Shown here: piece by piece, positions 1 through 64,000 of the stretch
How positions within the stretch are numbered: position 1 is the stretch's first letter
Layout: each line of letters starts with the position of its first letter
Source of the DNA: Craspedostauros australis
Taxonomy: Eukaryota > Bacillariophyta > Bacillariophyceae > Mastogloiales > Achnanthaceae
NCBI GenBank assembly: GCA_026770025.1
Contig: JAMXDE010000009.1
Location: 620,001-684,000, forward strand
Reading direction: 5' to 3'
DNA length: 64,000 bases
The notes under the pieces: generated by a model
What the model was told of the DNA's origin: nothing
Databases searched by the model: none
Seen by the model: the letters and a program-made list of their open reading frames with translations, nothing else
Program-made: the position numbers and the translations under genes

Positions 1-1959
1 ACGTTCTGTGTCCAAACCGACTCCGTAGAGGCAGTAGATCTTCATGTCAGGGGCGTACGGCAGAGGAGTTCTTGTCATGTCGTGCCATATTGATTTCTGG
101 TTGCGCTCCCGTTCATCGAAGCTAACGTGCTTGGGCGACGATAGGTTGGGCCCCTTGCCAGCGCCGTACTCAGACAGGAACCGGATGGCCTGCTCGACTG
201 TCGGCATTTGAAATTGGTCGAACTTCCTGATCGCGTCCTCCAGCGCCGACTCAAGTGTGGACAGTGAGCGTGGAGTTGATCGCGTTTGCTGTTGCTTTTG
301 CTGTTTTGGTCGAGAGTGTTGTTGCGTTGCTTGTGATTGTGCCTGACCCTGTGTGGGCGATGCAGACGCGGATGATTCTGCCGATGCGTTTCCAGATCCT
401 GTCGTACGAGTATTGGGCTGTGATGGTTCTTCGGCCTGCGCAGATACTTTTGCGACACTGTGAGTCATGACAAAGAGCGGCATTGCTTGCGTCGTTTCCT
501 TTCGCTTCCTGAACACGCCTTTGATTCTCTTCATGAAGCTATTGCCTTTTCGTGGTTCAGCCACGCTACCATCGTCTTGCACATTTTCGCTGGAGAGTGC
601 ACCACAGTTGCAAGTGGGACTGCCAACCTGCGCATTCGCATCACCCGAGAACTGATGAAGACCACTCGTGTTGGACGCGCCGCATTCAATGTCGGCGCCC
701 ACAGCCCACAGAGCATCGCCACCCTTGGGCAGCATGGACCACAGGGATCCCCAGGTGGACCACAGATCGCGCCTCAGTTCGCGGCCGACGAATTGTTCCA
801 CCAGGCTCCGCAGCGGCCCCATGACGACCGTGTCGCTCATCTCGCCCGACAGCAAGGCGGATGCGGCCTTGGGGACACCGAGTTGCGCACCAGCGATGTT
901 GATGTAGGTATGAATGTGATCATTGACCCAGGTTTTGCCGCCGTTGCCACCCTCGCGCGACGTGACCCACGCGAAGAAGTAGTGGACGAGGATGGCGCCC
1001 AGAGAATGGGATGAGAGGATGACCTTCTTGCCCGTCGTCTTCTTGTACGCTTCGATCTTGTACTTGAGTTTTGTGAGGTATCCGTCCCGCTCCTCCAACA
1101 GCGGGAACGCCAACCGCCAGTCGTACGATTCCAGGGACATCCGGCTGCCATCGTAACCAGTATCCGCGAGGTTCTCCAGTATCTTGGCCCACACCCAGTA
1201 CGATGGCATGAAGTAGTCCGCCGCCTCAAATCCCTCCGACGCACGCAGTCGAACATCTTGAGGATCCAGGCCGGTGAAGGGATCGAGCGACATGTGCTGG
1301 AAGAAGCAGTCGCGTTCCATGAGGAAATGCTTGGCACTGGAGATGCCACCCCACATCTTCTGACGGAAGTACTTGCGCGCGCACTCCTTGCCCTTCCAAA
1401 CCTCCAGGCCGCTCGTGACGAAGCCGGGGATCATGACCACGGGGTATTGGCCTTTGGCGCCCTGTTTTGACAGCTGGTAGCCCGGGCGCTCGCGCTCGCC
1501 CATGAGATGGCCGACGGACAGCGCAGTTTCGTTGGCGAGGTAGTTCCAGTAGGCGGTGTATTCGTTGAAGTTGTGCGGCATGAGCCATTGGGTCATGTTC
1601 GCGTCCATTGCGAACATAGGCGAGGTGGACCACTCCATGAGCTTGTGCTGCTCCAGCTGCTGCTGCAACGTGGGAACCACCCTCTGCACGACGATTTCGT
1701 TGAGGTTCTGCTGGATGATGCCGAACTTCTTGAGAACGACCGCCACCAGCATCTGGCTCAACCAGAAGGATGCGGCGAAGAGCACTAGCTGACGCGACGC
1801 CGTGCGACAGGACGTCCTGTCCTCATCGTCGACATCATCAACATCTTGGCCGTCGATCAGTGGCTGTGCGCCCAAGTCATCAGGACGCACTCCATCTTGT
1901 GCAGTTGGACTTGGAGTCGGACTTGGAGTCGTAGTTGCTGTGGCGGTGCGGTCTGACAT
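1..1959 (-). CDS. Phospholipid:diacylglycerol acyltransferase (PDAT/LCAT family), 3' end beyond the window
   Basis: The minus strand is open from an ATG at 1959 to the left edge, giving 653 codons without a stop or intron. The predicted protein starts with an acidic cytosolic tail, then one hydrophobic anchor near residues 65-85 (QLVLFAASFWLSQMLVAVVL). This is the type II topology of ER PDATs. The LCAT-type alpha/beta-hydrolase domain follows: VMIPGFVTSGLEVW near 170, and the nucleophile elbow SHSLG with the putative catalytic Ser at about residue 319. The motif PDMKIYCLYGVG at the very edge is typical of this family just before the remaining triad residues, which should lie outside the window. 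PDATs transfer an acyl chain from a phospholipid to diacylglycerol, making triacylglycerol. An S/Q/T-rich low-complexity insert near residues 520-590 makes the protein longer than yeast Lro1. Family call firm; substrate inferred. Confidence 0.9.
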   Translation of the reverse strand, partial: MSDRTATATTTPSPTPSPTAQDGVRPDDLGAQPLIDGQDVDDVDDEDRTSCRTASRQLVLFAASFWLSQMLVAVVLKKFGIIQQNLNEIVVQRVVPTLQQQLEQHKLMEWSTSPMFAMDANMTQWLMPHNFNEYTAYWNYLANETALSVGHLMGERERPGYQLSKQGAKGQYPVVMIPGFVTSGLEVWKGKECARKYFRQKMWGGISSAKHFLMERDCFFQHMSLDPFTGLDPQDVRLRASEGFEAADYFMPSYWVWAKILENLADTGYDGSRMSLESYDWRLAFPLLEERDGYLTKLKYKIEAYKKTTGKKVILSSHSLGAILVHYFFAWVTSREGGNGGKTWVNDHIHTYINIAGAQLGVPKAASALLSGEMSDTVVMGPLRSLVEQFVGRELRRDLWSTWGSLWSMLPKGGDALWAVGADIECGASNTSGLHQFSGDANAQVGSPTCNCGALSSENVQDDGSVAEPRKGNSFMKRIKGVFRKRKETTQAMPLFVMTHSVAKVSAQAEEPSQPNTRTTGSGNASAESSASASPTQGQAQSQATQQHSRPKQQKQQQTRSTPRSLSTLESALEDAIRKFDQFQMPTVEQAIRFLSEYGAGKGPNLSSPKHVSFDERERNQKSIWHDMTRTPLPYAPDMKIYCLYGVGLDTER

Positions 1960-3459
1960 GATTGCATCTGATGATTGGTTATGTGATGATAGGAGCAGCC
2001 GTTTCTGTGCGGTTTCGTCCGCGGTCGCGTGAGTGATCATCCTGTCTTTGGAATGTGTGTCCGTTGAATGTTGCGCGGATCGTGGGTGGTCGATGGTTGT
2101 TGCTGTTGCTGTTGCGTGTACTGCCGTTGCTTCTGTGGATCGTTGCGCCAGCTGCTCCTGTCCTCTCTGTCCCTCTCCGTTTTGGATCCTTGTATTGCTG
2201 TTGTTGTTGCTGTTGTTGTGGTGGTGAATACTGTTGCATGCGTCGATTGTGTTGCTGTTGCTGGTGCTCATGGTGTCCACGTATGGACCTGCGAGCTCTG
2301 CAGGAGAGTAGCAGTATGGTGGTCGCAGGCGCTGCTGTTGTCTGCGATGATGACAATCGGAGTTCCTCCAACACAGTCGACCTCTGTCCTTGATTCCTTT
2401 CTTCGTCCAGAACTGCCGAGAACAGTCTCCACCTTGCGGGCGGTTGTTCCCAACTGAAGTTTGAGTGATGTTGCTGTCACCTTCCACGGCGTCAACAAGA
2501 GTGATCACCAGTTGTCAATGAGCGGTGTCAAAGGGGGCGCGTGTGGTTGCGGTGTCGGTATTGTGTGTCGTGGACATCAAAGCGAGATGCGTTTCTGAGA
2601 CATGTTGATGGATGGAGAACGTGGAGGAGCAACCGAATCCAACACAGAGAGAGAAAGAGAGAGGTGGGACTCCTTTCCCAATTTGCGAACCAGAACAAAG
2701 TGGATGCAGAGTATCCAAACGAAGGCTTTCGGCTTCCTTTTCGCTCTCTTTTCGCAGTCACGCTCAGTCGTCGACGTGCGCTTTGTTGGTTGGTGATGTG
2801 TTCATCCACACGTTGTCGTCACTCCGAGCTTCTCGTTCGTGAAATCTTCCTTCTTCGCCTTCGCATTTTGTTCGTTCTCGAGAACATGATACCAACACTT
2901 CTTCATTTGTCGAAACACGGTTCAATCGTGACTCGAAACATGTAACTCGAATGCGCGTCCGGACGAAGGCCATACCGACACACAAATCTAGAGAGAGAGA
3001 GAGAGTAGATGATAAGTGCACAATCTCAACGTCAGGATTGAACATGTTCGTGGCGGTCGTCGCAATGTCGTATCCTCTCCGTCACCCTCTGCAACACAGG
3101 GAGCATAGATCATTGCTTCGGCATACTCTCTAGAGAGAACATGAGGATGGAGATCGTCTCACCTGCACGACGAAGATCTACTTTGTGCTTGGACAAGCAC
3201 GGCGCCAGTAGTCGTACGAGCAAGGGACGAACCTCTCTCTCTCTCTCCCTCTCTCCAGAATACTCCATTGGGATCGGATTTTCCACGCCATGGGATCGTA
3301 GATTGACATGGGCATTGGGCGTGCCAGCCTGATTGGGAGCTTCTCAAGTTGCGGAAGAAGGCTTCTAAGAAGAGTGTTATAAAGCATAGCTCACCCTTGG
3401 GCTTGTCCACGTCCTTGTGCACGTGACTGTGAGAATGGCCATGGTGTTTGTTTCGCATG
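1960..3459. other. Intergenic/UTR stretch with microsatellites
   Basis: I see no supportable gene here. The stretch holds the 5' flank of the PDAT gene and the 3' flank of the RING gene. Notable are an imperfect GTT/CTG triplet tract near 2096-2260, which would read as polyglutamine on the minus strand, an (AG)n run near 2990-3006 and a (CT)n run near 3234-3257. The small open frames are low-complexity and have no recognisable domain. Confidence 0.6.
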
Positions 3460-4500
3460 TTAAATGGGGTATTCATCGAATAACGTGTCTTGCATCTCTT
3501 CGAACCTGGAATTTTGATTTGCAGAGAACCAACTCGACGACATACAAACGTCTATAACGTCCTCCAATTGATCGATCCAGAGATCGGGATCAAGGCCGCC
3601 GCTGCGAATCCAACGGCCCTGCAAATTACGGATGGCTTCGAACACCTTGTTCCTATCCACGTTGCTGGGCTTCCTCGTCGGATTTCGTTCGACCAAGGCC
3701 ACGATCTCGCTCAGATCGTTCATGGTCCATGCGTAGTTGCCATCGAAGTAAGGATCAACAGTGGGTTCCTGACTTGCCTGAGTCTCCTGGACTGTCGGTT
3801 GTGGCATTGATGCCCGTGGCGACGATGACGGAGGTGCTTGCTGCTGACCGCCTCGTCTCTGCTGGCGACTCCCGGCTTCGCCTCCTCTTCCTCCTTGTTG
3901 CTTCTTCGGACGCAGTTGTGACAACTGCTGCTTGAGCTTCCGATTTTCACGCTCCAACGAGCAGATCTTCCTGTCTTGCTCCTCCCCGCTCACTGCCATG
4001 ATCTCGCACATCTCACTCATGTGCTTGAGTTCTGTCAGCAAGTACATCACCTGCGCCGCCAGCGCTTCCTTGTCATCCTCCTCGTTGGCGTTGGCGTTCT
4101 TCTTCCGCTCCGCAGATGCTGCTTGGCAACGCTCGCTGGCATGGTCAAGGTACATGCCCATGGTGCCTCGCCAAGCGCATCCTTCGTACGGGCATTTGAC
4201 CTGGATACTTTCCCAGACGCGTCGCAGCACGCCTTTCATGGGAGTCACGCTGCGGATCTCCTTGCGGTCCAGCGGGCAGCAGATGTGAGCGGGTCTGACG
4301 GCGCCGGGCACGGTCGTTGCATTCAGACAATTCACCATCTCGTCGTAGCACTCTCTGCAGAACACATGGTCGCACGGGCTGACGACCGGATTCCAGATGG
4401 GTATCTCCAAGCAAACGGAGCAAACGAGGTCCTGGTAGATGCTCGTTTCGCTGTCCTTGTGCAGGAGGATCGGTGTCTTGGTGGCCGAAGCTCGCTGCAT
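3460..4500 (-). CDS. RING finger plus TRAF-type zinc finger protein, likely E3 ubiquitin ligase
   Basis: Single-exon frame of 346 residues from an ATG at 4500. Residues 27-78 form a RING: C27-x2-C30, C43-x-H45, C48-x2-C51, then C75-P-L-D78. The aspartate in the last ligand position is the C3HC3D arrangement also seen in TRAF RINGs. A second finger follows (C103-x4-C108-x11-H120-x4-C125), resembling a TRAF-type zinc finger. Residues about 145-200 form a likely coiled coil, followed by a Q/G/R/S-rich linker. A folded-looking C-terminal segment (about 245-346, with YFDGNYAWTMNDLSEIV) is not recognised. RING plus TRAF-type finger plus coiled coil suggests an oligomeric ubiquitin ligase; the substrate is unknown. 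There is no TRAF-C/MATH domain, so it is not a true TRAF. Confidence 0.85.
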   Translation of the reverse strand: MQRASATKTPILLHKDSETSIYQDLVCSVCLEIPIWNPVVSPCDHVFCRECYDEMVNCLNATTVPGAVRPAHICCPLDRKEIRSVTPMKGVLRRVWESIQVKCPYEGCAWRGTMGMYLDHASERCQAASAERKKNANANEEDDKEALAAQVMYLLTELKHMSEMCEIMAVSGEEQDRKICSLERENRKLKQQLSQLRPKKQQGGRGGEAGSRQQRRGGQQQAPPSSSPRASMPQPTVQETQASQEPTVDPYFDGNYAWTMNDLSEIVALVERNPTRKPSNVDRNKVFEAIRNLQGRWIRSGGLDPDLWIDQLEDVIDVCMSSSWFSANQNSRFEEMQDTLFDEYPI

Positions 4501-5191
4501 TGTGTTGCATTACACGATTACTTGTATTACGTATGACGATGCTTGTGCTGCACTTGCTTCCTGGTTTGCTATGATGAGGCGTGGGTGGATGGCTTGTGTT
4601 GGCCAGTCACTCTCTCTTCCATCACCATCCCCATGTTCTTGTGAGGTGATCGCGGTGTTGATCGTGGTGTTGGTCTTGTGTTTTCGATGATTCGCAAAAG
4701 TAGTAGTCCCCCAAAACACGGTTCGCAAAATCGAAATGGGCCAATGAGGGGCCAAGGAATCGCCTGCTCTTTTAGGGCACCCCGTCCTGCGACAGTGCTG
4801 TCCCCCAATCGCAGGAGGCACAACGGACGCCCATGCCCATGACGTCATGGAGGTATCGGAACATTTGACAATCACTGCTGTGGTACACTTTATTGTTGTC
4901 ATCGGCCTTGTTGGCTGCATGCATGAATGGGAATGGATGCCCTCTCTTTTGGGGGAAAACGTTGACGGACCCTTTTTGCCAGATTTGAATCGGCATTTTC
5001 TTCGTCTTGCGCGACACATAATTTGGCTCACAGACCGATCGGAACAAAAACAGCAGCGGAGCAGCAGCGGAACAGCAGCGCAACAGATGCTTGATGTTCT
5101 CCACCATGGTGCCCTTGTTTTGCAATGAAAGTCATCCTCCCACCTCCATCATACCACCCTGCATACTGCCAACCAGCTTGATATCGCCAGC
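4501..5191. other. Intergenic
   Basis: Divergent flank between the minus-strand RING gene and the plus-strand recombinase gene. No convincing gene or RNA was seen. A short block with repeated 'cagcagcgga' units lies near 5050-5080. Confidence 0.5.
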
Positions 5192-7852
5192 ATGACCACC
5201 ACCGCCAATCCCACCGCCAATCCAACTGCGCGTTCCGTCGTGGCTGCTGCTGATCCGCCCACTGCTACGCTCAACGCTGTATCCATCGCAGCTCCCATTG
5301 CTGCACCCGCCGCTGTGCCCATCATGGTGCTTCCTGCTCCACCCACCGCAGTTCCTGCTACTGGACCTGGAGCAATGGTCGTTGATGCACCCACCGCTGC
5401 GCCCGCTGCTACACTCGCCGCCGAACCCAACACTGCCAATACTGGCGCCGCGGTTGAGACTACTGCAGCTGCCTGCACTGTGCATACTGTATCTACAGCA
5501 CAGCAAAGCAAAAACGCGAAGGTGATTGCATTCATGGCATATGTCTTTGATCTGCAATTCACCAGAGACGACATCAAGGAGATCAAGAAGGGAGTGCTTC
5601 CCTTCACTCGTGAGCAGTACGATGCTGTCCGTCCTGTGCACATTGCCAACTTCTTGCGCAAGAAGGCATTTGGAACAGAGAATCCTGCTCCTGGTGCCTC
5701 ATCCTCCTATGCGAGGCTTGGAACACTGAGGGGCTACTATTCTGCTATCTCCAGCATCATGATTGATGGGGAAAATAGATGGTCCAATCGACACGAGGTT
5801 GGTAATCCATGCCGCAGTCAGCCTGTCTGGGATGTGATCAATGCAGTCAAGAAGCTGGAAAAGAAAGGAGATTGCAAGGAGGGGAGCGAGAGGGAACCAT
5901 TTGAGCTCGAAGAGTTTGAACAGGTCCTGTCTATGCTCGCTGACTCCAGCGATGATGTCGCTGCGTACAGTCTCACCGCATTTTTCAAGTTGCAATTCCA
6001 TCTTATTGGTCGCTGTGACGATATTGCGAACCTTCGGTTCAGCTACTTCTCCACCATCCCAAATGCTCCTGGCCATATCGGCATCAAAGTCATGAAGTCC
6101 AAGAATGCTGCAGAGATCAGCAGGATTGCATTGCAGATTATTGTCGGATCATTCGATATCAAGTACTGTCCGATCCTTGCTCTTGCCATCCATATGGAGG
6201 CATCTATGCACAAGACAGAACGAGAGGAGCCCTACCTGTTCTCCATGCGTGGTACTGGCGACAAGGTGCCCAAGCTGACTCTTTCAGTAACGAAGGATGC
6301 GATCTCCCACTGCGTGAACGATCCAGAGTTCAAGGTGATCTCTAGCGAAGGGCCCATCAAGCGCCTCGGAACCCACTCCATCCGCAAGTGTTCCGCCACC
6401 CACGCAATGAACGTTGGTTGCTGCTTCACTACTGTCGTAGAGCGCGCCCGCTGGATGCTGCCCCAGCGAACTATTCTGAACAAGTACGTTCCTGCCACTC
6501 TCTCGTATCCTGATGCAGAGGTAGCATGCAGATCCACGCCCGAAGCACCATGCACCTACAAGATTGTCAAGCCTGAAGTCGTCACAGATGATTGGCTCCT
6601 CGACAATGTCGCAAGGAAGATCCGACATCGTCTTGCCCGTCCCCTTGCCCTTGCATTTGCTCGTGGCCTGCTGTGGGGTGCAATGGACGCACATGCCTCC
6701 AAGATGATGCCTGCATGGCTCTCTGACAGTGTGCGTAAGGCCTACTGCGAGCTGGCACAGAAATCTAACTTGGACCCAGATGCTAACCCAGTGGAGCGAG
6801 TCTGCCTCTACGTCGGCAACGTACGCGGCATGCTCAAGATCGCTGAGGGCCCACGTCCTATCATCAATCGAGCTGCTGGCACAGGTGGTAATCCATTTGA
6901 GGCCTACCAACATGCCGAAGGGGTGGGAAGGGTCACTGTAACCATGTTGGAGACCCAGCAGCTGGCGCTCGATGGCATCAAGTCGGGTATAGAGACGGTG
7001 AGGACCACTGTTGCATGCAACCAGCTCAAGAGCAACAAGATGGAGATGAAGCTGGACCTGATGGAGACGAAGCTAGACAGGATGGAGAACAAGCTCGACG
7101 TCCTCCTCGATCTTCTCACGAAGAACAGCAGCCATCATCAACCGCCCACCATCGATCTGGCACCAGCAGCATCTGTGCCAATTGATGTGCCTGTGCCATC
7201 CACACCAACACCAACCGAGACAGTACCAATTGATGTGCCTGTGCCACCAACACTGACCGAGACAGCACCAACCGAAGAACCTGAGTCATCTCTGCCAACG
7301 CCGATCGATGCACCTACACCAACTGTAACATTTGCACCTATGGAGGTCGAGCCAGAACTGTCTCCTGCAGCACAGGCAGAGGCCGAAGCAAGGCTGGAAG
7401 AGCAGAGATTGGAGCAAGCCGCGGCTGTGGCGGCAGAGCGGAAGCGAATCATGAAGCAAGCGAGAGCAAGAGCAGCCGCGATCTCACAGCGGACGAACAA
7501 ACCCGATCCTGGGAGAGCAGTCCTCACCCCGCAACTAGGTACGTTGGAGCTGCTCTGGAGAGAGTATCATGAGGGATTGTATGGGTTGATGGCAGCAAAA
7601 GAGATGAACAAAGAAACGGACTTGAAGAACGGCAACAACAAGTTCATTTGGAACCGTCGCAAGTTCATTTGGGAGGAGTTCGAGCGTCTCGCTGAGCTCG
7701 GCGTTGAAGGGCCAGCAGCATTAGCGAACATACACAGAGAGTTTGGCAAGATCGCCACTGGCCAACTCAACACCGCAATCGGCCAAAGGAACAGAGCCAA
7801 AAAGAAAGCCTCCAGAGCCGCTGCCAAAGCTGCCGCCGAAGCCAACAAGTAG
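5192..7852 (+). CDS. Crypton-like tyrosine recombinase with C-terminal GCR1_C-like domain
   Basis: Intact 886-residue frame. Residues 1-100 are Ala/Pro/Thr-rich. Residues 105-200 look like a core-binding domain. The catalytic domain shows the tyrosine-recombinase set: Arg I at R274 (LIGRCDD), a candidate Lys near 302-304, box II H395-x2-R398 (GTHSIRKC), W421, and a candidate nucleophile Y432 (ILNKYVP). A helical segment near 600-635 repeats MExKLDxME and is probably a coiled coil for oligomerisation. After a P/T-rich linker, residues about 780-835 (LWREYHEGLYG then WNRRKFIWEEFERL) resemble the GCR1_C DNA-binding domain found in fungal Cryptons. The protein would cut and join DNA to move a transposon by a tyrosine intermediate. 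No terminal repeats were found by eye, as expected for Cryptons. The absence of frameshifts or stops suggests recent activity or host use. A domesticated gene is the alternative. Confidence 0.8.
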   Translation: MTTTANPTANPTARSVVAAADPPTATLNAVSIAAPIAAPAAVPIMVLPAPPTAVPATGPGAMVVDAPTAAPAATLAAEPNTANTGAAVETTAAACTVHTVSTAQQSKNAKVIAFMAYVFDLQFTRDDIKEIKKGVLPFTREQYDAVRPVHIANFLRKKAFGTENPAPGASSSYARLGTLRGYYSAISSIMIDGENRWSNRHEVGNPCRSQPVWDVINAVKKLEKKGDCKEGSEREPFELEEFEQVLSMLADSSDDVAAYSLTAFFKLQFHLIGRCDDIANLRFSYFSTIPNAPGHIGIKVMKSKNAAEISRIALQIIVGSFDIKYCPILALAIHMEASMHKTEREEPYLFSMRGTGDKVPKLTLSVTKDAISHCVNDPEFKVISSEGPIKRLGTHSIRKCSATHAMNVGCCFTTVVERARWMLPQRTILNKYVPATLSYPDAEVACRSTPEAPCTYKIVKPEVVTDDWLLDNVARKIRHRLARPLALAFARGLLWGAMDAHASKMMPAWLSDSVRKAYCELAQKSNLDPDANPVERVCLYVGNVRGMLKIAEGPRPIINRAAGTGGNPFEAYQHAEGVGRVTVTMLETQQLALDGIKSGIETVRTTVACNQLKSNKMEMKLDLMETKLDRMENKLDVLLDLLTKNSSHHQPPTIDLAPAASVPIDVPVPSTPTPTETVPIDVPVPPTLTETAPTEEPESSLPTPIDAPTPTVTFAPMEVEPELSPAAQAEAEARLEEQRLEQAAAVAAERKRIMKQARARAAAISQRTNKPDPGRAVLTPQLGTLELLWREYHEGLYGLMAAKEMNKETDLKNGNNKFIWNRRKFIWEEFERLAELGVEGPAALANIHREFGKIATGQLNTAIGQRNRAKKKASRAAAKAAAEANK

Positions 7853-8203
7853 ACGTGAAGAATAGCAATTGTGATACAGTGACTTCTGGTGCATCTCTCG
7901 TGGCGTTTTGGTGTGCTTCACTGTGTGTGTTGGTGCTGGTACGCAGTGATTCGAATCGTGCGTCGACTTTCGGTCCAAAACAGAAACGATCGGGGTGTGA
8001 TCAGAATCAAGGAGAGCGAGGATGTTCGCGGCGATCGGAGAAACTTTTGTTGCGAATTGGTCATGCCTTTTTGCTTCCGTCATCTCAGCCGTTCGCACAG
8101 ATCGGCCATGGTCGATCCCAGAATCGACGAGGATGAGGATACACACGGTGATCACAAAACTTCGATGACGATTCGATTCGGAGTACTTCGCACAAACAAA
8201 AAA
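7853..8203. repeat. Diverged partial copies of the downstream duplicated unit
   Basis: No gene. Segments near 7990-8060 and 8097-8150 share a decayed version of the 'atcggcc...gaggatg...acggcgat' core seen in the duplicated units at 8204-9285. They therefore look like older copies of the same repeat. Confidence 0.4.
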
Positions 8204-8767
8204 GCATGACGCGCATAGCCATCACAGAGCGTTTTCGCGACTGCTCACCACAACACCATCGCTATTGTACTGATAACACTATGCTACTATACTATAGTAT
8301 TATACTATATAATAGAATACTATAGTATATTATTATACTACGGTACTCCACCACGATGCTACTACACTACTACGCTACTACACTACTACACTACTACACG
8401 ATCGAGGTGATTTCAATGATGTCCAACTCATCCTCGTCACCACATCATCGTGATGTGATGCGCAATACCATGGCATAATGAATACGAGGAGAGTGCACTT
8501 TTATGTTATAACATATAATTCAGACAATCATAGTATGATGCCTGTTAGGAATGGTATTTCTCTCATGGTCGTGTGCTTTCTCTGCTTTGGATTGTATTCC
8601 ATGCGACGGGAATCGGCCATGATGTCCCAGAACTGAGGAGAGTGAGGATGCGCACGGCGATTGGAGGAGTTTTGTTGTGGATCCGGTTCGAGTTTTGTGT
8701 GTCGCCGTCGTCTCTTTTTTCCGTCATCGTTCGTCCATGGGTCGACTCCAGAAAATGGCCGACAAAA
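8204..8767. repeat. Tandem duplication, unit 1 (about 564 bp)
   Basis: The unit starts at 'gcatgacgcgca' and is followed directly by a second copy. It carries an extra AT-rich block (about 8285-8340, rich in 'actatagtat') missing from unit 2; this explains the change of offset from 564 to 518 nt. Inside lie a perfect hairpin CACATCA-TCG-TGATGTG (8441-8457) and the 14-nt palindrome TATGTTATAACATA near 8503. No coding potential is evident. Confidence 0.85.
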
Positions 8768-9285
8768 GCATGACGCGCACAGCCATCACAGAGCGTTTTC
8801 GCGACTGCTCACCACAACACCATCGCTATTGTACTGATAACACTATGCTACTATACTAAGGTACTACGCTCCCACGCGACTACGCTCCCACGCTACTACA
8901 CTACTACACTACTACACGATCGAGGTGATTTCAATGATGTCCAACTCATCCTCGTCACCACATCATCACGATGTGATGCGCAATACGATGGCATAACGAA
9001 TACGAGGAGAACGCACTTTTATGTTATAACATATAATTCAGACAATCATAGTATGGTGCCTGTTAGGAATGGTATTTCTCTCATGGTCGTGTGATTTCTC
9101 TGCTTTGGATTGTGTTACATGCGACAGGAATCGGCCATGATGTCCCAGAACTGAGGAGAGTGAGGATGCGCACAGCGATTGGAGGAGTTTTGTTGTGGAT
9201 CCGATTCGAGTTTTGTGTGTCGCCGTCGTCCCTTTTTTCCGTCATCGTTCGCCCATGAGTCGACTCCAGAAAGTGGTCGACTGCT
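8768..9285. repeat. Tandem duplication, unit 2 (about 518 bp)
   Basis: Near-identical to unit 1 at a fixed offset of 518 nt over most of its length, for example the 'atcgaggtgatttc' and 'atggtatttctctcatgg' blocks. The hairpin survives with a changed loop (CACATC-ATCAC-GATGTG, 8959-8975), and the TATGTTATAACATA palindrome is unchanged. No gene. Confidence 0.85.
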
Positions 9286-9700
9286 GTGTGGGGAGTAGAG
9301 CAGGACGAAAAGGAGACACCAATCGAGCGGAGCACCGATACGACCGACATATCAGCGCTGCTCCAAGCGCAATGGATTGTGTCGTACCCCATTGTACATA
9401 ATTGAGCGGATCAGCTACAGTGTAGGCAGACAGATGAGACTTGACCAGAGTGGAATGAGGATGCGAACGAGCAGGGCGACCCATGTATGGGTAGTGCCAT
9501 CATCGAACATGATTGTTACCTTTGATCATTTGCGGTCGGGCTATTGGCCATTTCCAGAGGGCGCACATCATCAGGAATCCGTAGTGGGAGCAGGATGATT
9601 GATTGGAATGGCGAATTTGAACGAATGTGGTGGCGGTCGCCAGTATGCGCGTGATCGGTGGCATGTGAAAGAGAGATGATCGCAGCGTAGTATCGCAGGT

Positions 9701-9717
9701 ATTCAGATGGTCGATCA
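9701..9717. repeat. Left direct repeat, probable target-site duplication
   Basis: ATTCAGATGGTCGATCA occurs here and again at 11101-11117, exactly bracketing the retroelement fragment. Seventeen identical bases (18 with the preceding T) at this spacing fit a LINE-type target-site duplication. Confidence 0.75.
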
Positions 9718-11100
9718 TCGCATTGGAACGACGATGTCGACAAAATGGCGGGAGCGGAGCAGGGACGGAACGGTCCGGGGCGTGACGAGGAACTGCATGG
9801 AGATGAGTGGTCAGTGTGGATAGGGGGAGAGAAGACTTGCGCGAGCACGAAGGATACTCTGTGGGAACACATGCAGTGGCAGAAAACCGAGCAGTGGCAG
9901 AGCAGGACAGGCAAAATGGACTGGGAGGAGATGGCTGACGTCGACGGCCATTCTATACGAGCGGCGATGCATGGGCTGGAGAATGGAAGGCGACGATGGG
10001 TGGTGAAGCACGCGGCGCATTTCGGAGCGGTCGGCAGGAACATGCGGAAGTGGAAATTCTGGAGCGATGGCCTATGCCTGGTATGCAAAACAGAGGAAGA
10101 GATGACGGCGCATGTGATGCAGTGTCAGCATCCTGCTGCGATGCAAGTGAGGCATGCCGCTTTGGAGAAGTGGGCGCGCGCGATGAGAATGAACGAGGGG
10201 GATCCGCAAATGGTACAAGAGATCGTGCGGCAGGTGCGAATGTGGACAGAACAGCGCGAGGCAGAACCGCAAGGGTGGTCTGATGTGCACAGAGCATCGA
10301 TGGCGCAAGGCAAGATTGGATAGGACAAGATGGTGCTGGGGAGGTGGTCTTGGCAGTGGCGGCGAGTACGGACTGAAACGATGCGGCGAAGTGGCAATAG
10401 AGATACGCCAACGCATTGGATTAGCCAAGCGATTCGAGGCCTGTGGGAAGTACGATGGGTGGCGTGGAAAGCATGAAATCAGGCACTGCACGAGGATGAG
10501 CTTTGGAGCAAATAGACAGAGAAGGTCCAGCAGGCGCAAGAGAAGGTGGAAGTGGTGTAGCAGTGAGGGAGTAGAGGATTATTCTGGAGGGACGCGGGGC
10601 TGCTGGAGAACACGAGCAAGGAGCAGGTCCAGAGAATGCCAGTGGATGAGCAACTTGCGCGGGTACGGCATGTGGAGGCGGCCAGAGTAGGAACAGCGGC
10701 AAGTCGGTTATGGCAGACGGGGCCGAGGACAGGAGCAGCAACGCCCACCATGGGTGACAGGCAACGAAGAGGGCGCCAAAGGGAGGATTATGGCATCAGG
10801 AGGGGCAGAAGAGGAAGTGCGCGAGCAGGCTCCGGTCAAGGAGGGCAGAGCGTGAACAAGCGAGGCGGAGACGCGGGAATACATGATATGGGTGAAGTGC
10901 ACGGCGGATGTGGAATCGGGTGCCCAGTGCGGTATGTTCTATGTGATTTATGGAGATGGCAATCTGTGGAAGGCAGGGAAGCGAGATCCTAATAGAAGTC
11001 GTTCTGGCGTGGTCGGCCTTTTGGCTCGTCGTTTGCGGGCGACTATGAAGCCTTCGAGGCAACCTTGAATGCAAGGGATAGTCAGTGAGTTATTATTATT
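9718..11100 (+). mobile_element. 5'-truncated non-LTR (LINE-like) retrotransposon copy
   Basis: The segment is bounded by a 17-bp direct repeat. On the plus strand it ends in a short (TTA)n tail just before the right repeat (about 11088-11100). It contains the C-terminal end of a reverse-transcriptase-type polyprotein (separate entry) followed by a 3' UTR of about 350 nt. A variable-length target duplication, a 3' simple-sequence tail and loss of the 5' end are the hallmarks of target-primed reverse transcription. No LTRs are visible. The copy is inactive because it lacks the RT core and carries stops. Confidence 0.7.
9745..10740 (+). pseudogene. Retrotransposon polyprotein C-terminus, decayed
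   Basis: The frame is open for 192 codons from an ATG at 9745. It stays readable in the same frame to about 10740 despite stops at 10321, 10474, 10513 and 10558-10566. Visible features are a zinc-knuckle-like CLVC...HVMQC (about 10075-10130, C-x2-C...H-x4-C) preceded by RRRWVVKHAAHFG, and after the first stop LWEVRWVAWKA*NQALHED. The stop in the last motif sits where its neighbour at 12.9 kb has Arg, so it is probably CGA to TGA. This tail type occurs downstream of reverse transcriptases in diatom retroelement gene models, which is family knowledge and not proven here. No catalytic RT motif is present. Confidence 0.65.
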
Positions 11101-11117
11101 ATTCAGATGGTCGATCA
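11101..11117. repeat. Right direct repeat, probable target-site duplication
   Basis: Identical to 9701-9717 and directly downstream of the (TTA)n tail of the retroelement copy. Confidence 0.75.
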
Positions 11118-12884
11118 GATGATCTGCGTGGTAATGGCGAATCATTTCTGATGTAGATGCCGTCGCCATCCCACTGCAACTCTCTAGATCACCGAGGCGG
11201 CGCCTGAATCCACATGACGCCTGTGTGTCGGCATCATTGCAGTTGTGCACACATCTCAAAATGTGAGCGGACTCAAGTCCACGACTGTTCCCAAGCTGGA
11301 CTCAGACCTGGACAAAAAGAAATACCGATCGGTCAGTTCGCGCCAAAAGCATCGGGCCACATCCTCAGTGCGCCGAGAATGTGCGCATCCTCCATCGCAT
11401 GATCCTTCGTGGGGCCATGCCCCTATGCGACAATCATCGATCGACAATGCTCAACCAAAGACGTTCAGTCTCCCAAGTAATTCGATCACTGGACGCTATC
11501 CTATCAGACTCAATTTTCAGCATATCAACACATCCGTTTGGTTTCGCATCCGTTTCACTGAGCACACACACACGCTCCTCGCACTTGCCCGCGGTGTATG
11601 GCAATTATCAGACCATCAGCTTCCGCACCTCAGTCAACTAGTCATAAAACCCAAGTAGCTGTATTCTAAGACCGCGATCTATCACATAGTAGTCAGATCA
11701 TTTTGGGGGTACCAGCTACATACACTTTTGATCCGCTGCATCACGCGGTTACGTTCCGGGTCATTGGTACGTATGTGCCTACGGACATGCAATTCAGAGG
11801 ACTACGTTGTGACCTTGAGGACCATCTCCAACCATTCGCGGCATGTATCAACGCAATAGCCACGCTACGAATACTCGACCACGTATTCGTTACTTTTGGA
11901 ATGCGGTTCACAAGAAACAACCAGACGGACCAAGGAACAACGCCAACAGCACAAAAGAATGAAGTTATGCTTTCGCGGCGACGGCCACCAATCCCATGAT
12001 CATTGCGAGCCCATGCAATTGAAGTATGATCGGTCGTGACACATTGCGATCTCGCTGCAGATTCCATTTTCACAACCGGCACATCTTCAAGGACACGGAG
12101 AGCACCATCCGCATCATCCCCGCAACAAACGTAATAAATAGGCTACCGCAAGAGAGCTGCTGTCCATTTTCCTGCTATACTCAGCTTGCTGCCGTGGTTC
12201 ATGGTGATTGCAGTCTCAGCCATTTCGTGTTTTGCATGATATTTTGCAGGGAATATGAACTAGCGTTTTGCTCCACAGGGAACAAAAAATGACGAGTCAA
12301 TGGTTCAGCTGGCCCATGGCACATTTTTTGCCTGTCTGAACTCCAACCTGTGAAGTGACGTCGCTCACTTTTTGCCGCTTTGGAGGTGCGCGCCAGTCGC
12401 TGGCGATCGTTTTACTCTCCATGCTTGGGTGCACTCGTCTCTCACCCATGGAATCGTCCTGCCAGGTGCGTGCATGGCTGCCACAAATGAAAGTTGTACA
12501 AATGCTTGGGCTCCTATCACCAACAATAGGTCGTGCGGTGCTGTTTTCATTTTGTTCCATTTCTCCATTCGAATATTGGTGTTGTCATTGCTGTTTTCGT
12601 TCCATGCTGGGTGCTCCACTTGTGCCATGGAACTATGCAGCACATGTGCCAACTTTCTTGTAAAAGGGTGAAAGGCTGATTGATGATTACTTGACTGTCG
12701 TCTTCTGATTGCAGCGCGAGAGTGAGCGATGCCCTGCATGTACCGTGCGATGGCACGAGATGTCAGCTCTTGATTGTAGTAGAGCTGTGAACGGAACAGG
12801 ATGACTGATGGCTCTGACGTTGCTGGTCTGATGATCAAAGAAGGACAACGATGCTGCATGATGTTGTGTCATGCACGAGGATCT
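11118..12884. other. Intergenic, no recognisable gene
   Basis: The frames are short and show no domain. This may be older decayed repeat DNA lying between two retroelement fragments. Confidence 0.45.
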
Positions 12885-13273
12885 GGGAACCGATGTAGAG
12901 GGGTTTTCTGAGGCGGCAACAATCCAGAAAGTCCGTGGCGAAATGGTCTGGATAGCTCATATGTCGCATCTAGCGCATGGCGTGGGAGCAATGGGCAGCT
13001 CGAAACGAAGCACTTTTTGAAGGTCAAGACTTGGCTGAAGCCGGAATAAATCAAGCTCTTCGCAATAGATCAGAATCATTTCGTCTCCGCCGCGAGCACC
13101 ATCGGCCCACTCACCACAGGATTCAACGGACGGCACCAACAGCAGACGCGCACATAGCGCAGGTCGCGATATGGGTCGAGCAAACCACACAGATGTTGCA
13201 TGAACCGACTGCCTCTGGCACCCTGTTCATGTGGCTGAAGCGCAGAAGACGCGCTCATCCAACCCCGGCCTAA
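12885..13273 (+). pseudogene. Second fragment of the same retrotransposon C-terminal domain
   Basis: The frame ending at the stop near 13273 reads SRKSVAKWSG*LICRI*RMAW, then EQWAARNEALFEG. Restoring nothing, the pattern W-x(5)-I-x2-I-x-x-M-A-W-x2-W-A-A-R-N-E-A-L lines up with THWISQAIRGLWEVRWVAWK followed by A*NQAL of the copy at 10.4 kb. Two TAG stops (one at 12971) sit at positions matching Gln/Trp-type residues. The open part from ATG 12977 (98 codons) is therefore a remnant, not a gene. No target duplication was found for this copy. Confidence 0.5.
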
Positions 13274-14370
13274 AATGTAAAGCAGCCGCATACACGACAG
13301 CTCGCACATTCACTGAATGCATACAACAATCAACAGATTCTGTGCTCCCTTAGTGTCCGGCGCGAAGTTGAAAGGAGGCGGAGGGAAGCGCCTCCAGCGC
13401 AGCCCCATAAGAGAGTTTGATCTTTGCATTATTTATTTGCTCATGCACAAGGATCTGAAGCTTCAAGGAACATGACAGACGACGTAGGATGATGGAGGGA
13501 GTTGCAATTTTCGGGGCGAGGTTGGTGATGGCGCCATTTGTTGATTGGTATCTTTCATCGAGTCCCCAGTCACGGATTACTGACAACTCCATCGACTCCC
13601 ACAACTTTGCCGCATGCGTTCACAAAATACGATCGGGCACTGTGCCATGCATGGACGTGGTCGATCGGGACGGCTCGTACTCGCATATGCCCGATGATAG
13701 TGCCGATACGCATCAAAGTATTGCTTGCGTTTTGTTGCTGTAGACTGGCTCAGATCAGCCTACATTGGTGCATCCATCCGTCCGAGAGGCATTGAGGTTG
13801 CAGGCTATGCACATGCTGATATGGGTATGGGTATCCAACCATTCAGGTCTTTGCGGAGGCTTCAGGAGCAGATCAAGGGCGTTGATACACCTATGAGCGC
13901 CCCCTGGATACAACACAGTTTGATGGACGTCCTGAGATTGATGATTCCAATGGGGATTTGTTCAGATATGGTTCATGTTGGCAGTTCCTGGATGGTGTCA
14001 CATGAATGCAAAGCTTGAAGGAGCCGGTATTCGAAGATGCAAATGCAGCAAATAACCACATGGAAAGTGTCCGGGAGAGGTCCAAGGATAAGCTCAAGAT
14101 GATTTCATTCCTCCAAATTGATCAGTGCAGTGCAGATATAGGCCGGTTTGACCCACAGTGGCGTTCGACGATCGGTGTCATCGTGTGTACGAGGAACATG
14201 AAGGTTTCAACCCCTTACGCAAGTAAAGAAAGCGTACAAACCCACGGAATATGCCGATGGAAAGGCCTTGGATGGGTCCCAATCGGTTGCATGCCTTCGG
14301 ACTGGTCATTCCCATGCATGAGTAGCAAAATCGCGAAACACCGAGGAGCTGAATATTCACCGTTGCGTGC
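13274..14370. other. Repeat-flanking DNA with a decayed satellite edge
   Basis: No supportable gene. The open frames at 13725-14018 and 14006-14374 have no known domain. From about 14280 the sequence begins to resemble the satellite monomer ('ggtcattcccatgca', 'gctgaatattcac') and so looks like a decayed terminal monomer. Confidence 0.5.
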
Positions 14371-17300
14371 ATGACCAAATTGGACCGGAGTGACCCCTAA
14401 ATATACATTGGCGACCTATAACCACTCGGAGCGTGCCCATCGGGGACCACACCATGGCCCACTATTGTTGGTTTGCTCGCGCATTGATCATTCCTATGTA
14501 CATCTGGCCAGAACACGATATTCAGTGTTGCTGAATATTCAGCTTCATGTGTGTGACGAAATTTGACCGGAGGCACGCTTAAATATGCATTGGCGACCTA
14601 TAACCAGTCGGAACGCACCCATGGGGGACCATACCATGGCCCACTATCGTTGGTGTGCTCGCGAATTGATCATTCCTATGTACATCTAGCCAGAACACGA
14701 TATTCAGTGGTGCTGAATATTCTACTTCATGTGTGTGACGCAATTTGACCGCAGGATCCCCTAAATATGCAATGGCAGCCTATAACCACTCGGAACGCAC
14801 CCATCGGGGACCATACCATGGCCCACTATCGTTGGTTTGCCCGCGCATTGACCATTCCTATGCACTTCTGGCCAGAACACGATATTCAGTGGCGCTGAAT
14901 ATTCACTGTCATATGTATCACCAAATTGGACCGGAGGATCCCTTAAATATGCAATGACGGCCTATAACCACTCGGAACGCACCCATTGGGGACCATACCA
15001 TCGTCCACCATTGTTGGTTTGCTCGCGCATTGATCATTCCTATGCACTTCTGTCCAAAACACGATATTCAGTGATGCTGAATATTCACAGTCATATGAAT
15101 CACCAAATTGGACCTCAGGACCCCTAAATATGCAATGACGGCCTATAACCACTCGGAACGCACCCATTGGGGACCATACCATGGCCCACCATCGTTGGTT
15201 TGCTTGCGCATTGATCATTCCTATGTACATCTGTCCAGAACATGATATTCAGTGATGCTGAATATTCAACTTCATATGAATCACCAAAATTGGACGGAGG
15301 GACCTCTAAATACGTAATGGCGGTCTATAACAACTTGGAACGCACCCATTGGGGACCATACCATGGCCCACCATCGTTGGTTTGCTCGCACATTGACCAT
15401 TCCTATGTACATCTATCCAGAACACGATATTCAGTGGTGCTGAATATTCACCATCATATGAATCACCAAATTCGACCGGAGGATCCTATAAATACGTAAT
15501 GACGACCTATAACCACTCGGAACGCACCCATTGGGGACCATACCATGGCCCACCATCGTTGGTTTGCTCGCGCATTGACCATTCCTACGTACATCTATCC
15601 AGAACACGATATTCAGTGATGCTGAATATTCAACTTCGAGTGTATCACCAAATTGGACCTCAGGACCCCTAAACATGCAATGGCGGCCTATAACCACTCG
15701 GAACGCACCCATTGAGGACCATACCATGGCCCACCATCGTTGGTTTGCTCGCGCATTGACCATTCCTATGCACTTCTGGCCAGAACACGATATTCAGTGG
15801 TGCTGAATATTCACTGTCATATGAATCACGAAATTGGACGGAGTGACTCCTAAATATGCAATTACGGTCTATAACCACTCGGAACGCACCCATTGGGGAC
15901 CATACCATGGCCCACCATCGTTGGTTTGCTCGCGCATTGACCATTCCTATGCACTTCTGGCCAGAACACGATATTCAGTGGTGCTGAATATTCAACTTCA
16001 TATGAATCACCAAATTGGACCTCAGGACCCCTAAACATGCAATGGCGGCCTATAACCACTCGGAACGCACCCATTGAGGACCATACCATGGCTCACCATC
16101 GTTGGTTTGCTCGCGCATTGACCATTCCTATGCACTTCTGGCCAGAACACGATATTCAGTGGTGCTGAATATTCAACTTCATATGTATCACCAAATTTGA
16201 CCGGAGGATCCCTTAAATTTGCATTGGCGACCTATAACCACTCGGAACGCACCCACCGGGGACCATACCATGGCCCACCATCGTTGGTTTGCTCGCGCAT
16301 TGATCATTCCTATGCACTTCTAGCCAGAACACGATATTCAGTGGTGCTGAATATTCAACTTCGAGTGTATCACCAAAATTGACCGCAGGACCCCTTAAAT
16401 ATGCAATGACGGCCTATAACAACTTGGAACGCACCCATTGGGGACCATACCATCGTCCCCCGTTGTTGGTTTGCCCGCGCATTGATCATTCCTATGCACT
16501 TCTGTCCAGAACACGATATTCAGTGGTGCTGAATATTCACTGTCATATGAATCACGAAATTGGACGGAGTGACTCCTAAATATGCAATGACGACCTATAA
16601 CCACTCGGAACGCACCCACCGGGGACCATACCATGGCCCACCATCGTTGGTTTGCTCGCGCATTGATCGTTCCTATGTACATCTGTCCAGAACACGATAT
16701 TCAGTGGTGCTGAATATTCACTGTCATATGTATCACCAAAATTGGACGGAGGGACCTCTAAATACGTAATGGCGGCCTATAACCACTCGGAACGCACCCA
16801 TCGGGGACCATACCATGGCCCACCATCGTTGGTTTGCTCGCGCATTGACCATTCCTATGTACATCTATCCAGAACACGATATTCAGTGGTGCTGAATATT
16901 CACTGTCATATGAATCACGAAATTGGACGGAGTGACTCCTAAATATGCAATGACGACCTATAACAACTTGGAACGCACCCATCGGGGACCATACCATCGT
17001 CCCCCGTTGTTGGTTTGCTCGCGCATTGACCATTCCTATGTACATCTATCCAGAACATGATATTCAGTGGTGCTGAATATTCAACTTCATATGAATCACC
17101 AAAATTGGACGGAGGGACCTCTAAATACGTAATAATGACCTATAACCACTTGGAACGCACTCATTGGGGACCATACCATCGTCCACCGTTGTTGGTTTGC
17201 CCGCGCATTGATCATTCCTATGCACTTCTGTCCAGAACACGATATTCAGTGGTGCTGAATATTCACTGTCATATGAATCACGAAATTGGACGGAGTGACT

Positions 17301-20229
17301 CCTAAATATGCAATTACGGTCTATAACCACTCGGAACGCACCCACCGGGGACCATACCATGGCCCACCATTGTTGGTTTGCTCGCGCATTGACCATTCCT
17401 ATGCACTTCTGGCCAGAACACGATATTCAGTGGTGCTGAATATTCAACTTCATATGTATCACCAAATTTGACCGGAGGATCCCTTAAATTTGCATTGGCG
17501 ACCTATAACCACTCGGAACGCACCCACCGGGGACCATACCATGGCCCACCATCGTTGGTTTGCTCGCGCATTGATCATTCCTATGCACTTCTAGCCAGAA
17601 CACGATATTCAGTGGTGCTGAATATTCAACTTCGAGTGTATCACCAAAATTGACCGCAGGACCCCTTAAATATGCAATGACGGCCTATAACAACTTGGAA
17701 CGCACCCATTGGGGACCATACCACGGCCCACCATCGTTGGTTTGCTCGCGCATTAATCATTCCTATGCACTTCTGTCCAGAACACGATATTCAGTGGTGC
17801 TGAATATTCAACTTCGAGTGTATCACCAAAATTGACCGCAGGACCCCTTAAATATGCAATGACGGCCTATAACAACTTGGAACGCACCCATTGGGGACCA
17901 TACCATGGCCCACCATTGTTGGTTTGCTCGCGCATTAATCATTCCTATGCACTTCTAGCCAGAACACGATATTCAGTGGTGCTGAATATTCAACTTCGAG
18001 TGTATCACCAAAATTGACCGCAGGACCCCTTAAATATGCAATGACGGCCTATAACAACTTGGAACGCACCCATTGGGGACCATACCACGGCCCACCATTG
18101 TTGGTTTGCTCGCGCATTAATCATTCCTATGCACTTCTAGCCAGAACACGATATTCAGTGGTGCTGAATATTCAACTTCGAGTGTATCACCAAAATTGAC
18201 CGCAGGACCCCTTAAATATGCAATGACGGCCTATAACAACTTGGAACGCACCCATTGGGGACCATACCATGGCCCACCATTGTTGGTTTGCTCGCGCATT
18301 AATCATTCCTATGCACTTCTAGCCAGAACACGATATTCAGTGGTGCTGAATATTCAACTTCGAGTGTATCACCAAAATTGACCGCAGGACCCCTTAAATA
18401 TGCAATGACGGCCTATAACAACTTGGAACGCACCCATTGGGGACCATACCATCGTCCCCCGTTGTTGGTTTGCTCGCGCATTGATCATTCCTATGTACAT
18501 CTATCCAGAACACGATATTCAGTGGTGCTGAATATTCACTGTCATATGAATCACGAAATTGGACGGAGTGACTCCTAAATATGCAATTACGGTCTATAAC
18601 CACTCGGAACGCACCCATTGGGGACCATACTATGGTCCACCATTGTTGGTTTGCTCGCGCATTGACCATTCCTATGTACATCTATCCAGAACACGATATT
18701 CAGTGGTGCTGAATATTCAACTTCATATGAATCACCAAATTGGACCTCAGGACCCCTAAATATGCAATTACGGCCTATAACCACTCGGAACGCACCCATT
18801 GAGGACCATACCATCGTCTTCCATCGTTGGTTTGCTCGCGCATTGACCATTCCTATGCACTTCTGGCCAGAACACGATATTCAGTGGTGCTGAATATTCA
18901 ACTTCATATGTATCACCAAATTTGACCGGAGGATCCCTTAAATTTGCATTGGCGACCTATAACCACTCGGAACGCACCCACCGGGGACCATACCATGGCC
19001 CACCATCGTTGGTTTGCTCGCGCATTGATCATTCCTATGCACTTCTAGCCAGAACACGATATTCAGTGGTGCTGAATATTCAACTTCGAGTGTATCACCA
19101 AAATTGACCGCAGGACCCCTTAAATATGCAATGACGGCCTATAACAACTTGGAACGCACCCATTGGGGACCATACCACGGCCCACCATCGTTGGTTTGCT
19201 CGCGCATTAATCATTCCTATGCACTTCTGTCCAGAACACGATATTCAGTGGTGCTGAATATTCAACTTCGAGTGTATCACCAAAATTGACCGCAGGACCC
19301 CTTAAATATGCAATGACGGCCTATAACAACTTGGAACGCACCCATTGGGGACCATACCACGGCCCACCATTGTTGGTTTGCTCGCGCATTAATCATTCCT
19401 ATGCACTTCTAGCCAGAACACGATATTCAGTGGTGCTGAATATTCAACTTCGAGTGTATCACCAAAATTGACCGCAGGACCCCTTAAATATGCAATGACG
19501 GCCTATAACAACTTGGAACGCACCCATTGGGGACCATACCATCGTCCCCCGTTGTTGGTTTGCTCGCGCATTGACCATTCCAATGCACATCTGTCCAGAA
19601 CACGATATTCAGTGGCGCTGAATATTCACTGTCATATGAATCACCAAATATGACCGGAGGATCCTATAAATACGTAATTACGACCTATAACCACTTGGAA
19701 CGCACCCATTGAGGACCATACCATCGTCCCCCGTTGTTGGTTTGCTCGCGCATTGACCATTCCTATGTACATCTAACCAGAACACGATATTCAGTGGTGC
19801 TGAATATTCAACTTCGAGTGTATCACCAAATATGACCGGAGGATCCTATAAATACGTAATGACGACCTATAACCACTTGGAACGCACCCATTGGGGACCA
19901 TACCATGGCCCACCATCGTTGGTTTGCTCGCGCATTGGTCATTCCTATGCACTTCTAGCCAGAACACGATATTCCGTGGTGCTGAATATTCACTGTCATA
20001 TGAATCACGAAATTGGACGGAGTGACCCCTAAATACGTAATGGCGACCTATAACCACTCGGAACGTACCCATCGGGGACCATACCATGGCCCACCATCGT
20101 TGGTTTGCTCGCGCATTGACCATTCCTATGCACTTCTAGCCAGAACACGATATTCAGTGGCGCTGAATATTCACTGTCATATGAATCACCAAAATTGGAC
20201 GGAGGGACCCTTAAGTATGCAATTACGAC
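14371..20229. repeat. Satellite array, about 32 monomers of 182 bp
   Basis: Head-to-tail monomers repeat every 181-182 nt across about 5.86 kb. Each holds the landmarks 'cctataac', 'ggaacgcaccca', 'ggggaccatacca', 'ttggtttgctcgcgcatt', 'cattcctatgca' or 'gtaca', and 'cagaacacgatattcag'. Nearly every monomer contains a perfect hairpin ATATTCAG-TGGTG-CTGAATAT, and most loop changes leave the stem intact. Monomer variants recur in order with spacings of about 1,272 and 1,453 nt (7 or 8 monomers), which is higher-order structure. One subtype at 17650-18378 is locally amplified to several nearly identical copies. Base composition is close to balanced, not AT-rich. The monomer length is not a multiple of three, and the roughly 61-codon frames it contains are by-products. 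Possible roles are centromeric, heterochromatic or simply selfish; the sequence does not decide. Confidence 0.97.
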
Positions 20230-21240
20230 CAACCCCTCTGTATCCCAGATGGATTTCTTTACGACGAACGCCTGATCACTCTCTCATGCCATCTGGGTGC
20301 CCTCTCATCTCACTTTATCATAGTATTTTCCACGCGTATAGAGCCTATGTTCACAAATGGTAAACATATCGTTCATACAAAGTTCAGACTTTCAACAAGC
20401 GCACATGGTAGTCGCTATGCGCAAAAAACCAACATAACAATTGGAGATACTCCGTTACAATTGTTTTTACCTTGTCATTTTAACGCGATACTACGTAAGA
20501 GCTAATCAAATGAGTATAGAGGTTTATTTGTGGGACTGGATCGTACCGTGTAACTTGCACTGTGTTCCTTGTTTGGTCATGAGTCTGATTCGCAAAAAAA
20601 AAATTCTCAATTCGCTAATATGAAAGTCACGCCAGTCGACTTTCCCAATGCCGCCCAAACTGCTAAAACCAGAGGCTCTCACAGTACGTGCTCATGATTA
20701 AACAATTTCCCTCTCTGACACGTCACTAATTTGGGACTAGCTAAGGCGGATCCACGGGATACTACGAATCGGCGATCGAAAAGAGGAAGTACCACGGATG
20801 GGAGACACCATTCCGTTTTGCGAAGTTGATTTTGCGAATTATCGAGTTTGTTGTGATGTCGTTGACACCATCGCGAAAAGATCTGGCATTGTGCCAAGGA
20901 AGAACGACTACAACAGTACTACAGTATAGTTACACGTTTGTGTATGGTATACTATATGTATGGGATATCACTCGACACACAACAAGAAATGCGGCAACCA
21001 CAACGGAACCTCCCACATCCCACAATCACATCCACGCTCATCGCATCCACGCTCATCGCATCCATGCTGATTGTATCCACTCTGATTGCATCACAATACC
21101 ACCAAGGTCCCGTACCATCATATAATACCCGTATGCGTAGGTCGTACACATTTCAGTTCTCCTTGAAGCCGTCGAGAAACGAGCACCGTTGCAAGCACCC
21201 AAGGTATCAATCGAATCCACGCTGAGGCCGGTCTGCAACG
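20230..21240. other. Satellite-to-gene transition, no gene seen
   Basis: The satellite breaks off abruptly after 'gcaattacgacc'. The stretch is more AT-rich than its surroundings. A short tandem repeat of about 15 nt ('cgcatccacgctcat', 5 imperfect units) lies near 21024-21095, directly upstream of the next gene. Confidence 0.5.
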
Positions 21241-23001
21241 ATGATGGACGACCCGACAACGGCGATCGGCGGCTCCAGCCGCAAGCGTTCACGCTCTCAG
21301 GCGCACACGGTTGCCACCAACAACGCCCGAATCCGCCTCAAGGGCATCGCGGCGGATCTGTCGGATGCGGCGACCATCGCGCATCAGCTGCTGGACAGCA
21401 GCAAGCGCAACTCGACCCTCAACAAGCTGCTGCAGCTGTCTGCGAGCCACGAGTCCAACTACAACCTGGGCTGCGACGATGTGCTCAATGCGCTCGTCAC
21501 CATCGTGTACGACGACGTCTTCGAATGGAAGTCAGCCAGGCCGTTCAGATGCAGCAAACGCGACGAACCGAGCTTCCACTCGAAGGAGGCGTGGACGACG
21601 CACCCGACGAAGGCTTGCGCTGCGTGGGCCCGGCACTGCGAGCACAAGCTCTCGCTGAGGTGCCTGGAGTCCGACCGATTCAAGCTCTACGAGATGGTCC
21701 TCGTCATCTTGCGGAATCTGTCCTTCGTGGCGGCCAACCTCCGTCTCATGGCGTATTCGCCCGGCGTTCTTTCCATTCTGATCGCCGCGCTGTACGAATC
21801 GACCGCATCCAGCAACCTCTGCAGCGAGGATGACACGACTGTGTCGTTGGCGAACACCAACACCAACCTCAGCAAGCTGGCGCTCCCGGCGCTCTACACA
21901 TTCGTCAACCTCACACCGTACCTGGATGTGTCCGGGCAGAAGCTGCTCGCGGACAAGCTCTTCCTAGCCCAGGACATGGACCCAGCAGCAACGGCCAACT
22001 TCTCCAGATCCAACGAGGAGTGTCCGCCCGTCCCCGATACCGAAACGTTTGGTCAGATTGCGGATGGCTCATGGGGATTTGGCGGTCTCTGGCTGGCAAA
22101 GAAGATGGACACCAAGGAGGACACCATCCAGGACGTGCCGAAGGTCACTCTTCTGGCGCTCACGCGTGATCAGCTGGTGTGGGTGTGGTCGATCTTCCCC
22201 GCATTGTGCAAGGTATTGGTGGATCCCTGCACACCTCGACTTGCGTTGCTGCAGGCCATCGAGCTGCTGCAAGAGTTCATCGGCCACGCCCGCGTCGCCG
22301 TCGTCGGCTCGATCGATGATCACGACACATCAGACAGCAAGATCGCGAGCTCCAGAGCCATCCTGGTCCGACTTCCGAAGAGCGTCCTCGATCGGCTGAT
22401 TCAGCTGCTCTACGTCCCACGCCTGGGACAGGAAGCCATGGAGTACATGGATCCAACGCGCAACATCGTCACGCGAGTGTTGGCACCCAAGCTCAAGACC
22501 ACCTACGACACGAGCGTAGACACTGACATCCGCGACCGCGTGCTGGATGTGCTGGTGCCACTGCTGGAGCTGGATTCTCCGCGCTTGGCCACGCAGCTCG
22601 CGACGGAGGTCCTATCGACGGGTCTGAGACGTCCAAACGTGGCCCTGTTCGACACGCTGCTCCCAATTCTCACGACGCAGGTGGGGAGGAGCGAGGCACC
22701 CCATCTGGCCACGCAGCTCCTTCGCGAGCTCAGTCGATCCAAGGAAGCCAAGGTCGGGTTGCAGTATCTCGAGGCACGCATGATCACGCTTGGGAGCAAG
22801 GACACCCGCATCGCGCAGCTTGCGATGAACCATCTCTTTGCCACGCAGGACAAGGGCGCGGCGACAGCGATGGGAACAGCAATGTCGACGGCAGTGTCCG
22901 CAGCCGCAGAGCAGAAGAGAGATTCGTTGACGCGAATTCCGTTGGGGGGTTCTGGCTCGTCTGCTGCGATGGCGCCAAAGAGTACGGCAAATCAAAACTG
23001 A
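21241..23001 (+). CDS. Armadillo/HEAT-like protein, possibly BAF250/ARID-type SWI/SNF subunit
   Basis: Single-exon frame of 586 residues. A basic N-terminus with a likely nuclear signal (SRKRSRSQ, residues 13-20) leads into helical repeats. The segment near 150-190 (LVILRNLSFVAANLRLMAYS) has the 'hRNLShhxxN' pattern seen in the armadillo-like C-terminal region of BAF250/ARID1 proteins. A further helical stretch (ALPALYTFVNLTPYLDVSG, about 220-240) fits the same fold. Residues 400-545 continue as LxxLLELDSPRLATQL-type helices. There is no ARID DNA-binding domain in this frame, so if the family is right this is the C-terminal half only, or a lineage-specific short form. Low-complexity Ala/Thr tail. 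The general armadillo call is safer than the SWI/SNF call. Confidence 0.7.
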   Translation: MMDDPTTAIGGSSRKRSRSQAHTVATNNARIRLKGIAADLSDAATIAHQLLDSSKRNSTLNKLLQLSASHESNYNLGCDDVLNALVTIVYDDVFEWKSARPFRCSKRDEPSFHSKEAWTTHPTKACAAWARHCEHKLSLRCLESDRFKLYEMVLVILRNLSFVAANLRLMAYSPGVLSILIAALYESTASSNLCSEDDTTVSLANTNTNLSKLALPALYTFVNLTPYLDVSGQKLLADKLFLAQDMDPAATANFSRSNEECPPVPDTETFGQIADGSWGFGGLWLAKKMDTKEDTIQDVPKVTLLALTRDQLVWVWSIFPALCKVLVDPCTPRLALLQAIELLQEFIGHARVAVVGSIDDHDTSDSKIASSRAILVRLPKSVLDRLIQLLYVPRLGQEAMEYMDPTRNIVTRVLAPKLKTTYDTSVDTDIRDRVLDVLVPLLELDSPRLATQLATEVLSTGLRRPNVALFDTLLPILTTQVGRSEAPHLATQLLRELSRSKEAKVGLQYLEARMITLGSKDTRIAQLAMNHLFATQDKGAATAMGTAMSTAVSAAAEQKRDSLTRIPLGGSGSSAAMAPKSTANQN

Positions 23002-24177
23002 ATACTCGACTCCAGAGTGGAACGAAGAGCACTCTACATGCGTTTCGGCGATAGATGCAGTACTTGCATGATGGTTGATTGCTCATGGAACAAGCATTTG
23101 AATTGGGATTGATACAATCATCGAGATTGTCGATGGTGCATGTTGCTGCGTCACCTCCGGGGCACACATCTTTTTGTTTACCTACACATAAAACATTCTC
23201 CCTTCGAACGATCAGGAGTGTTCGTGCAAGTGTCTTCCTTGATGACGACGTTGTTGGTGACGACGTTGTTGGTGACATTGTTGTTGGTGACATTGTTGTC
23301 GCTGGCAAGACTAGCGCATGCCTGGAATCCTTGGGAAGCATCCTTCTCGATGAACAAGCTAGCTTCCTTTGGCTTTACTCATTCGAATGAGTCGAGCAGT
23401 TTATCCACGACACATATCATAAAATGTGGAGGCCAAGTTTGTCCGCACACGCGGATTCTCGTCTGTGCGGAACCAAGCGCATCGTCGCCCCGGACCTCTC
23501 CTGGAAGGAGCCTCTCCTCCGCCAACACAACACAACACAACACAACGATCGAGGAACGGAAACCCGCATCAGCGCACTGCGACCAAACAGGGAAAACGCT
23601 GAGCAACACATGCACAATGCGCCACAACATGACACCAACCCCAGCGTCCTTCCTTCCGCCCTTTCCTTCGCACGGTCACCTATACCATCATTGCGTTCCG
23701 CCTCATCATCCATCACCAGTCATCATCGCATCGCTACTGCGGCATCGTGTTCGACCTTCCTGCCTCACTACAAGCAAAGGGTGAGCATCCAGGTACGGCT
23801 GAGTATCACGTTGCACCGGGTATATAGTGCCGCCAACTGCAACGCTCTCCATTTCCCACGTTGCCACACAGATTGATTGATGACTGCTCATGCTGACAGC
23901 GCCGTTGCATTTCACCTTTTTCACTTCGATCCATGCAAACGGACACTCCTGCGCCCATGTTCCACCGCGCACATCTTCCCATTTTGATACGTGTAATACA
24001 ACACGCGTGACGCTACATCACACAGACGATCAGAGAACAGCCAGATACGATCGCACTACTCCACTTACAAGTACATCTCCGATCAGCACAAACCACACCG
24101 ATACGCCGCTGAACCAACTGGATCTCTCGCTCCCTCCCCCATCTTCAAGCGCGACGGCAAGTTTCAACCACAGCCTG
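23002..24177. other. Intergenic and 5' leader of the ankyrin gene
   Basis: No gene. An imperfect 15-nt tandem repeat ('gttggtgacgacgtt' / 'gttggtgacattgtt') lies at about 23243-23300, and a short 'acaacacaacacaac' run near 23523-23545. The ankyrin reading frame is open upstream to an ATG at 23890, but that part is compositionally unlike the repeats and is more probably leader. Confidence 0.5.
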
Positions 24178-26478
24178 ATGGCATCCAACGTAGACAGACA
24201 GACCCGCGCATGCGAGACGTCGCTGATGCGCGCATGCCGGAACCAAGATATTGCACAGGTCAAGCATCAGCTCGAATCAAGAAGCGCATGCCGATATCCA
24301 CCAGGAGCCATCAAAGACCCCGAAGGCAACACCGCCTTTCATTACGCTTGCGCCGCCAGCAACGCGGACGTGGCGAAGTGCCTCATCGAATCCAAACACG
24401 GTTCCATCGACGTCAACGTGCAAAACAATAATCTGGAAACGCCATTGCACCGTGCCTGCAGAAACAACTGCGTCCAGGTCGTGAAGTATCTGTGCGAAAC
24501 GGAAGATCTCAAGGTCAACCAGTTCATTCAAGACTGCTGGGGCACTCTGCCAATTCACATCGTGTGCAACAGTTGGTCCATCCCAATCCTGAAGATCCTG
24601 ATGGAAGCCGACACAACCAACTCAATTTGCAGCACACCAGACAAAAATGGCATTACAGCGCTCCATCGCGCATGCATGAACCACAATCTAGAGGCGCTCA
24701 AGTTCATGCTGAGTTCAACGACAGCCCAGAAGATCGAGATCAACGTGAAGGACAGGGATGGGAAGACACCGCTCCACTACGCATGCGAGCAGGACCACCC
24801 AAAGACACTGGCTTGCTTGATTGGGTCCAACGTACCCAACATGAATGCCAACATCCAAGATGACGAAGGAAGGACACCTCTCCACCTTGCTTGTCGCAGC
24901 CGCGACGACCGAATGATGCGGCTTTTACTTGATCGACATTCACATACGGATGTCGACCCAAACATTGCCGATAAGAACGGTGATACGCCGCTGCATCTGA
25001 TCTGCTCCTCCGCCAAGAGAAAAGTAATCCAGAACATGATGAAGAAGCCGAGACTCCCAAAGCTCGATTTCCACAGAAAGGACACGGAGGGTCACACTCC
25101 ATTTGAGCTTGCATGTCGCCATAATAAAGATCAAACCATGGCACCGTATTTGGTGATGTTGGATCCAAGCATTGACATCACTGTCCAAGACAGCAAATCC
25201 GGCGACACCCCGGTCCATTGTGCGTTTCGCAATGGGTCCGTCCGTGCGGTACGATGCTGGATGGCAATCAAGAAGTTCCCCGAAGCTTTCCGCATCCAAA
25301 ACAAGGATGGGGACACAGCTTTCCACGCCGCCTGCCGCTCTGAGAACGTGAATGTAGTCAGGTACTTGATCGAGTCGAGTAAAGTGGACGTTGGCGTTCA
25401 GACGAAGAACGGAAAAGGTGATACTCTTTTTCACATCGCATTCGCTTCCAGAGGTCAAGACATGCTTTCATATCTGATCAAGTCACATGAAGCCGAGATG
25501 AAGAGAGAGATGCAAAACAATGATGGCAACACTCTCCTTCATGTCGCATTGATCGACAATCACTCGCGGAAGTGCCTGTCGTTGATATGGCCCAACAAGG
25601 GAACTTTGGACGCGACGATTCAGAACAAAGACGGCGACACGGCATTACACCTTGGAATGAAAAACAGCAACACAGACATACGCGCAATGATGCTTAAATC
25701 CGACTCTCTTGTTGTCGACGGCAGCATCCGAAACCACAAGGGGGATACTGCACTTCACGCCATGTGCGCAAATAAGTCTGCCAACACGAGCACGGCGTAT
25801 GAGTTTTTTGCATCGGACCTGCCAAACGTAAATTTCAATGCCCAGAACAACCATGGCGATACACCCCTGCATGTCGTATCCCGGGAGGGCTCCGGGTACA
25901 TTCTCAGATATATCTCGAGATGGCACAAAGACAAGTTTGATCCCACCGTCAGGAACAAGAATGGTGAAACACCCATGCACATTCTCAAACGAGATCGCCG
26001 GTTGTTTCCAATTGACGAGGAAATGAAGCTCACCAGACTCTACGATCTGATCCGAAACAGAGCCATAGGGTACCGCAACTTGCATCAAGTCTGCACCGTC
26101 GCAAACGGAGATGCGATAGATCGGTTGATCGCGTCGGCGCCGCCATCGGCGAACCTGCAAGACAAGAATGGCGACACTCCGTTGCATATCGCAGTCCGCC
26201 GAAACCTCTTGAGGCGAGCGGAGTCATTGGTAGCATCAAAGGGGGCAGACCCAACAATTCGAAACCGTGATGGTGATACCGCATTACACACGGCCAGCAA
26301 ATGGAATCGAAAGAGATTGCTGAAGTCATTGATCAAAGCAGAGAGTGTGGCTGCTTCTTTCGATGTGAAGAACCATGAGGGTAAAACAGCATTAGATATT
26401 GCGAAGGAAAGGGGCTACGATGAAGTCAGAGTGCTATTGGATGAAGCTCGTCCGAATAAACGCATGAAGGTGACCTGA
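24178..26478 (+). CDS. Long ankyrin-repeat protein
   Basis: Single-exon frame. I chose the ATG at 24178 (766 residues) because the ankyrin fold starts about 10 residues later. An ATG at 23890 would add 96 residues of Ser/Thr/His-rich sequence without a domain. Roughly 20 ankyrin repeats fill the protein from residue about 10 to 755, with an unusual and persistent turn: NKDGDTALH, NHGDTPLH, NNDGNTLLH in place of the common DGRTPLH. There is no transmembrane, kinase, SOCS or BTB domain. The C-terminus ends RPNKRMKVT, a possible short basic nuclear signal. Ankyrin solenoids bind proteins; the partner cannot be told from sequence. The frame ends in TGA, evidence that TGA is a normal stop in this genome. 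Confidence 0.88.
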   Translation: MASNVDRQTRACETSLMRACRNQDIAQVKHQLESRSACRYPPGAIKDPEGNTAFHYACAASNADVAKCLIESKHGSIDVNVQNNNLETPLHRACRNNCVQVVKYLCETEDLKVNQFIQDCWGTLPIHIVCNSWSIPILKILMEADTTNSICSTPDKNGITALHRACMNHNLEALKFMLSSTTAQKIEINVKDRDGKTPLHYACEQDHPKTLACLIGSNVPNMNANIQDDEGRTPLHLACRSRDDRMMRLLLDRHSHTDVDPNIADKNGDTPLHLICSSAKRKVIQNMMKKPRLPKLDFHRKDTEGHTPFELACRHNKDQTMAPYLVMLDPSIDITVQDSKSGDTPVHCAFRNGSVRAVRCWMAIKKFPEAFRIQNKDGDTAFHAACRSENVNVVRYLIESSKVDVGVQTKNGKGDTLFHIAFASRGQDMLSYLIKSHEAEMKREMQNNDGNTLLHVALIDNHSRKCLSLIWPNKGTLDATIQNKDGDTALHLGMKNSNTDIRAMMLKSDSLVVDGSIRNHKGDTALHAMCANKSANTSTAYEFFASDLPNVNFNAQNNHGDTPLHVVSREGSGYILRYISRWHKDKFDPTVRNKNGETPMHILKRDRRLFPIDEEMKLTRLYDLIRNRAIGYRNLHQVCTVANGDAIDRLIASAPPSANLQDKNGDTPLHIAVRRNLLRRAESLVASKGADPTIRNRDGDTALHTASKWNRKRLLKSLIKAESVAASFDVKNHEGKTALDIAKERGYDEVRVLLDEARPNKRMKVT

Positions 26479-26844
26479 GATATCAGCATAGCACTTCCCC
26501 GACGAAGGCACGCAACGGAAGATCGGCTGGAGCAATCCGTCAGTACAACAGCGATGTAAAATGTACAAATAGTTCATACGCTCGCGTGGCGAATCAAATC
26601 GGCACAAAAACACCTTCGCATGGTTCTGAGTGTGGTTACCGCGACCTTTAGCCGAGCTGCGCTCACATGCAATCATCATGGCATGATTGCACCATGGCGT
26701 GCTCAGACGACGACAGCGATGGCAGCATCTATCTGCAGACCGAACATCAGGGTCGTTGCCTTGCACGAAGAATGCGCCGAAGGGAATAATGCCATCCGCT
26801 TTGCCAGAGGATAGATCACGATGCACCGGGACGAACGTCTCTCT

Positions 26845-26879
<35 letters not shown>

Positions 26880-28729
26880 GGGCGGAGAGTTGATGGAGGT
26901 TGCTTTGTGATCGCCATCGAGGCCAGAGCAGAGTAGAAGTATCTGGAAGCATGCATGATCGCACTTGCGAGCAGGGTAAGGACACCCACATCGTGCAGGT
27001 TGCAACGAACTTTCTCTTTGCCGCTCAGGTCAACCGTTGAATAGCCTGGCACTCATGCTTTCCTTTGCAATGTTTTGCTTGCTTCATGTGAAAGCGAATG
27101 GACGTGCGTGTTCGGAACATGCGGTCCCAAGATCCTTGTCAATTGCTTCCGAACAACTCTTCTGCAAGTGTGCTCGAGTACATCGCGGGTACAACTATGC
27201 ACAGGTTCGCTGACACACAGAGCTGCGTGACGACGAAGCTCGTTCGCGGCGCATGGGCTGACTTGCTCATACCCACTGGCGCTCGAAACGCATGTGCTCC
27301 GAGTCGCTTTGAGCCACGCCGATTCGGACACGAGCAACAGATCGATCAGCACATGGCGAGTGCATCTCCGTCTGCTGTACGAATCGATGAGAACAATGGG
27401 AGCTCCGCATAGAAGAGTAGAATAGGAATGGAATAGTGATACTGGTGGCGAACAGGACTGGCACAACTCCAGCACTCCAGCACCCCCGCCACGCCGGCAA
27501 TCCATTCCATACATGCAGTAGCACTACGGTCGCTTGATACTGACCGTGCTGAATGGAGTGCATATCATGGAGATGCAAGGTGAACAGCAACACCAACATC
27601 ATGCGACGTGTGAAGCTGTGAGTACGACGGCGAAACTGTGCGAAGAATGGGTGGTGTGTGGCTTGCCTTTCACTTGGTAGCTTGGTCGCTTGGTTGATTG
27701 ATCGTCGCAGAGTGTTGCTTGCCATCACAAAACATTGCGAATTGTGGCGAATTGTAGCGATCTGTTTTGCTGTTCACTCGATAGACGAGAGTTGTCTCAA
27801 CAAAGGACAACAAGTGGACATTGAGCCGAACAATAGGGGACCAAACCACGAGCGTGCGATATTTGTAGCTATTCCACTTAGTGAGATCGATCGATTCAGT
27901 TCTTGATCTTGTTGCGCCTGTCGGCTGCAGTCACCAATCAAAACACGCGGGCGTGACATCCAGTCATTCCTAATGTCGAACAAAACCAACGCCACAAATT
28001 CAACACACCACTTCACATCACATCACATGTTCTCTGTGTGGTGTCACTCCCAACACTCGTCTCATGGCCAATACTCAAACGATGTCGTTCATACCAGTAT
28101 CAACAATCGGCACCGCTGGTACTATTAACAATATTAGCACTATTATCCCGTTTAGTACTGTTGGTGCTGTTGAATTGATGCTCCAATCCATCACAACAAA
28201 CGATTCGCTGGAGTCTCGGCACGAGCGAAACTGGGGGTACGGGTGAGAAACAAGACCAATTGCCATGATGGATACATAATATGAGCACTCCAGAAGAGTG
28301 AGAGTACATACTAGTATGATCAAGTAGATGCAACAGTCGGTGGATCACCCGCTCGAGCAAAATGCCATCAAGATGGATCTTGCTCTTGCAATCCGCAACC
28401 GATTGTAGTCCTGCGCCGACATGTATCTTGGATTGGACTCAATTCGATGATCGATCGAGATGCGCCATGCACAAGCCATAGAGCAGTATCAGTCCTGTAT
28501 ACTCCTCCTGTACCAGCGAACGAGTGGAATGCAGGAATACATGAATGAGTGGAATGCGACCTCCTCTGGGGAGTGGATTCCATTCCATCCCTCGTCGTCT
28601 CTTCTCATCTCATAAAATCAAATCGCATTCAGCAACAACAATATCAGCACATCACAGCAACGACGTACTCGTACTCGCACTCGCACTCGCCATCAACACC
28701 AACGCCAACACCGACACGAGCGAGCAACC
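26479..28729. other. Intergenic, 2.25 kb
   Basis: No gene I can support on either strand. It contains an uninterrupted (AG)n run at about 26847-26876, preceded by CTCTCT, so it can also fold back. Just upstream of the trypsin start, A/T-containing sequence 'cataaaatca' (about 28607) and a 'ctcgcactcgcactcgc' run are seen. Confidence 0.5.
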
Positions 28730-30350
28730 ATGAAACTTTCATCAGCCCTTCCCATCTTCATCGCAGTCATCGCGACTGCCTCAAACATCGCTGCATCGGC
28801 AGCAGACCATCATTCTGCCGTCGGCCGTGACACCCAACATGACACCAAAGGACGCGCACTCAGAGGCGGTGCCCACACCAACAATCCTGCTCTGCATCAT
28901 CATGATTCTCACACCAACGCGAAGAAGACCACGCGTGGCGGAGATCGTCCAAAGAAGCATGGACATGGCAGCAGCCCAACCCACAACAAGCGCACCCACT
29001 CCATCAACGCCAACAACTATGAGACGCACATCGTGGGAGGAAACGAAGCGACGAAGGGAGAGTACCCAGAGTTCGTCCATTGGGCCGTGGGATGCGGCGG
29101 ATTGCTCATCGCACCTGACATCGTCCTCACTGCGGCACATTGCGACTCCGATCAGACCATCAGGATGGACGCCATCATCAGCGCGTACGATGAGTTTGCA
29201 TGGAACCAGCCAACAGGACCCAACGCACGCAAGATCGATGACAAGCGCGTCCATCCAGACTATGCCGCCACTCAGATCAACGACATCATGCTCTTCTGTC
29301 TATCCAACCCTGCACCATCCAATGTGTCCATGATGAAGATCAACAGCAAGTTCGGCACTCCAGGCACGGACGGCTTGGGAAATCCGCAGACCATGACGGT
29401 GATTGGTTTTGGAGACACATCGGACGGTGGCTCTCCATCAGAGACTCTGATGGAGCTGGACATCCAGCAGGTCGATACTGCGTGGTGAAACGATCAGGAC
29501 AGATACAACGGACAGGTCAGCGATGAGGCGGAGTTCTGTGCTGGCTTCGTGAAGGATGGTGTCCACCAGGGTGCCAAGGACTCGTGTCAGGGTGACTCTG
29601 GCGGTCCCGTGTTTGTGACTGAGGGTGGCGAGCGCGTTCAGGTGGGCGTGGTGTCTTGGGGTATCGGCTGTGCTCAGCAGCGATATCCTGGTGTGTATGC
29701 TCGTGTGAGCAACACGTATGAATGGATCAAGGTACGTACATCCGAGTAGGTGCATGCATGTCAATGCATGATGGAAGCATGATTGAAGTATGGTTGAAAC
29801 ATGAAAGAGTATGGTGAGTATGGTGAGTATGCAAAGATATATGGTATGATCACAGCAGCGAGCTCACTATTCCATTCCATTCCATTCTATTGTGCTTTTC
29901 CCCACTCTCCCAATACTCCTACACCCACAGGAGAATGCATGTGCCATGTCCAAAGTACCATCCGAGCTGTGTGGCACAGGAGGCGGAAACAGCGATGATG
30001 AGAATGACAACAACAACGGTGATGGTGGCGATGATGACAGCTCCTGCATCCCTGTCACGTTGAAGCTCCACACCGATGATTTCCCAGAAGACACATCCTT
30101 TATGATGTATGACTCTCAAGATTCGAGCACAGAGTATTGGAATGAGTCTGGCTTCATTCGGTCCAACACTGAGTATCCTGAATACAAAGCATGCGTTCCA
30201 CGTGATCGTTGCACTTACTTTGATTTCTTTGATGCCTTCGGCGATGGCATCAGCGGAGACGGCTTCACGTTGACCGCCGACGGAAAGCAGCTGCACTCTG
30301 GTGGCAACATCGGATCGGAGGTGTTGAAGAACATTCCTGATGGTTGCTAG
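28730..30350 (+). CDS. Secreted trypsin-like serine protease with C-terminal extracellular module; in-frame TGA
   Basis: Exon 1 is 28730-29731 and exon 2 is 29931-30350 (donor AAG|GTACGT, acceptor ACACCCACAG|GAG, phase 0). A signal peptide covers residues 1-25, then a His/Lys-rich propeptide. The protease starts at IVGG (101), with H137 (TAAHC), D185 (NDIML) and S290 (GDSGGP). D284 six residues before the serine predicts trypsin-like Lys/Arg cleavage. Exon 2 adds an acidic linker and a diatom-type module (DDFPEDTSF ... [10 protein letters not shown] ... GGNIGSE). Codon 253 (29486-29488) is TGA, in frame, with perfect family similarity on both sides. It falls where chymotrypsin-fold proteases have the Cys that pairs with the one in FCAG (C270). 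Possible reasons are a sequencing error, a young nonsense mutation, or selenocysteine recoding. As read literally the gene is broken. Confidence 0.85.
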
Positions 30351-31744
30351 AGCGAGAAGAGAGAGAGAGAGAGAGAGAATAGAGAGGATGGATTGTGTGT
30401 GAGACAACAGAACGGTCTTTGTAATGCCAATAGCAACAGCAACGCCAACGACAATGGCAGCATTATGCAATCCTCCTCTTCCAAGTACGTGTGTTCCACA
30501 ATAGAGTAGTCGTAGGAAAACCAATCGGAGCGTGGTTGCTCACACAACTCCAGAATGTAGGATCGTGTATCACAACAACCGTTGATTGCTTGTTGTGTAC
30601 TCACGCGGATGCACCATCACCGTTCGAATTGTGGAGCACATACCGACGACCGCGGTTGCTTGCGCTGACGCGGGCAGAGGCAAAGCATGAGAGGAATGAT
30701 AGGGTGTGCCAGATCAAGAAGGGAGGTGTTGCCACCCAATGCGCTGCGATGATGGCTGCTTGTGAGGAAGCGGGAGTTTGTTGTTATTGATGGATTGTGT
30801 GTGTGTTTGTGGGGAGGTTGGATGGGGGTGGTGGACAGTCAAGGCGGTGTGTGAAATGCCAGGACCATCCTTGTGGAGGACGTTGTGCAAGCACAAAGGG
30901 ATCCTCCCCGTGTCAAAAAGTAGTTTCAACAAGTGTCGGGCGATGCCCGACAATACTTCGTTAAAAGATATTAGAACAGTTACTACACAAGATCAAAGCC
31001 AATAGGCGAAGAGAGATGGGTGTTAGAAAGGTGCGCACACGCACAGGCGAGGAGAGGAGTTGATGCTGTGTGATGCTCATCTCGTACAAATTCCGCAGAA
31101 TGGGCGAGGCGCTGATGTGTGTGTCCCGATGGCGCTTTCCGACCACCTTTTTTATTGCGCAGTCTACCATACTTGCATGAGCACAGAGGATGCCGAAGGG
31201 AGAGGAATGAATCTTGTGCGCATGTTATGGGCGAAGATGGAGTTGCGAAGGTAGACACCCACGTCGGATGACTCGCGAGAGGGGCTTGGGTTGATGGACG
31301 GAACTGGAGTTGTGGAATGTTGGAGGAGGCGGAGAAGCGATTCGAAGTGATCAAAATGAGATCAAAGGAGGCTTGCCAAGCCCAACAACCGGTCAACAGA
31401 CGAGGTAGAATACGAGGGCAGGCGGCACCAATCCAACACCAACTGCTGATCCGCAGCATGGGTGTTGCGTATCATCCGGCAGACCGCACTGTGATGGTTT
31501 GATACAATTTCTCTACCCATCTTCCGATTTCTACACTAATTTTCCATTTCCGGACATCTGCCTCTCGCGTGCTCTTGCTGTCTCAACGCCTCGACGTGGG
31601 CCTTTTCATATTGGTATCATGCGTGCATGTGCATGTATGTGCGTACATGTGTGTTTGTGCGATACCCCGTCTCTATGTTTCCCTGGACTATCGACGGATG
31701 AAGCTGCCGCTGTTTCCCCTTCAGATCCTGCTTCGTCTCCTTTT
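30351..31744. other. Intergenic and trypsin 3' region
   Basis: A (GA)n run (about 30359-30378) follows the trypsin stop within 10 nt. No gene is seen in the remainder. I found no convincing SECIS-type hairpin by eye, but this cannot be excluded without folding. Confidence 0.45.
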
Positions 31745-33131
31745 TTACATGATGGCGCAAGGATTCGTGAAGCATTCTTCCTTGTTGGAACCATCAGCCC
31801 CGTCGGCATCTTCCACGATCACGGCAGCTCGATCCTTACTTTCTCTCCGCGACATCGCTGATTCGTCAGTGACGAACGAAGCTATTGACGCGACAGTCTC
31901 TGCAGCCAGGGACTTTCGTTGCTCCAGCGCGCTGCGGGCAACCTTCGGTGTCTTCTTTGGTTTGGCGGAGACCTTTTTGGAAGTGGAAACGGCGCCAGCC
32001 GATGCTGCCGGTTTTGGCTTCTTCGGGCGTGTGGCCTCCTTCTTCTCTTTCCCTCCTTCCGAAGCAGCAGCTTCATCTGCGTCGCCTGCGAAAAATTCCT
32101 GCGATGATTCCATCACAGTTCCGATACTGGCCCTTGGGGTGGTGTTGAGTGACATCTCGGTTTCTTCCGAAGTGTCACGTTCTGACCGCGGGCGATTTTC
32201 CGGACCATACATCACACTCCCGTGGCTTTCGATGCTCAATCCAGACGCAATGGAGCTGTCGCTCTTCGCCTTGCGCCCGCGACGGAAGACTTTTCGCAGA
32301 ACAGCGCGTGGCGATGTCATGACGGATGATGCGTTGCTCATGGTGGAGATGTCATCGTCACTGTTCTCGGAAAATTCGTCGATGGCGCTGGGGACTCCGT
32401 CCGGGCCGATGTCGCGCGATGGCTTGATCCCGTTCCTGCGGAAGGAACGGCTCATGTATTTCTTGCCGCGGCGGTGGGAGATCTTCCATTCAGGGTGCCG
32501 CGATTCGACCATTCTGCGGATTTGGCCAAACGATGGCATGCGCGACTTTGCTTCCCCTTGTCCGCTCGGTTTCGCGTTGGCTCGGAACTGTGGAGATGCA
32601 TGCAGCAATCAATGACGATGAAAGGAAAGGAGAGATGACAGTTCGAAAGTGTGAGATGCAATTGATGACGCAAATGGATTCATGTCCGTGTGTACTATCT
32701 TCACATGCACGTTTGCAAGGTGCCTTGTCATCGTCGTGAGATTCTGAATCCGCCAGTGGGCAACATAGCTGATCCGATTCATCACGACCGGCTGTGCAAT
32801 GGGAGAATCGGAGGCGATTCTCTGTGTCACGGCCGTCTCTCGATTGCCACATTTGCGAACAGGTGTGCTTTCTCAACATTATCATCACCGTCATCGAATG
32901 TGATGCACGATGATCCCAACTGTTGTTCCGAAACGCAATCGCATCATGCGATGCCATCCATGGCTTGCTTGGTTTGTCACGTACAGTCTTGATTGCGGTG
33001 TGGAATGCTGCCGTGAGTTGCATCCCTGACGGCCGGACGACCTCGACGCTGGCGGCGGCGTTGTTGGGCTCCTTGGCAGTCGCCGGTGGCGCACGGCGAT
33101 CGCTCTTGGAACGGAATCCAAACTTGCCCAT
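31745..33131 (-). CDS. Small CaaX-box protein, paralogue of the gene at 37.8-44.4 kb
   Basis: Exon 1 is 33131-32985 and exon 2 is 32587-31745 (donor ACT|GTACGT, acceptor CTCCACAG|TTC, phase 0), giving 329 residues. Exon 1 encodes a basic start (MGKFGFRSKSDRR) and ASVEVVRPSGMQL. Exon 2 opens with a basic helix-like element (IRRMVESRHPEWKISHRRGK), then SPRAVLRKVF and YGPENRPRS, a Lys/Ala-rich stretch, and the terminal ECFTNPCAIM. The last four residues, CAIM, form a CaaX box with Met at X, which favours farnesylation; the extra Cys six residues upstream could be palmitoylated. Every one of these elements recurs in the large paralogue. No known domain is recognised. Role inferred only as a membrane-tethered, largely disordered adaptor. 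Confidence 0.82.
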
Positions 33132-35769
33132 CTTGTTGCCTTTCCTGAATGCTTTATATTTTTATTTGAATGTGTTTGAATGTCTTTCAATGTGCTTCAA
33201 TGAAAGGACGGTGTGTCTCAGTGTCTTTGTGGTGGAGTATTTGCGTTCACTTCGCTTGGTGCGCGCTCTGATCGACTTTTGGTGTGCTGTTGATGAGCAA
33301 TGAAAATGATGATTCAGGGTGATGCTGGGAATTGTGGCTTTGTGTGGTGGTGTGTGGTGGTGTGTCATGGGTGTGGTGTGTTGTTTCTCACCGGCTCGGC
33401 GACACCAACAATGATGGTGGCAGCAACCACTCGCTCAACGCGTAACGCACAACGCAGGCACCGCCAACGATCAACAAATCGTTCCATTCTGCCTCCGAGT
33501 ACCCGTGACTGTACCCTCGTGGCTGCTCTCTGTCGTTTTTCTCACCGTGCAACCTTGACACCCTTTACGGGTTGTTCTCGCGCGTTGTTGCGAATCCTTC
33601 CCACAACCGTCCACAATCGTCACGCCACAACCCTTCCCAGCCAACGGTACGGACACGCGACGGGATTGTTGCGACGGCAACGACGAACAACAAGCAACTC
33701 GGAGGGCGATTGATGCACCACGATCAGACAGCAGATACGCCCAAATGGACAACGAACCTCTCCTGTGATGTGTTTGATTGGGCAACTCCGCCACCCACGC
33801 GTAAGTCTCAACATTCTCACGTGTTCTGCTCTTTCGCACGAGAAGTGTTGATGCAACTGAGAAACTTGTTCGATGTCTCGCCACGGCAATGACAAAAAAT
33901 CCAATAGCCCCTTGTCAATCCCGAATATCAGTGGTTTCAAGCCATTTTGGTCGATCGAGTCAAACACCCGTCGTGTTTCGAGTTCGTCATGAGAGAGCGA
34001 TGAACGGACCAACCGAAGAAGCACAGACGTGATATCTGATACTTAGAATTCCGAACGACACAGATAAGATGCCAGAAGGTCCCAATTGACACAGGCACGC
34101 AACAACGAGTCTCACTTTGTCGCCAGGCATCATCGGCGCAGCATTGCCTGCAACTCGGCGTGGCGCTGCGCGGTCGGCCAGCATCAACATGAGCGCCACG
34201 GCATTACCATTGTCATCACAAACGCGATCACACAGACCAACTGGACAACTGGACAACAAAGCAGCAGCATCGCTGACAGAGTGCGCAGTTCGGCCATGCA
34301 AAGCTCAATGGAGTATGATATTTCCAGATGGCCGTTCAATGGATCATGGCGCACCCGTGGCAAGAGGCGATGCTGTCTTCCTTTCTCGGTTGCCCCTTGT
34401 GTTGGTTATTCCTCCTTGGCCTTCTTGATCGTGAAGTCGTTCGCCACAATGCAAAATAGAGTTGGTTGGAGTAGGATAGAGAAGAGTTGAATACCTCCAC
34501 ACGCTTCTCAAGTCCGGAGTACTCTTCGGAGCAAGACAATTTGGTGCATCTCGGCGGATCCATACTCGCACATCCCGTCAGCAATCCCGCTCACTGCAAC
34601 CAACTCCATCCTTGTTTGTACCATACGTAGATATGGCCAGCGGCATCGGGTGCCCACTACCATTGCGAGGTACTGATGCGTTCATCCGCGCGGGGCATTC
34701 GGAGATAAGGCAGTCCGTGTGGCAATCGCTTTCAATAGCTTCGGTGGATGAAGAGCTCATCGATTTCACGTGCGAACGAGGGGTTTCGCTACTCGTGCAT
34801 ACGTCTACTCCTGATGCACATCTTCGTCTTCACATTGCCGCTGTCGCTGTAGTCATCTTGTGAAATCGAGTGGAGACTGGCTCCATATCGAATTCTACCC
34901 CCACGCACCCGTCTCCGCCGTGGTGCATCCAGGCTATTTCGTCATGAGCAGCAATACATCTTTCCTGTGTGCGCTGACTTGAATGGGATAGAGAAGACGA
35001 GAGCAGAACACAGTAGAGTAGTGGAGAGTAGGTCGCTCTATTGGTTGGGAGTAAGTTGGCAGAGTATGGCAAGAGTAGGTGTGGTAACACGCTCGCCCAA
35101 CGAGCGGATCAGCACTTGGATCGGTTGGCACGACACATGCTTCGTGGGCACTTTCTTTGTGACGAAAGAGCGCGCAATGGCGAAGCCTGTCCTGTCCGCA
35201 AAGTTGGCAAGCGATGGAACGAGCGGGAAATCTCGGCAGATCCATGGTGCGCAGGCAGCATTGGCGACTAACTCTCCCAAAAATGCTCCAGTTTGTGCAT
35301 CGCCACACTCCAAAGACCACAACCACTCACAAAGGCTCAACGTTCAACCTCGCCGACCACACACTCCGACAACAACGAAAGCGCTCAAGCAATCTTCGAT
35401 CCTTCAAGATGATGGTGCCGAATCGGCAAAACGACGCCCAAGGGAAGCACGAGAGGACCGAAAGTGCCCCAGCGCTTTTGATGTCCGTATCTTCTCTCGT
35501 CGTCATCGGAAGATGATTGGCGATCTCTCGTGGTCACCACTGATCCAACTGTTGTCAAATCCTTTCAGGTGACACCACGGGGAACAGAGCAAACAGAGCC
35601 AACCATGAAGGATGGCTGATTGCGACTCAGCTTCCGTCGTGCTTTTCCACTGCAAATGCCAGGAAGTCGTCCGCTCCTCGATTCTTCATGTATCTCATCT
35701 CACAAATCCAAGCTCGACACAAAGAAAAAGCAAACACATCAACAAACCAACCAACAGCAAGCTTCCACC
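33132..35769. other. Intergenic, 2.6 kb
   Basis: No gene I can support. A 201-codon frame at 34967-35572 has no domain and a composition unlike the neighbouring genes. The last 100 nt before 35770 are A-rich (for example 'acacaaagaaaaagcaaacac'), as expected for the leader of a strongly expressed gene. Confidence 0.45.
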
Positions 35770-37149
35770 ATGAACTTCCGCAAGGCCACTTCCTTCATCG
35801 TCGCTGCCATCGCCATGGCCGCCCACGGCGCCATGGCTGCGATTGGCGATGACTACATCGACGCCGTCCCTGCCACTGTCTACGAGGCCGCCGATCTCTC
35901 TCCACAGAACATGGACTACGACAAGGCCAACAAGAAGTTCATCGCTCACGGAGGATGGTACAACAACCGCCTCATCCACTACTACAAGTTCCGCATCTTC
36001 GCTCCAGGCACCTACCCAGATCTCATCAAGGGACCACCAAACATGAGCCCAGCCTCAGATGTCCCAATCCAGAAGGTCATGATGGCAACCACCACCGGAG
36101 ACTTCACCGGTGTTGTTGGAAAGCCAATCCTCGAGTTCCACACCAGCAATGGCAACTCTTATTCCGACTTCATGAACGTCAAATTCGTCATGGTTGATGA
36201 TACCTATGTTGCAGACACCTTCAAGAGTGCCGGGGATGTCATCACCAGTGGCAATACCCTCAAGGAGACCGACATCATCATGAACTTCCCGGTCGTCCCA
36301 ACAGGATCCTCCCTCCAGAGCCCAGTGGACAAGGCCGCAACCGCCCCCATCAAGCCCATCACCGCCTTCTACAAGGGACAGGAAGTTCAGACCTTCATCT
36401 TCGAGGTCAACAATCAGGCTGCCTTCGACTACTTCAACCCCAAAACCCGTGATCAGCCAAACGATGCCGACTACGCCATCCCAGTCGTGACCACCTTCGC
36501 CAGCAAGACTGCCGTCACATCCATCCCACTGTGGCATGTGAACCAGTTCACCCGTGGTGTGTCCGCTGAGAAGGGCAATCAAGGCGGACCAAGCGATGCC
36601 GGTATGCGCAATCTGATCAACCTCGACCGTCCAGATGTGGGATACTCTCCATTGTGGCAGCTGTTCTGGGTCACTGAACTCCCAATCGACTACTTGGCCG
36701 ATCAGATTTCTATCAACACCGAGCTTACTGCCGCCAACGGAGCCGCCTTCATTCCAACACCGATGTATGTCAACTGTCCAGATGTTGGTCCAGTCGGCAC
36801 CGCCGACAACGCAGACCGCCAAGAAACACACCAGCTGAAGCTCGATCTCGCCCAGGAATCCAACTTCGTGCTTGGATCTCATGCGGACTTGCTCTTGAAA
36901 GAAGGATTGGACGTGAAGATCACCACCGAAGATGGCACCAAGGTGGCTGAGGGAAAGACCAATATCATGGGAGCATACGAGATTGAGGTGAAGTCGTCTG
37001 ACATCCCGGATGGCACCACCAAGCTCAAGGTCATGTACGGAACCAAGGACATCCGCACGCTCGAGGTTGAAGACACCTCTTCTGATGCATCCAGCATCGC
37101 CATTGGCATGAGCATGGCCGCAGCCATGCTGGTTGGAACGCTCATGTAA
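35770..37149 (+). CDS. Secreted, probably membrane-anchored protein of unknown function
   Basis: The start at ATG 35770 is preferred over the further-open upstream frame because it places a clear signal peptide at the N-terminus (residues 1-23, hydrophobic core FIVAAIAMAAHGAM, then AIGDD), giving 459 residues. Residues about 30-360 form one large domain without recognised motifs (landmarks FIAHGGWYNNRLIHYYKF, PLWHVNQFTRG, GYSPLWQLFWVTELP). Residues about 375-440 (VKITTEDGTKVAEGKTNIMG, then YEIEV) look like a small beta-sandwich of the carboxypeptidase-regulatory type. The C-terminus is a Ser/Asp stretch followed by about 18 hydrophobic residues and no basic tail, which fits a GPI-anchor signal. 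Codon use is strongly biased (ACC, ATC, CCA, GGA), suggesting high expression. A cell-surface or frustule-associated protein is plausible but unproven. Confidence 0.88.
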   Translation: MNFRKATSFIVAAIAMAAHGAMAAIGDDYIDAVPATVYEAADLSPQNMDYDKANKKFIAHGGWYNNRLIHYYKFRIFAPGTYPDLIKGPPNMSPASDVPIQKVMMATTTGDFTGVVGKPILEFHTSNGNSYSDFMNVKFVMVDDTYVADTFKSAGDVITSGNTLKETDIIMNFPVVPTGSSLQSPVDKAATAPIKPITAFYKGQEVQTFIFEVNNQAAFDYFNPKTRDQPNDADYAIPVVTTFASKTAVTSIPLWHVNQFTRGVSAEKGNQGGPSDAGMRNLINLDRPDVGYSPLWQLFWVTELPIDYLADQISINTELTAANGAAFIPTPMYVNCPDVGPVGTADNADRQETHQLKLDLAQESNFVLGSHADLLLKEGLDVKITTEDGTKVAEGKTNIMGAYEIEVKSSDIPDGTTKLKVMYGTKDIRTLEVEDTSSDASSIAIGMSMAAAMLVGTLM

Positions 37150-37792
37150 ATACATGACTTATTCGCAACATGCAGTCGATTTCTCAAGAGCGGACATTCA
37201 ACAAATAATATAATAGAATCGTATTATGTACAAGCACGAGTACCATGCTCTGCACAAGGCCAATCCGAGCACAGCACGACAATAACTCATTTGGAACATC
37301 AATAGTTTTGTAACTCCAGCCCTGTTCAACCACGACGCAGATGGGTTGTTGTCCCATGTACCCGATGACTCGTCCTGAAACAGAGAACGCTCAGATCGCA
37401 CAGCCAAGATAGGCAGCACAAGCACTCACAATAGTCAACAATCTTGTTGAGCACACTCATTGTCTCTATCAGCAAAGGCTTTGTGTGCGGAGCACGTTGA
37501 ATAGGATGCATGGTCTCATCACAATCCTCATTGTCAAGTTTTTGTGAAGAACTCCGTTTTTCGGTTTCCTCTCAGTTCTGATACGCAGCGCAGCACCAGC
37601 GTAATTTTCGAATTCGCGTGGGAGAAAAGTGTGCTCTGCGATCTGCTCGACTTTGAGTAGATCGTAATCTGCTCGTGCATGCTTTGACTGCAGTTGCGAT
37701 GGAATCTGATGTGTTGTGTAATTTAACGGGATATTCCTAACAAAGCACATTATTATTCTACTCCGGGTGGTGCTCCTCTGTGCCACTCACTA
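37150..37792. other. Convergent 3' flanks
   Basis: Two genes end towards each other here. AT-rich sequence near 37200-37230 ('aataatataatagaatcgt') may hold poly(A) signals. No gene. Confidence 0.5.
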
Positions 37793-40700
37793 TTACATGA
37801 TTTGGCATGGAGCTCCAAAGCATTCGCCCTTTCCTGGGCGCGAAATGAAGGCCTCGGTGTCGTCGTGGTAGTCGTACGCATTGATGGCTCGGTCTGTCTG
37901 ATGCACATCACGCGTCATGGATGCTTCGGTCACGATTTGCTTGTCTTCGTTGATGATGGAAGCGTCATCACCACTGCCGTCGGCATCATGGGCATCATCC
38001 GTTGGAGCTTTGGATGCTGGCTGGATGGTGGCCTCCGTGTCCATGACGAGCGCGGCCATTTCCGCAATGATCGAGCTTGCGCGTTCCCGTTCCTCTCGGT
38101 TTGGGGCATCAGCGGCGGAAGCAGTTTCGCTCGTGGCATCCTGGTCTTCGTCTTCGTCAACCTCTGCCTCTCCATTGGCATCCTGGCCCACGCCTGTATG
38201 GTCACGCACGATACTCTTGTCTTGCGATGTCGGCGTTGATGCCTTCATTGGTTGTTCAGACGCTTCCAAGCTTGCGCCTCGTTCGAGGACTCTTGCCAGC
38301 TCCATTTCCTCGTCGCCTTCGTCTTCTTCGGAGCTGCTGGCAATTGTCTGTGCTTGTGGCATGTCCTCCTCTTGGGTGAAAGACTGGAGCAACAGAAGCC
38401 CACGCTCAAGAGCTGCTTCCTCGTGTTCCTCGCCGCCTTGATCTTCTTCGGAGCTGCTGGCAATCGTCTGTGCTTGTGGCATGTCTTCCTCTTGAGAGAA
38501 AGTTTGGAGCAATAGGAGCCCACGCTCAAGAGCTGCTTCCTCATGCTCCTCTTCTCCAGTACTGTCAACGGCAGCCGACTCTGCTGCTGGCATGTCCGCA
38601 TCCGTGTCCTGGGCGAGGCTCTCCAGCAGCATGAGCGCACGCTCAAGCGCTGCCTCCTCGTCTTCTTCCGTCCTGGCAACCTTCAGAGCAGGCATCTTGA
38701 CTTCTTGTTCCACTTCTGGTTCGGATTCATCCTCTCGTTCGACATCCGGCTGCTTCGTTTCTTGTGGTGCGAACTCGTCGGTCCCGTTGTCCGACCTTGC
38801 GTCTTCGGTCGGCACGGGCGCAGTCGGTGATTCTGCGTCATCTTCTGGCTCGGACTCTGCAGCGGATACAAAGTCCTCCAAGGAATCAGCCTCGACGTCT
38901 TGGCATGGCCTGATCTCCTCCGGCAAGTCGAGCGCACGTGCTGTGGCATCGATAATTTGCGCAGCGTCAGTGTCATGCCCGGTCTCGAGCATTTGAGAAG
39001 ACTGGAATGTCTCTGTAGACTTTGAGTCGACTTCGGCGTCGCGGTCGTCGGGCCCTTCGGAGCTGACAGATGGCTCTGATTTCAAGGCATCCACAATCGC
39101 TGTCAGCTGCTCGGCTTCTGCGACGGAATCCTCGGATACGTCGTCGTCATCATCAGCTTCGCCATCGACATCATTCTCGCGGTTGTCCGGCAAAGGATCT
39201 GCGGAGTGTTGCATCGCCCCGTTAGGCATATCCATACACTCATCGCCAGGCCATGTGTCTCGCATGAGGCTTGAAGCGGATGCGGGTGAGACCGAGTCAT
39301 CGTTGTCTTCGTTGTCTGCAGGTGTTGCAGAGTCAAGGAGCATGATTGAGTCGATTGCCTCCTGGTTGGGATGCTCCTTCAGCTTTGGCTCCAGCTCGGA
39401 TTCTTCCACGTTCCCTTCTTCACGTTGGTCATCCGTGGTGTCAAGAACCGCGGCCCCTGTTGCCGCAACCGCTGCAACTCCGATCAGCGCTGCTGTGTTA
39501 GCATGCTTCTCCAAACCTGCGACGTCATCGTTTTGCTTGTCGTCGCTGTCGCGAATGGTGGCTTCGTCTTCATCTTCGTCAGACTTCACGGCCAGTGGGG
39601 CATCCTGCAGAGCCATGGGCACAGCACCTTCCTCGTTCACGACTGGACGTCGCTCATCCTCTCCGGATGGAACGGTGTCCGCATCGAGAACGGGCTGGGA
39701 CTCCAAGCCTTCATCGACTTGTGATGTCGCTGCTTCCATTTCAGTGGCATCGTCATCCCCATTCGCATCATCCTTGATATCCTGCCCGATATCCGATTCT
39801 GCGTCTTCGAAGATCTCGATGGAAGATGATGGCTCCAGTTCGCCCTCCAACTCAGGCCCCGAGTCTTCACCGTGGTCGAACAGTTCTCGTTGCAGAACGT
39901 CGCCCTGCTGTTCATCAACACATTCTGCCTCCTGATCCACTTCAGGTGCTTGTGGCATGCAGGCAGCGATGGCGACCTCTGATTCGGTCACAGCAACCGT
40001 CTCTGGCTGGGTGAATGACGCCGGTTGCTCGCCCAGTTCACCATCGGCTGCGACTTCGGTCTTGTCGTAGACTTTGGCTGCCGCCTCCACATCGTCCTCG
40101 AGTTCGTCGTCGGGGATCTCTTCTGCTTCAGCTTCCGCCTCCGACTTGGACAATCGCTCTGGTTGCGGCACCTCCTCACCTTCGACGGCCGATGGTGTTT
40201 CTGAGTGTTGGCTGAGATTCCTTGTCAGCATCGTTTCAGCTGCAAGGATCTCATCGTCCTGCGGTTGTGCCCACGATATGGAGTCTTGCGCAAGGCCTGG
40301 CTGACCCGTAATCGATTCTGCCTCATCCTCATCTTCGTCTGAATCAACTGCGTCCTCCAGATGTCCCTCTGCGCCCAAGGCTCGTCCAGAGTCGAGTTCC
40401 GCTGACGACGCAAGTTCAAGCACTGCTGTTGTGGCTGCAGATGTCTTGATTGTGTCATCAAACTCTTCCATCGGTTCTTCATCCAGATCCTGATCCGCAA
40501 AGACGGGGTCTCGCACAGCTGGTTCTGAGGAGACGTCAAATTCGCGCATGGTGATGGAGCCTTGCATGCTGTCTCGCTGTGACGCGCCAACTAACAAGTC
40601 TCGGCTCGAATCGATGTCGGCCTCATTCTGGAGATCGGATCCTGTTGTCACATCATCTGCGTCGTGTTCTTGGATTATGGCTGCGCCGGCGGCCAGGGCC

Positions 40701-43700
40701 GTCGCAGCACCGATGACAGCGCCGGAATCGGTGAAGTAATCCTCCTCCTCTTCTGGCTCGTGGCCTTCGATGCTTCCATCGTCGTAGGATTCAATGTCAT
40801 TCCTGAGGATCATGTTTTCCCATGAGTGTTCGGGTTCCAGTTCGGGCTCTGAGTCCACCTCATCTGCATGGCCCAGCAGATCAGTGATGGTGATTGGATT
40901 GGATCCACGTGCGGGCACCTGATGGGACGAGGCGAACATCTCGGCGTCCTGCTCGGTTCCTGAAGTGGCTATCGATTCGTTGTCGTGCTGCGACTTCATC
41001 ATCGATTCCAGGTCTGCGTCCTGCTCCAGATCGGTTTCCACTTGTCGGAAGGTTGTGCTGTGTAGCGTTTCGTCTGCCTCGTCGCGTGCTGAGATAGTTG
41101 CGAGATCAGACGCTTGCTTTGGTGCAAACGGTGGCTGAAACGATGACATGTGTGCTGATGCGAATTCCTCGACAAGGTCGTCATCTTCGTCTGGAACTTC
41201 ATCAGATTCCATGCCGTCCACAAAGACGGACAGCTCTTCTCGATCAGGCATGATGACTTGGTCGATAATGATGTTGGTTTCGGCCTCTCGCTCCACCGCA
41301 TGAGACTCGAGTTCGATGAGCTCGTCCGCATCTTGTTGGGACCCATTTTCGGAGACAATGTCTGCGTCGTCCATGGATGCTTCGTCTTCCTTGTCCTCGT
41401 CATCATTCTCGTCTTCGTCTATGCTCGCACTCACGAACGCAGATTGCGTGGAAATAGACGGCTCCGGTGCTTCCTCCGGCTCGTCTTCGTCTTCCAGTTG
41501 CTCCTCGTCCTCATCCAAACTTGCACTGACAAATGCAGATTGCATGGAGACGGAAGGCTCTGGTCCTTCCTCCGGTCCATCTTCGTCTTCCTGTTGCTCG
41601 TCGTCCTCATCCAAGCTTGCATTGACAAATGCAGATTGCATGGAAACGGATGGCTCCGGGACTTCCTCCGGTTCCTCTTCCTCCTCCTGTTGCTCCTCGT
41701 CCTCATCCAAGCTTGCATTGACATATGCAGATTGCATGGAAACGGATGGCTCCGGGACTTCCTCCGGTCCCTCCTCCTCCTCTTGTTGCTCGTCCTCTTC
41801 ATCTTCTTGTTGGTCTTCTCCTGCCACTGCGGCTGCTGCGGGGTCCGGCAGTGCCAGCGACTTGATTTCGTGCCCCAGCACCTTCTCCGGTCGCTCTTCA
41901 GCAGGTTCAGCTCCCGCCTGTGCACCTCCGCCGTCTTCCAACTCGGAGTCTTCATCAACCATCTCCTGCAGGGCTATGTCTTGCTCCTCTTCCGATGGTG
42001 CGAGATCGTACATGGTTGTTGCTGCTGACACAGCGGCCTCCAGGGGATCAGCCCGTGATTCCGTATCTGGCTCGGTCGGTGTTTCTTGTTGGTCGGGCAC
42101 GGGCACGGGCGTGGACTCGGACATGACGGCGTCGGTGTCGAACGATTGGTCCATTCCCAACACGTCTGGCTCGGGCTCTTCGTCTTCTCCTCCGGCCTGT
42201 TCTGATCCCGCGGTCATCATTGTATCCGCTTCCGATGAAGCATCTGGATCAGCGGCGGACTCGGCCGTTTGTTCCGTGTCGGTGACTGGCGGAACTCCTG
42301 ACACTACTTGGAAGGAGTCTGACGCCGGCTGCGTCTCCAGCACGGTCGTCTCATCCGCATCATATTGCGTGCCGCTGCTATCGTCGTCGTTTTGGTCCTG
42401 CTGTTGCAACGTTGTTGTTGCCGCTGCCTGGAGGTCCTTCGCTAGGATGGGCTCTATCGCAGCCTCGTTGTATGGCCCGGAGTCAGCGTGCTGTTGTTCT
42501 TCGTCGTTGTCTTCACTATGGAACATCGCAAGTGCAGCGAGGTGGTCAGCTGGTGCAGTTGCTGCATCAGGTGCCTGCTCCTTCTCCTGCCCTTGGTCTT
42601 CTTGTTCCTCGTCCTGTGCTGGGTTCGAGAGGCGTTCCGTCTCTGCAAGCGATTCGGACGTGGCCTCGGTCTGAGAGATGTGCTCGGGGTCGAGCTTGAC
42701 GATCGCTGCCGGTGCGACAACAGCTGCTTCTTCTGGTTGTGGTTCCGCATCATCGGCTTCATTCTCGTCTTCGTCGACCTCAAACTCGATGTCGGACGTG
42801 GTTTGCGAAACAGATCTGCTGGCCAATGTCGCATCTGCTTGTGCATCATTTGCTTCCGCTGGCTCAGCAACGAGCGATGGTGCCTGTTCGACGACTAGGT
42901 CGAGTTTGGCATCAACAGCATCAAGATCTTCTGGTCTCGCGTCAAGGTCTGCGGCCGGGTCTGAGACCAGCGGTTGTGGCTTCGTGAGTTGTTCGGTGTT
43001 TTGCTCCGAAAGTTCCTCTTCGGCTGGCATGCGGTCGAGCTTCATGACGTGCTCAGCATCCTGATGAGTTGATGCCTCTTGCACCATCTCCGTGCTGTTG
43101 CCTTGCCACTCCTCTTCCTCCTTGAGGTCAGCCAGGTGAATGTCGCTGCGAACACCATGGCCTTCTTCATCTTGATCTTGATCATCATCGTGTTCCTCCG
43201 CCTTTTCAGATTCTTCGTCCACCATGACATCGGCTCCGGTTCGCATCATGGCAGCCGTTGCAATGCCGGCTCCAAGCATCTGTGGCAGGGAGAGGGCGGA
43301 AATCTTGCGCTCCTCCTCTTCATCGCGCTCCTCCTCTCGGTTTTCCTCCTCCTCGATGACATCGACCTCCAGGTCCTGCATCCTCGATATGCTGGCGGCA
43401 GGGCTGGCGAATCCGGTTGCACGGTCCATTGCATCCATCGCATCCGTCGGTGGGGGGTGCGGGGCGCCTTGCGGTGAGAGCTTGGTGGTGTTGACGCGCA
43501 ATGGGCTCTTGTGCATGCCGGGGCTGGTATGCGCATAGTCGAATGTCCTCGGACTGCCTTGCATCCTGGGGCTTCCATGCCTCTTGGGACTGCCGTACCT
43601 GTTCGGAGTGAGCGGACTGTCCGCGCCAGTGAAACGCTGCGAACGCGGCCGGTTTTCGGGCCCGTACTGCGGGCGAGGCGAGACGTGACCGCCCCCAATG

Positions 43701-44418
43701 ACGACACCCGTGAGGTTTTTCGGCTTGCGTTGACGGTGGAAGACGCGGCGCAGCACGGCGCGCGGTGACGGGATGTAGGAGACGGTGCTGACGGTGGAGA
43801 TGCTATCGTCGCAGTTCGATGTGGAATCTCCGCTGACGCTGCGAGAGCTTCCCATCATGCGGACACCACGTGGTGGACCATCGCCATTGCGAAGGGCGCG
43901 GCCCAGATGCTTCTTCGCACGGCGTTCCGAAACCCTCCAGTTGGGATACTGCGATCCGATGATCTTGCGGATTTCGTTGACCGTTGGAACGGGAGCTTGT
44001 TCGGCGAGATCATCCCCGTTGTCCAATCGGGCGTTCTTGTACTGTTGTTAGTGGACCATCGAGATGAATGATCCACAACAATCATATTATGTGATACAAT
44101 ATCACGAGCATTTGGGAAAGAAACGACAGAAGAAAGAGAGAAGCGTGAGCGTCTAGGCTGGTGCATTCATTTCGAACTCCACTCCGCTCCGCTCCGCTCG
44201 ACGCTCAACTCAACTCGACATAGCTGGACTGGAAATCAGGAACGTACCGTATCCAATGCACCCTGCACTGCCAACTGCAGCTGCTGCGACGTCGGCCGGA
44301 TGATCTTGACACTCGCGAAGATCCCATCGATCTCGCTGTCGTGTTCCGACGGAGGGGCTGGTTCTCGGTTGGAACCGAATCCAAACCGCTTCTTCAGCTT
44401 CGGCTTCACCTTGCTCAT
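37793..44418 (-). CDS. Giant acidic CaaX-box protein
   Basis: Exon 1 is 44418-44248 and exon 2 is 44041-37793 (donor ACG|GTACGT, acceptor CTAACAACAG|TAC, phase 0), giving 2,139 residues. The first exon (MSKVKPKLKKRFGFGSN ... ASVKIIRPTSQQL) aligns with exon 1 of the small paralogue. Exon 2 opens with IRKIIGSQYPNWRVSERRAK, SPRAVLRRVF and YGPENRPRS, again as in the paralogue. About 1,700 Glu/Asp/Ala-rich, probably disordered residues follow. They hold two internal tandem repeat arrays and three short Ala/Gly-rich hydrophobic patches (for example IGAATALAAGAAII and IGVAAVAATGAAV). The terminus is GECFGAPCQIM, a CaaX box (CQIM) predicted to be farnesylated, with a second Cys nearby. It looks like a long tethered acidic filament on a membrane. 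The catalytic content appears nil. Function unknown. Confidence 0.85.
38310..38690 (-). repeat. Coding tandem repeat, 40-residue unit, three copies
   Basis: Within the giant acidic gene. Two copies 120 nt apart are nearly identical (HEEAALERGLLLLQ then EEDMPQAQTIASSSEED), and a third, more diverged copy (DEEAALERALMLLESLAQ) precedes them in the protein. The Leu pattern suggests short amphipathic helices spaced by acidic linkers. Confidence 0.85.
41425..41815 (-). repeat. Coding tandem repeat, about 31-33-residue unit, four copies
   Basis: Within the giant acidic gene. Each unit carries PEPSVSMQSAFVNASLDED followed by a Glu/Gln run of varying length. The unit core is better conserved than the acidic spacer, so the PEPSVSMQSAF segment may be a binding motif. 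Confidence 0.85.
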
Positions 44419-45651
44419 GGTCACCTGTTCCTGTGGCTGTCGCTGCTTGTACTGGTCTCCTGGATGGGGGGAAGAAACTGTGCTCTGCTCTGCTCTCTTC
44501 TACTCTGCCACGGCACCACCAGAAGCAACTAGGGAGGTGGTTCCAGTCTCCTCTCCTTGGCTTTATGCGAACAGGTGGCGGAAGGAGCAACAATGCCTCT
44601 CGGTTTGTCCTTCTTCATTTTTTGATCCTCTCGAGGTGATGTGTTCGTTACGTCGCGTTTTAGCGCGTTGTTGGCTCGTTCTCGTTCTCGTTCTCCCATC
44701 AGCGGGCGCAAAGGGCGCGAAAACCGTCAAACGAGAAAGATGCGGCTTCGCAAAGCGGGAATCTGGTGCGCAAAAACGGGATAGACGCCACGTTCGTGTG
44801 GGGGAGAAACGCTCCCTCGCGCAAAACACTGGTAACGAACCACCTGTGTGATCTTCCGTCGCGTCCTGACGAACAATCCACACATGTGCCGCGCAAAAGT
44901 ACTGTGTTTATATCATTCCTTGGAATTCCATACATGCGCCACGAGAGTATCTTTCACGCAGAATTGAGCGATGCTTTGTCCATGCTCGCTGCCAATCGAA
45001 GTCACGGACGTTAATTTGACGTTAGAAGGGGTTATCGAAGAGTGTCCCATTGTCGCCGTTTCTCACGCTCATCCAGCCGCAGATCAAGGTTCACGTCGGA
45101 CTGCTGGATGCGCCATGTCCACCCATTTGTGGTAGAGCAGAACAGTGCGAGGTATGCTCCAATCTCATCATGTTACTCTCCAGGGAGCAAGATGACAGCA
45201 ATGGGATGGAACACGCGAGGGGAGCAATCGTCATGCTCTGGCGCTCTATCCTACATTGCAATCACAAGAGTGTGCAACCATCTCATGTGTCTATGATTAC
45301 TGTGGTATCAATCTTGTATGGTATCCAGCAGCAGCGGTAGCGGTAGCGGCAACGGTAATGGCTCATTGATCAGTTCCAGCCTTTCCCTTTGTGGCTCGTT
45401 CTGCTCCTTTGCTTGTTGCTTGTTACTGGTCATGCCAGTGTCTGTCTTGCCTCCGTGTTTGCTTGCGTACCCGTGCTTGGTTCCTTTCTGGCATTGCTTC
45501 ATCGTGCTTAGCCGAGTAGAGTAGAGCAGGTGTGTTGCATTTCCTTCTTTGCGAGCGAGCTGCGATCATGGTCGTGGCCTGCCACCAAAGAATTCTGGTT
45601 CAGCCGGGCCCACCACCCACCATTCCAACCCTTGGAACAAACCCTGAAGGC
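44419..45651. other. Intergenic/5' region
   Basis: No gene seen. A non-ATG extension of the acidic gene's first exon to 44424 was not used. A 'gcggtagcggtagcgg' run lies near 45333-45348. Confidence 0.45.
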
Positions 45652-48600
45652 TTAAAACAGCACCAGCAACTCGAGCAGAGGTGAGTTCGGATCGCCCATC
45701 AGGCTGTTCCCAGACTCGTCCTTGCTGTATGGGCCGTTCCACGTGCTCGCGCCTTGTCGCAGGCTGCGCCCCTGCGGCTTCTGAGATTTGGTCAGCTGAG
45801 AATTCTGCGTCGATGTCTGCGCCTGCGCCTTTGGCTGCGTCTGCGATTGACGAAGCTGAGACGGCTGCGATTGTGATTGTGATTGCGACTGCGCATTCGA
45901 CTGCCGGGCGCCATTGGCTCCGCCAGTTCGCGTGCTTGGTACAGATGCCTGCTGCCGACCCCCTCTATGCATCAGTGAGGTCGTCGCTCCGGACGCTCCG
46001 CTCGTCTCGGCTGCGTTGGACAAGGAGAGGTAGGCTTGCGCAAAGATGCAACGGATGCTGCTCCATGCAAAGCAGCTCCTCGCCACGTTGTTGCTTTCTG
46101 CACCCTCCAAGGGATCGTAAACAACGATCGGATCGACTGTTAGCATCCCCGTCATGGGGTCGTACGAGCCGGCCGACTTGCGCTGGATGTACGGCGACAA
46201 CGGCGAATACAGCTTCCCGCCGCTGTAGTCTCGCTCGTGCTTCCCGGAGTAATCAATCGCGGTCGCCTGCGAATCAAAGTGCTGTCCGTAGAAGAGCAGA
46301 AAGTGCATCAGCAGCTTCCCGGACGTTGTTTCGCCAGAACACAGCACTTCGATCACATCGTGGAAACCCTGCGGAAAGACCAAACCGTTGTTGACCAGAG
46401 AGGCATCGAATGCTGCCGGCTGATGTCGTGGAAGCGGCGGTTTCGGAGTCTTCGATTGGGCCTGATGCGAGGACGCTGCTGCCGTTGTTGCCGCCGCGGT
46501 TGACCTGCGTCTTGCCTCCCCATCTCTCGCTGCACTTGCTTGTTGGGCGGCATGGGTTTCGGTGACGAGCTTCGGTGATTTTGAGGTGTCTGATTGATTT
46601 GGGGCTGCTGCTGTACCAGAAGTTGATGGCCTCATCGCATGTGCTTGTGCTGAGTTCGTTTGCGGCGACGACGCAGACACAGCCGGATTGGACGATGATG
46701 CTGATGCTGATGATGGTGCGAGCGGTGCATTTCCAGACATTTGTTTCTTTGAGTTTGTGAGTGTGGACTTGAAGATGGCGCTTGGCGTACTCGTACCTGG
46801 TCTTGGCTTTTCCCCAGCCTTGTTCATCTCTCTGCTGGCTCCTTCACTGGGCCGTGGCTGAGACACAGCAGAAGTAGCTGGTGCTGCAGACGTAGACTTG
46901 TCAGGCTTTGCATGAGATGGCTTCCCCATCATCACCTTTGATGCGAAGGAACCCTTTGCGACCGCATCTGCGAATGAGTTCACCTTCTTTGGAGCAGGTT
47001 GGGCCTTATCGGCGTTTTGACCAGCAGCCGCGGATTGGTCTGCCCTCGTCTTCCCTCTAGTAGTTTGTGCGGAAGGTGCGGACTTCGATGCAGTCGGCTT
47101 CTTCGCGATGGATGCCCAGGACGAGGTAACTGGCAACACTGCTTTACCTGTTGATCTTGGCGCTCCCTTTCTTGCAACTGCCGCAGCAGTGGTAGACGCC
47201 TTTGCTGTGCCTGCTGGTCCGGTTGCGGATGATGGCGCCGGTGTCGACTTTCTCGATTGCGCATTTTTCTGAGTAAGCTGCGCTTGGCTTGCAAACGTCT
47301 TTCCAGCCACAACACCACTAGTTCCTCGCCTCGTATCGGCTGCTGCATTTGATTTTGCTTCCACTTTCGGCTTCGTTGATGAATGTCGTGAACGCACCTG
47401 TTGAGGTTGAGGTTGAGGTTGGTGCTGTTGCTGTGTGGACAACGACGTCTGTTGTTTGCTGGATGCAGAACCTCTGGTTGCTTGCGCAGTGGCTGGTGCT
47501 GGCTTTCCCTTCGCTGGTCCTGTTGTCTGCGTCGCCGCTCCGACAGCATCAGACGCCGATGCGGCCAGTGACGAAGATGGCTTCACTTTTGCTGCCTCGC
47601 GTTGCTCCCTTGCTTGCCCAGTTGGTGCAGGGCGCACAGTCTCGGCAATTCTGTTGCTGTTGCCACTGCTGCCGTTGTTGGACGCAGCGACGGAAGCCAC
47701 CGTTCGTTGGAATCCAGTTACGCTGACCCCTTCTGCCACAAGCCGTCTTTGACGCTCGACCCTTTCGAGCTCCTCCCGGATGACTGACCGTTCTCGCATC
47801 ATGGAAACGACGAGCAGGAGCAAAGCGTAGCTGCTGAGACCGCCCGAAAACGGCTCGTTCAGTCTCCGTTGCGCCAACAGCTCCTTCAGTACCATCAACG
47901 TTTGAACAGCGGGGGTGTCCTCCGGTCGCAGGCCTGTTTGGATGCAAACGTCTTGCACAACTCTCGTCGAGAACTCGGTGGAGCCAATGCCACCATGCTC
48001 GGGCCCTTGGAATGTGATGTCCACCTTCAAGAGGCCATTGACGACATCCGCACCGCGCCAAACTGGCGGAGTCTGTGTGGAATGGAACAGCGATGAATGT
48101 TGATGCGAACCCGATGTTTCCAAGTGCTCACCGCCACTGCTGTGGCCTGGCGCTCCGACTTGATGGTTCACAGCACCTTCCTGCCCAACCATCCAGTTGG
48201 GTTTGCCAGTGGCGGAGGCCAGTCGCGCTGGGTCGGCGAGAATCTTCACAACAGGAACTGTCGCTGTTGGGATGGGCTTGACTTGCACTGCCCATGGTTG
48301 CGCCTCCAACTCTTGCGCCAAGCGCAGCACTCGCTCACCATTCGTCGTCAGACCCCCCATCATCATGACGGGACTCATGTGTCGATGCTGAGGAGGGTGT
48401 TGATGGTAATAGTTTTGTGTCTGCTGTTGCATGCGATGGTGGTGATGCGAGTGATGTTGCTGCTGTTGTTGTTGCTGTTGCTGGTGCGTAGGTGAACCAT
48501 CGAGCCTCTGAAAGTTCGGATTGCCGCTCTCCACCGAGCTCGTATCAGAAGCAATTGTGCCACCTCCGGTGGCCACGGATCCGCCAGGATGATCGCTCGT

Positions 48601-51600
48601 CTGGCTGGATGGTACACCAGCCATATTCATGTGTTGCAAGTGCATGCTGTCCAAGCCGCAAACCACCACATCCAAATCAGATGAAGGCAGGTCGAGCTGG
48701 GTCGCGCAGCTGCCGTACATCTCGACGGAGCACATATCAGGCCAGATCCCCTATTGTGATGTCGTTGCGCAAACGTAGAGCAAAGTCACGAGCATGTAGA
48801 TCGCCGGTAGCGTTGTCAATGGAATTGTGGGAAGAAACATGAAACCGGAATGAATGTGAGGAAATTGTTGAAACCGCGTCATCCTTTTGACTTCAACAAG
48901 CTTTTTGCGATGGATTCGTGTATGCGCACGCGCACATCCTCAAGCAAGCAACAGAAGGACTTACCGAGAGCGTCTCCTCAAGGGCGATCAACACAGAGTT
49001 GCGCTCGGACCGACGTAGCTGCAGCGCGTGTGATCTACGACGCATGAACACCGTCATGTCCCGAGTCAAGCGGTCGCAAACATCCAACAAGTGATATCCA
49101 ACATCATTCTCGTCGACGGCCGACGATGACAAATGATGGCGACCTGAATGCGGTGCATCAAGGCTGGAGGCAACGGACGACCCGGCGCTGTTGGCATTCT
49201 CGGGGCTCAGCAGGGTCGGCAGCGGCGGCGAGGCTGAGGACTCGTTCTGTGTCTCAGAGATTGTCTTCTGCGTCCTTGGCCGCTGGTGATTGGCGCTGTC
49301 GCCAAGACTCGAGTCGCTCCTCACGATGTTGACTTGCTGCTCATTCGGTTTGCTGACCTTCGGTTCCTTGGGCACAACGCCGTTGGTGGTCATGGAATTG
49401 GTTGATACAGCAGAGAGTGTTTCTGGCACAGTCGTGGTCGTGTTCTGATCGATGCTGGTTTGCGCTGCCTTGTCACGCCCAAGTCTTTTTCCATCGTTTC
49501 TAGGCTTTGGCGATACGTGAGTGCGCCTCGAGGTGTCTCCAACGGCAGACTTTTTGGGGAGCACGCTGATGGGTTTCCTCGCGGAAGGAGCGGCACCATT
49601 GTTGGATGTTCCCAATAGCACGTCGCGCAAGGTCCCTTCCTTCGGTGATGCTGAAACCGAAGTAGAACCAGACCTTCGGGACACGGATTGCTGCATGGAT
49701 GACGGCTTAGCACCACTTCCTGAGTTGCGGTTTTCAAAGCGAGATGGAGCAGGCCACCGACTGGAGGTTGGGAGTCCAGGGGCGTCTCTTCTCAAGGGCT
49801 GAACACGTCGCCGCTGGACTTCGGTGTCTACAGCATCAAGCACCGTCGAAAGGATCTCCCTTGCCATCTTGCGATTCGCGGTGCTTCTGCGTGCAGCGCG
49901 GCTCCGCGGTGTCTTCGACTTCTTCCCACCGCTCGAATTGCTGCTGGAACCGAAGCTCTGCTGGTTGCCGAAGCGGACACCTCCCGACTTCTTGCGGTTC
50001 TTTGATCGTACTTCAACCGTCTCCCAGGCGTCGTCATTGTCGTCGCCGTCGTTCGCTGGAGCTGCTGCTGCTGGCGGTGATGGTACGGAGGTTGGTGACA
50101 CGCTGCTGGCTGCTGTCGCGTCAGTGCTGTTGTGGGCGTCGCCCTTGGGTGCGCGATATGGTGCTGCAGTTGTGTTCATGTTCCCGCTCGCCGGACTCTC
50201 TGATTTCGTGGAAACATCAGTCGTCACTGACGCAATCGATTTCGCATCCTGCTCGACCTTCGCATCAATGTGACCGGCATCAAGAGACGTGGAGCTTGCT
50301 CTGTCGGACCGGGCATCGTCACGGCTGGCGTCTGCTGTGCTGTCGCTTTCGATTGGTTGCTGCTGTGGTTGCTGTTGCTTGCGAGATGCTCCAGGCATGT
50401 TCGATGCCACACTCTTTTGAGCTTCGTGTGTCGATTTTGACTTCACGGTGCCAGCGTGCGTATCACCCGATGAAAAAGCACCCTCGATATTCCCCAAGGA
50501 CACACGAACCGCCGTCGCATCATCTTTACCATCGTCAGCTTGCGAAAACTTCGACAGGTCCTCCAGAGATGTGTTCGACGCACCCAATGATACGTCTGGA
50601 CTTGTCTGTGTGGATGCATCTGCTGTTGAGTTTTTACGCTTCTGTGAAGACATAAACATCGTGCATAGAACAACAAGACAGTTAGTCAGTGAGTATGGCC
50701 AATAGAGCAGAGTATCCGAAGTTGACAAACTGATCGCAATCTCTTCGATCCGTCACAAGCATGCATTGAGCAGACCATCACAATCCGCGCAAGCGAAAGA
50801 GCGCAGTACCATTCTCCAAGAGGTGTACCAACACCGGAAACCTTGTTTCGTTTCGTTTCCTTTCATTTCGTCTTGTACTCGTAGACTGTAGACGAGACCG
50901 AAATCATCGAGTCCACGTCGAGAAGCAATTAGCGGAGCAAATGAACCGACCAACTCTTACCTTTTTCTTCTTGTTCTTCCTCTTTTTCTTCTGCGAGTCG
51001 TTGCCTTCAGCAAGTGTCGCGGCAGCCGCATCGATCACAGAAGCCGGAGTTGCGCTGACGGTCACTTTTGAATTTTGTGCCGCAACGTCAATGATCTCCG
51101 GTCCGGTCTTTGGATCATCGGTGGGGGGATTGACGACATCTTTTTCCACGGATGTCGACTTCGTCTCAGCACTTGCTTGAACGGGTTCCGGATTATTGAT
51201 GTCGGCGACACTGCAAGTAGATGCCTGTTCCGTCGTCGCTGTGGTTGCTGCTTCTGCTGCAGCCGATGTGTTCACTGCTGCGCTTGGCATCGGCGAAGCA
51301 GTGATGCCAGCAACAGTGGTCGAAGGCAACGCAGTGCCAGGTGTCGCAGCTGTCCATGTTGCAGGACTTTCTTCATCAGTGGTGGCGTTCAACGATGATT
51401 CTGGTTGTAGTTTGTTGTCGAAACTCGTCAATGATTGACGAAATGAGTCGTCCCACCGATGGAACAGTGCGGTCGATGATGGAATCCCAAGCGACAGCCA
51501 GCCCGCGAGCCGAGTGACTGGACTCAGGAGAAGATCCTGAATACTGACCTCGATCTCGATGGTGGACGGCGTCGATATTGGCTGTGGCAAGGCAGCGGGA

Positions 51601-54581
51601 AGTGAGACATTAGCCGAAGCAATGCTACCGCCGAAACGCGTGTGCATCTCATCTGCCTTCAAGGAGACCGAAGTGATGAGTGCTCGGACTTCTGGCGAAG
51701 GCACGGTTGATGGTGATTGTGCATCGGACGCGGATTGCATAGATTTGGAGGCTGCACGGAATGAATCATGAATGGCCATCTCGAAACGAAAGAGCAGTAA
51801 TTTGTACAAGGCCATCTTCTGCTGATGACGTTGCTGGCGTCTTGTTTGTTGATGCTCATGGCTGATGTCATGATTGGTGTTGTCACCCTTCTCGTCGCCA
51901 TGATCGTTTTCCACAGTGTTGGTCCCATGCGCTCCAGTTTCATTTTCAAGTCGCTGCCGCAGGTTGCTCAGCCAGAGCGAGCCGTCTCCGTCGTAGAATT
52001 GAGTAAGAAAGGCCGGGGCCTCCAACCCTCCCTCTCCCTGTGACAAAGCCTGGTCAAACGCCGCCAAGGTTTGTTCCCCATCCATTAGCTCCATAAAGTT
52101 CGGCTGCAATGTTACGAATAGTTGCCGATTGGTGTCACTGCTTGTTCCAGGAACTTCCAAAGATTTTGCCTGGGCTGTAGTCTCAGTAGCGCTGAAGTCG
52201 AAAGCAGCTGGGAAGATGACGCAGAGTGTGTTCATGAGGATGTCAACTCTCTCAGTCACTTCCATCGATGCGGGCTGTGTATGGTCGATCGAATCGTCAT
52301 TGGATTTGTTGGAGCTCCGGTTGGGCTCTGCAGTCGTGTCCATATTGGTGGTGGCACTGGTGCTCGATGGTGTGGCTGTGCTTGGTGGTGCTGTCGTCCC
52401 GACTGTTGTCGTTGTCGTTGTCGATGCAGTCGTTGCTATCTGTCTTTGATGCGGTTGTTCCGCGTCGGTGCTGGGACCAAATGCAGTTTGAGAATCACGT
52501 ATTCTGTACGCATCTCCGGGTGCCTGTGTCGTTGACGACGCATCATCTTCCTTCTCCGGTGCAGCGTTGACACTGGAGTCTGCCTTTGCACTCGTACTGT
52601 GAGTGTCGCTGTCGTTGCCATTGTCGGCGGTTCTCCCCTTGTTGTTGTTGTTGGTGGTGGTGGTGGTGCTATTCTGCAAACCATTGCAGTCCGGCGTGAT
52701 GGTACCCACAATCACGGCATCGTTCGTTGGTGGTGCAGACACCATCGCTCCGTGGTCAGCAGCGTTGTCAGAGACGATCACATCATCGTGCATTGGCGTC
52801 ACATGACTTGTTCCAGCGCCAGTCAGACCGCCGGTTGCGACGACTGCTTTGCTTGCGTCTTCCATGTCACTCAAAGTCATCATTCGTCCCCAATGGATTG
52901 CTGCTTCCAGTGTTGCGTGTTGCGTGTTGCGTGTGACGTGTTAGGAAGAGCCGTGCGTCCGGAAAATACGATTGCGTTGCGTTGCAATGCAGCAGACCAA
53001 TGAGCAGATCGGCACGTGAGGCCAGCAAGATGGGAGACGCCAGTACGTATGACGCGGGCAAGCAAAGGAGTTATTGATCGGGTGAGCAAGTTGGTACCAG
53101 TCAATCCAAACAATCACAGTGCTGGGTATTCGTGTGCTGTGCCGTGCCGCACGTTGCTGTGCGCTTGTAGATGAGTGTGTGGATGTCGATGTGTGCGTGC
53201 GTGATGGCCTTTGTGTGTGCCTTTGGTGAAGAGATGGTTCGTTTGGAACACCTCCCAATCACAAATCGCACACCACCACCGTTTCAAGCTCTGATCCGTA
53301 TCGCAAGGGACGTCTGCTTCTGTGGAGGTGTGTCTTTGTGTGCGTATTGTATCGTATCGTATTGTATGGTATCGTAGCTCGCACTCGTGTCGCAGTCTGG
53401 TGCAGTTCCTTTTGGATGAGGTGCACGAATGGAGTCGATGATGGCATCCACTCCTTTCGTTTTGTTTCTTTTCGCTTGTTTCTGTTTTTATCTCATTCCC
53501 CGCGCCACAGCACACAACACTGCGCAACACCACCGCAAAACCACACATCAAAAGTCCACAGTGGCGGCAATCCAAGTTCGCACACAAATGCGCGAAAGCA
53601 GACAACACGAGATGACACAGCGAAGTCCATGACACAAACGAATTTGTGGTGCTTGTGCACTCTTTTCCTGCTGTGGTACTGGTGGTACTTACGAGGGTTC
53701 GTCTGTCTGCCGACCGAAATGGTTGAGTCCATCGAATCGAACGCCAAAGGCTCCTTTTTTGGATGGGTGTTGTTGTTGGGTTCGGCGTTGTTCGCGCTGT
53801 CGGTGTTGTGGGTATCGTCATTCGAACACGAATGCCTGTGGGCTTGTTGATCACCAGAGGAATCCGCCACAAGATGGAGGAGGGTGGCGAGGAAGTGGTC
53901 GTCGTGGAAGCCCATGGCGGCAAGTCTTTCCGCCGATGAAAGCTTCCGAAACCAAGAACGAATGTCAGCGTCAGCCGGTTGCTGTGAAATGGTCTTGTCG
54001 GCGTTGAGGACCGGTGTTGATGGCTCGATGGTTGTTGCAGCGGTCAGAAGCGCCGTCATCGCGCCACCACTCTGGTTTGTGTCCATGGCATCAGCCGCAA
54101 TGTTGTTGTTGCTGTTGTTGCTGTTGCTGTTGCTGTTGTTGCTGGGGGCCTTATCTCGCGCGCGTCGCCGGCGTGCTCTCTTGCGATTCCGGGCTGTTGC
54201 TCCTGATGGTTTTGGTTGGTCGTTCGGACTGGTGTTGGGACTGGTGTTGGTGTTGGCGATAGAGTTACCGCCAGGGTTTGCGCCGTTCGATTTCTTGCTG
54301 CTGCTGCGCATCGAATTCGGTTGGCTTCTGCGAGAGGCAGCCTCTGCCGCCTGTTCTTGGTTTGTGTTTGATGTTTCTGCAATCACTCCTTTGCTTGTCT
54401 TTGTGGCCGTGCGAGGCGACGTGGTCACCTTGGAAGCACTGGTGTGCTCGTTGGTCTTGTTGCGCTGCTTCTCCCCGCCTGACAAAGCTCCGTGGACAGG
54501 AACTGCTCCACCCCCTGGAGCAGCCTTGTTGTCCGCAGCGGAATGGGCGGTTTGGGCCGTAATGGTGCCGGTAGTTGTGAT
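45652..54581 (-). CDS. TRF4/PAPD5-type non-canonical poly(A) polymerase with very long disordered N-terminus
   Basis: Predicted exons: 54581-53693 (5' end unresolved, opens after TTATAG), 52900-50961, 50641-48965 and 48750-45652. Donors are C|GTAAGT, AAG|GTAAGA and TCG|GTAAGT; acceptors are GAAGCAG|CA, TTCACAG|AAG and CACAATAG|GGG. Phases agree, for about 2,534 residues. The junction VLIALEETLS|GIWPDMCSVE rebuilds the classic start of a polymerase-beta nucleotidyltransferase. Then come YGSCATQL and SSDLDVVV (catalytic Asp pair at 48678-48670), VPVVKILADP, a third Asp candidate in VDITF, and the nucleotide-recognition motif GGLSSYALLLLV. YDPLEG...NNVARSCFAW near the end matches the PAP-associated domain. 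The core is split by a disordered insert of about 500 residues. TRF4 enzymes add short oligo(A) tails that mark nuclear RNAs for the exosome. The first two exons (WFRKLSSAERLAAMGF; KKKRKNKKKK) are less certain parts of the gene. Confidence is high for the last two exons and moderate for the first. Confidence 0.78.
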
Positions 54582-55818
54582 CTATAAGTGCTCCACAACG
54601 CTACGCTATGCAGCACTGCGCTGTTCTATGTTGTGTTGACGTCGCACTGATCCGTCGTTCTCGATTGCGGGATCCGTCTGTAGCCCTGTGGAAGTTGTTT
54701 GGAACTGCGCGGCAGGCAAGAACGGATACTCCTAGTCGTATGGTGTATTATGCGATGCAAAGATCTTCTCTTCTTGCTTCTCCAATTGGCGCCGACTTCA
54801 ATCCGCAGAGTGTCTGTCCACTTGTTCGGTACCAATACAACACTGGCGTGGTGCAGAAGCGATCGGATGGAGGTATCGCGAGCAATCTCTCCGCCGTCAA
54901 TGTTCTATGGACTCTGCGAAGTGTGCCGTTGTGCTCTGCTGCACAGATGCCACGCTCTTCTTTTGGATGGTGCGCGCGATTTTTGATGTGACGAAGCGTT
55001 TCTTGCCCAACGACGACCACGAGCAACAGCGAGGCCGATGGAGAGGCGTCCTCCTTGTTTCTCGTGTTCCTTTCTCTCAACCTGGTCCCACCCGCCACGA
55101 ACCGCCCTTGCACGTCCAGATACTCTGCGCCACGCAGCACCACGAACAATGGCCGACACACCTGTTTGTGTGTGTTCCTCCTTTCACCAGAAGATGGCGA
55201 TGTTGAGGTTTGCGAATCCAATGAAGTCCGCTGAATGGACTCCTTCGACTAATTGACATTTATGGTTGGTGGGAGATTCCCACTCGCGAGGACCAATCAG
55301 AAGCGACCAATCATCCGATTTGATGTTGGCACGTTTCGAAACGTCCTGTGGCCACAAGGTCGGCATTTTCTGGTTCTCTGTTGTTGTTCCGATCGCCGCA
55401 ATCGTCACCAACACAATCACCAACACCATCAACGCCTCCGCTCCTTCTTGGAGGCAAAGGAGCAGAGCTGTGTAGAGTACCTGTACGACTACTCACACAC
55501 AATCAAGGACGATTGATGAGCCGACGATGTGAGGCAGTTCCGGCTTGATTCTCTTGATTGATGAACGGTTGTTGTGCTGCACGTGCCGTATGATCTACGG
55601 GACAAGAGAGTATCCACGCTCGTTTGCGCCAATAGTAAGCCATCAAATGAGGAAGAAATATAGTATCACACTGGCGCTGCACTAACACTACAGCACTAGC
55701 ACCGCGTATCATTGGTCTCCGCATCAATGCAAAATCGAGAGAGGTTGCATTAAATCGTCCGATTCGAGAATCACCGACGGAAGATCACAATCAATGAGGT
55801 TGTTCCTGAGTGAAGCTG
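54582..55818. other. Intergenic; may hold the missing first exon of the polymerase gene
   Basis: The polymerase frame opens straight after an AG on the minus strand, with no ATG in its first 57 codons, so an upstream exon may lie here. I could not identify it. No other gene is seen. Confidence 0.4.
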
Positions 55819-58800
55819 CTACTCTGGCTGCCCTGCTTGCTTCTGTTGTGCTGGCTTGTCTTCTTGCGTCTGTGGCCGTAGCTCCTCCGCCTTCGGCTCC
55901 TCCTTAGACTCTTCCTTAGACTTTTCTACCTCTGCCTTCATACCATCCTGCTTCTGTTCTGATTCTTGTTGTTCATGCTTGTTCGCTTGGGCTTGGCCGG
56001 CTTCTTGTACCGACGACACCTCAGTCGTTTCAGTTGGTGCAGGAGCACTTTCTGACCTTGTGACAGCCTCAGGCGCAGGGCTTGGCACTGATTCTTTCGT
56101 TCCCGCCTTGGTCATCGTCGAAGATCTAACTTCAGCCTTGCTTGCTGGCTTTGAGCTCGACTTCGTTATTCCTGCTTGCTCCTCCTCTTCGATGATCTCG
56201 CCTTCATCTTCGCTCGAATCATCGTGCACATTTCTGGACTTGCTCTGTTGCTTTGCTTGCGCTCCGCTCCCCTCTTTCGCCCTCCGCATTAGCTCGTCGT
56301 AGTACAGCTTCGCGCTGCAAACAGGATCCGAGTGCCGCAGTATCTGGCGGACTTCGCCGTAGAACGTGGACGAGTACGCAGCCTCCTTCAACAGATTCTG
56401 GGTGAAGTCATCGTAGCTCGTGCTCACCTTGACAGAAATGTCCTGTTTGGCATCGTGCACAATGTCACTGAGCAGCAAGCGGTCACGACGGTACACGTGA
56501 TCCCAATCATCCACGAAGCGGTTGAAGAGATCGATAGGAGCATCTCGATCCTGCGAGAGCACCGGTGCGTACGATGCGTCCGCTGACAAGTGCTCCTCGA
56601 CGTGCCTCCACTGGCTGTGCGGGAAAATCTTACCCTGGACAGCGAGCTTTCGCAAGGCATCCCGGTACGCATCGCGCTGGGCCTTCTCGGCTCTGCGCCG
56701 AGCCTCACGGATGCGATGCTGCTTGTCATCTTCGGTTGCTTGCAAGTCTGTGACTGCGTCAGCAAAGTAAAGCTGCCTGTCCGAGTCCGCAAGGATGTTG
56801 GACGTTGCGAATCTTGGATCTGCCTTGTCTGCTTCGCTTAGATTCGCAACGAATACCTCCCTGTTGCCATGTCACAACACACACGCACATAGTAGAGCAG
56901 AGCAGATACGTATGGCATAATACAGACGTGCGCACGCACGAAAGGGAGAGAGGGGAGAGAGAGAGAAGGATATGAGTGGATATGAACACATTTTGAAGTG
57001 ATGGATGTGAGTGAACGACTGAACGACTGACTGCCCGGACGAAAGAACGAACGAACGAACAAATAAGCAAGCATGTGGGTATCCAGAATTACTCAAGCCA
57101 AGTTGAACCAGCGCATGTGCAGTATGTGCGCAGTACATTGCAGTACAGTACTCGCATGGACAGACTCGTGCAAGTACAATCGATACTCACCATGTTGATG
57201 CAAACGTGAATGTTCCAGCTTCCTCCTTCTCTTTGAGGAACGAAAGGAAGTTGGTCTGTGCATCGCGACGTCTATTGCGCTTTCTTCGCTCCTCGCGTTT
57301 TCGCATTTCTTCGCAGAATTCGCTGAACAATGTTTCTCTCGTCGCTTCGTCTTCCACCGCATAAAATCGATCCTGCTTGGACAAGAAGGATCGGATGTCG
57401 ATGAAGCGCGAGGTGCGAGCTGAAAAGCTGGGGATTGTTGGCAAGATCTCCGTGAGCATCTCTCCGAATGCTTCCTTCGCTCTGGCTCTTTCTTGCCGTT
57501 CCAGATTTCGCAGTTCGTTTGCTCGTTTCGTCTGATACTCTGCCATGGCCTGTTTCCGATCGCCGACTGTCAGGGTGAGTTCGCAGGCAGCCCAGCGCGA
57601 GTCCGAGGAGCACATCTTGACAACCTCGTTCCACTTGATGTTCGGTGGCACAGCCTTTGCGAGCAGCAGACCCTTGAAAGCTGCAATGGCCTCCGCACGG
57701 TTGTTGAAGATGGATTCCTTCTCTTTCTTTGCTTCCGCCTTCTTGCGTTTGGGTGGCGGTTCGCGAGGTTCCGGTTTCTCCTCGTCGCCTACAAAGTCAG
57801 CAGGTCGTTCCCAGGTCGTTGAGGTGCCATCGGAATAGTACTTCTTCCCGGTCGCCGCATCCTCATACTCAAGCCAGTTTCGTTTCGACCGTTTCTGTGC
57901 GGATGTCGCTGAAGATTGAGTGCTGGTGGTGACGCTGTTGGATGTAGGTGTCTGCGCAGCTGCGGGCATCATCGTGGTCTGTGGCATCGATCCAGGTGTG
58001 ATGTAGGTGGATTCGCGTGTCACCGAATTGTAGAAGTATTTCTCACCCTCATCTGACAGGTGGTCCGTCCATACCTGATCACGGGGGGTGTTTGCATAGG
58101 CAGATGTCGGCGTGGCACCCGTCGCTGGCACTGCGTTCAATGGTATCGTCTGTGGATATTGCTGAGTCAGCGGGTGGGACGGTGAGCCATGCATTTGATT
58201 CTGCAGATGCGGCAAAAGTGCTCCCGTCTGCGGCGGTGGTGAGTTGATTGGCATTGATGGATGGGGTGGTCGTGCGAAGGGAGCCATTGGCGAAACACCA
58301 TTCTGATGCATGCTCTGTGGTGGGAGACGATCAACCGGTGGTTGCAACATCATGGGTGACGCTGGAGGGCGGCCAGCAAGACCAAACCCACCCGGTGGTG
58401 AGTGCTGATGATGGTGTTGTTGTTGTGGTGGATGCTGTGGTAGGTGTTGTGGTGGATGTTGCTGATGCTGATGTGGTGGATGCTGTGGTGGATGTTGCTG
58501 ATGCTGATGTGGTCCTCTCCCAGGCATAGATCTGTTCGTGGGTGGTCTTGCCAGATTCATGTTGGGTGGCATGTTTCCGTGTGGCGAGCCCATCGGAGGT
58601 GGGACTCCATTTCTTGGCGCCCAATTGCCTTGCGGATGTGGCAGGTGGCGGTTCCCATTTTCCAGCATTCGGTGCTGCTGCGGTCCACCTCTGCCAGGAG
58701 GGCCACGCATCCCGCCACCTCGCCCACCCATGTTTCTGCCACCCATGTTTCCACCACCGCCTCTCATTGGTGGGCCGCGATCGTCATGAGGATGGTTCAT

Positions 58801-59136
58801 CATCATCGGTCCTCTTCCCATGTGTCTTCCTCCTCCCATCCTGCCTCTCCCTCTTCCTCGGAAGCCACCGTGTGGCATCGGACCCGGTCCTCTGCCTTGC
58901 ATGTCCCGCGGATGCTGATGTTGATGTTGATGTTGGTGTGGATGCTGATGCTGATGATGTGGTGATGGCTGATGATGGTGTGGAGGTTGGTGATTCCGTC
59001 CCGGTCCACCTCGCCCCATGCGACCTCTGCCACCAAAGAAGCCTCGCTCATTGCCATTCATGCCGCCACGTCCATTTGAACGAGGATCGTGCGGGCGATA
59101 GCCTGGCGGCAAGGCCCCAGGATGGTTCCGCTTCAT
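55819..59136 (-). CDS. PRPF40: PRP40-type splicing factor (WW and FF domains)
   Basis: Exon 1 is 59136-57191 and exon 2 is 56860-55819 (donor ACATG|GTGAGT, acceptor GGCAACAG|G), giving 995 residues. The splice rebuilds the FF-domain core TFASTW|EVFV. The N-terminal 370 residues are disordered: RG-rich, then His/Pro/Gln/Met-rich. Two WW domains follow. WW1 (VWTDHLSDEGEKYFYN ... STYITP) has Tyr in place of the second Trp; WW2 (NWLEYEDAATGKKYYS ... TTWERP) is complete. After a basic KRKKAEAKKEKE stretch come about five FF domains: AIAAFKGLLLAKAVPPNIKW; AKEAFGEMLTE; TNFLSFLKEKEEAGTFTFAS; YRDALRKLAVQGKIFPHSQW; DDFTQNLLKEAAYSSTFY. The tail is acidic and Gln/Lys-rich, with no RS repeats. PRP40 is a U1 snRNP-associated protein that bridges the 5' splice site to branch-point factors through its WW domains. 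Confidence 0.92.
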
Positions 59137-62024
59137 TCCGAATCAGTCTGTGGATATACTGTTGTTCTTCTTCTCCTTCGTTGCCGAATGGATCGCTCTG
59201 ATAGTCTTGATGTGTCGTGTCTCGAAGTGCCCAAACGAAGAAGAAGAAGTTCGGCCATCGAATTCGATTCGAGATGGTGGGAGGAGGATCGTTACGACCA
59301 ACGGCGTATCGTTGTCGGAACCAATGGGTTGCCAGCGATAGCTGCAGGATGTGCCGAATGATGTGCCGAAGGATGTGCCAAAGAATAGATCAAGGAAGAA
59401 TGATCCGATGATTGATACTGTTGTCAAAGAAGACGTTCACGGCCCTCCGAACAAGTACCCGCTTGATGTGTATTGGAAGATTGCTTGATGGGTGTGTGTT
59501 CCAATGCTGATCAACTGGTTGCTGTCTATCCGTAGAGGAGAGTACTGCGATACAATGGGCATGTGTTGTCGTCCTCGCACTCGCACTCGTACGTTGGTAT
59601 GCTAGGCTATTCGTGCGAATGGACAGATTGATGGATGGATGGATCAATCGAGACGCACGCACAGAAACGGATCTGCACACACAGAACAGGGAGTCAGCCA
59701 AGGGAAGACATCAACAACATCAGCAACGACATCAGCAACGACATCAGCAACAACGTCCAACCACGGAGGCCGGAGGTTGGCGGGACGAAAAGAAAGGAGG
59801 AGGGAGACGAGACGGCGCGCACCACAAAAAAGAAAAAAGACAATCGTGGTGGAAGACGGGTGGAGGACGAAATCGCCAGAATCCATCGAGTCGATCTGGT
59901 CAAAATATCATAACAATTGTTTAAGTACTTGATACATGTTTGGCAGAAATGATATTTGATTCGTGGGTGGATGCCGCAAAGCAATCGTGGAAAGAACCGA
60001 GATGGAAAGCGCCACTATTTGTGCACTGGAAACAGGGAGAAGACACGACACGAAAAAGACCAAAAACGTGAAGGAGAACACGATACGATGTCGTTCTGGC
60101 GCGAGTGGCTCGTCGATGTTTGGTACCCTGCGGCTGCCACAAGCACCAACACCACCAGCGCGGGCACTTGGTGTTGGACACCTGCCTCCGTCTCTCGACA
60201 TCCTCTTCCTTCGCATCAAAGGTGCCAGACATGACCTCCAGGAGTATAGTATTATGGTATTGTATGCTCCACGAGGGAAGCAACAACGGTAACAGGGACA
60301 TCAGCGCAGGTGAGAGGATTCCTGTGTATGGGATGGAACCATGCGGAAGTCCTCTGTTCCGTCGCGCAGCGTTCCGTCGCATCGAGTTTCGTTGCTTCGC
60401 GTCGTGTTGTTGTGTGGTGTCTTGTTGCGTTTTGGTGGATGTTTCGCTTGTGGAGATTTTCTTTGGTGTGATGGTTTCGCAATGGAACTTCAAGTTGGGG
60501 ACGCATGCGAATGGTCACGTTGGCGTAGTGGTGAAAACGAGATCAGGAACCTCCCGAGATTCCGTCACCCACCCGGGACTGTTTGATTCTTGTAAGCACC
60601 TGCTCGGTGACTGCGACAGATGGCAAGCCCAGCTGGTGAAAATCAAACCAGGTTGAAGTGCGCTGCGTGAAATGTCAGTAGGAGGTTACGCATGGGATAT
60701 CCTCATCACATTTTGACTGTCAGCGGGCACACAGGAGGCGAAAGGAAGCGATAAAAACGTGTTGATCTGATGCTCAACTTGGCTTCGGCTGTTGCTGTTG
60801 CCGTTGTTGTTCTTGGTCTCTTTTCTTCTTCTTCCTCCTTGCTTTGTGTCTCTCTCTCTCTCTCGCTGTGCCGTTTTTGCAGCGATTTTAATTGTGGCAT
60901 GAATCTGCAGAGTCGCCAACACTCTTACCAACACTCTTACCAACACCAACACGGCTACGAGGTCCAGGGCCACAAGCGTATCCAGGTCTTTGGTCCTCCT
61001 TCTGCTTTCTTGTTGCACTCCTGGGATCGGCGTCAGTCCCTCTCTCTCTCTCTCTTGTTGGCGTGGAGTCCAATCCGGGTCAAAGCGTGCTTCATCCAAC
61101 ACACAACGTAACGCAGGGCGACGCGTCGAAGAAGGTATCTGCAGCTCATACCAGCACGATCTACAGTGCCCTCAGTTTTCCTTCGTGCACAGCATTGGAC
61201 AGAGACGAAGATCCTCAAGTGAAATCAAGCCAACACACACAACAACCACTGCAGCACCGCAGACATTCCGAGCAACACCAACCATCCCCAAGCAAGAAAC
61301 AAGGACTGGAACACACGCTCACTCGCAAGCAACTATTATAGTACTGCCTCGTTCATTCGGCAGGTGGTCGCCACAAGAGGACTCCAATACTGTTGTGACT
61401 TTGCTGCATTCGTCCGAGTGCGTTGTGGATCCAAATCCACCCGGCCATACTTGACGAGTACGTGTACCAAACACACCAAACTCCAAAGCAATCGGAAAGA
61501 GGGTGCGGAAGGTCGAGGGCAAGGCGTTTGTGGCCGAGACTCCAGCAATCAACATTCCAACAGAGTATTGTATTGTATTCTATTATAGAATATAATACTA
61601 TTTTGTACTATTATATTACATTATACTCAACAAGACACAATACACAACAGACATCGAGATTGAGATTGAGGAAAGCACGTTGGATCGGATCGGATCAGTT
61701 CAGATCGCCGCAGAAACGTTGGAGGAAGTTGAAGTTGAGGTTGCGTGGGTGCATCACCAAGAGACGAAGAAACGAAGGAAACGGAACATAACACGGATCG
61801 GCAGCAAACAAGAAAGAACGCAAGAAAACAAGCAACGAAACAACCAAGCAAGCAAGAGAGAGAGGGAACGCGTCCACCTCTTGTGATCTGCTCATACAAG
61901 TACGAACACGAGAACGAGCACTTCATCGAAACCTCATTCCGGGATCGCCATCACCACAAGGGCAACTACCACAGCAGAACACCACAGACCCTGGCTACGC
62001 TACGCTAGTATCAACAATCCCAAG
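59137..62024. other. Intergenic, 2.9 kb, divergent promoter region
   Basis: It separates the minus-strand PRP40 gene from the plus-strand GKWT gene. No gene is supported. It contains a 'gacatcagcaac' tandem repeat (about 59719-59752), (CT)n runs near 60848-60864 and 61038-61053, and a strongly AT-rich, partly palindromic block at about 61564-61625 ('attctattatagaat'). Confidence 0.5.
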
Positions 62025-64000
62025 ATGACCCCTGATCCTAACGACGGCAACCATGGGGGCAACACCCACGCTCCACGGGGAGATGGCAACTACATCACTG
62101 CAGTACCGAACATGCAGACAAACATCCACCAACAGCCCAGCAAGATGAATGCCGAAGGGGAGAGCGCGGGACTTGACCCTTCTGGTTTGCTAGCAGCTTC
62201 GCCAGCAATGAATGAACGGCATGATGACCCCATTGCTCGCTTGCAGAAGCTGGTGCCGACTTTGGGATCATCTGCAGGCATTCAAGGCACGCAGACCGTC
62301 CATGGCTCCAGTTCGCAGACATCCCAACGTCCAAGTCAGCGTCCAAGTCAACGTCGACATCATCATCATCATCAGCAGCAACTCTCCACATCCACCTCCA
62401 CGTCACCAACAGCAACAGCAACAGCAACGAATGAGGCAGACTCCGACAAGATCGATACCATCGTCATGATGAAGAGTGGCGTGGTTCCGTTGAACACAAA
62501 CCGCAATGGCAGGAATCGGGACGCGGCCACCAAGCAGAGGCAGGGCGCGTCTATCAAACGGGGGAACGGCGCAAAGAATGATGCAACAACCACTGGAACA
62601 CCCACTGGAACAACCACCGCTACAGCTACACTCACTGCTACTGCTACTGCTACTGCTACTGATATCGCTACTGCGCTCAAGAACCCAACGATACCTCGGG
62701 CTTCCACCTCAACAAGCACGTCCGTGCCAGTAGCAACTGCCGTCATTTCGAGAGCATCATCGGTAAGTCAGATGTGCCGTGAATAGCGACTGGCCAAGCA
62801 TTGGCCAAGCATTGCATGAGATGACAAAGGCGATGGAATATGTGTCTTTCGTCTTGCTCACGTTTTCGTCTCCATCAACTCCATTCTTTTCCAACAGAAA
62901 CTCAAGCCAACCTCCGCATCCGTGCCTGGCCACACGAGGCCTGGTCACACGGACGCTGGTGCGCGTGCACCGTCCACGCCCATAGCACCATCCACAACGC
63001 TCCATCCGCCAACGTCATCCTCCAACCCAAAGGCCAAGTCCACCCTCCGGCGAGGCAAGTGGACGGCCGAAGAGGAGGCGTACGTCGCTAGGATCATTCA
63101 GGATTTCAACTCTGGCTTCCTCAACGCACCAGCTGGCACAACGCTGCGCAGCTACCTTTCAGAGAAGCTGCAATGCGATCCCATGCGCATCACCAAGAAG
63201 TTTACGGGAGATGCTTGCATCGGCAAGAGGGTCTTCCATCCGGCAGTGCGAAGCTCCAGCAACGCATCGGCCATCGACAAGGCGCAGGTATGTATGCTCT
63301 TCGTCTTGTCCTTCGTCTCGTCCTTCGTCTCGTCCTTCGTCTCGTTGTCCGTTTTGGTTGTCTTTGTCATCGTTGTTGTCTCTTCTTCAAGCTCTCACTA
63401 ACTTTCGTACGTATTCCACTCTCTCTCTCTCTCTCTCTCTCTTTGATGTTGTTCGATGCTGTTCGATGTTCCACCTTACTCTCGCACACACACAACACGC
63501 GTATGCAACACAATGCAACTTTTGCTCAGACCGAGCTGGATGGATTGGAACGTCGATGGAGACGAAGGCTCGAGGTTCAGCAGCGAGAATCGGCCAAGAA
63601 GGCAGCTGCCTCGGCCGCAGCACATGCGTCAACCTTGGGCCGAGCATCTGTGCTGCTACCCAAGGGACCGCTGCACACCAACGCCGAGAGCGTGGGGAAT
63701 CAAACCAAGCAGCAGGTCGTGACGCAGACCGCCTCGTGGCTGGATCGGGCCAACGCCCTTCTCAAGGCCGAGGTGGGGGCCGCAGCATCCAAGTCTTCTC
63801 CAGGCACCAGCTCCCACTCGAAAGATGCCACCGTTCCGAATCCAAACGCAGCAGCAGCAAGCGCAGAAATCGAGAATCAGATGAAGGAGGTCCAGCGGCT
63901 CATCTACGAAGGCCCCTACATACAGCAAACGAGCGCCGGGTTGCCGCAGCTGCTGGACCAATCGCACGATCGTCAACGAGAGCACACATCCACACCGACT
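62025..64000 (+). CDS. GKWT-domain (Myb/SANT-like) protein, 3' end beyond the window
   Basis: Exon 1 is 62025-62762, exon 2 is 62898-63287 and exon 3 is 63530 to beyond 64000 (donors TCG|GTAAGT and CAG|GTATGT; acceptors CCAACAG|AAA and GCTCAG|ACC, all phase 0). That gives 533 residues to the edge. Residues 1-290 are low-complexity (His/Gln run, Thr/Ala repeats, Ser/Pro). The domain starts at GKWTAEEEAYVARIIQDF and continues TLRSYLSEKLQCDPMRITKK, then FTG...GKRVFHPA. This is a stramenopile module, abundant in diatoms, with a Myb/SANT-like first helix, and is usually taken as a chromatin or DNA-binding factor. Exon 3 starts with a charged helix (TELDGLERRWRRRLEVQQRE) typical of the region after this domain. 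Intron 2 holds a (CT)n run. Nuclear role inferred. Confidence 0.85.
63417..63442. repeat. (CT)n microsatellite in intron 2 of the GKWT gene
   Basis: A dinucleotide run of about 26 nt, 88 nt upstream of the predicted acceptor. It is one of several GA/CT tracts in this window that sit within or beside genes. Confidence 0.9.

Follow-up and report, generated by a model that had tools for sequence, protein, structure and literature searches.

Paralemmins (PALM and PALM2), an animal family, are flexible peripheral membrane proteins in which the CaaX tail is prenylated and the tail contains additional cysteines. The C-termini of Ras and Rho are polybasic and CaaX tethers, in which electrostatic contact is combined with prenylation. 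Prenylation of PALM2 has been reported (PMC10393820), and lamins are reported to be recognised by their rod and lamin tail domains (PMC4448529, PMC5630835).

The analysed window, a stretch of 64,000 nucleotides from the diatom Craspedostauros australis (contig JAMXDE010000009.1), carries on the minus strand two neighbouring genes, about 4.7 kb apart, which encode proteins of 329 (A) and 2,139 (B) amino acids. By analogy only, A and B resemble paralemmins in their predicted flexibility, CaaX tail and further tail cysteine; neither A nor B was assigned to any Pfam family, and paralemmins were compared by description only. The PxW, SPRAVLR and YGPENRPRS elements described below are, to our knowledge, not known from paralemmins. 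With lamins, including Dictyostelium NE81 and the oomycete lamins, the pair shares a C-terminal CaaX box and basic clusters, present here as candidate nuclear signals. Pfam found neither an alpha-helical rod nor an Ig-like lamin tail domain in A or B, and lamin membership was rejected. The combination of electrostatic contact with predicted prenylation recalls Ras and Rho; however, A and B have no GTPase domain (Pfam), and their main basic region lies at the opposite end of the protein. Lysine and arginine residues combined with phenylalanine near the N-terminus (KKRFGFGS / GKFGFRSK) are reminiscent of MARCKS-type effector domains, but A and B show no N-myristoylation signal or Pfam match. Gly2 is present in A and absent in B. 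N-myristoylation of A was rejected on the context of Gly2, which we take to be poor for this modification.

The reading that we favour, with a little more confidence than doubt, is that A and B act as membrane tethers which are disordered for the most part, have a basic head and carry a farnesyl group, perhaps with a palmitoyl group as well.

Gene structure and paralogy

Both genes were read as two exons separated by a phase 0 GT..AG intron:

32985..33131, minus strand: gene A exon 1, 49 codons, with the basic-aromatic start MGKFGFRSK and ASVEVVRPS
32588..32984, minus strand: gene A intron, phase 0, 397 nt, GTACGT..CACAG
31745..32587, minus strand: gene A exon 2, 280 codons and stop
44248..44418, minus strand: gene B exon 1, 57 codons
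44042..44247, minus strand: gene B intron, phase 0, 206 nt, GTACGT..AACAG
37793..44041, minus strand: gene B exon 2, 2,082 codons and stop, containing the acidic spacer

Alignment of the spliced proteins places the exon junction at the same residue (T49|F50 in A, T57|Y58 in B), in agreement with the two-exon structure and common phase 0 intron proposed in the initial annotation. The transcripts would be spliced as read here; since neither 397 nor 206 nt is a multiple of three, intron retention would shift the frame in both genes.

The proposal that A and B are paralogues holds. The heads align by blastp with 72 of 201 columns identical (36%, E = 2e-31), the introns lie at the same position and the tails match. 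Over 195 aligned codons, dN is 0.56 and dS 1.24, and different codons are used at 36 of the 75 identical residues other than Met and Trp; these values point to protein-level constraint. The GTACGT donor, cited earlier as a shared trait, is indeed present in both genes. However, the neighbouring trypsin gene, at 29732, apparently uses it as well, so a GTACGT donor in A and B is weak evidence of a family and was set aside; the real evidence of kinship is the common intron position. The gene for the beta subunit of GGTase-I in the same genome has a GTGCGT donor. All the motifs listed originally, namely FGF, ASV[EK][VI][VI]RP[ST], P-x-W-[KR]-[VI]-S-x-R-R-x-K-K, SPRAVLR[KR]VF, YGPENRPRS and ECFxxPCxIM, occur in both proteins. 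The two paralogues may have arisen by an old duplication in a diatom.

The basic head

The similarity of A and B runs unbroken through a head of about 186–193 residues. The view that only islands are conserved was therefore overstated, while the contrast of conserved ends with a divergent spacer stands. The net charge of the head is +18 in A and +17 in B, despite only 36% identity, and several Lys/Arg clusters are found in both. The named elements of the head after exon 1 are as follows:

32429..32536, minus strand: gene A helix-PxW-helix element, residues 67–102, with modelled helices at 69–79 and 87–101
43883..43996, minus strand: gene B helix-PxW-helix element
32285..32314, minus strand: gene A SPRAVLRKVF basic element
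32183..32209, minus strand: gene A YGPENRPRS element; the YGPENRPR pattern has two matches in the genome, of which this is one
43644..43666, minus strand: gene B YGPENRPR element

The PxW element is the sole confident part of the AlphaFold prediction for gene A exon 2, with mean pLDDT values of 90, 89 and 81 in the ten-residue blocks covering exon-2 residues 21 to 50. The helix at the SPRAVLR element of A has block values of 60 and 49. Mean pLDDT over the exon is 53.4, and 155 of the 280 residues fall below 50; the model was built on two sequences, so that low pLDDT is weak evidence of disorder. The helical moment was compared with shuffles for ten hand-picked segments, five per protein. It stands out in both paralogues solely for the second PxW helix (fractions of shuffles reaching it 0.02 and 0.008), and not for the SPRAVLR segment (0.07 and 0.27).

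No Pfam match was obtained for the PxW pieces (59 and 58 residues) at E values up to 10. The best result of a PDB profile search with the element was an unrelated entry (E = 0.39), and the best Foldseek match in the PDB had E = 5.5, the query being the whole, mostly low-confidence model. Thus, neither Pfam nor the PDB nor Foldseek (whole model) identifies the element as a SAP/HeH or HMG-type DNA-binding domain. The basic clusters of the head would do just as well as nuclear signals or nucleic-acid-binding elements, a point that weighs against the tether reading.

A rather unlikely alternative places A and B at the nuclear envelope, where the head would supply import signals and contacts with chromatin or DNA and the farnesylated tail would sit in the inner nuclear membrane; the proteins would act like lamins or as lamina adaptors, although they are not lamins themselves. 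The several Lys/Arg clusters of both heads agree with it, as does the confidently modelled element, predicted to be a small basic helix-loop-helix. Histone, nucleosome or HMG-box chains make up eight of the ten Foldseek matches listed, but all ten have E values of 5.5 or above, so these matches are noise. In lamins, a CaaX tail is reported to occur together with a nuclear localisation signal (PMC4448529, PMC5630835); the stramenopile lamins reported there come from oomycetes, and the word "diatom" occurs 0 times in the main texts of both papers. Against this alternative, Pfam matched no rod, Ig/lamin-tail or SAP-type domain in A or B.

In the favoured reading, that of a membrane tether, the head with its FGF start, helix-PxW-helix element and SPRAVLR cluster may bind an acidic partner: the anionic surface of a membrane, a nucleic acid or an acidic protein.

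Lipid-type tails and the spacer

Both proteins end in a CaaX box directly before the stop codon, as had been claimed:

31745..31774, minus strand: gene A tail CFTNPCAIM and stop, CaaX box C-A-I-M
37793..37822, minus strand: gene B tail CFGAPCQIM and stop, CaaX box C-Q-I-M

The tails read ECFTNPCAIM in A and ECFGAPCQIM in B, and the first a position of the B box is occupied by Gln, which is not aliphatic. Eight of 12 tail residues are identical; in 200,000 composition draws this value was never reached. In blastp the tail forms a piece of its own with E = 0.023. The 329 residues of A include two cysteines only, both in the tail, and both are kept in B. The tail Glu codon is GAA in both genes.

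Methionine at the X position is reported to favour farnesylation, while being also acceptable to GGTase-I (PMC12609287). The beta subunit of farnesyltransferase is encoded in the genome (G000:C6:1552339; best PDB matches to farnesyltransferase beta subunits, 3e-76), together with the beta subunits of GGTase-I and Rab-GGTase, and PPTA (alpha-type) repeats occur at three places. The enzyme that farnesylation of the A and B tails would need is encoded in this genome. The last cysteine would be modified by cytosolic farnesyltransferase; a second anchor may come from palmitoylation of the conserved cysteine located five residues upstream of it. The predicted proteins would then be peripheral to a membrane and largely disordered.

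The conservation of E-C-F-x-x-P upstream of the CaaX box, which the box itself does not need, leaves some room for tails that are not prenylated and act as a protein-interaction peptide, or whose cysteine pair forms a disulfide or binds metal. This explanation is improbable: both paralogues stop exactly after a farnesyltransferase-type C-a-a-M sequence, and the farnesyltransferase beta subunit is present in the genome.

In addition, a C-terminal island absent from the initial annotation is possible:

31817..31945, minus strand: gene A C-terminal modelled helix (AlphaFold), residues 264–306, block pLDDT 50–75, with a weakly similar counterpart in B
37973..38095, minus strand: possible gene B counterpart of the island, residues 2040–2080

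The score of A residues 272–316 against B 2040–2080 was reached by 15 of 2,000 shuffles; this result is modest, as the stretches were picked after the sequences had been viewed and, when the longer C-terminal parts were compared by blastp, other, low-complexity stretches were aligned.

Between the ends, the spacer ranges from about 130 residues in A to about 1,930 in B. The acidic middle that had been described for both proteins is found in B, where the net charge after the head is −462, but not in A (−2). When B is divided into bins of 100 residues, each of the 18 bins between residues 301 and 2100 contains 24–40 aspartate plus glutamate residues. The spacer of B contains two tandem repeats, the units of which are multiples of three, and three hydrophobic stretches:

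41408..41803, minus strand: in-frame tandem repeat, 96 bp (32 aa) × 4.1
38306..38551, minus strand: in-frame tandem repeat, 120 bp (40 aa) × 2
43247..43303, minus strand: Ala/Gly-rich hydrophobic stretch 1, residues 304–322
40670..40726, minus strand: Ala/Gly-rich hydrophobic stretch 2, residues 1163–1181
39437..39493, minus strand: Ala/Gly-rich hydrophobic stretch 3, residues 1574–1592

With its acidic composition, net charge near −460 and tandem repeats, B might be mainly a polyanion, a calcium or cation buffer or a spacer brush. Its sequence would then matter little, and its kinship to A would be left over from duplication. We consider this very unlikely. Both proteins show signs of constraint on head and tail, which makes the ends more than relics, and a pure brush would have no need of the three Ala/Gly-rich stretches.

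In the tether reading, the two working ends, head and lipid tail, would stay fixed, and reach and charge would depend on the middle, which is short and close to neutral in A and, in B, long and strongly acidic (about −460). The B spacer may have been lengthened by in-frame tandem duplication.

Search for relatives and significance

Protein searches of the genome with A, the head pieces of B and the B N-terminus found no third member. DNA patterns for YGPENRPR, CFxxPCxIM-stop and the W..RRxKK core matched these two genes only in the genome. Five weak protein matches (E = 0.86–5.2; contigs C50, C29, C14, C16 and C77) were also obtained, and in the three of them that were inspected (C50 and C29 by tblastn, C29 and C14 by translation) no family motif was found. 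Exon 2 is a strong probe (E = 4.8e-22 with the A query). Exon 1 is a weak probe for further members, as A finds B exon 1 at E = 1.15 and the B N-terminus finds A exon 1 at E = 0.09.

Pfam gave no match passing its cut-offs for B exon 2 and spliced A (best E = 0.32) and no family for exon 1 of either gene; NCBIfam contained no relative, and the best PDB match by sequence was unrelated (E = 0.82). Pattern matches in viral contigs (30) and prokaryotic genome contigs (94) yielded no confirmed member, and absence from these collections says little about diatoms. The initial statement that no described family has this layout is upheld within Pfam, NCBIfam and the PDB, and "new family" here means absent from these databases and from the viral and prokaryotic contigs searched. 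The string YGPENRP was not found in the full text of open-licence papers, and the titles and opening abstract lines of the open-licence literature revealed no such diatom family of prenylated proteins.

A bolder version of the tether reading, which we regard as a long shot, is a diatom-lineage family that joins a new small basic helix-PxW-helix domain to a lipidated tail. In its long member, a polyanionic loop or brush would be tethered to a membrane through the charge of the head at one end and through farnesyl and palmitoyl groups at the tail. This member might line a cytosol-facing membrane, for instance around the silica deposition vesicle, or stand in as a lamina in a group from which no report of a lamin was found.

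Judging from the parts of the open-licence literature covered, published work on prenylated diatom proteins seems scarce. In A and B the basic and lipid-type ends are fixed, and the spacer has about 130 residues in the one and about 1,930 in the other. The pair is a clean natural experiment, and the comparison of the two bears on the effect of spacer length and charge in a disordered membrane tether.

Structure of the two genes and their surroundings

Genes A and B lie next to each other on the minus strand. The features found in and around them are as follows:

Gene A: exons 33131-32985 and 32587-31745, minus strand, encoding 329 residues
Gene B: exons 44418-44248 and 44041-37793, minus strand, encoding 2,139 residues
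U2 spliceosomal RNA gene: 30826-31019, minus strand, adjoining gene A (RF00004, 102 bits, model positions 1-192 of 192)
Poly(A) polymerase-like frame: 45652-48735, minus strand, with long Gln/Ser/Ala low-complexity stretches
Open frame of 452 residues: 41316-42674, plus strand, antisense to the acidic spacer (the divergent middle) of gene B

Reading of the exons and alignment of the heads, the shared basic N-terminal regions, bore out the initial annotation of 329- and 2,139-residue paralogues, each with one phase-0 intron at the same place. In the protein alignment, the introns (397 nt in A and 206 nt in B) fall at the same residue; neither length is a multiple of three, so an unspliced transcript of either gene would be out of frame. 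The splicing as read is indirectly supported by the A/B similarity continuing over the exon junction. The GTACGT donor is indeed shared, but it is weak evidence for a family, since the neighbouring trypsin gene apparently uses GTACGT too, and the GGTase-I beta gene elsewhere in the genome has GTGCGT.

About 4.7 kb separates the start of A from the stop of B. Within this interval, the longest reading frame (35620-37149, plus strand, 509 codons) gave no match below E 0.13 in a Pfam scan. Both Pfam matches of the poly(A) polymerase-like frame are under the curated cut-offs, and the frame antisense to B is probably a by-product of Glu/Asp codons and not a gene. The trypsin-like gene (28730-29731, plus strand) has an in-frame TGA at 29486-29488, presumably where a cysteine is expected. 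No further stop follows in the next 81 codons, which include GDSGGP and lead up to an apparent GTACGT donor at 29732. The TGA may represent a nonsense allele, an assembly error or selenocysteine; an Rfam scan of 28600-33500 found no SECIS element.

Conservation, predicted shape and extent of the family

The heads of A and B (net charge +18 and +17, respectively) are 36% identical over 201 aligned columns (blastp, E 2e-31). In the tails, ECFTNPCAIM and ECFGAPCQIM, 8 of 12 residues are identical, a value never reached when 200,000 draws were made from both compositions. Over 195 aligned codons, a simple count method gave dN of 0.56 and dS of 1.24, the latter high enough for imprecision; different codons are used at 36 of 75 identical residues (Met and Trp left out). 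These values fit constraint on the protein. Conservation had been described as limited to islands; instead, similarity is continuous along the head of about 190 residues, with strong spots inside. The proposed acidic middle between conserved ends holds for the spacer of B, where the lowest 100-residue bin has 24 Asp and Glu, and fails for A, which is not acidic by charge count. The B spacer also contains two in-frame tandem arrays, as well as three hydrophobic stretches rich in Ala and Gly, with 19-residue Kyte-Doolittle means of 1.3-1.8.

For exon 2 of A, an AlphaFold model built from the two sequences was poor overall (mean pLDDT 53.4, pTM 0.21). Within it, the PxW element of the head was confidently predicted (ten-residue blocks 90, 89 and 81) as two helices and a connecting loop with PEWKIS. 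Two other helices were modelled less surely, one at the SPRAVLR element (blocks 60 and 49) and a C-terminal one of 43 residues (blocks 50-75). Foldseek of this model against the PDB returned nothing (10 rows, best E 5.5). The C-terminal helix, at A 264-306, overlaps a possible further island of modest standing, overlooked initially: the score of A 272-316 against B 2040-2080 was matched or beaten by 15 of 2,000 shuffles, for stretches picked after inspecting the sequences, and blastp of longer C-terminal parts aligned other stretches.

Searches of the genome (74.8 Mb, 90 contigs) with different pieces of A and B yielded only these two genes above weak rows. The patterns YGPENRPR, CFxxPCxIM followed by a stop, and W..RRxKK each occur at two places, with none for the reversed control. 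Sequence searches of Pfam, NCBIfam and the PDB found no relative, in agreement with the earlier view that the layout is outside described families; exon 1 of B had no match in Pfam or NCBIfam, and no relative was found in IMG/VR or GTDB contigs. We assign A and B to putative prenylation-type disordered proteins, with a head apparently new relative to the libraries searched.

Silicon transporters and Rubisco in the genome

PF03842 silicon transporters are strikingly numerous in this genome, with at least 88 matches; by hand count, 28 of these are near full length and free of stops, and four more of near full length contain stops. Six loci (L034-L039, on contigs C2, C61, C24, C37, C11 and C9) have a common unit of about 1.7-1.9 kb with 93-97% DNA identity and little or no match outside it, except for L034 and L035, with 3.9 kb in common. 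Such a pattern points to recent dispersal or to gene conversion. Contig C90 carries a Rubisco large subunit whose matches to solved Rubisco chains reach 1,072 bits; the top-matching PDB entries are from diatoms. In view of the transporters and this match, we take the genome to be that of a diatom. Silicon transporter numbers per diatom are given as 3-8 in one paper (PMC10328945) and as typically 3-5 in another (PMC10700740), and a third mentions some genomes with more than 30 (PMC13403384). For Parmales, the sister group, one of these sources gives genome sizes of 31.0-43.6 Mb and only 1-2 silicon transporters per genome (PMC10328945), and another lists Parmales among groups with higher numbers (PMC13403384).

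Proposed lipidation and role

Farnesyltransferase favours CaaX boxes ending in Met, such as CAIM (A) and CQIM (B), and GGTase-I is able to accept Met too (PMC12609287). In this genome, farnesyltransferase, GGTase-I and Rab-GGTase each have a beta subunit gene of their own. The only cysteines of A are that of the CaaX box and one five residues upstream, a candidate palmitoylation site; both are retained in B, which has five more.

Lamins are recognised by a rod and a lamin tail domain (PMC4448529, PMC5630835), whereas A and B have no Pfam match to either, and their assignment as lamins was rejected.

The best reading of A and B is a two-point tether, in which the basic head and the lipid-type tail would provide the two points. 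The main rival, a role at the nuclear envelope, is inseparable from it on sequence alone. As two-point tethers, A and B would presumably work most like paralemmins or polybasic-CaaX tethers, and the middle would set their reach and charge.
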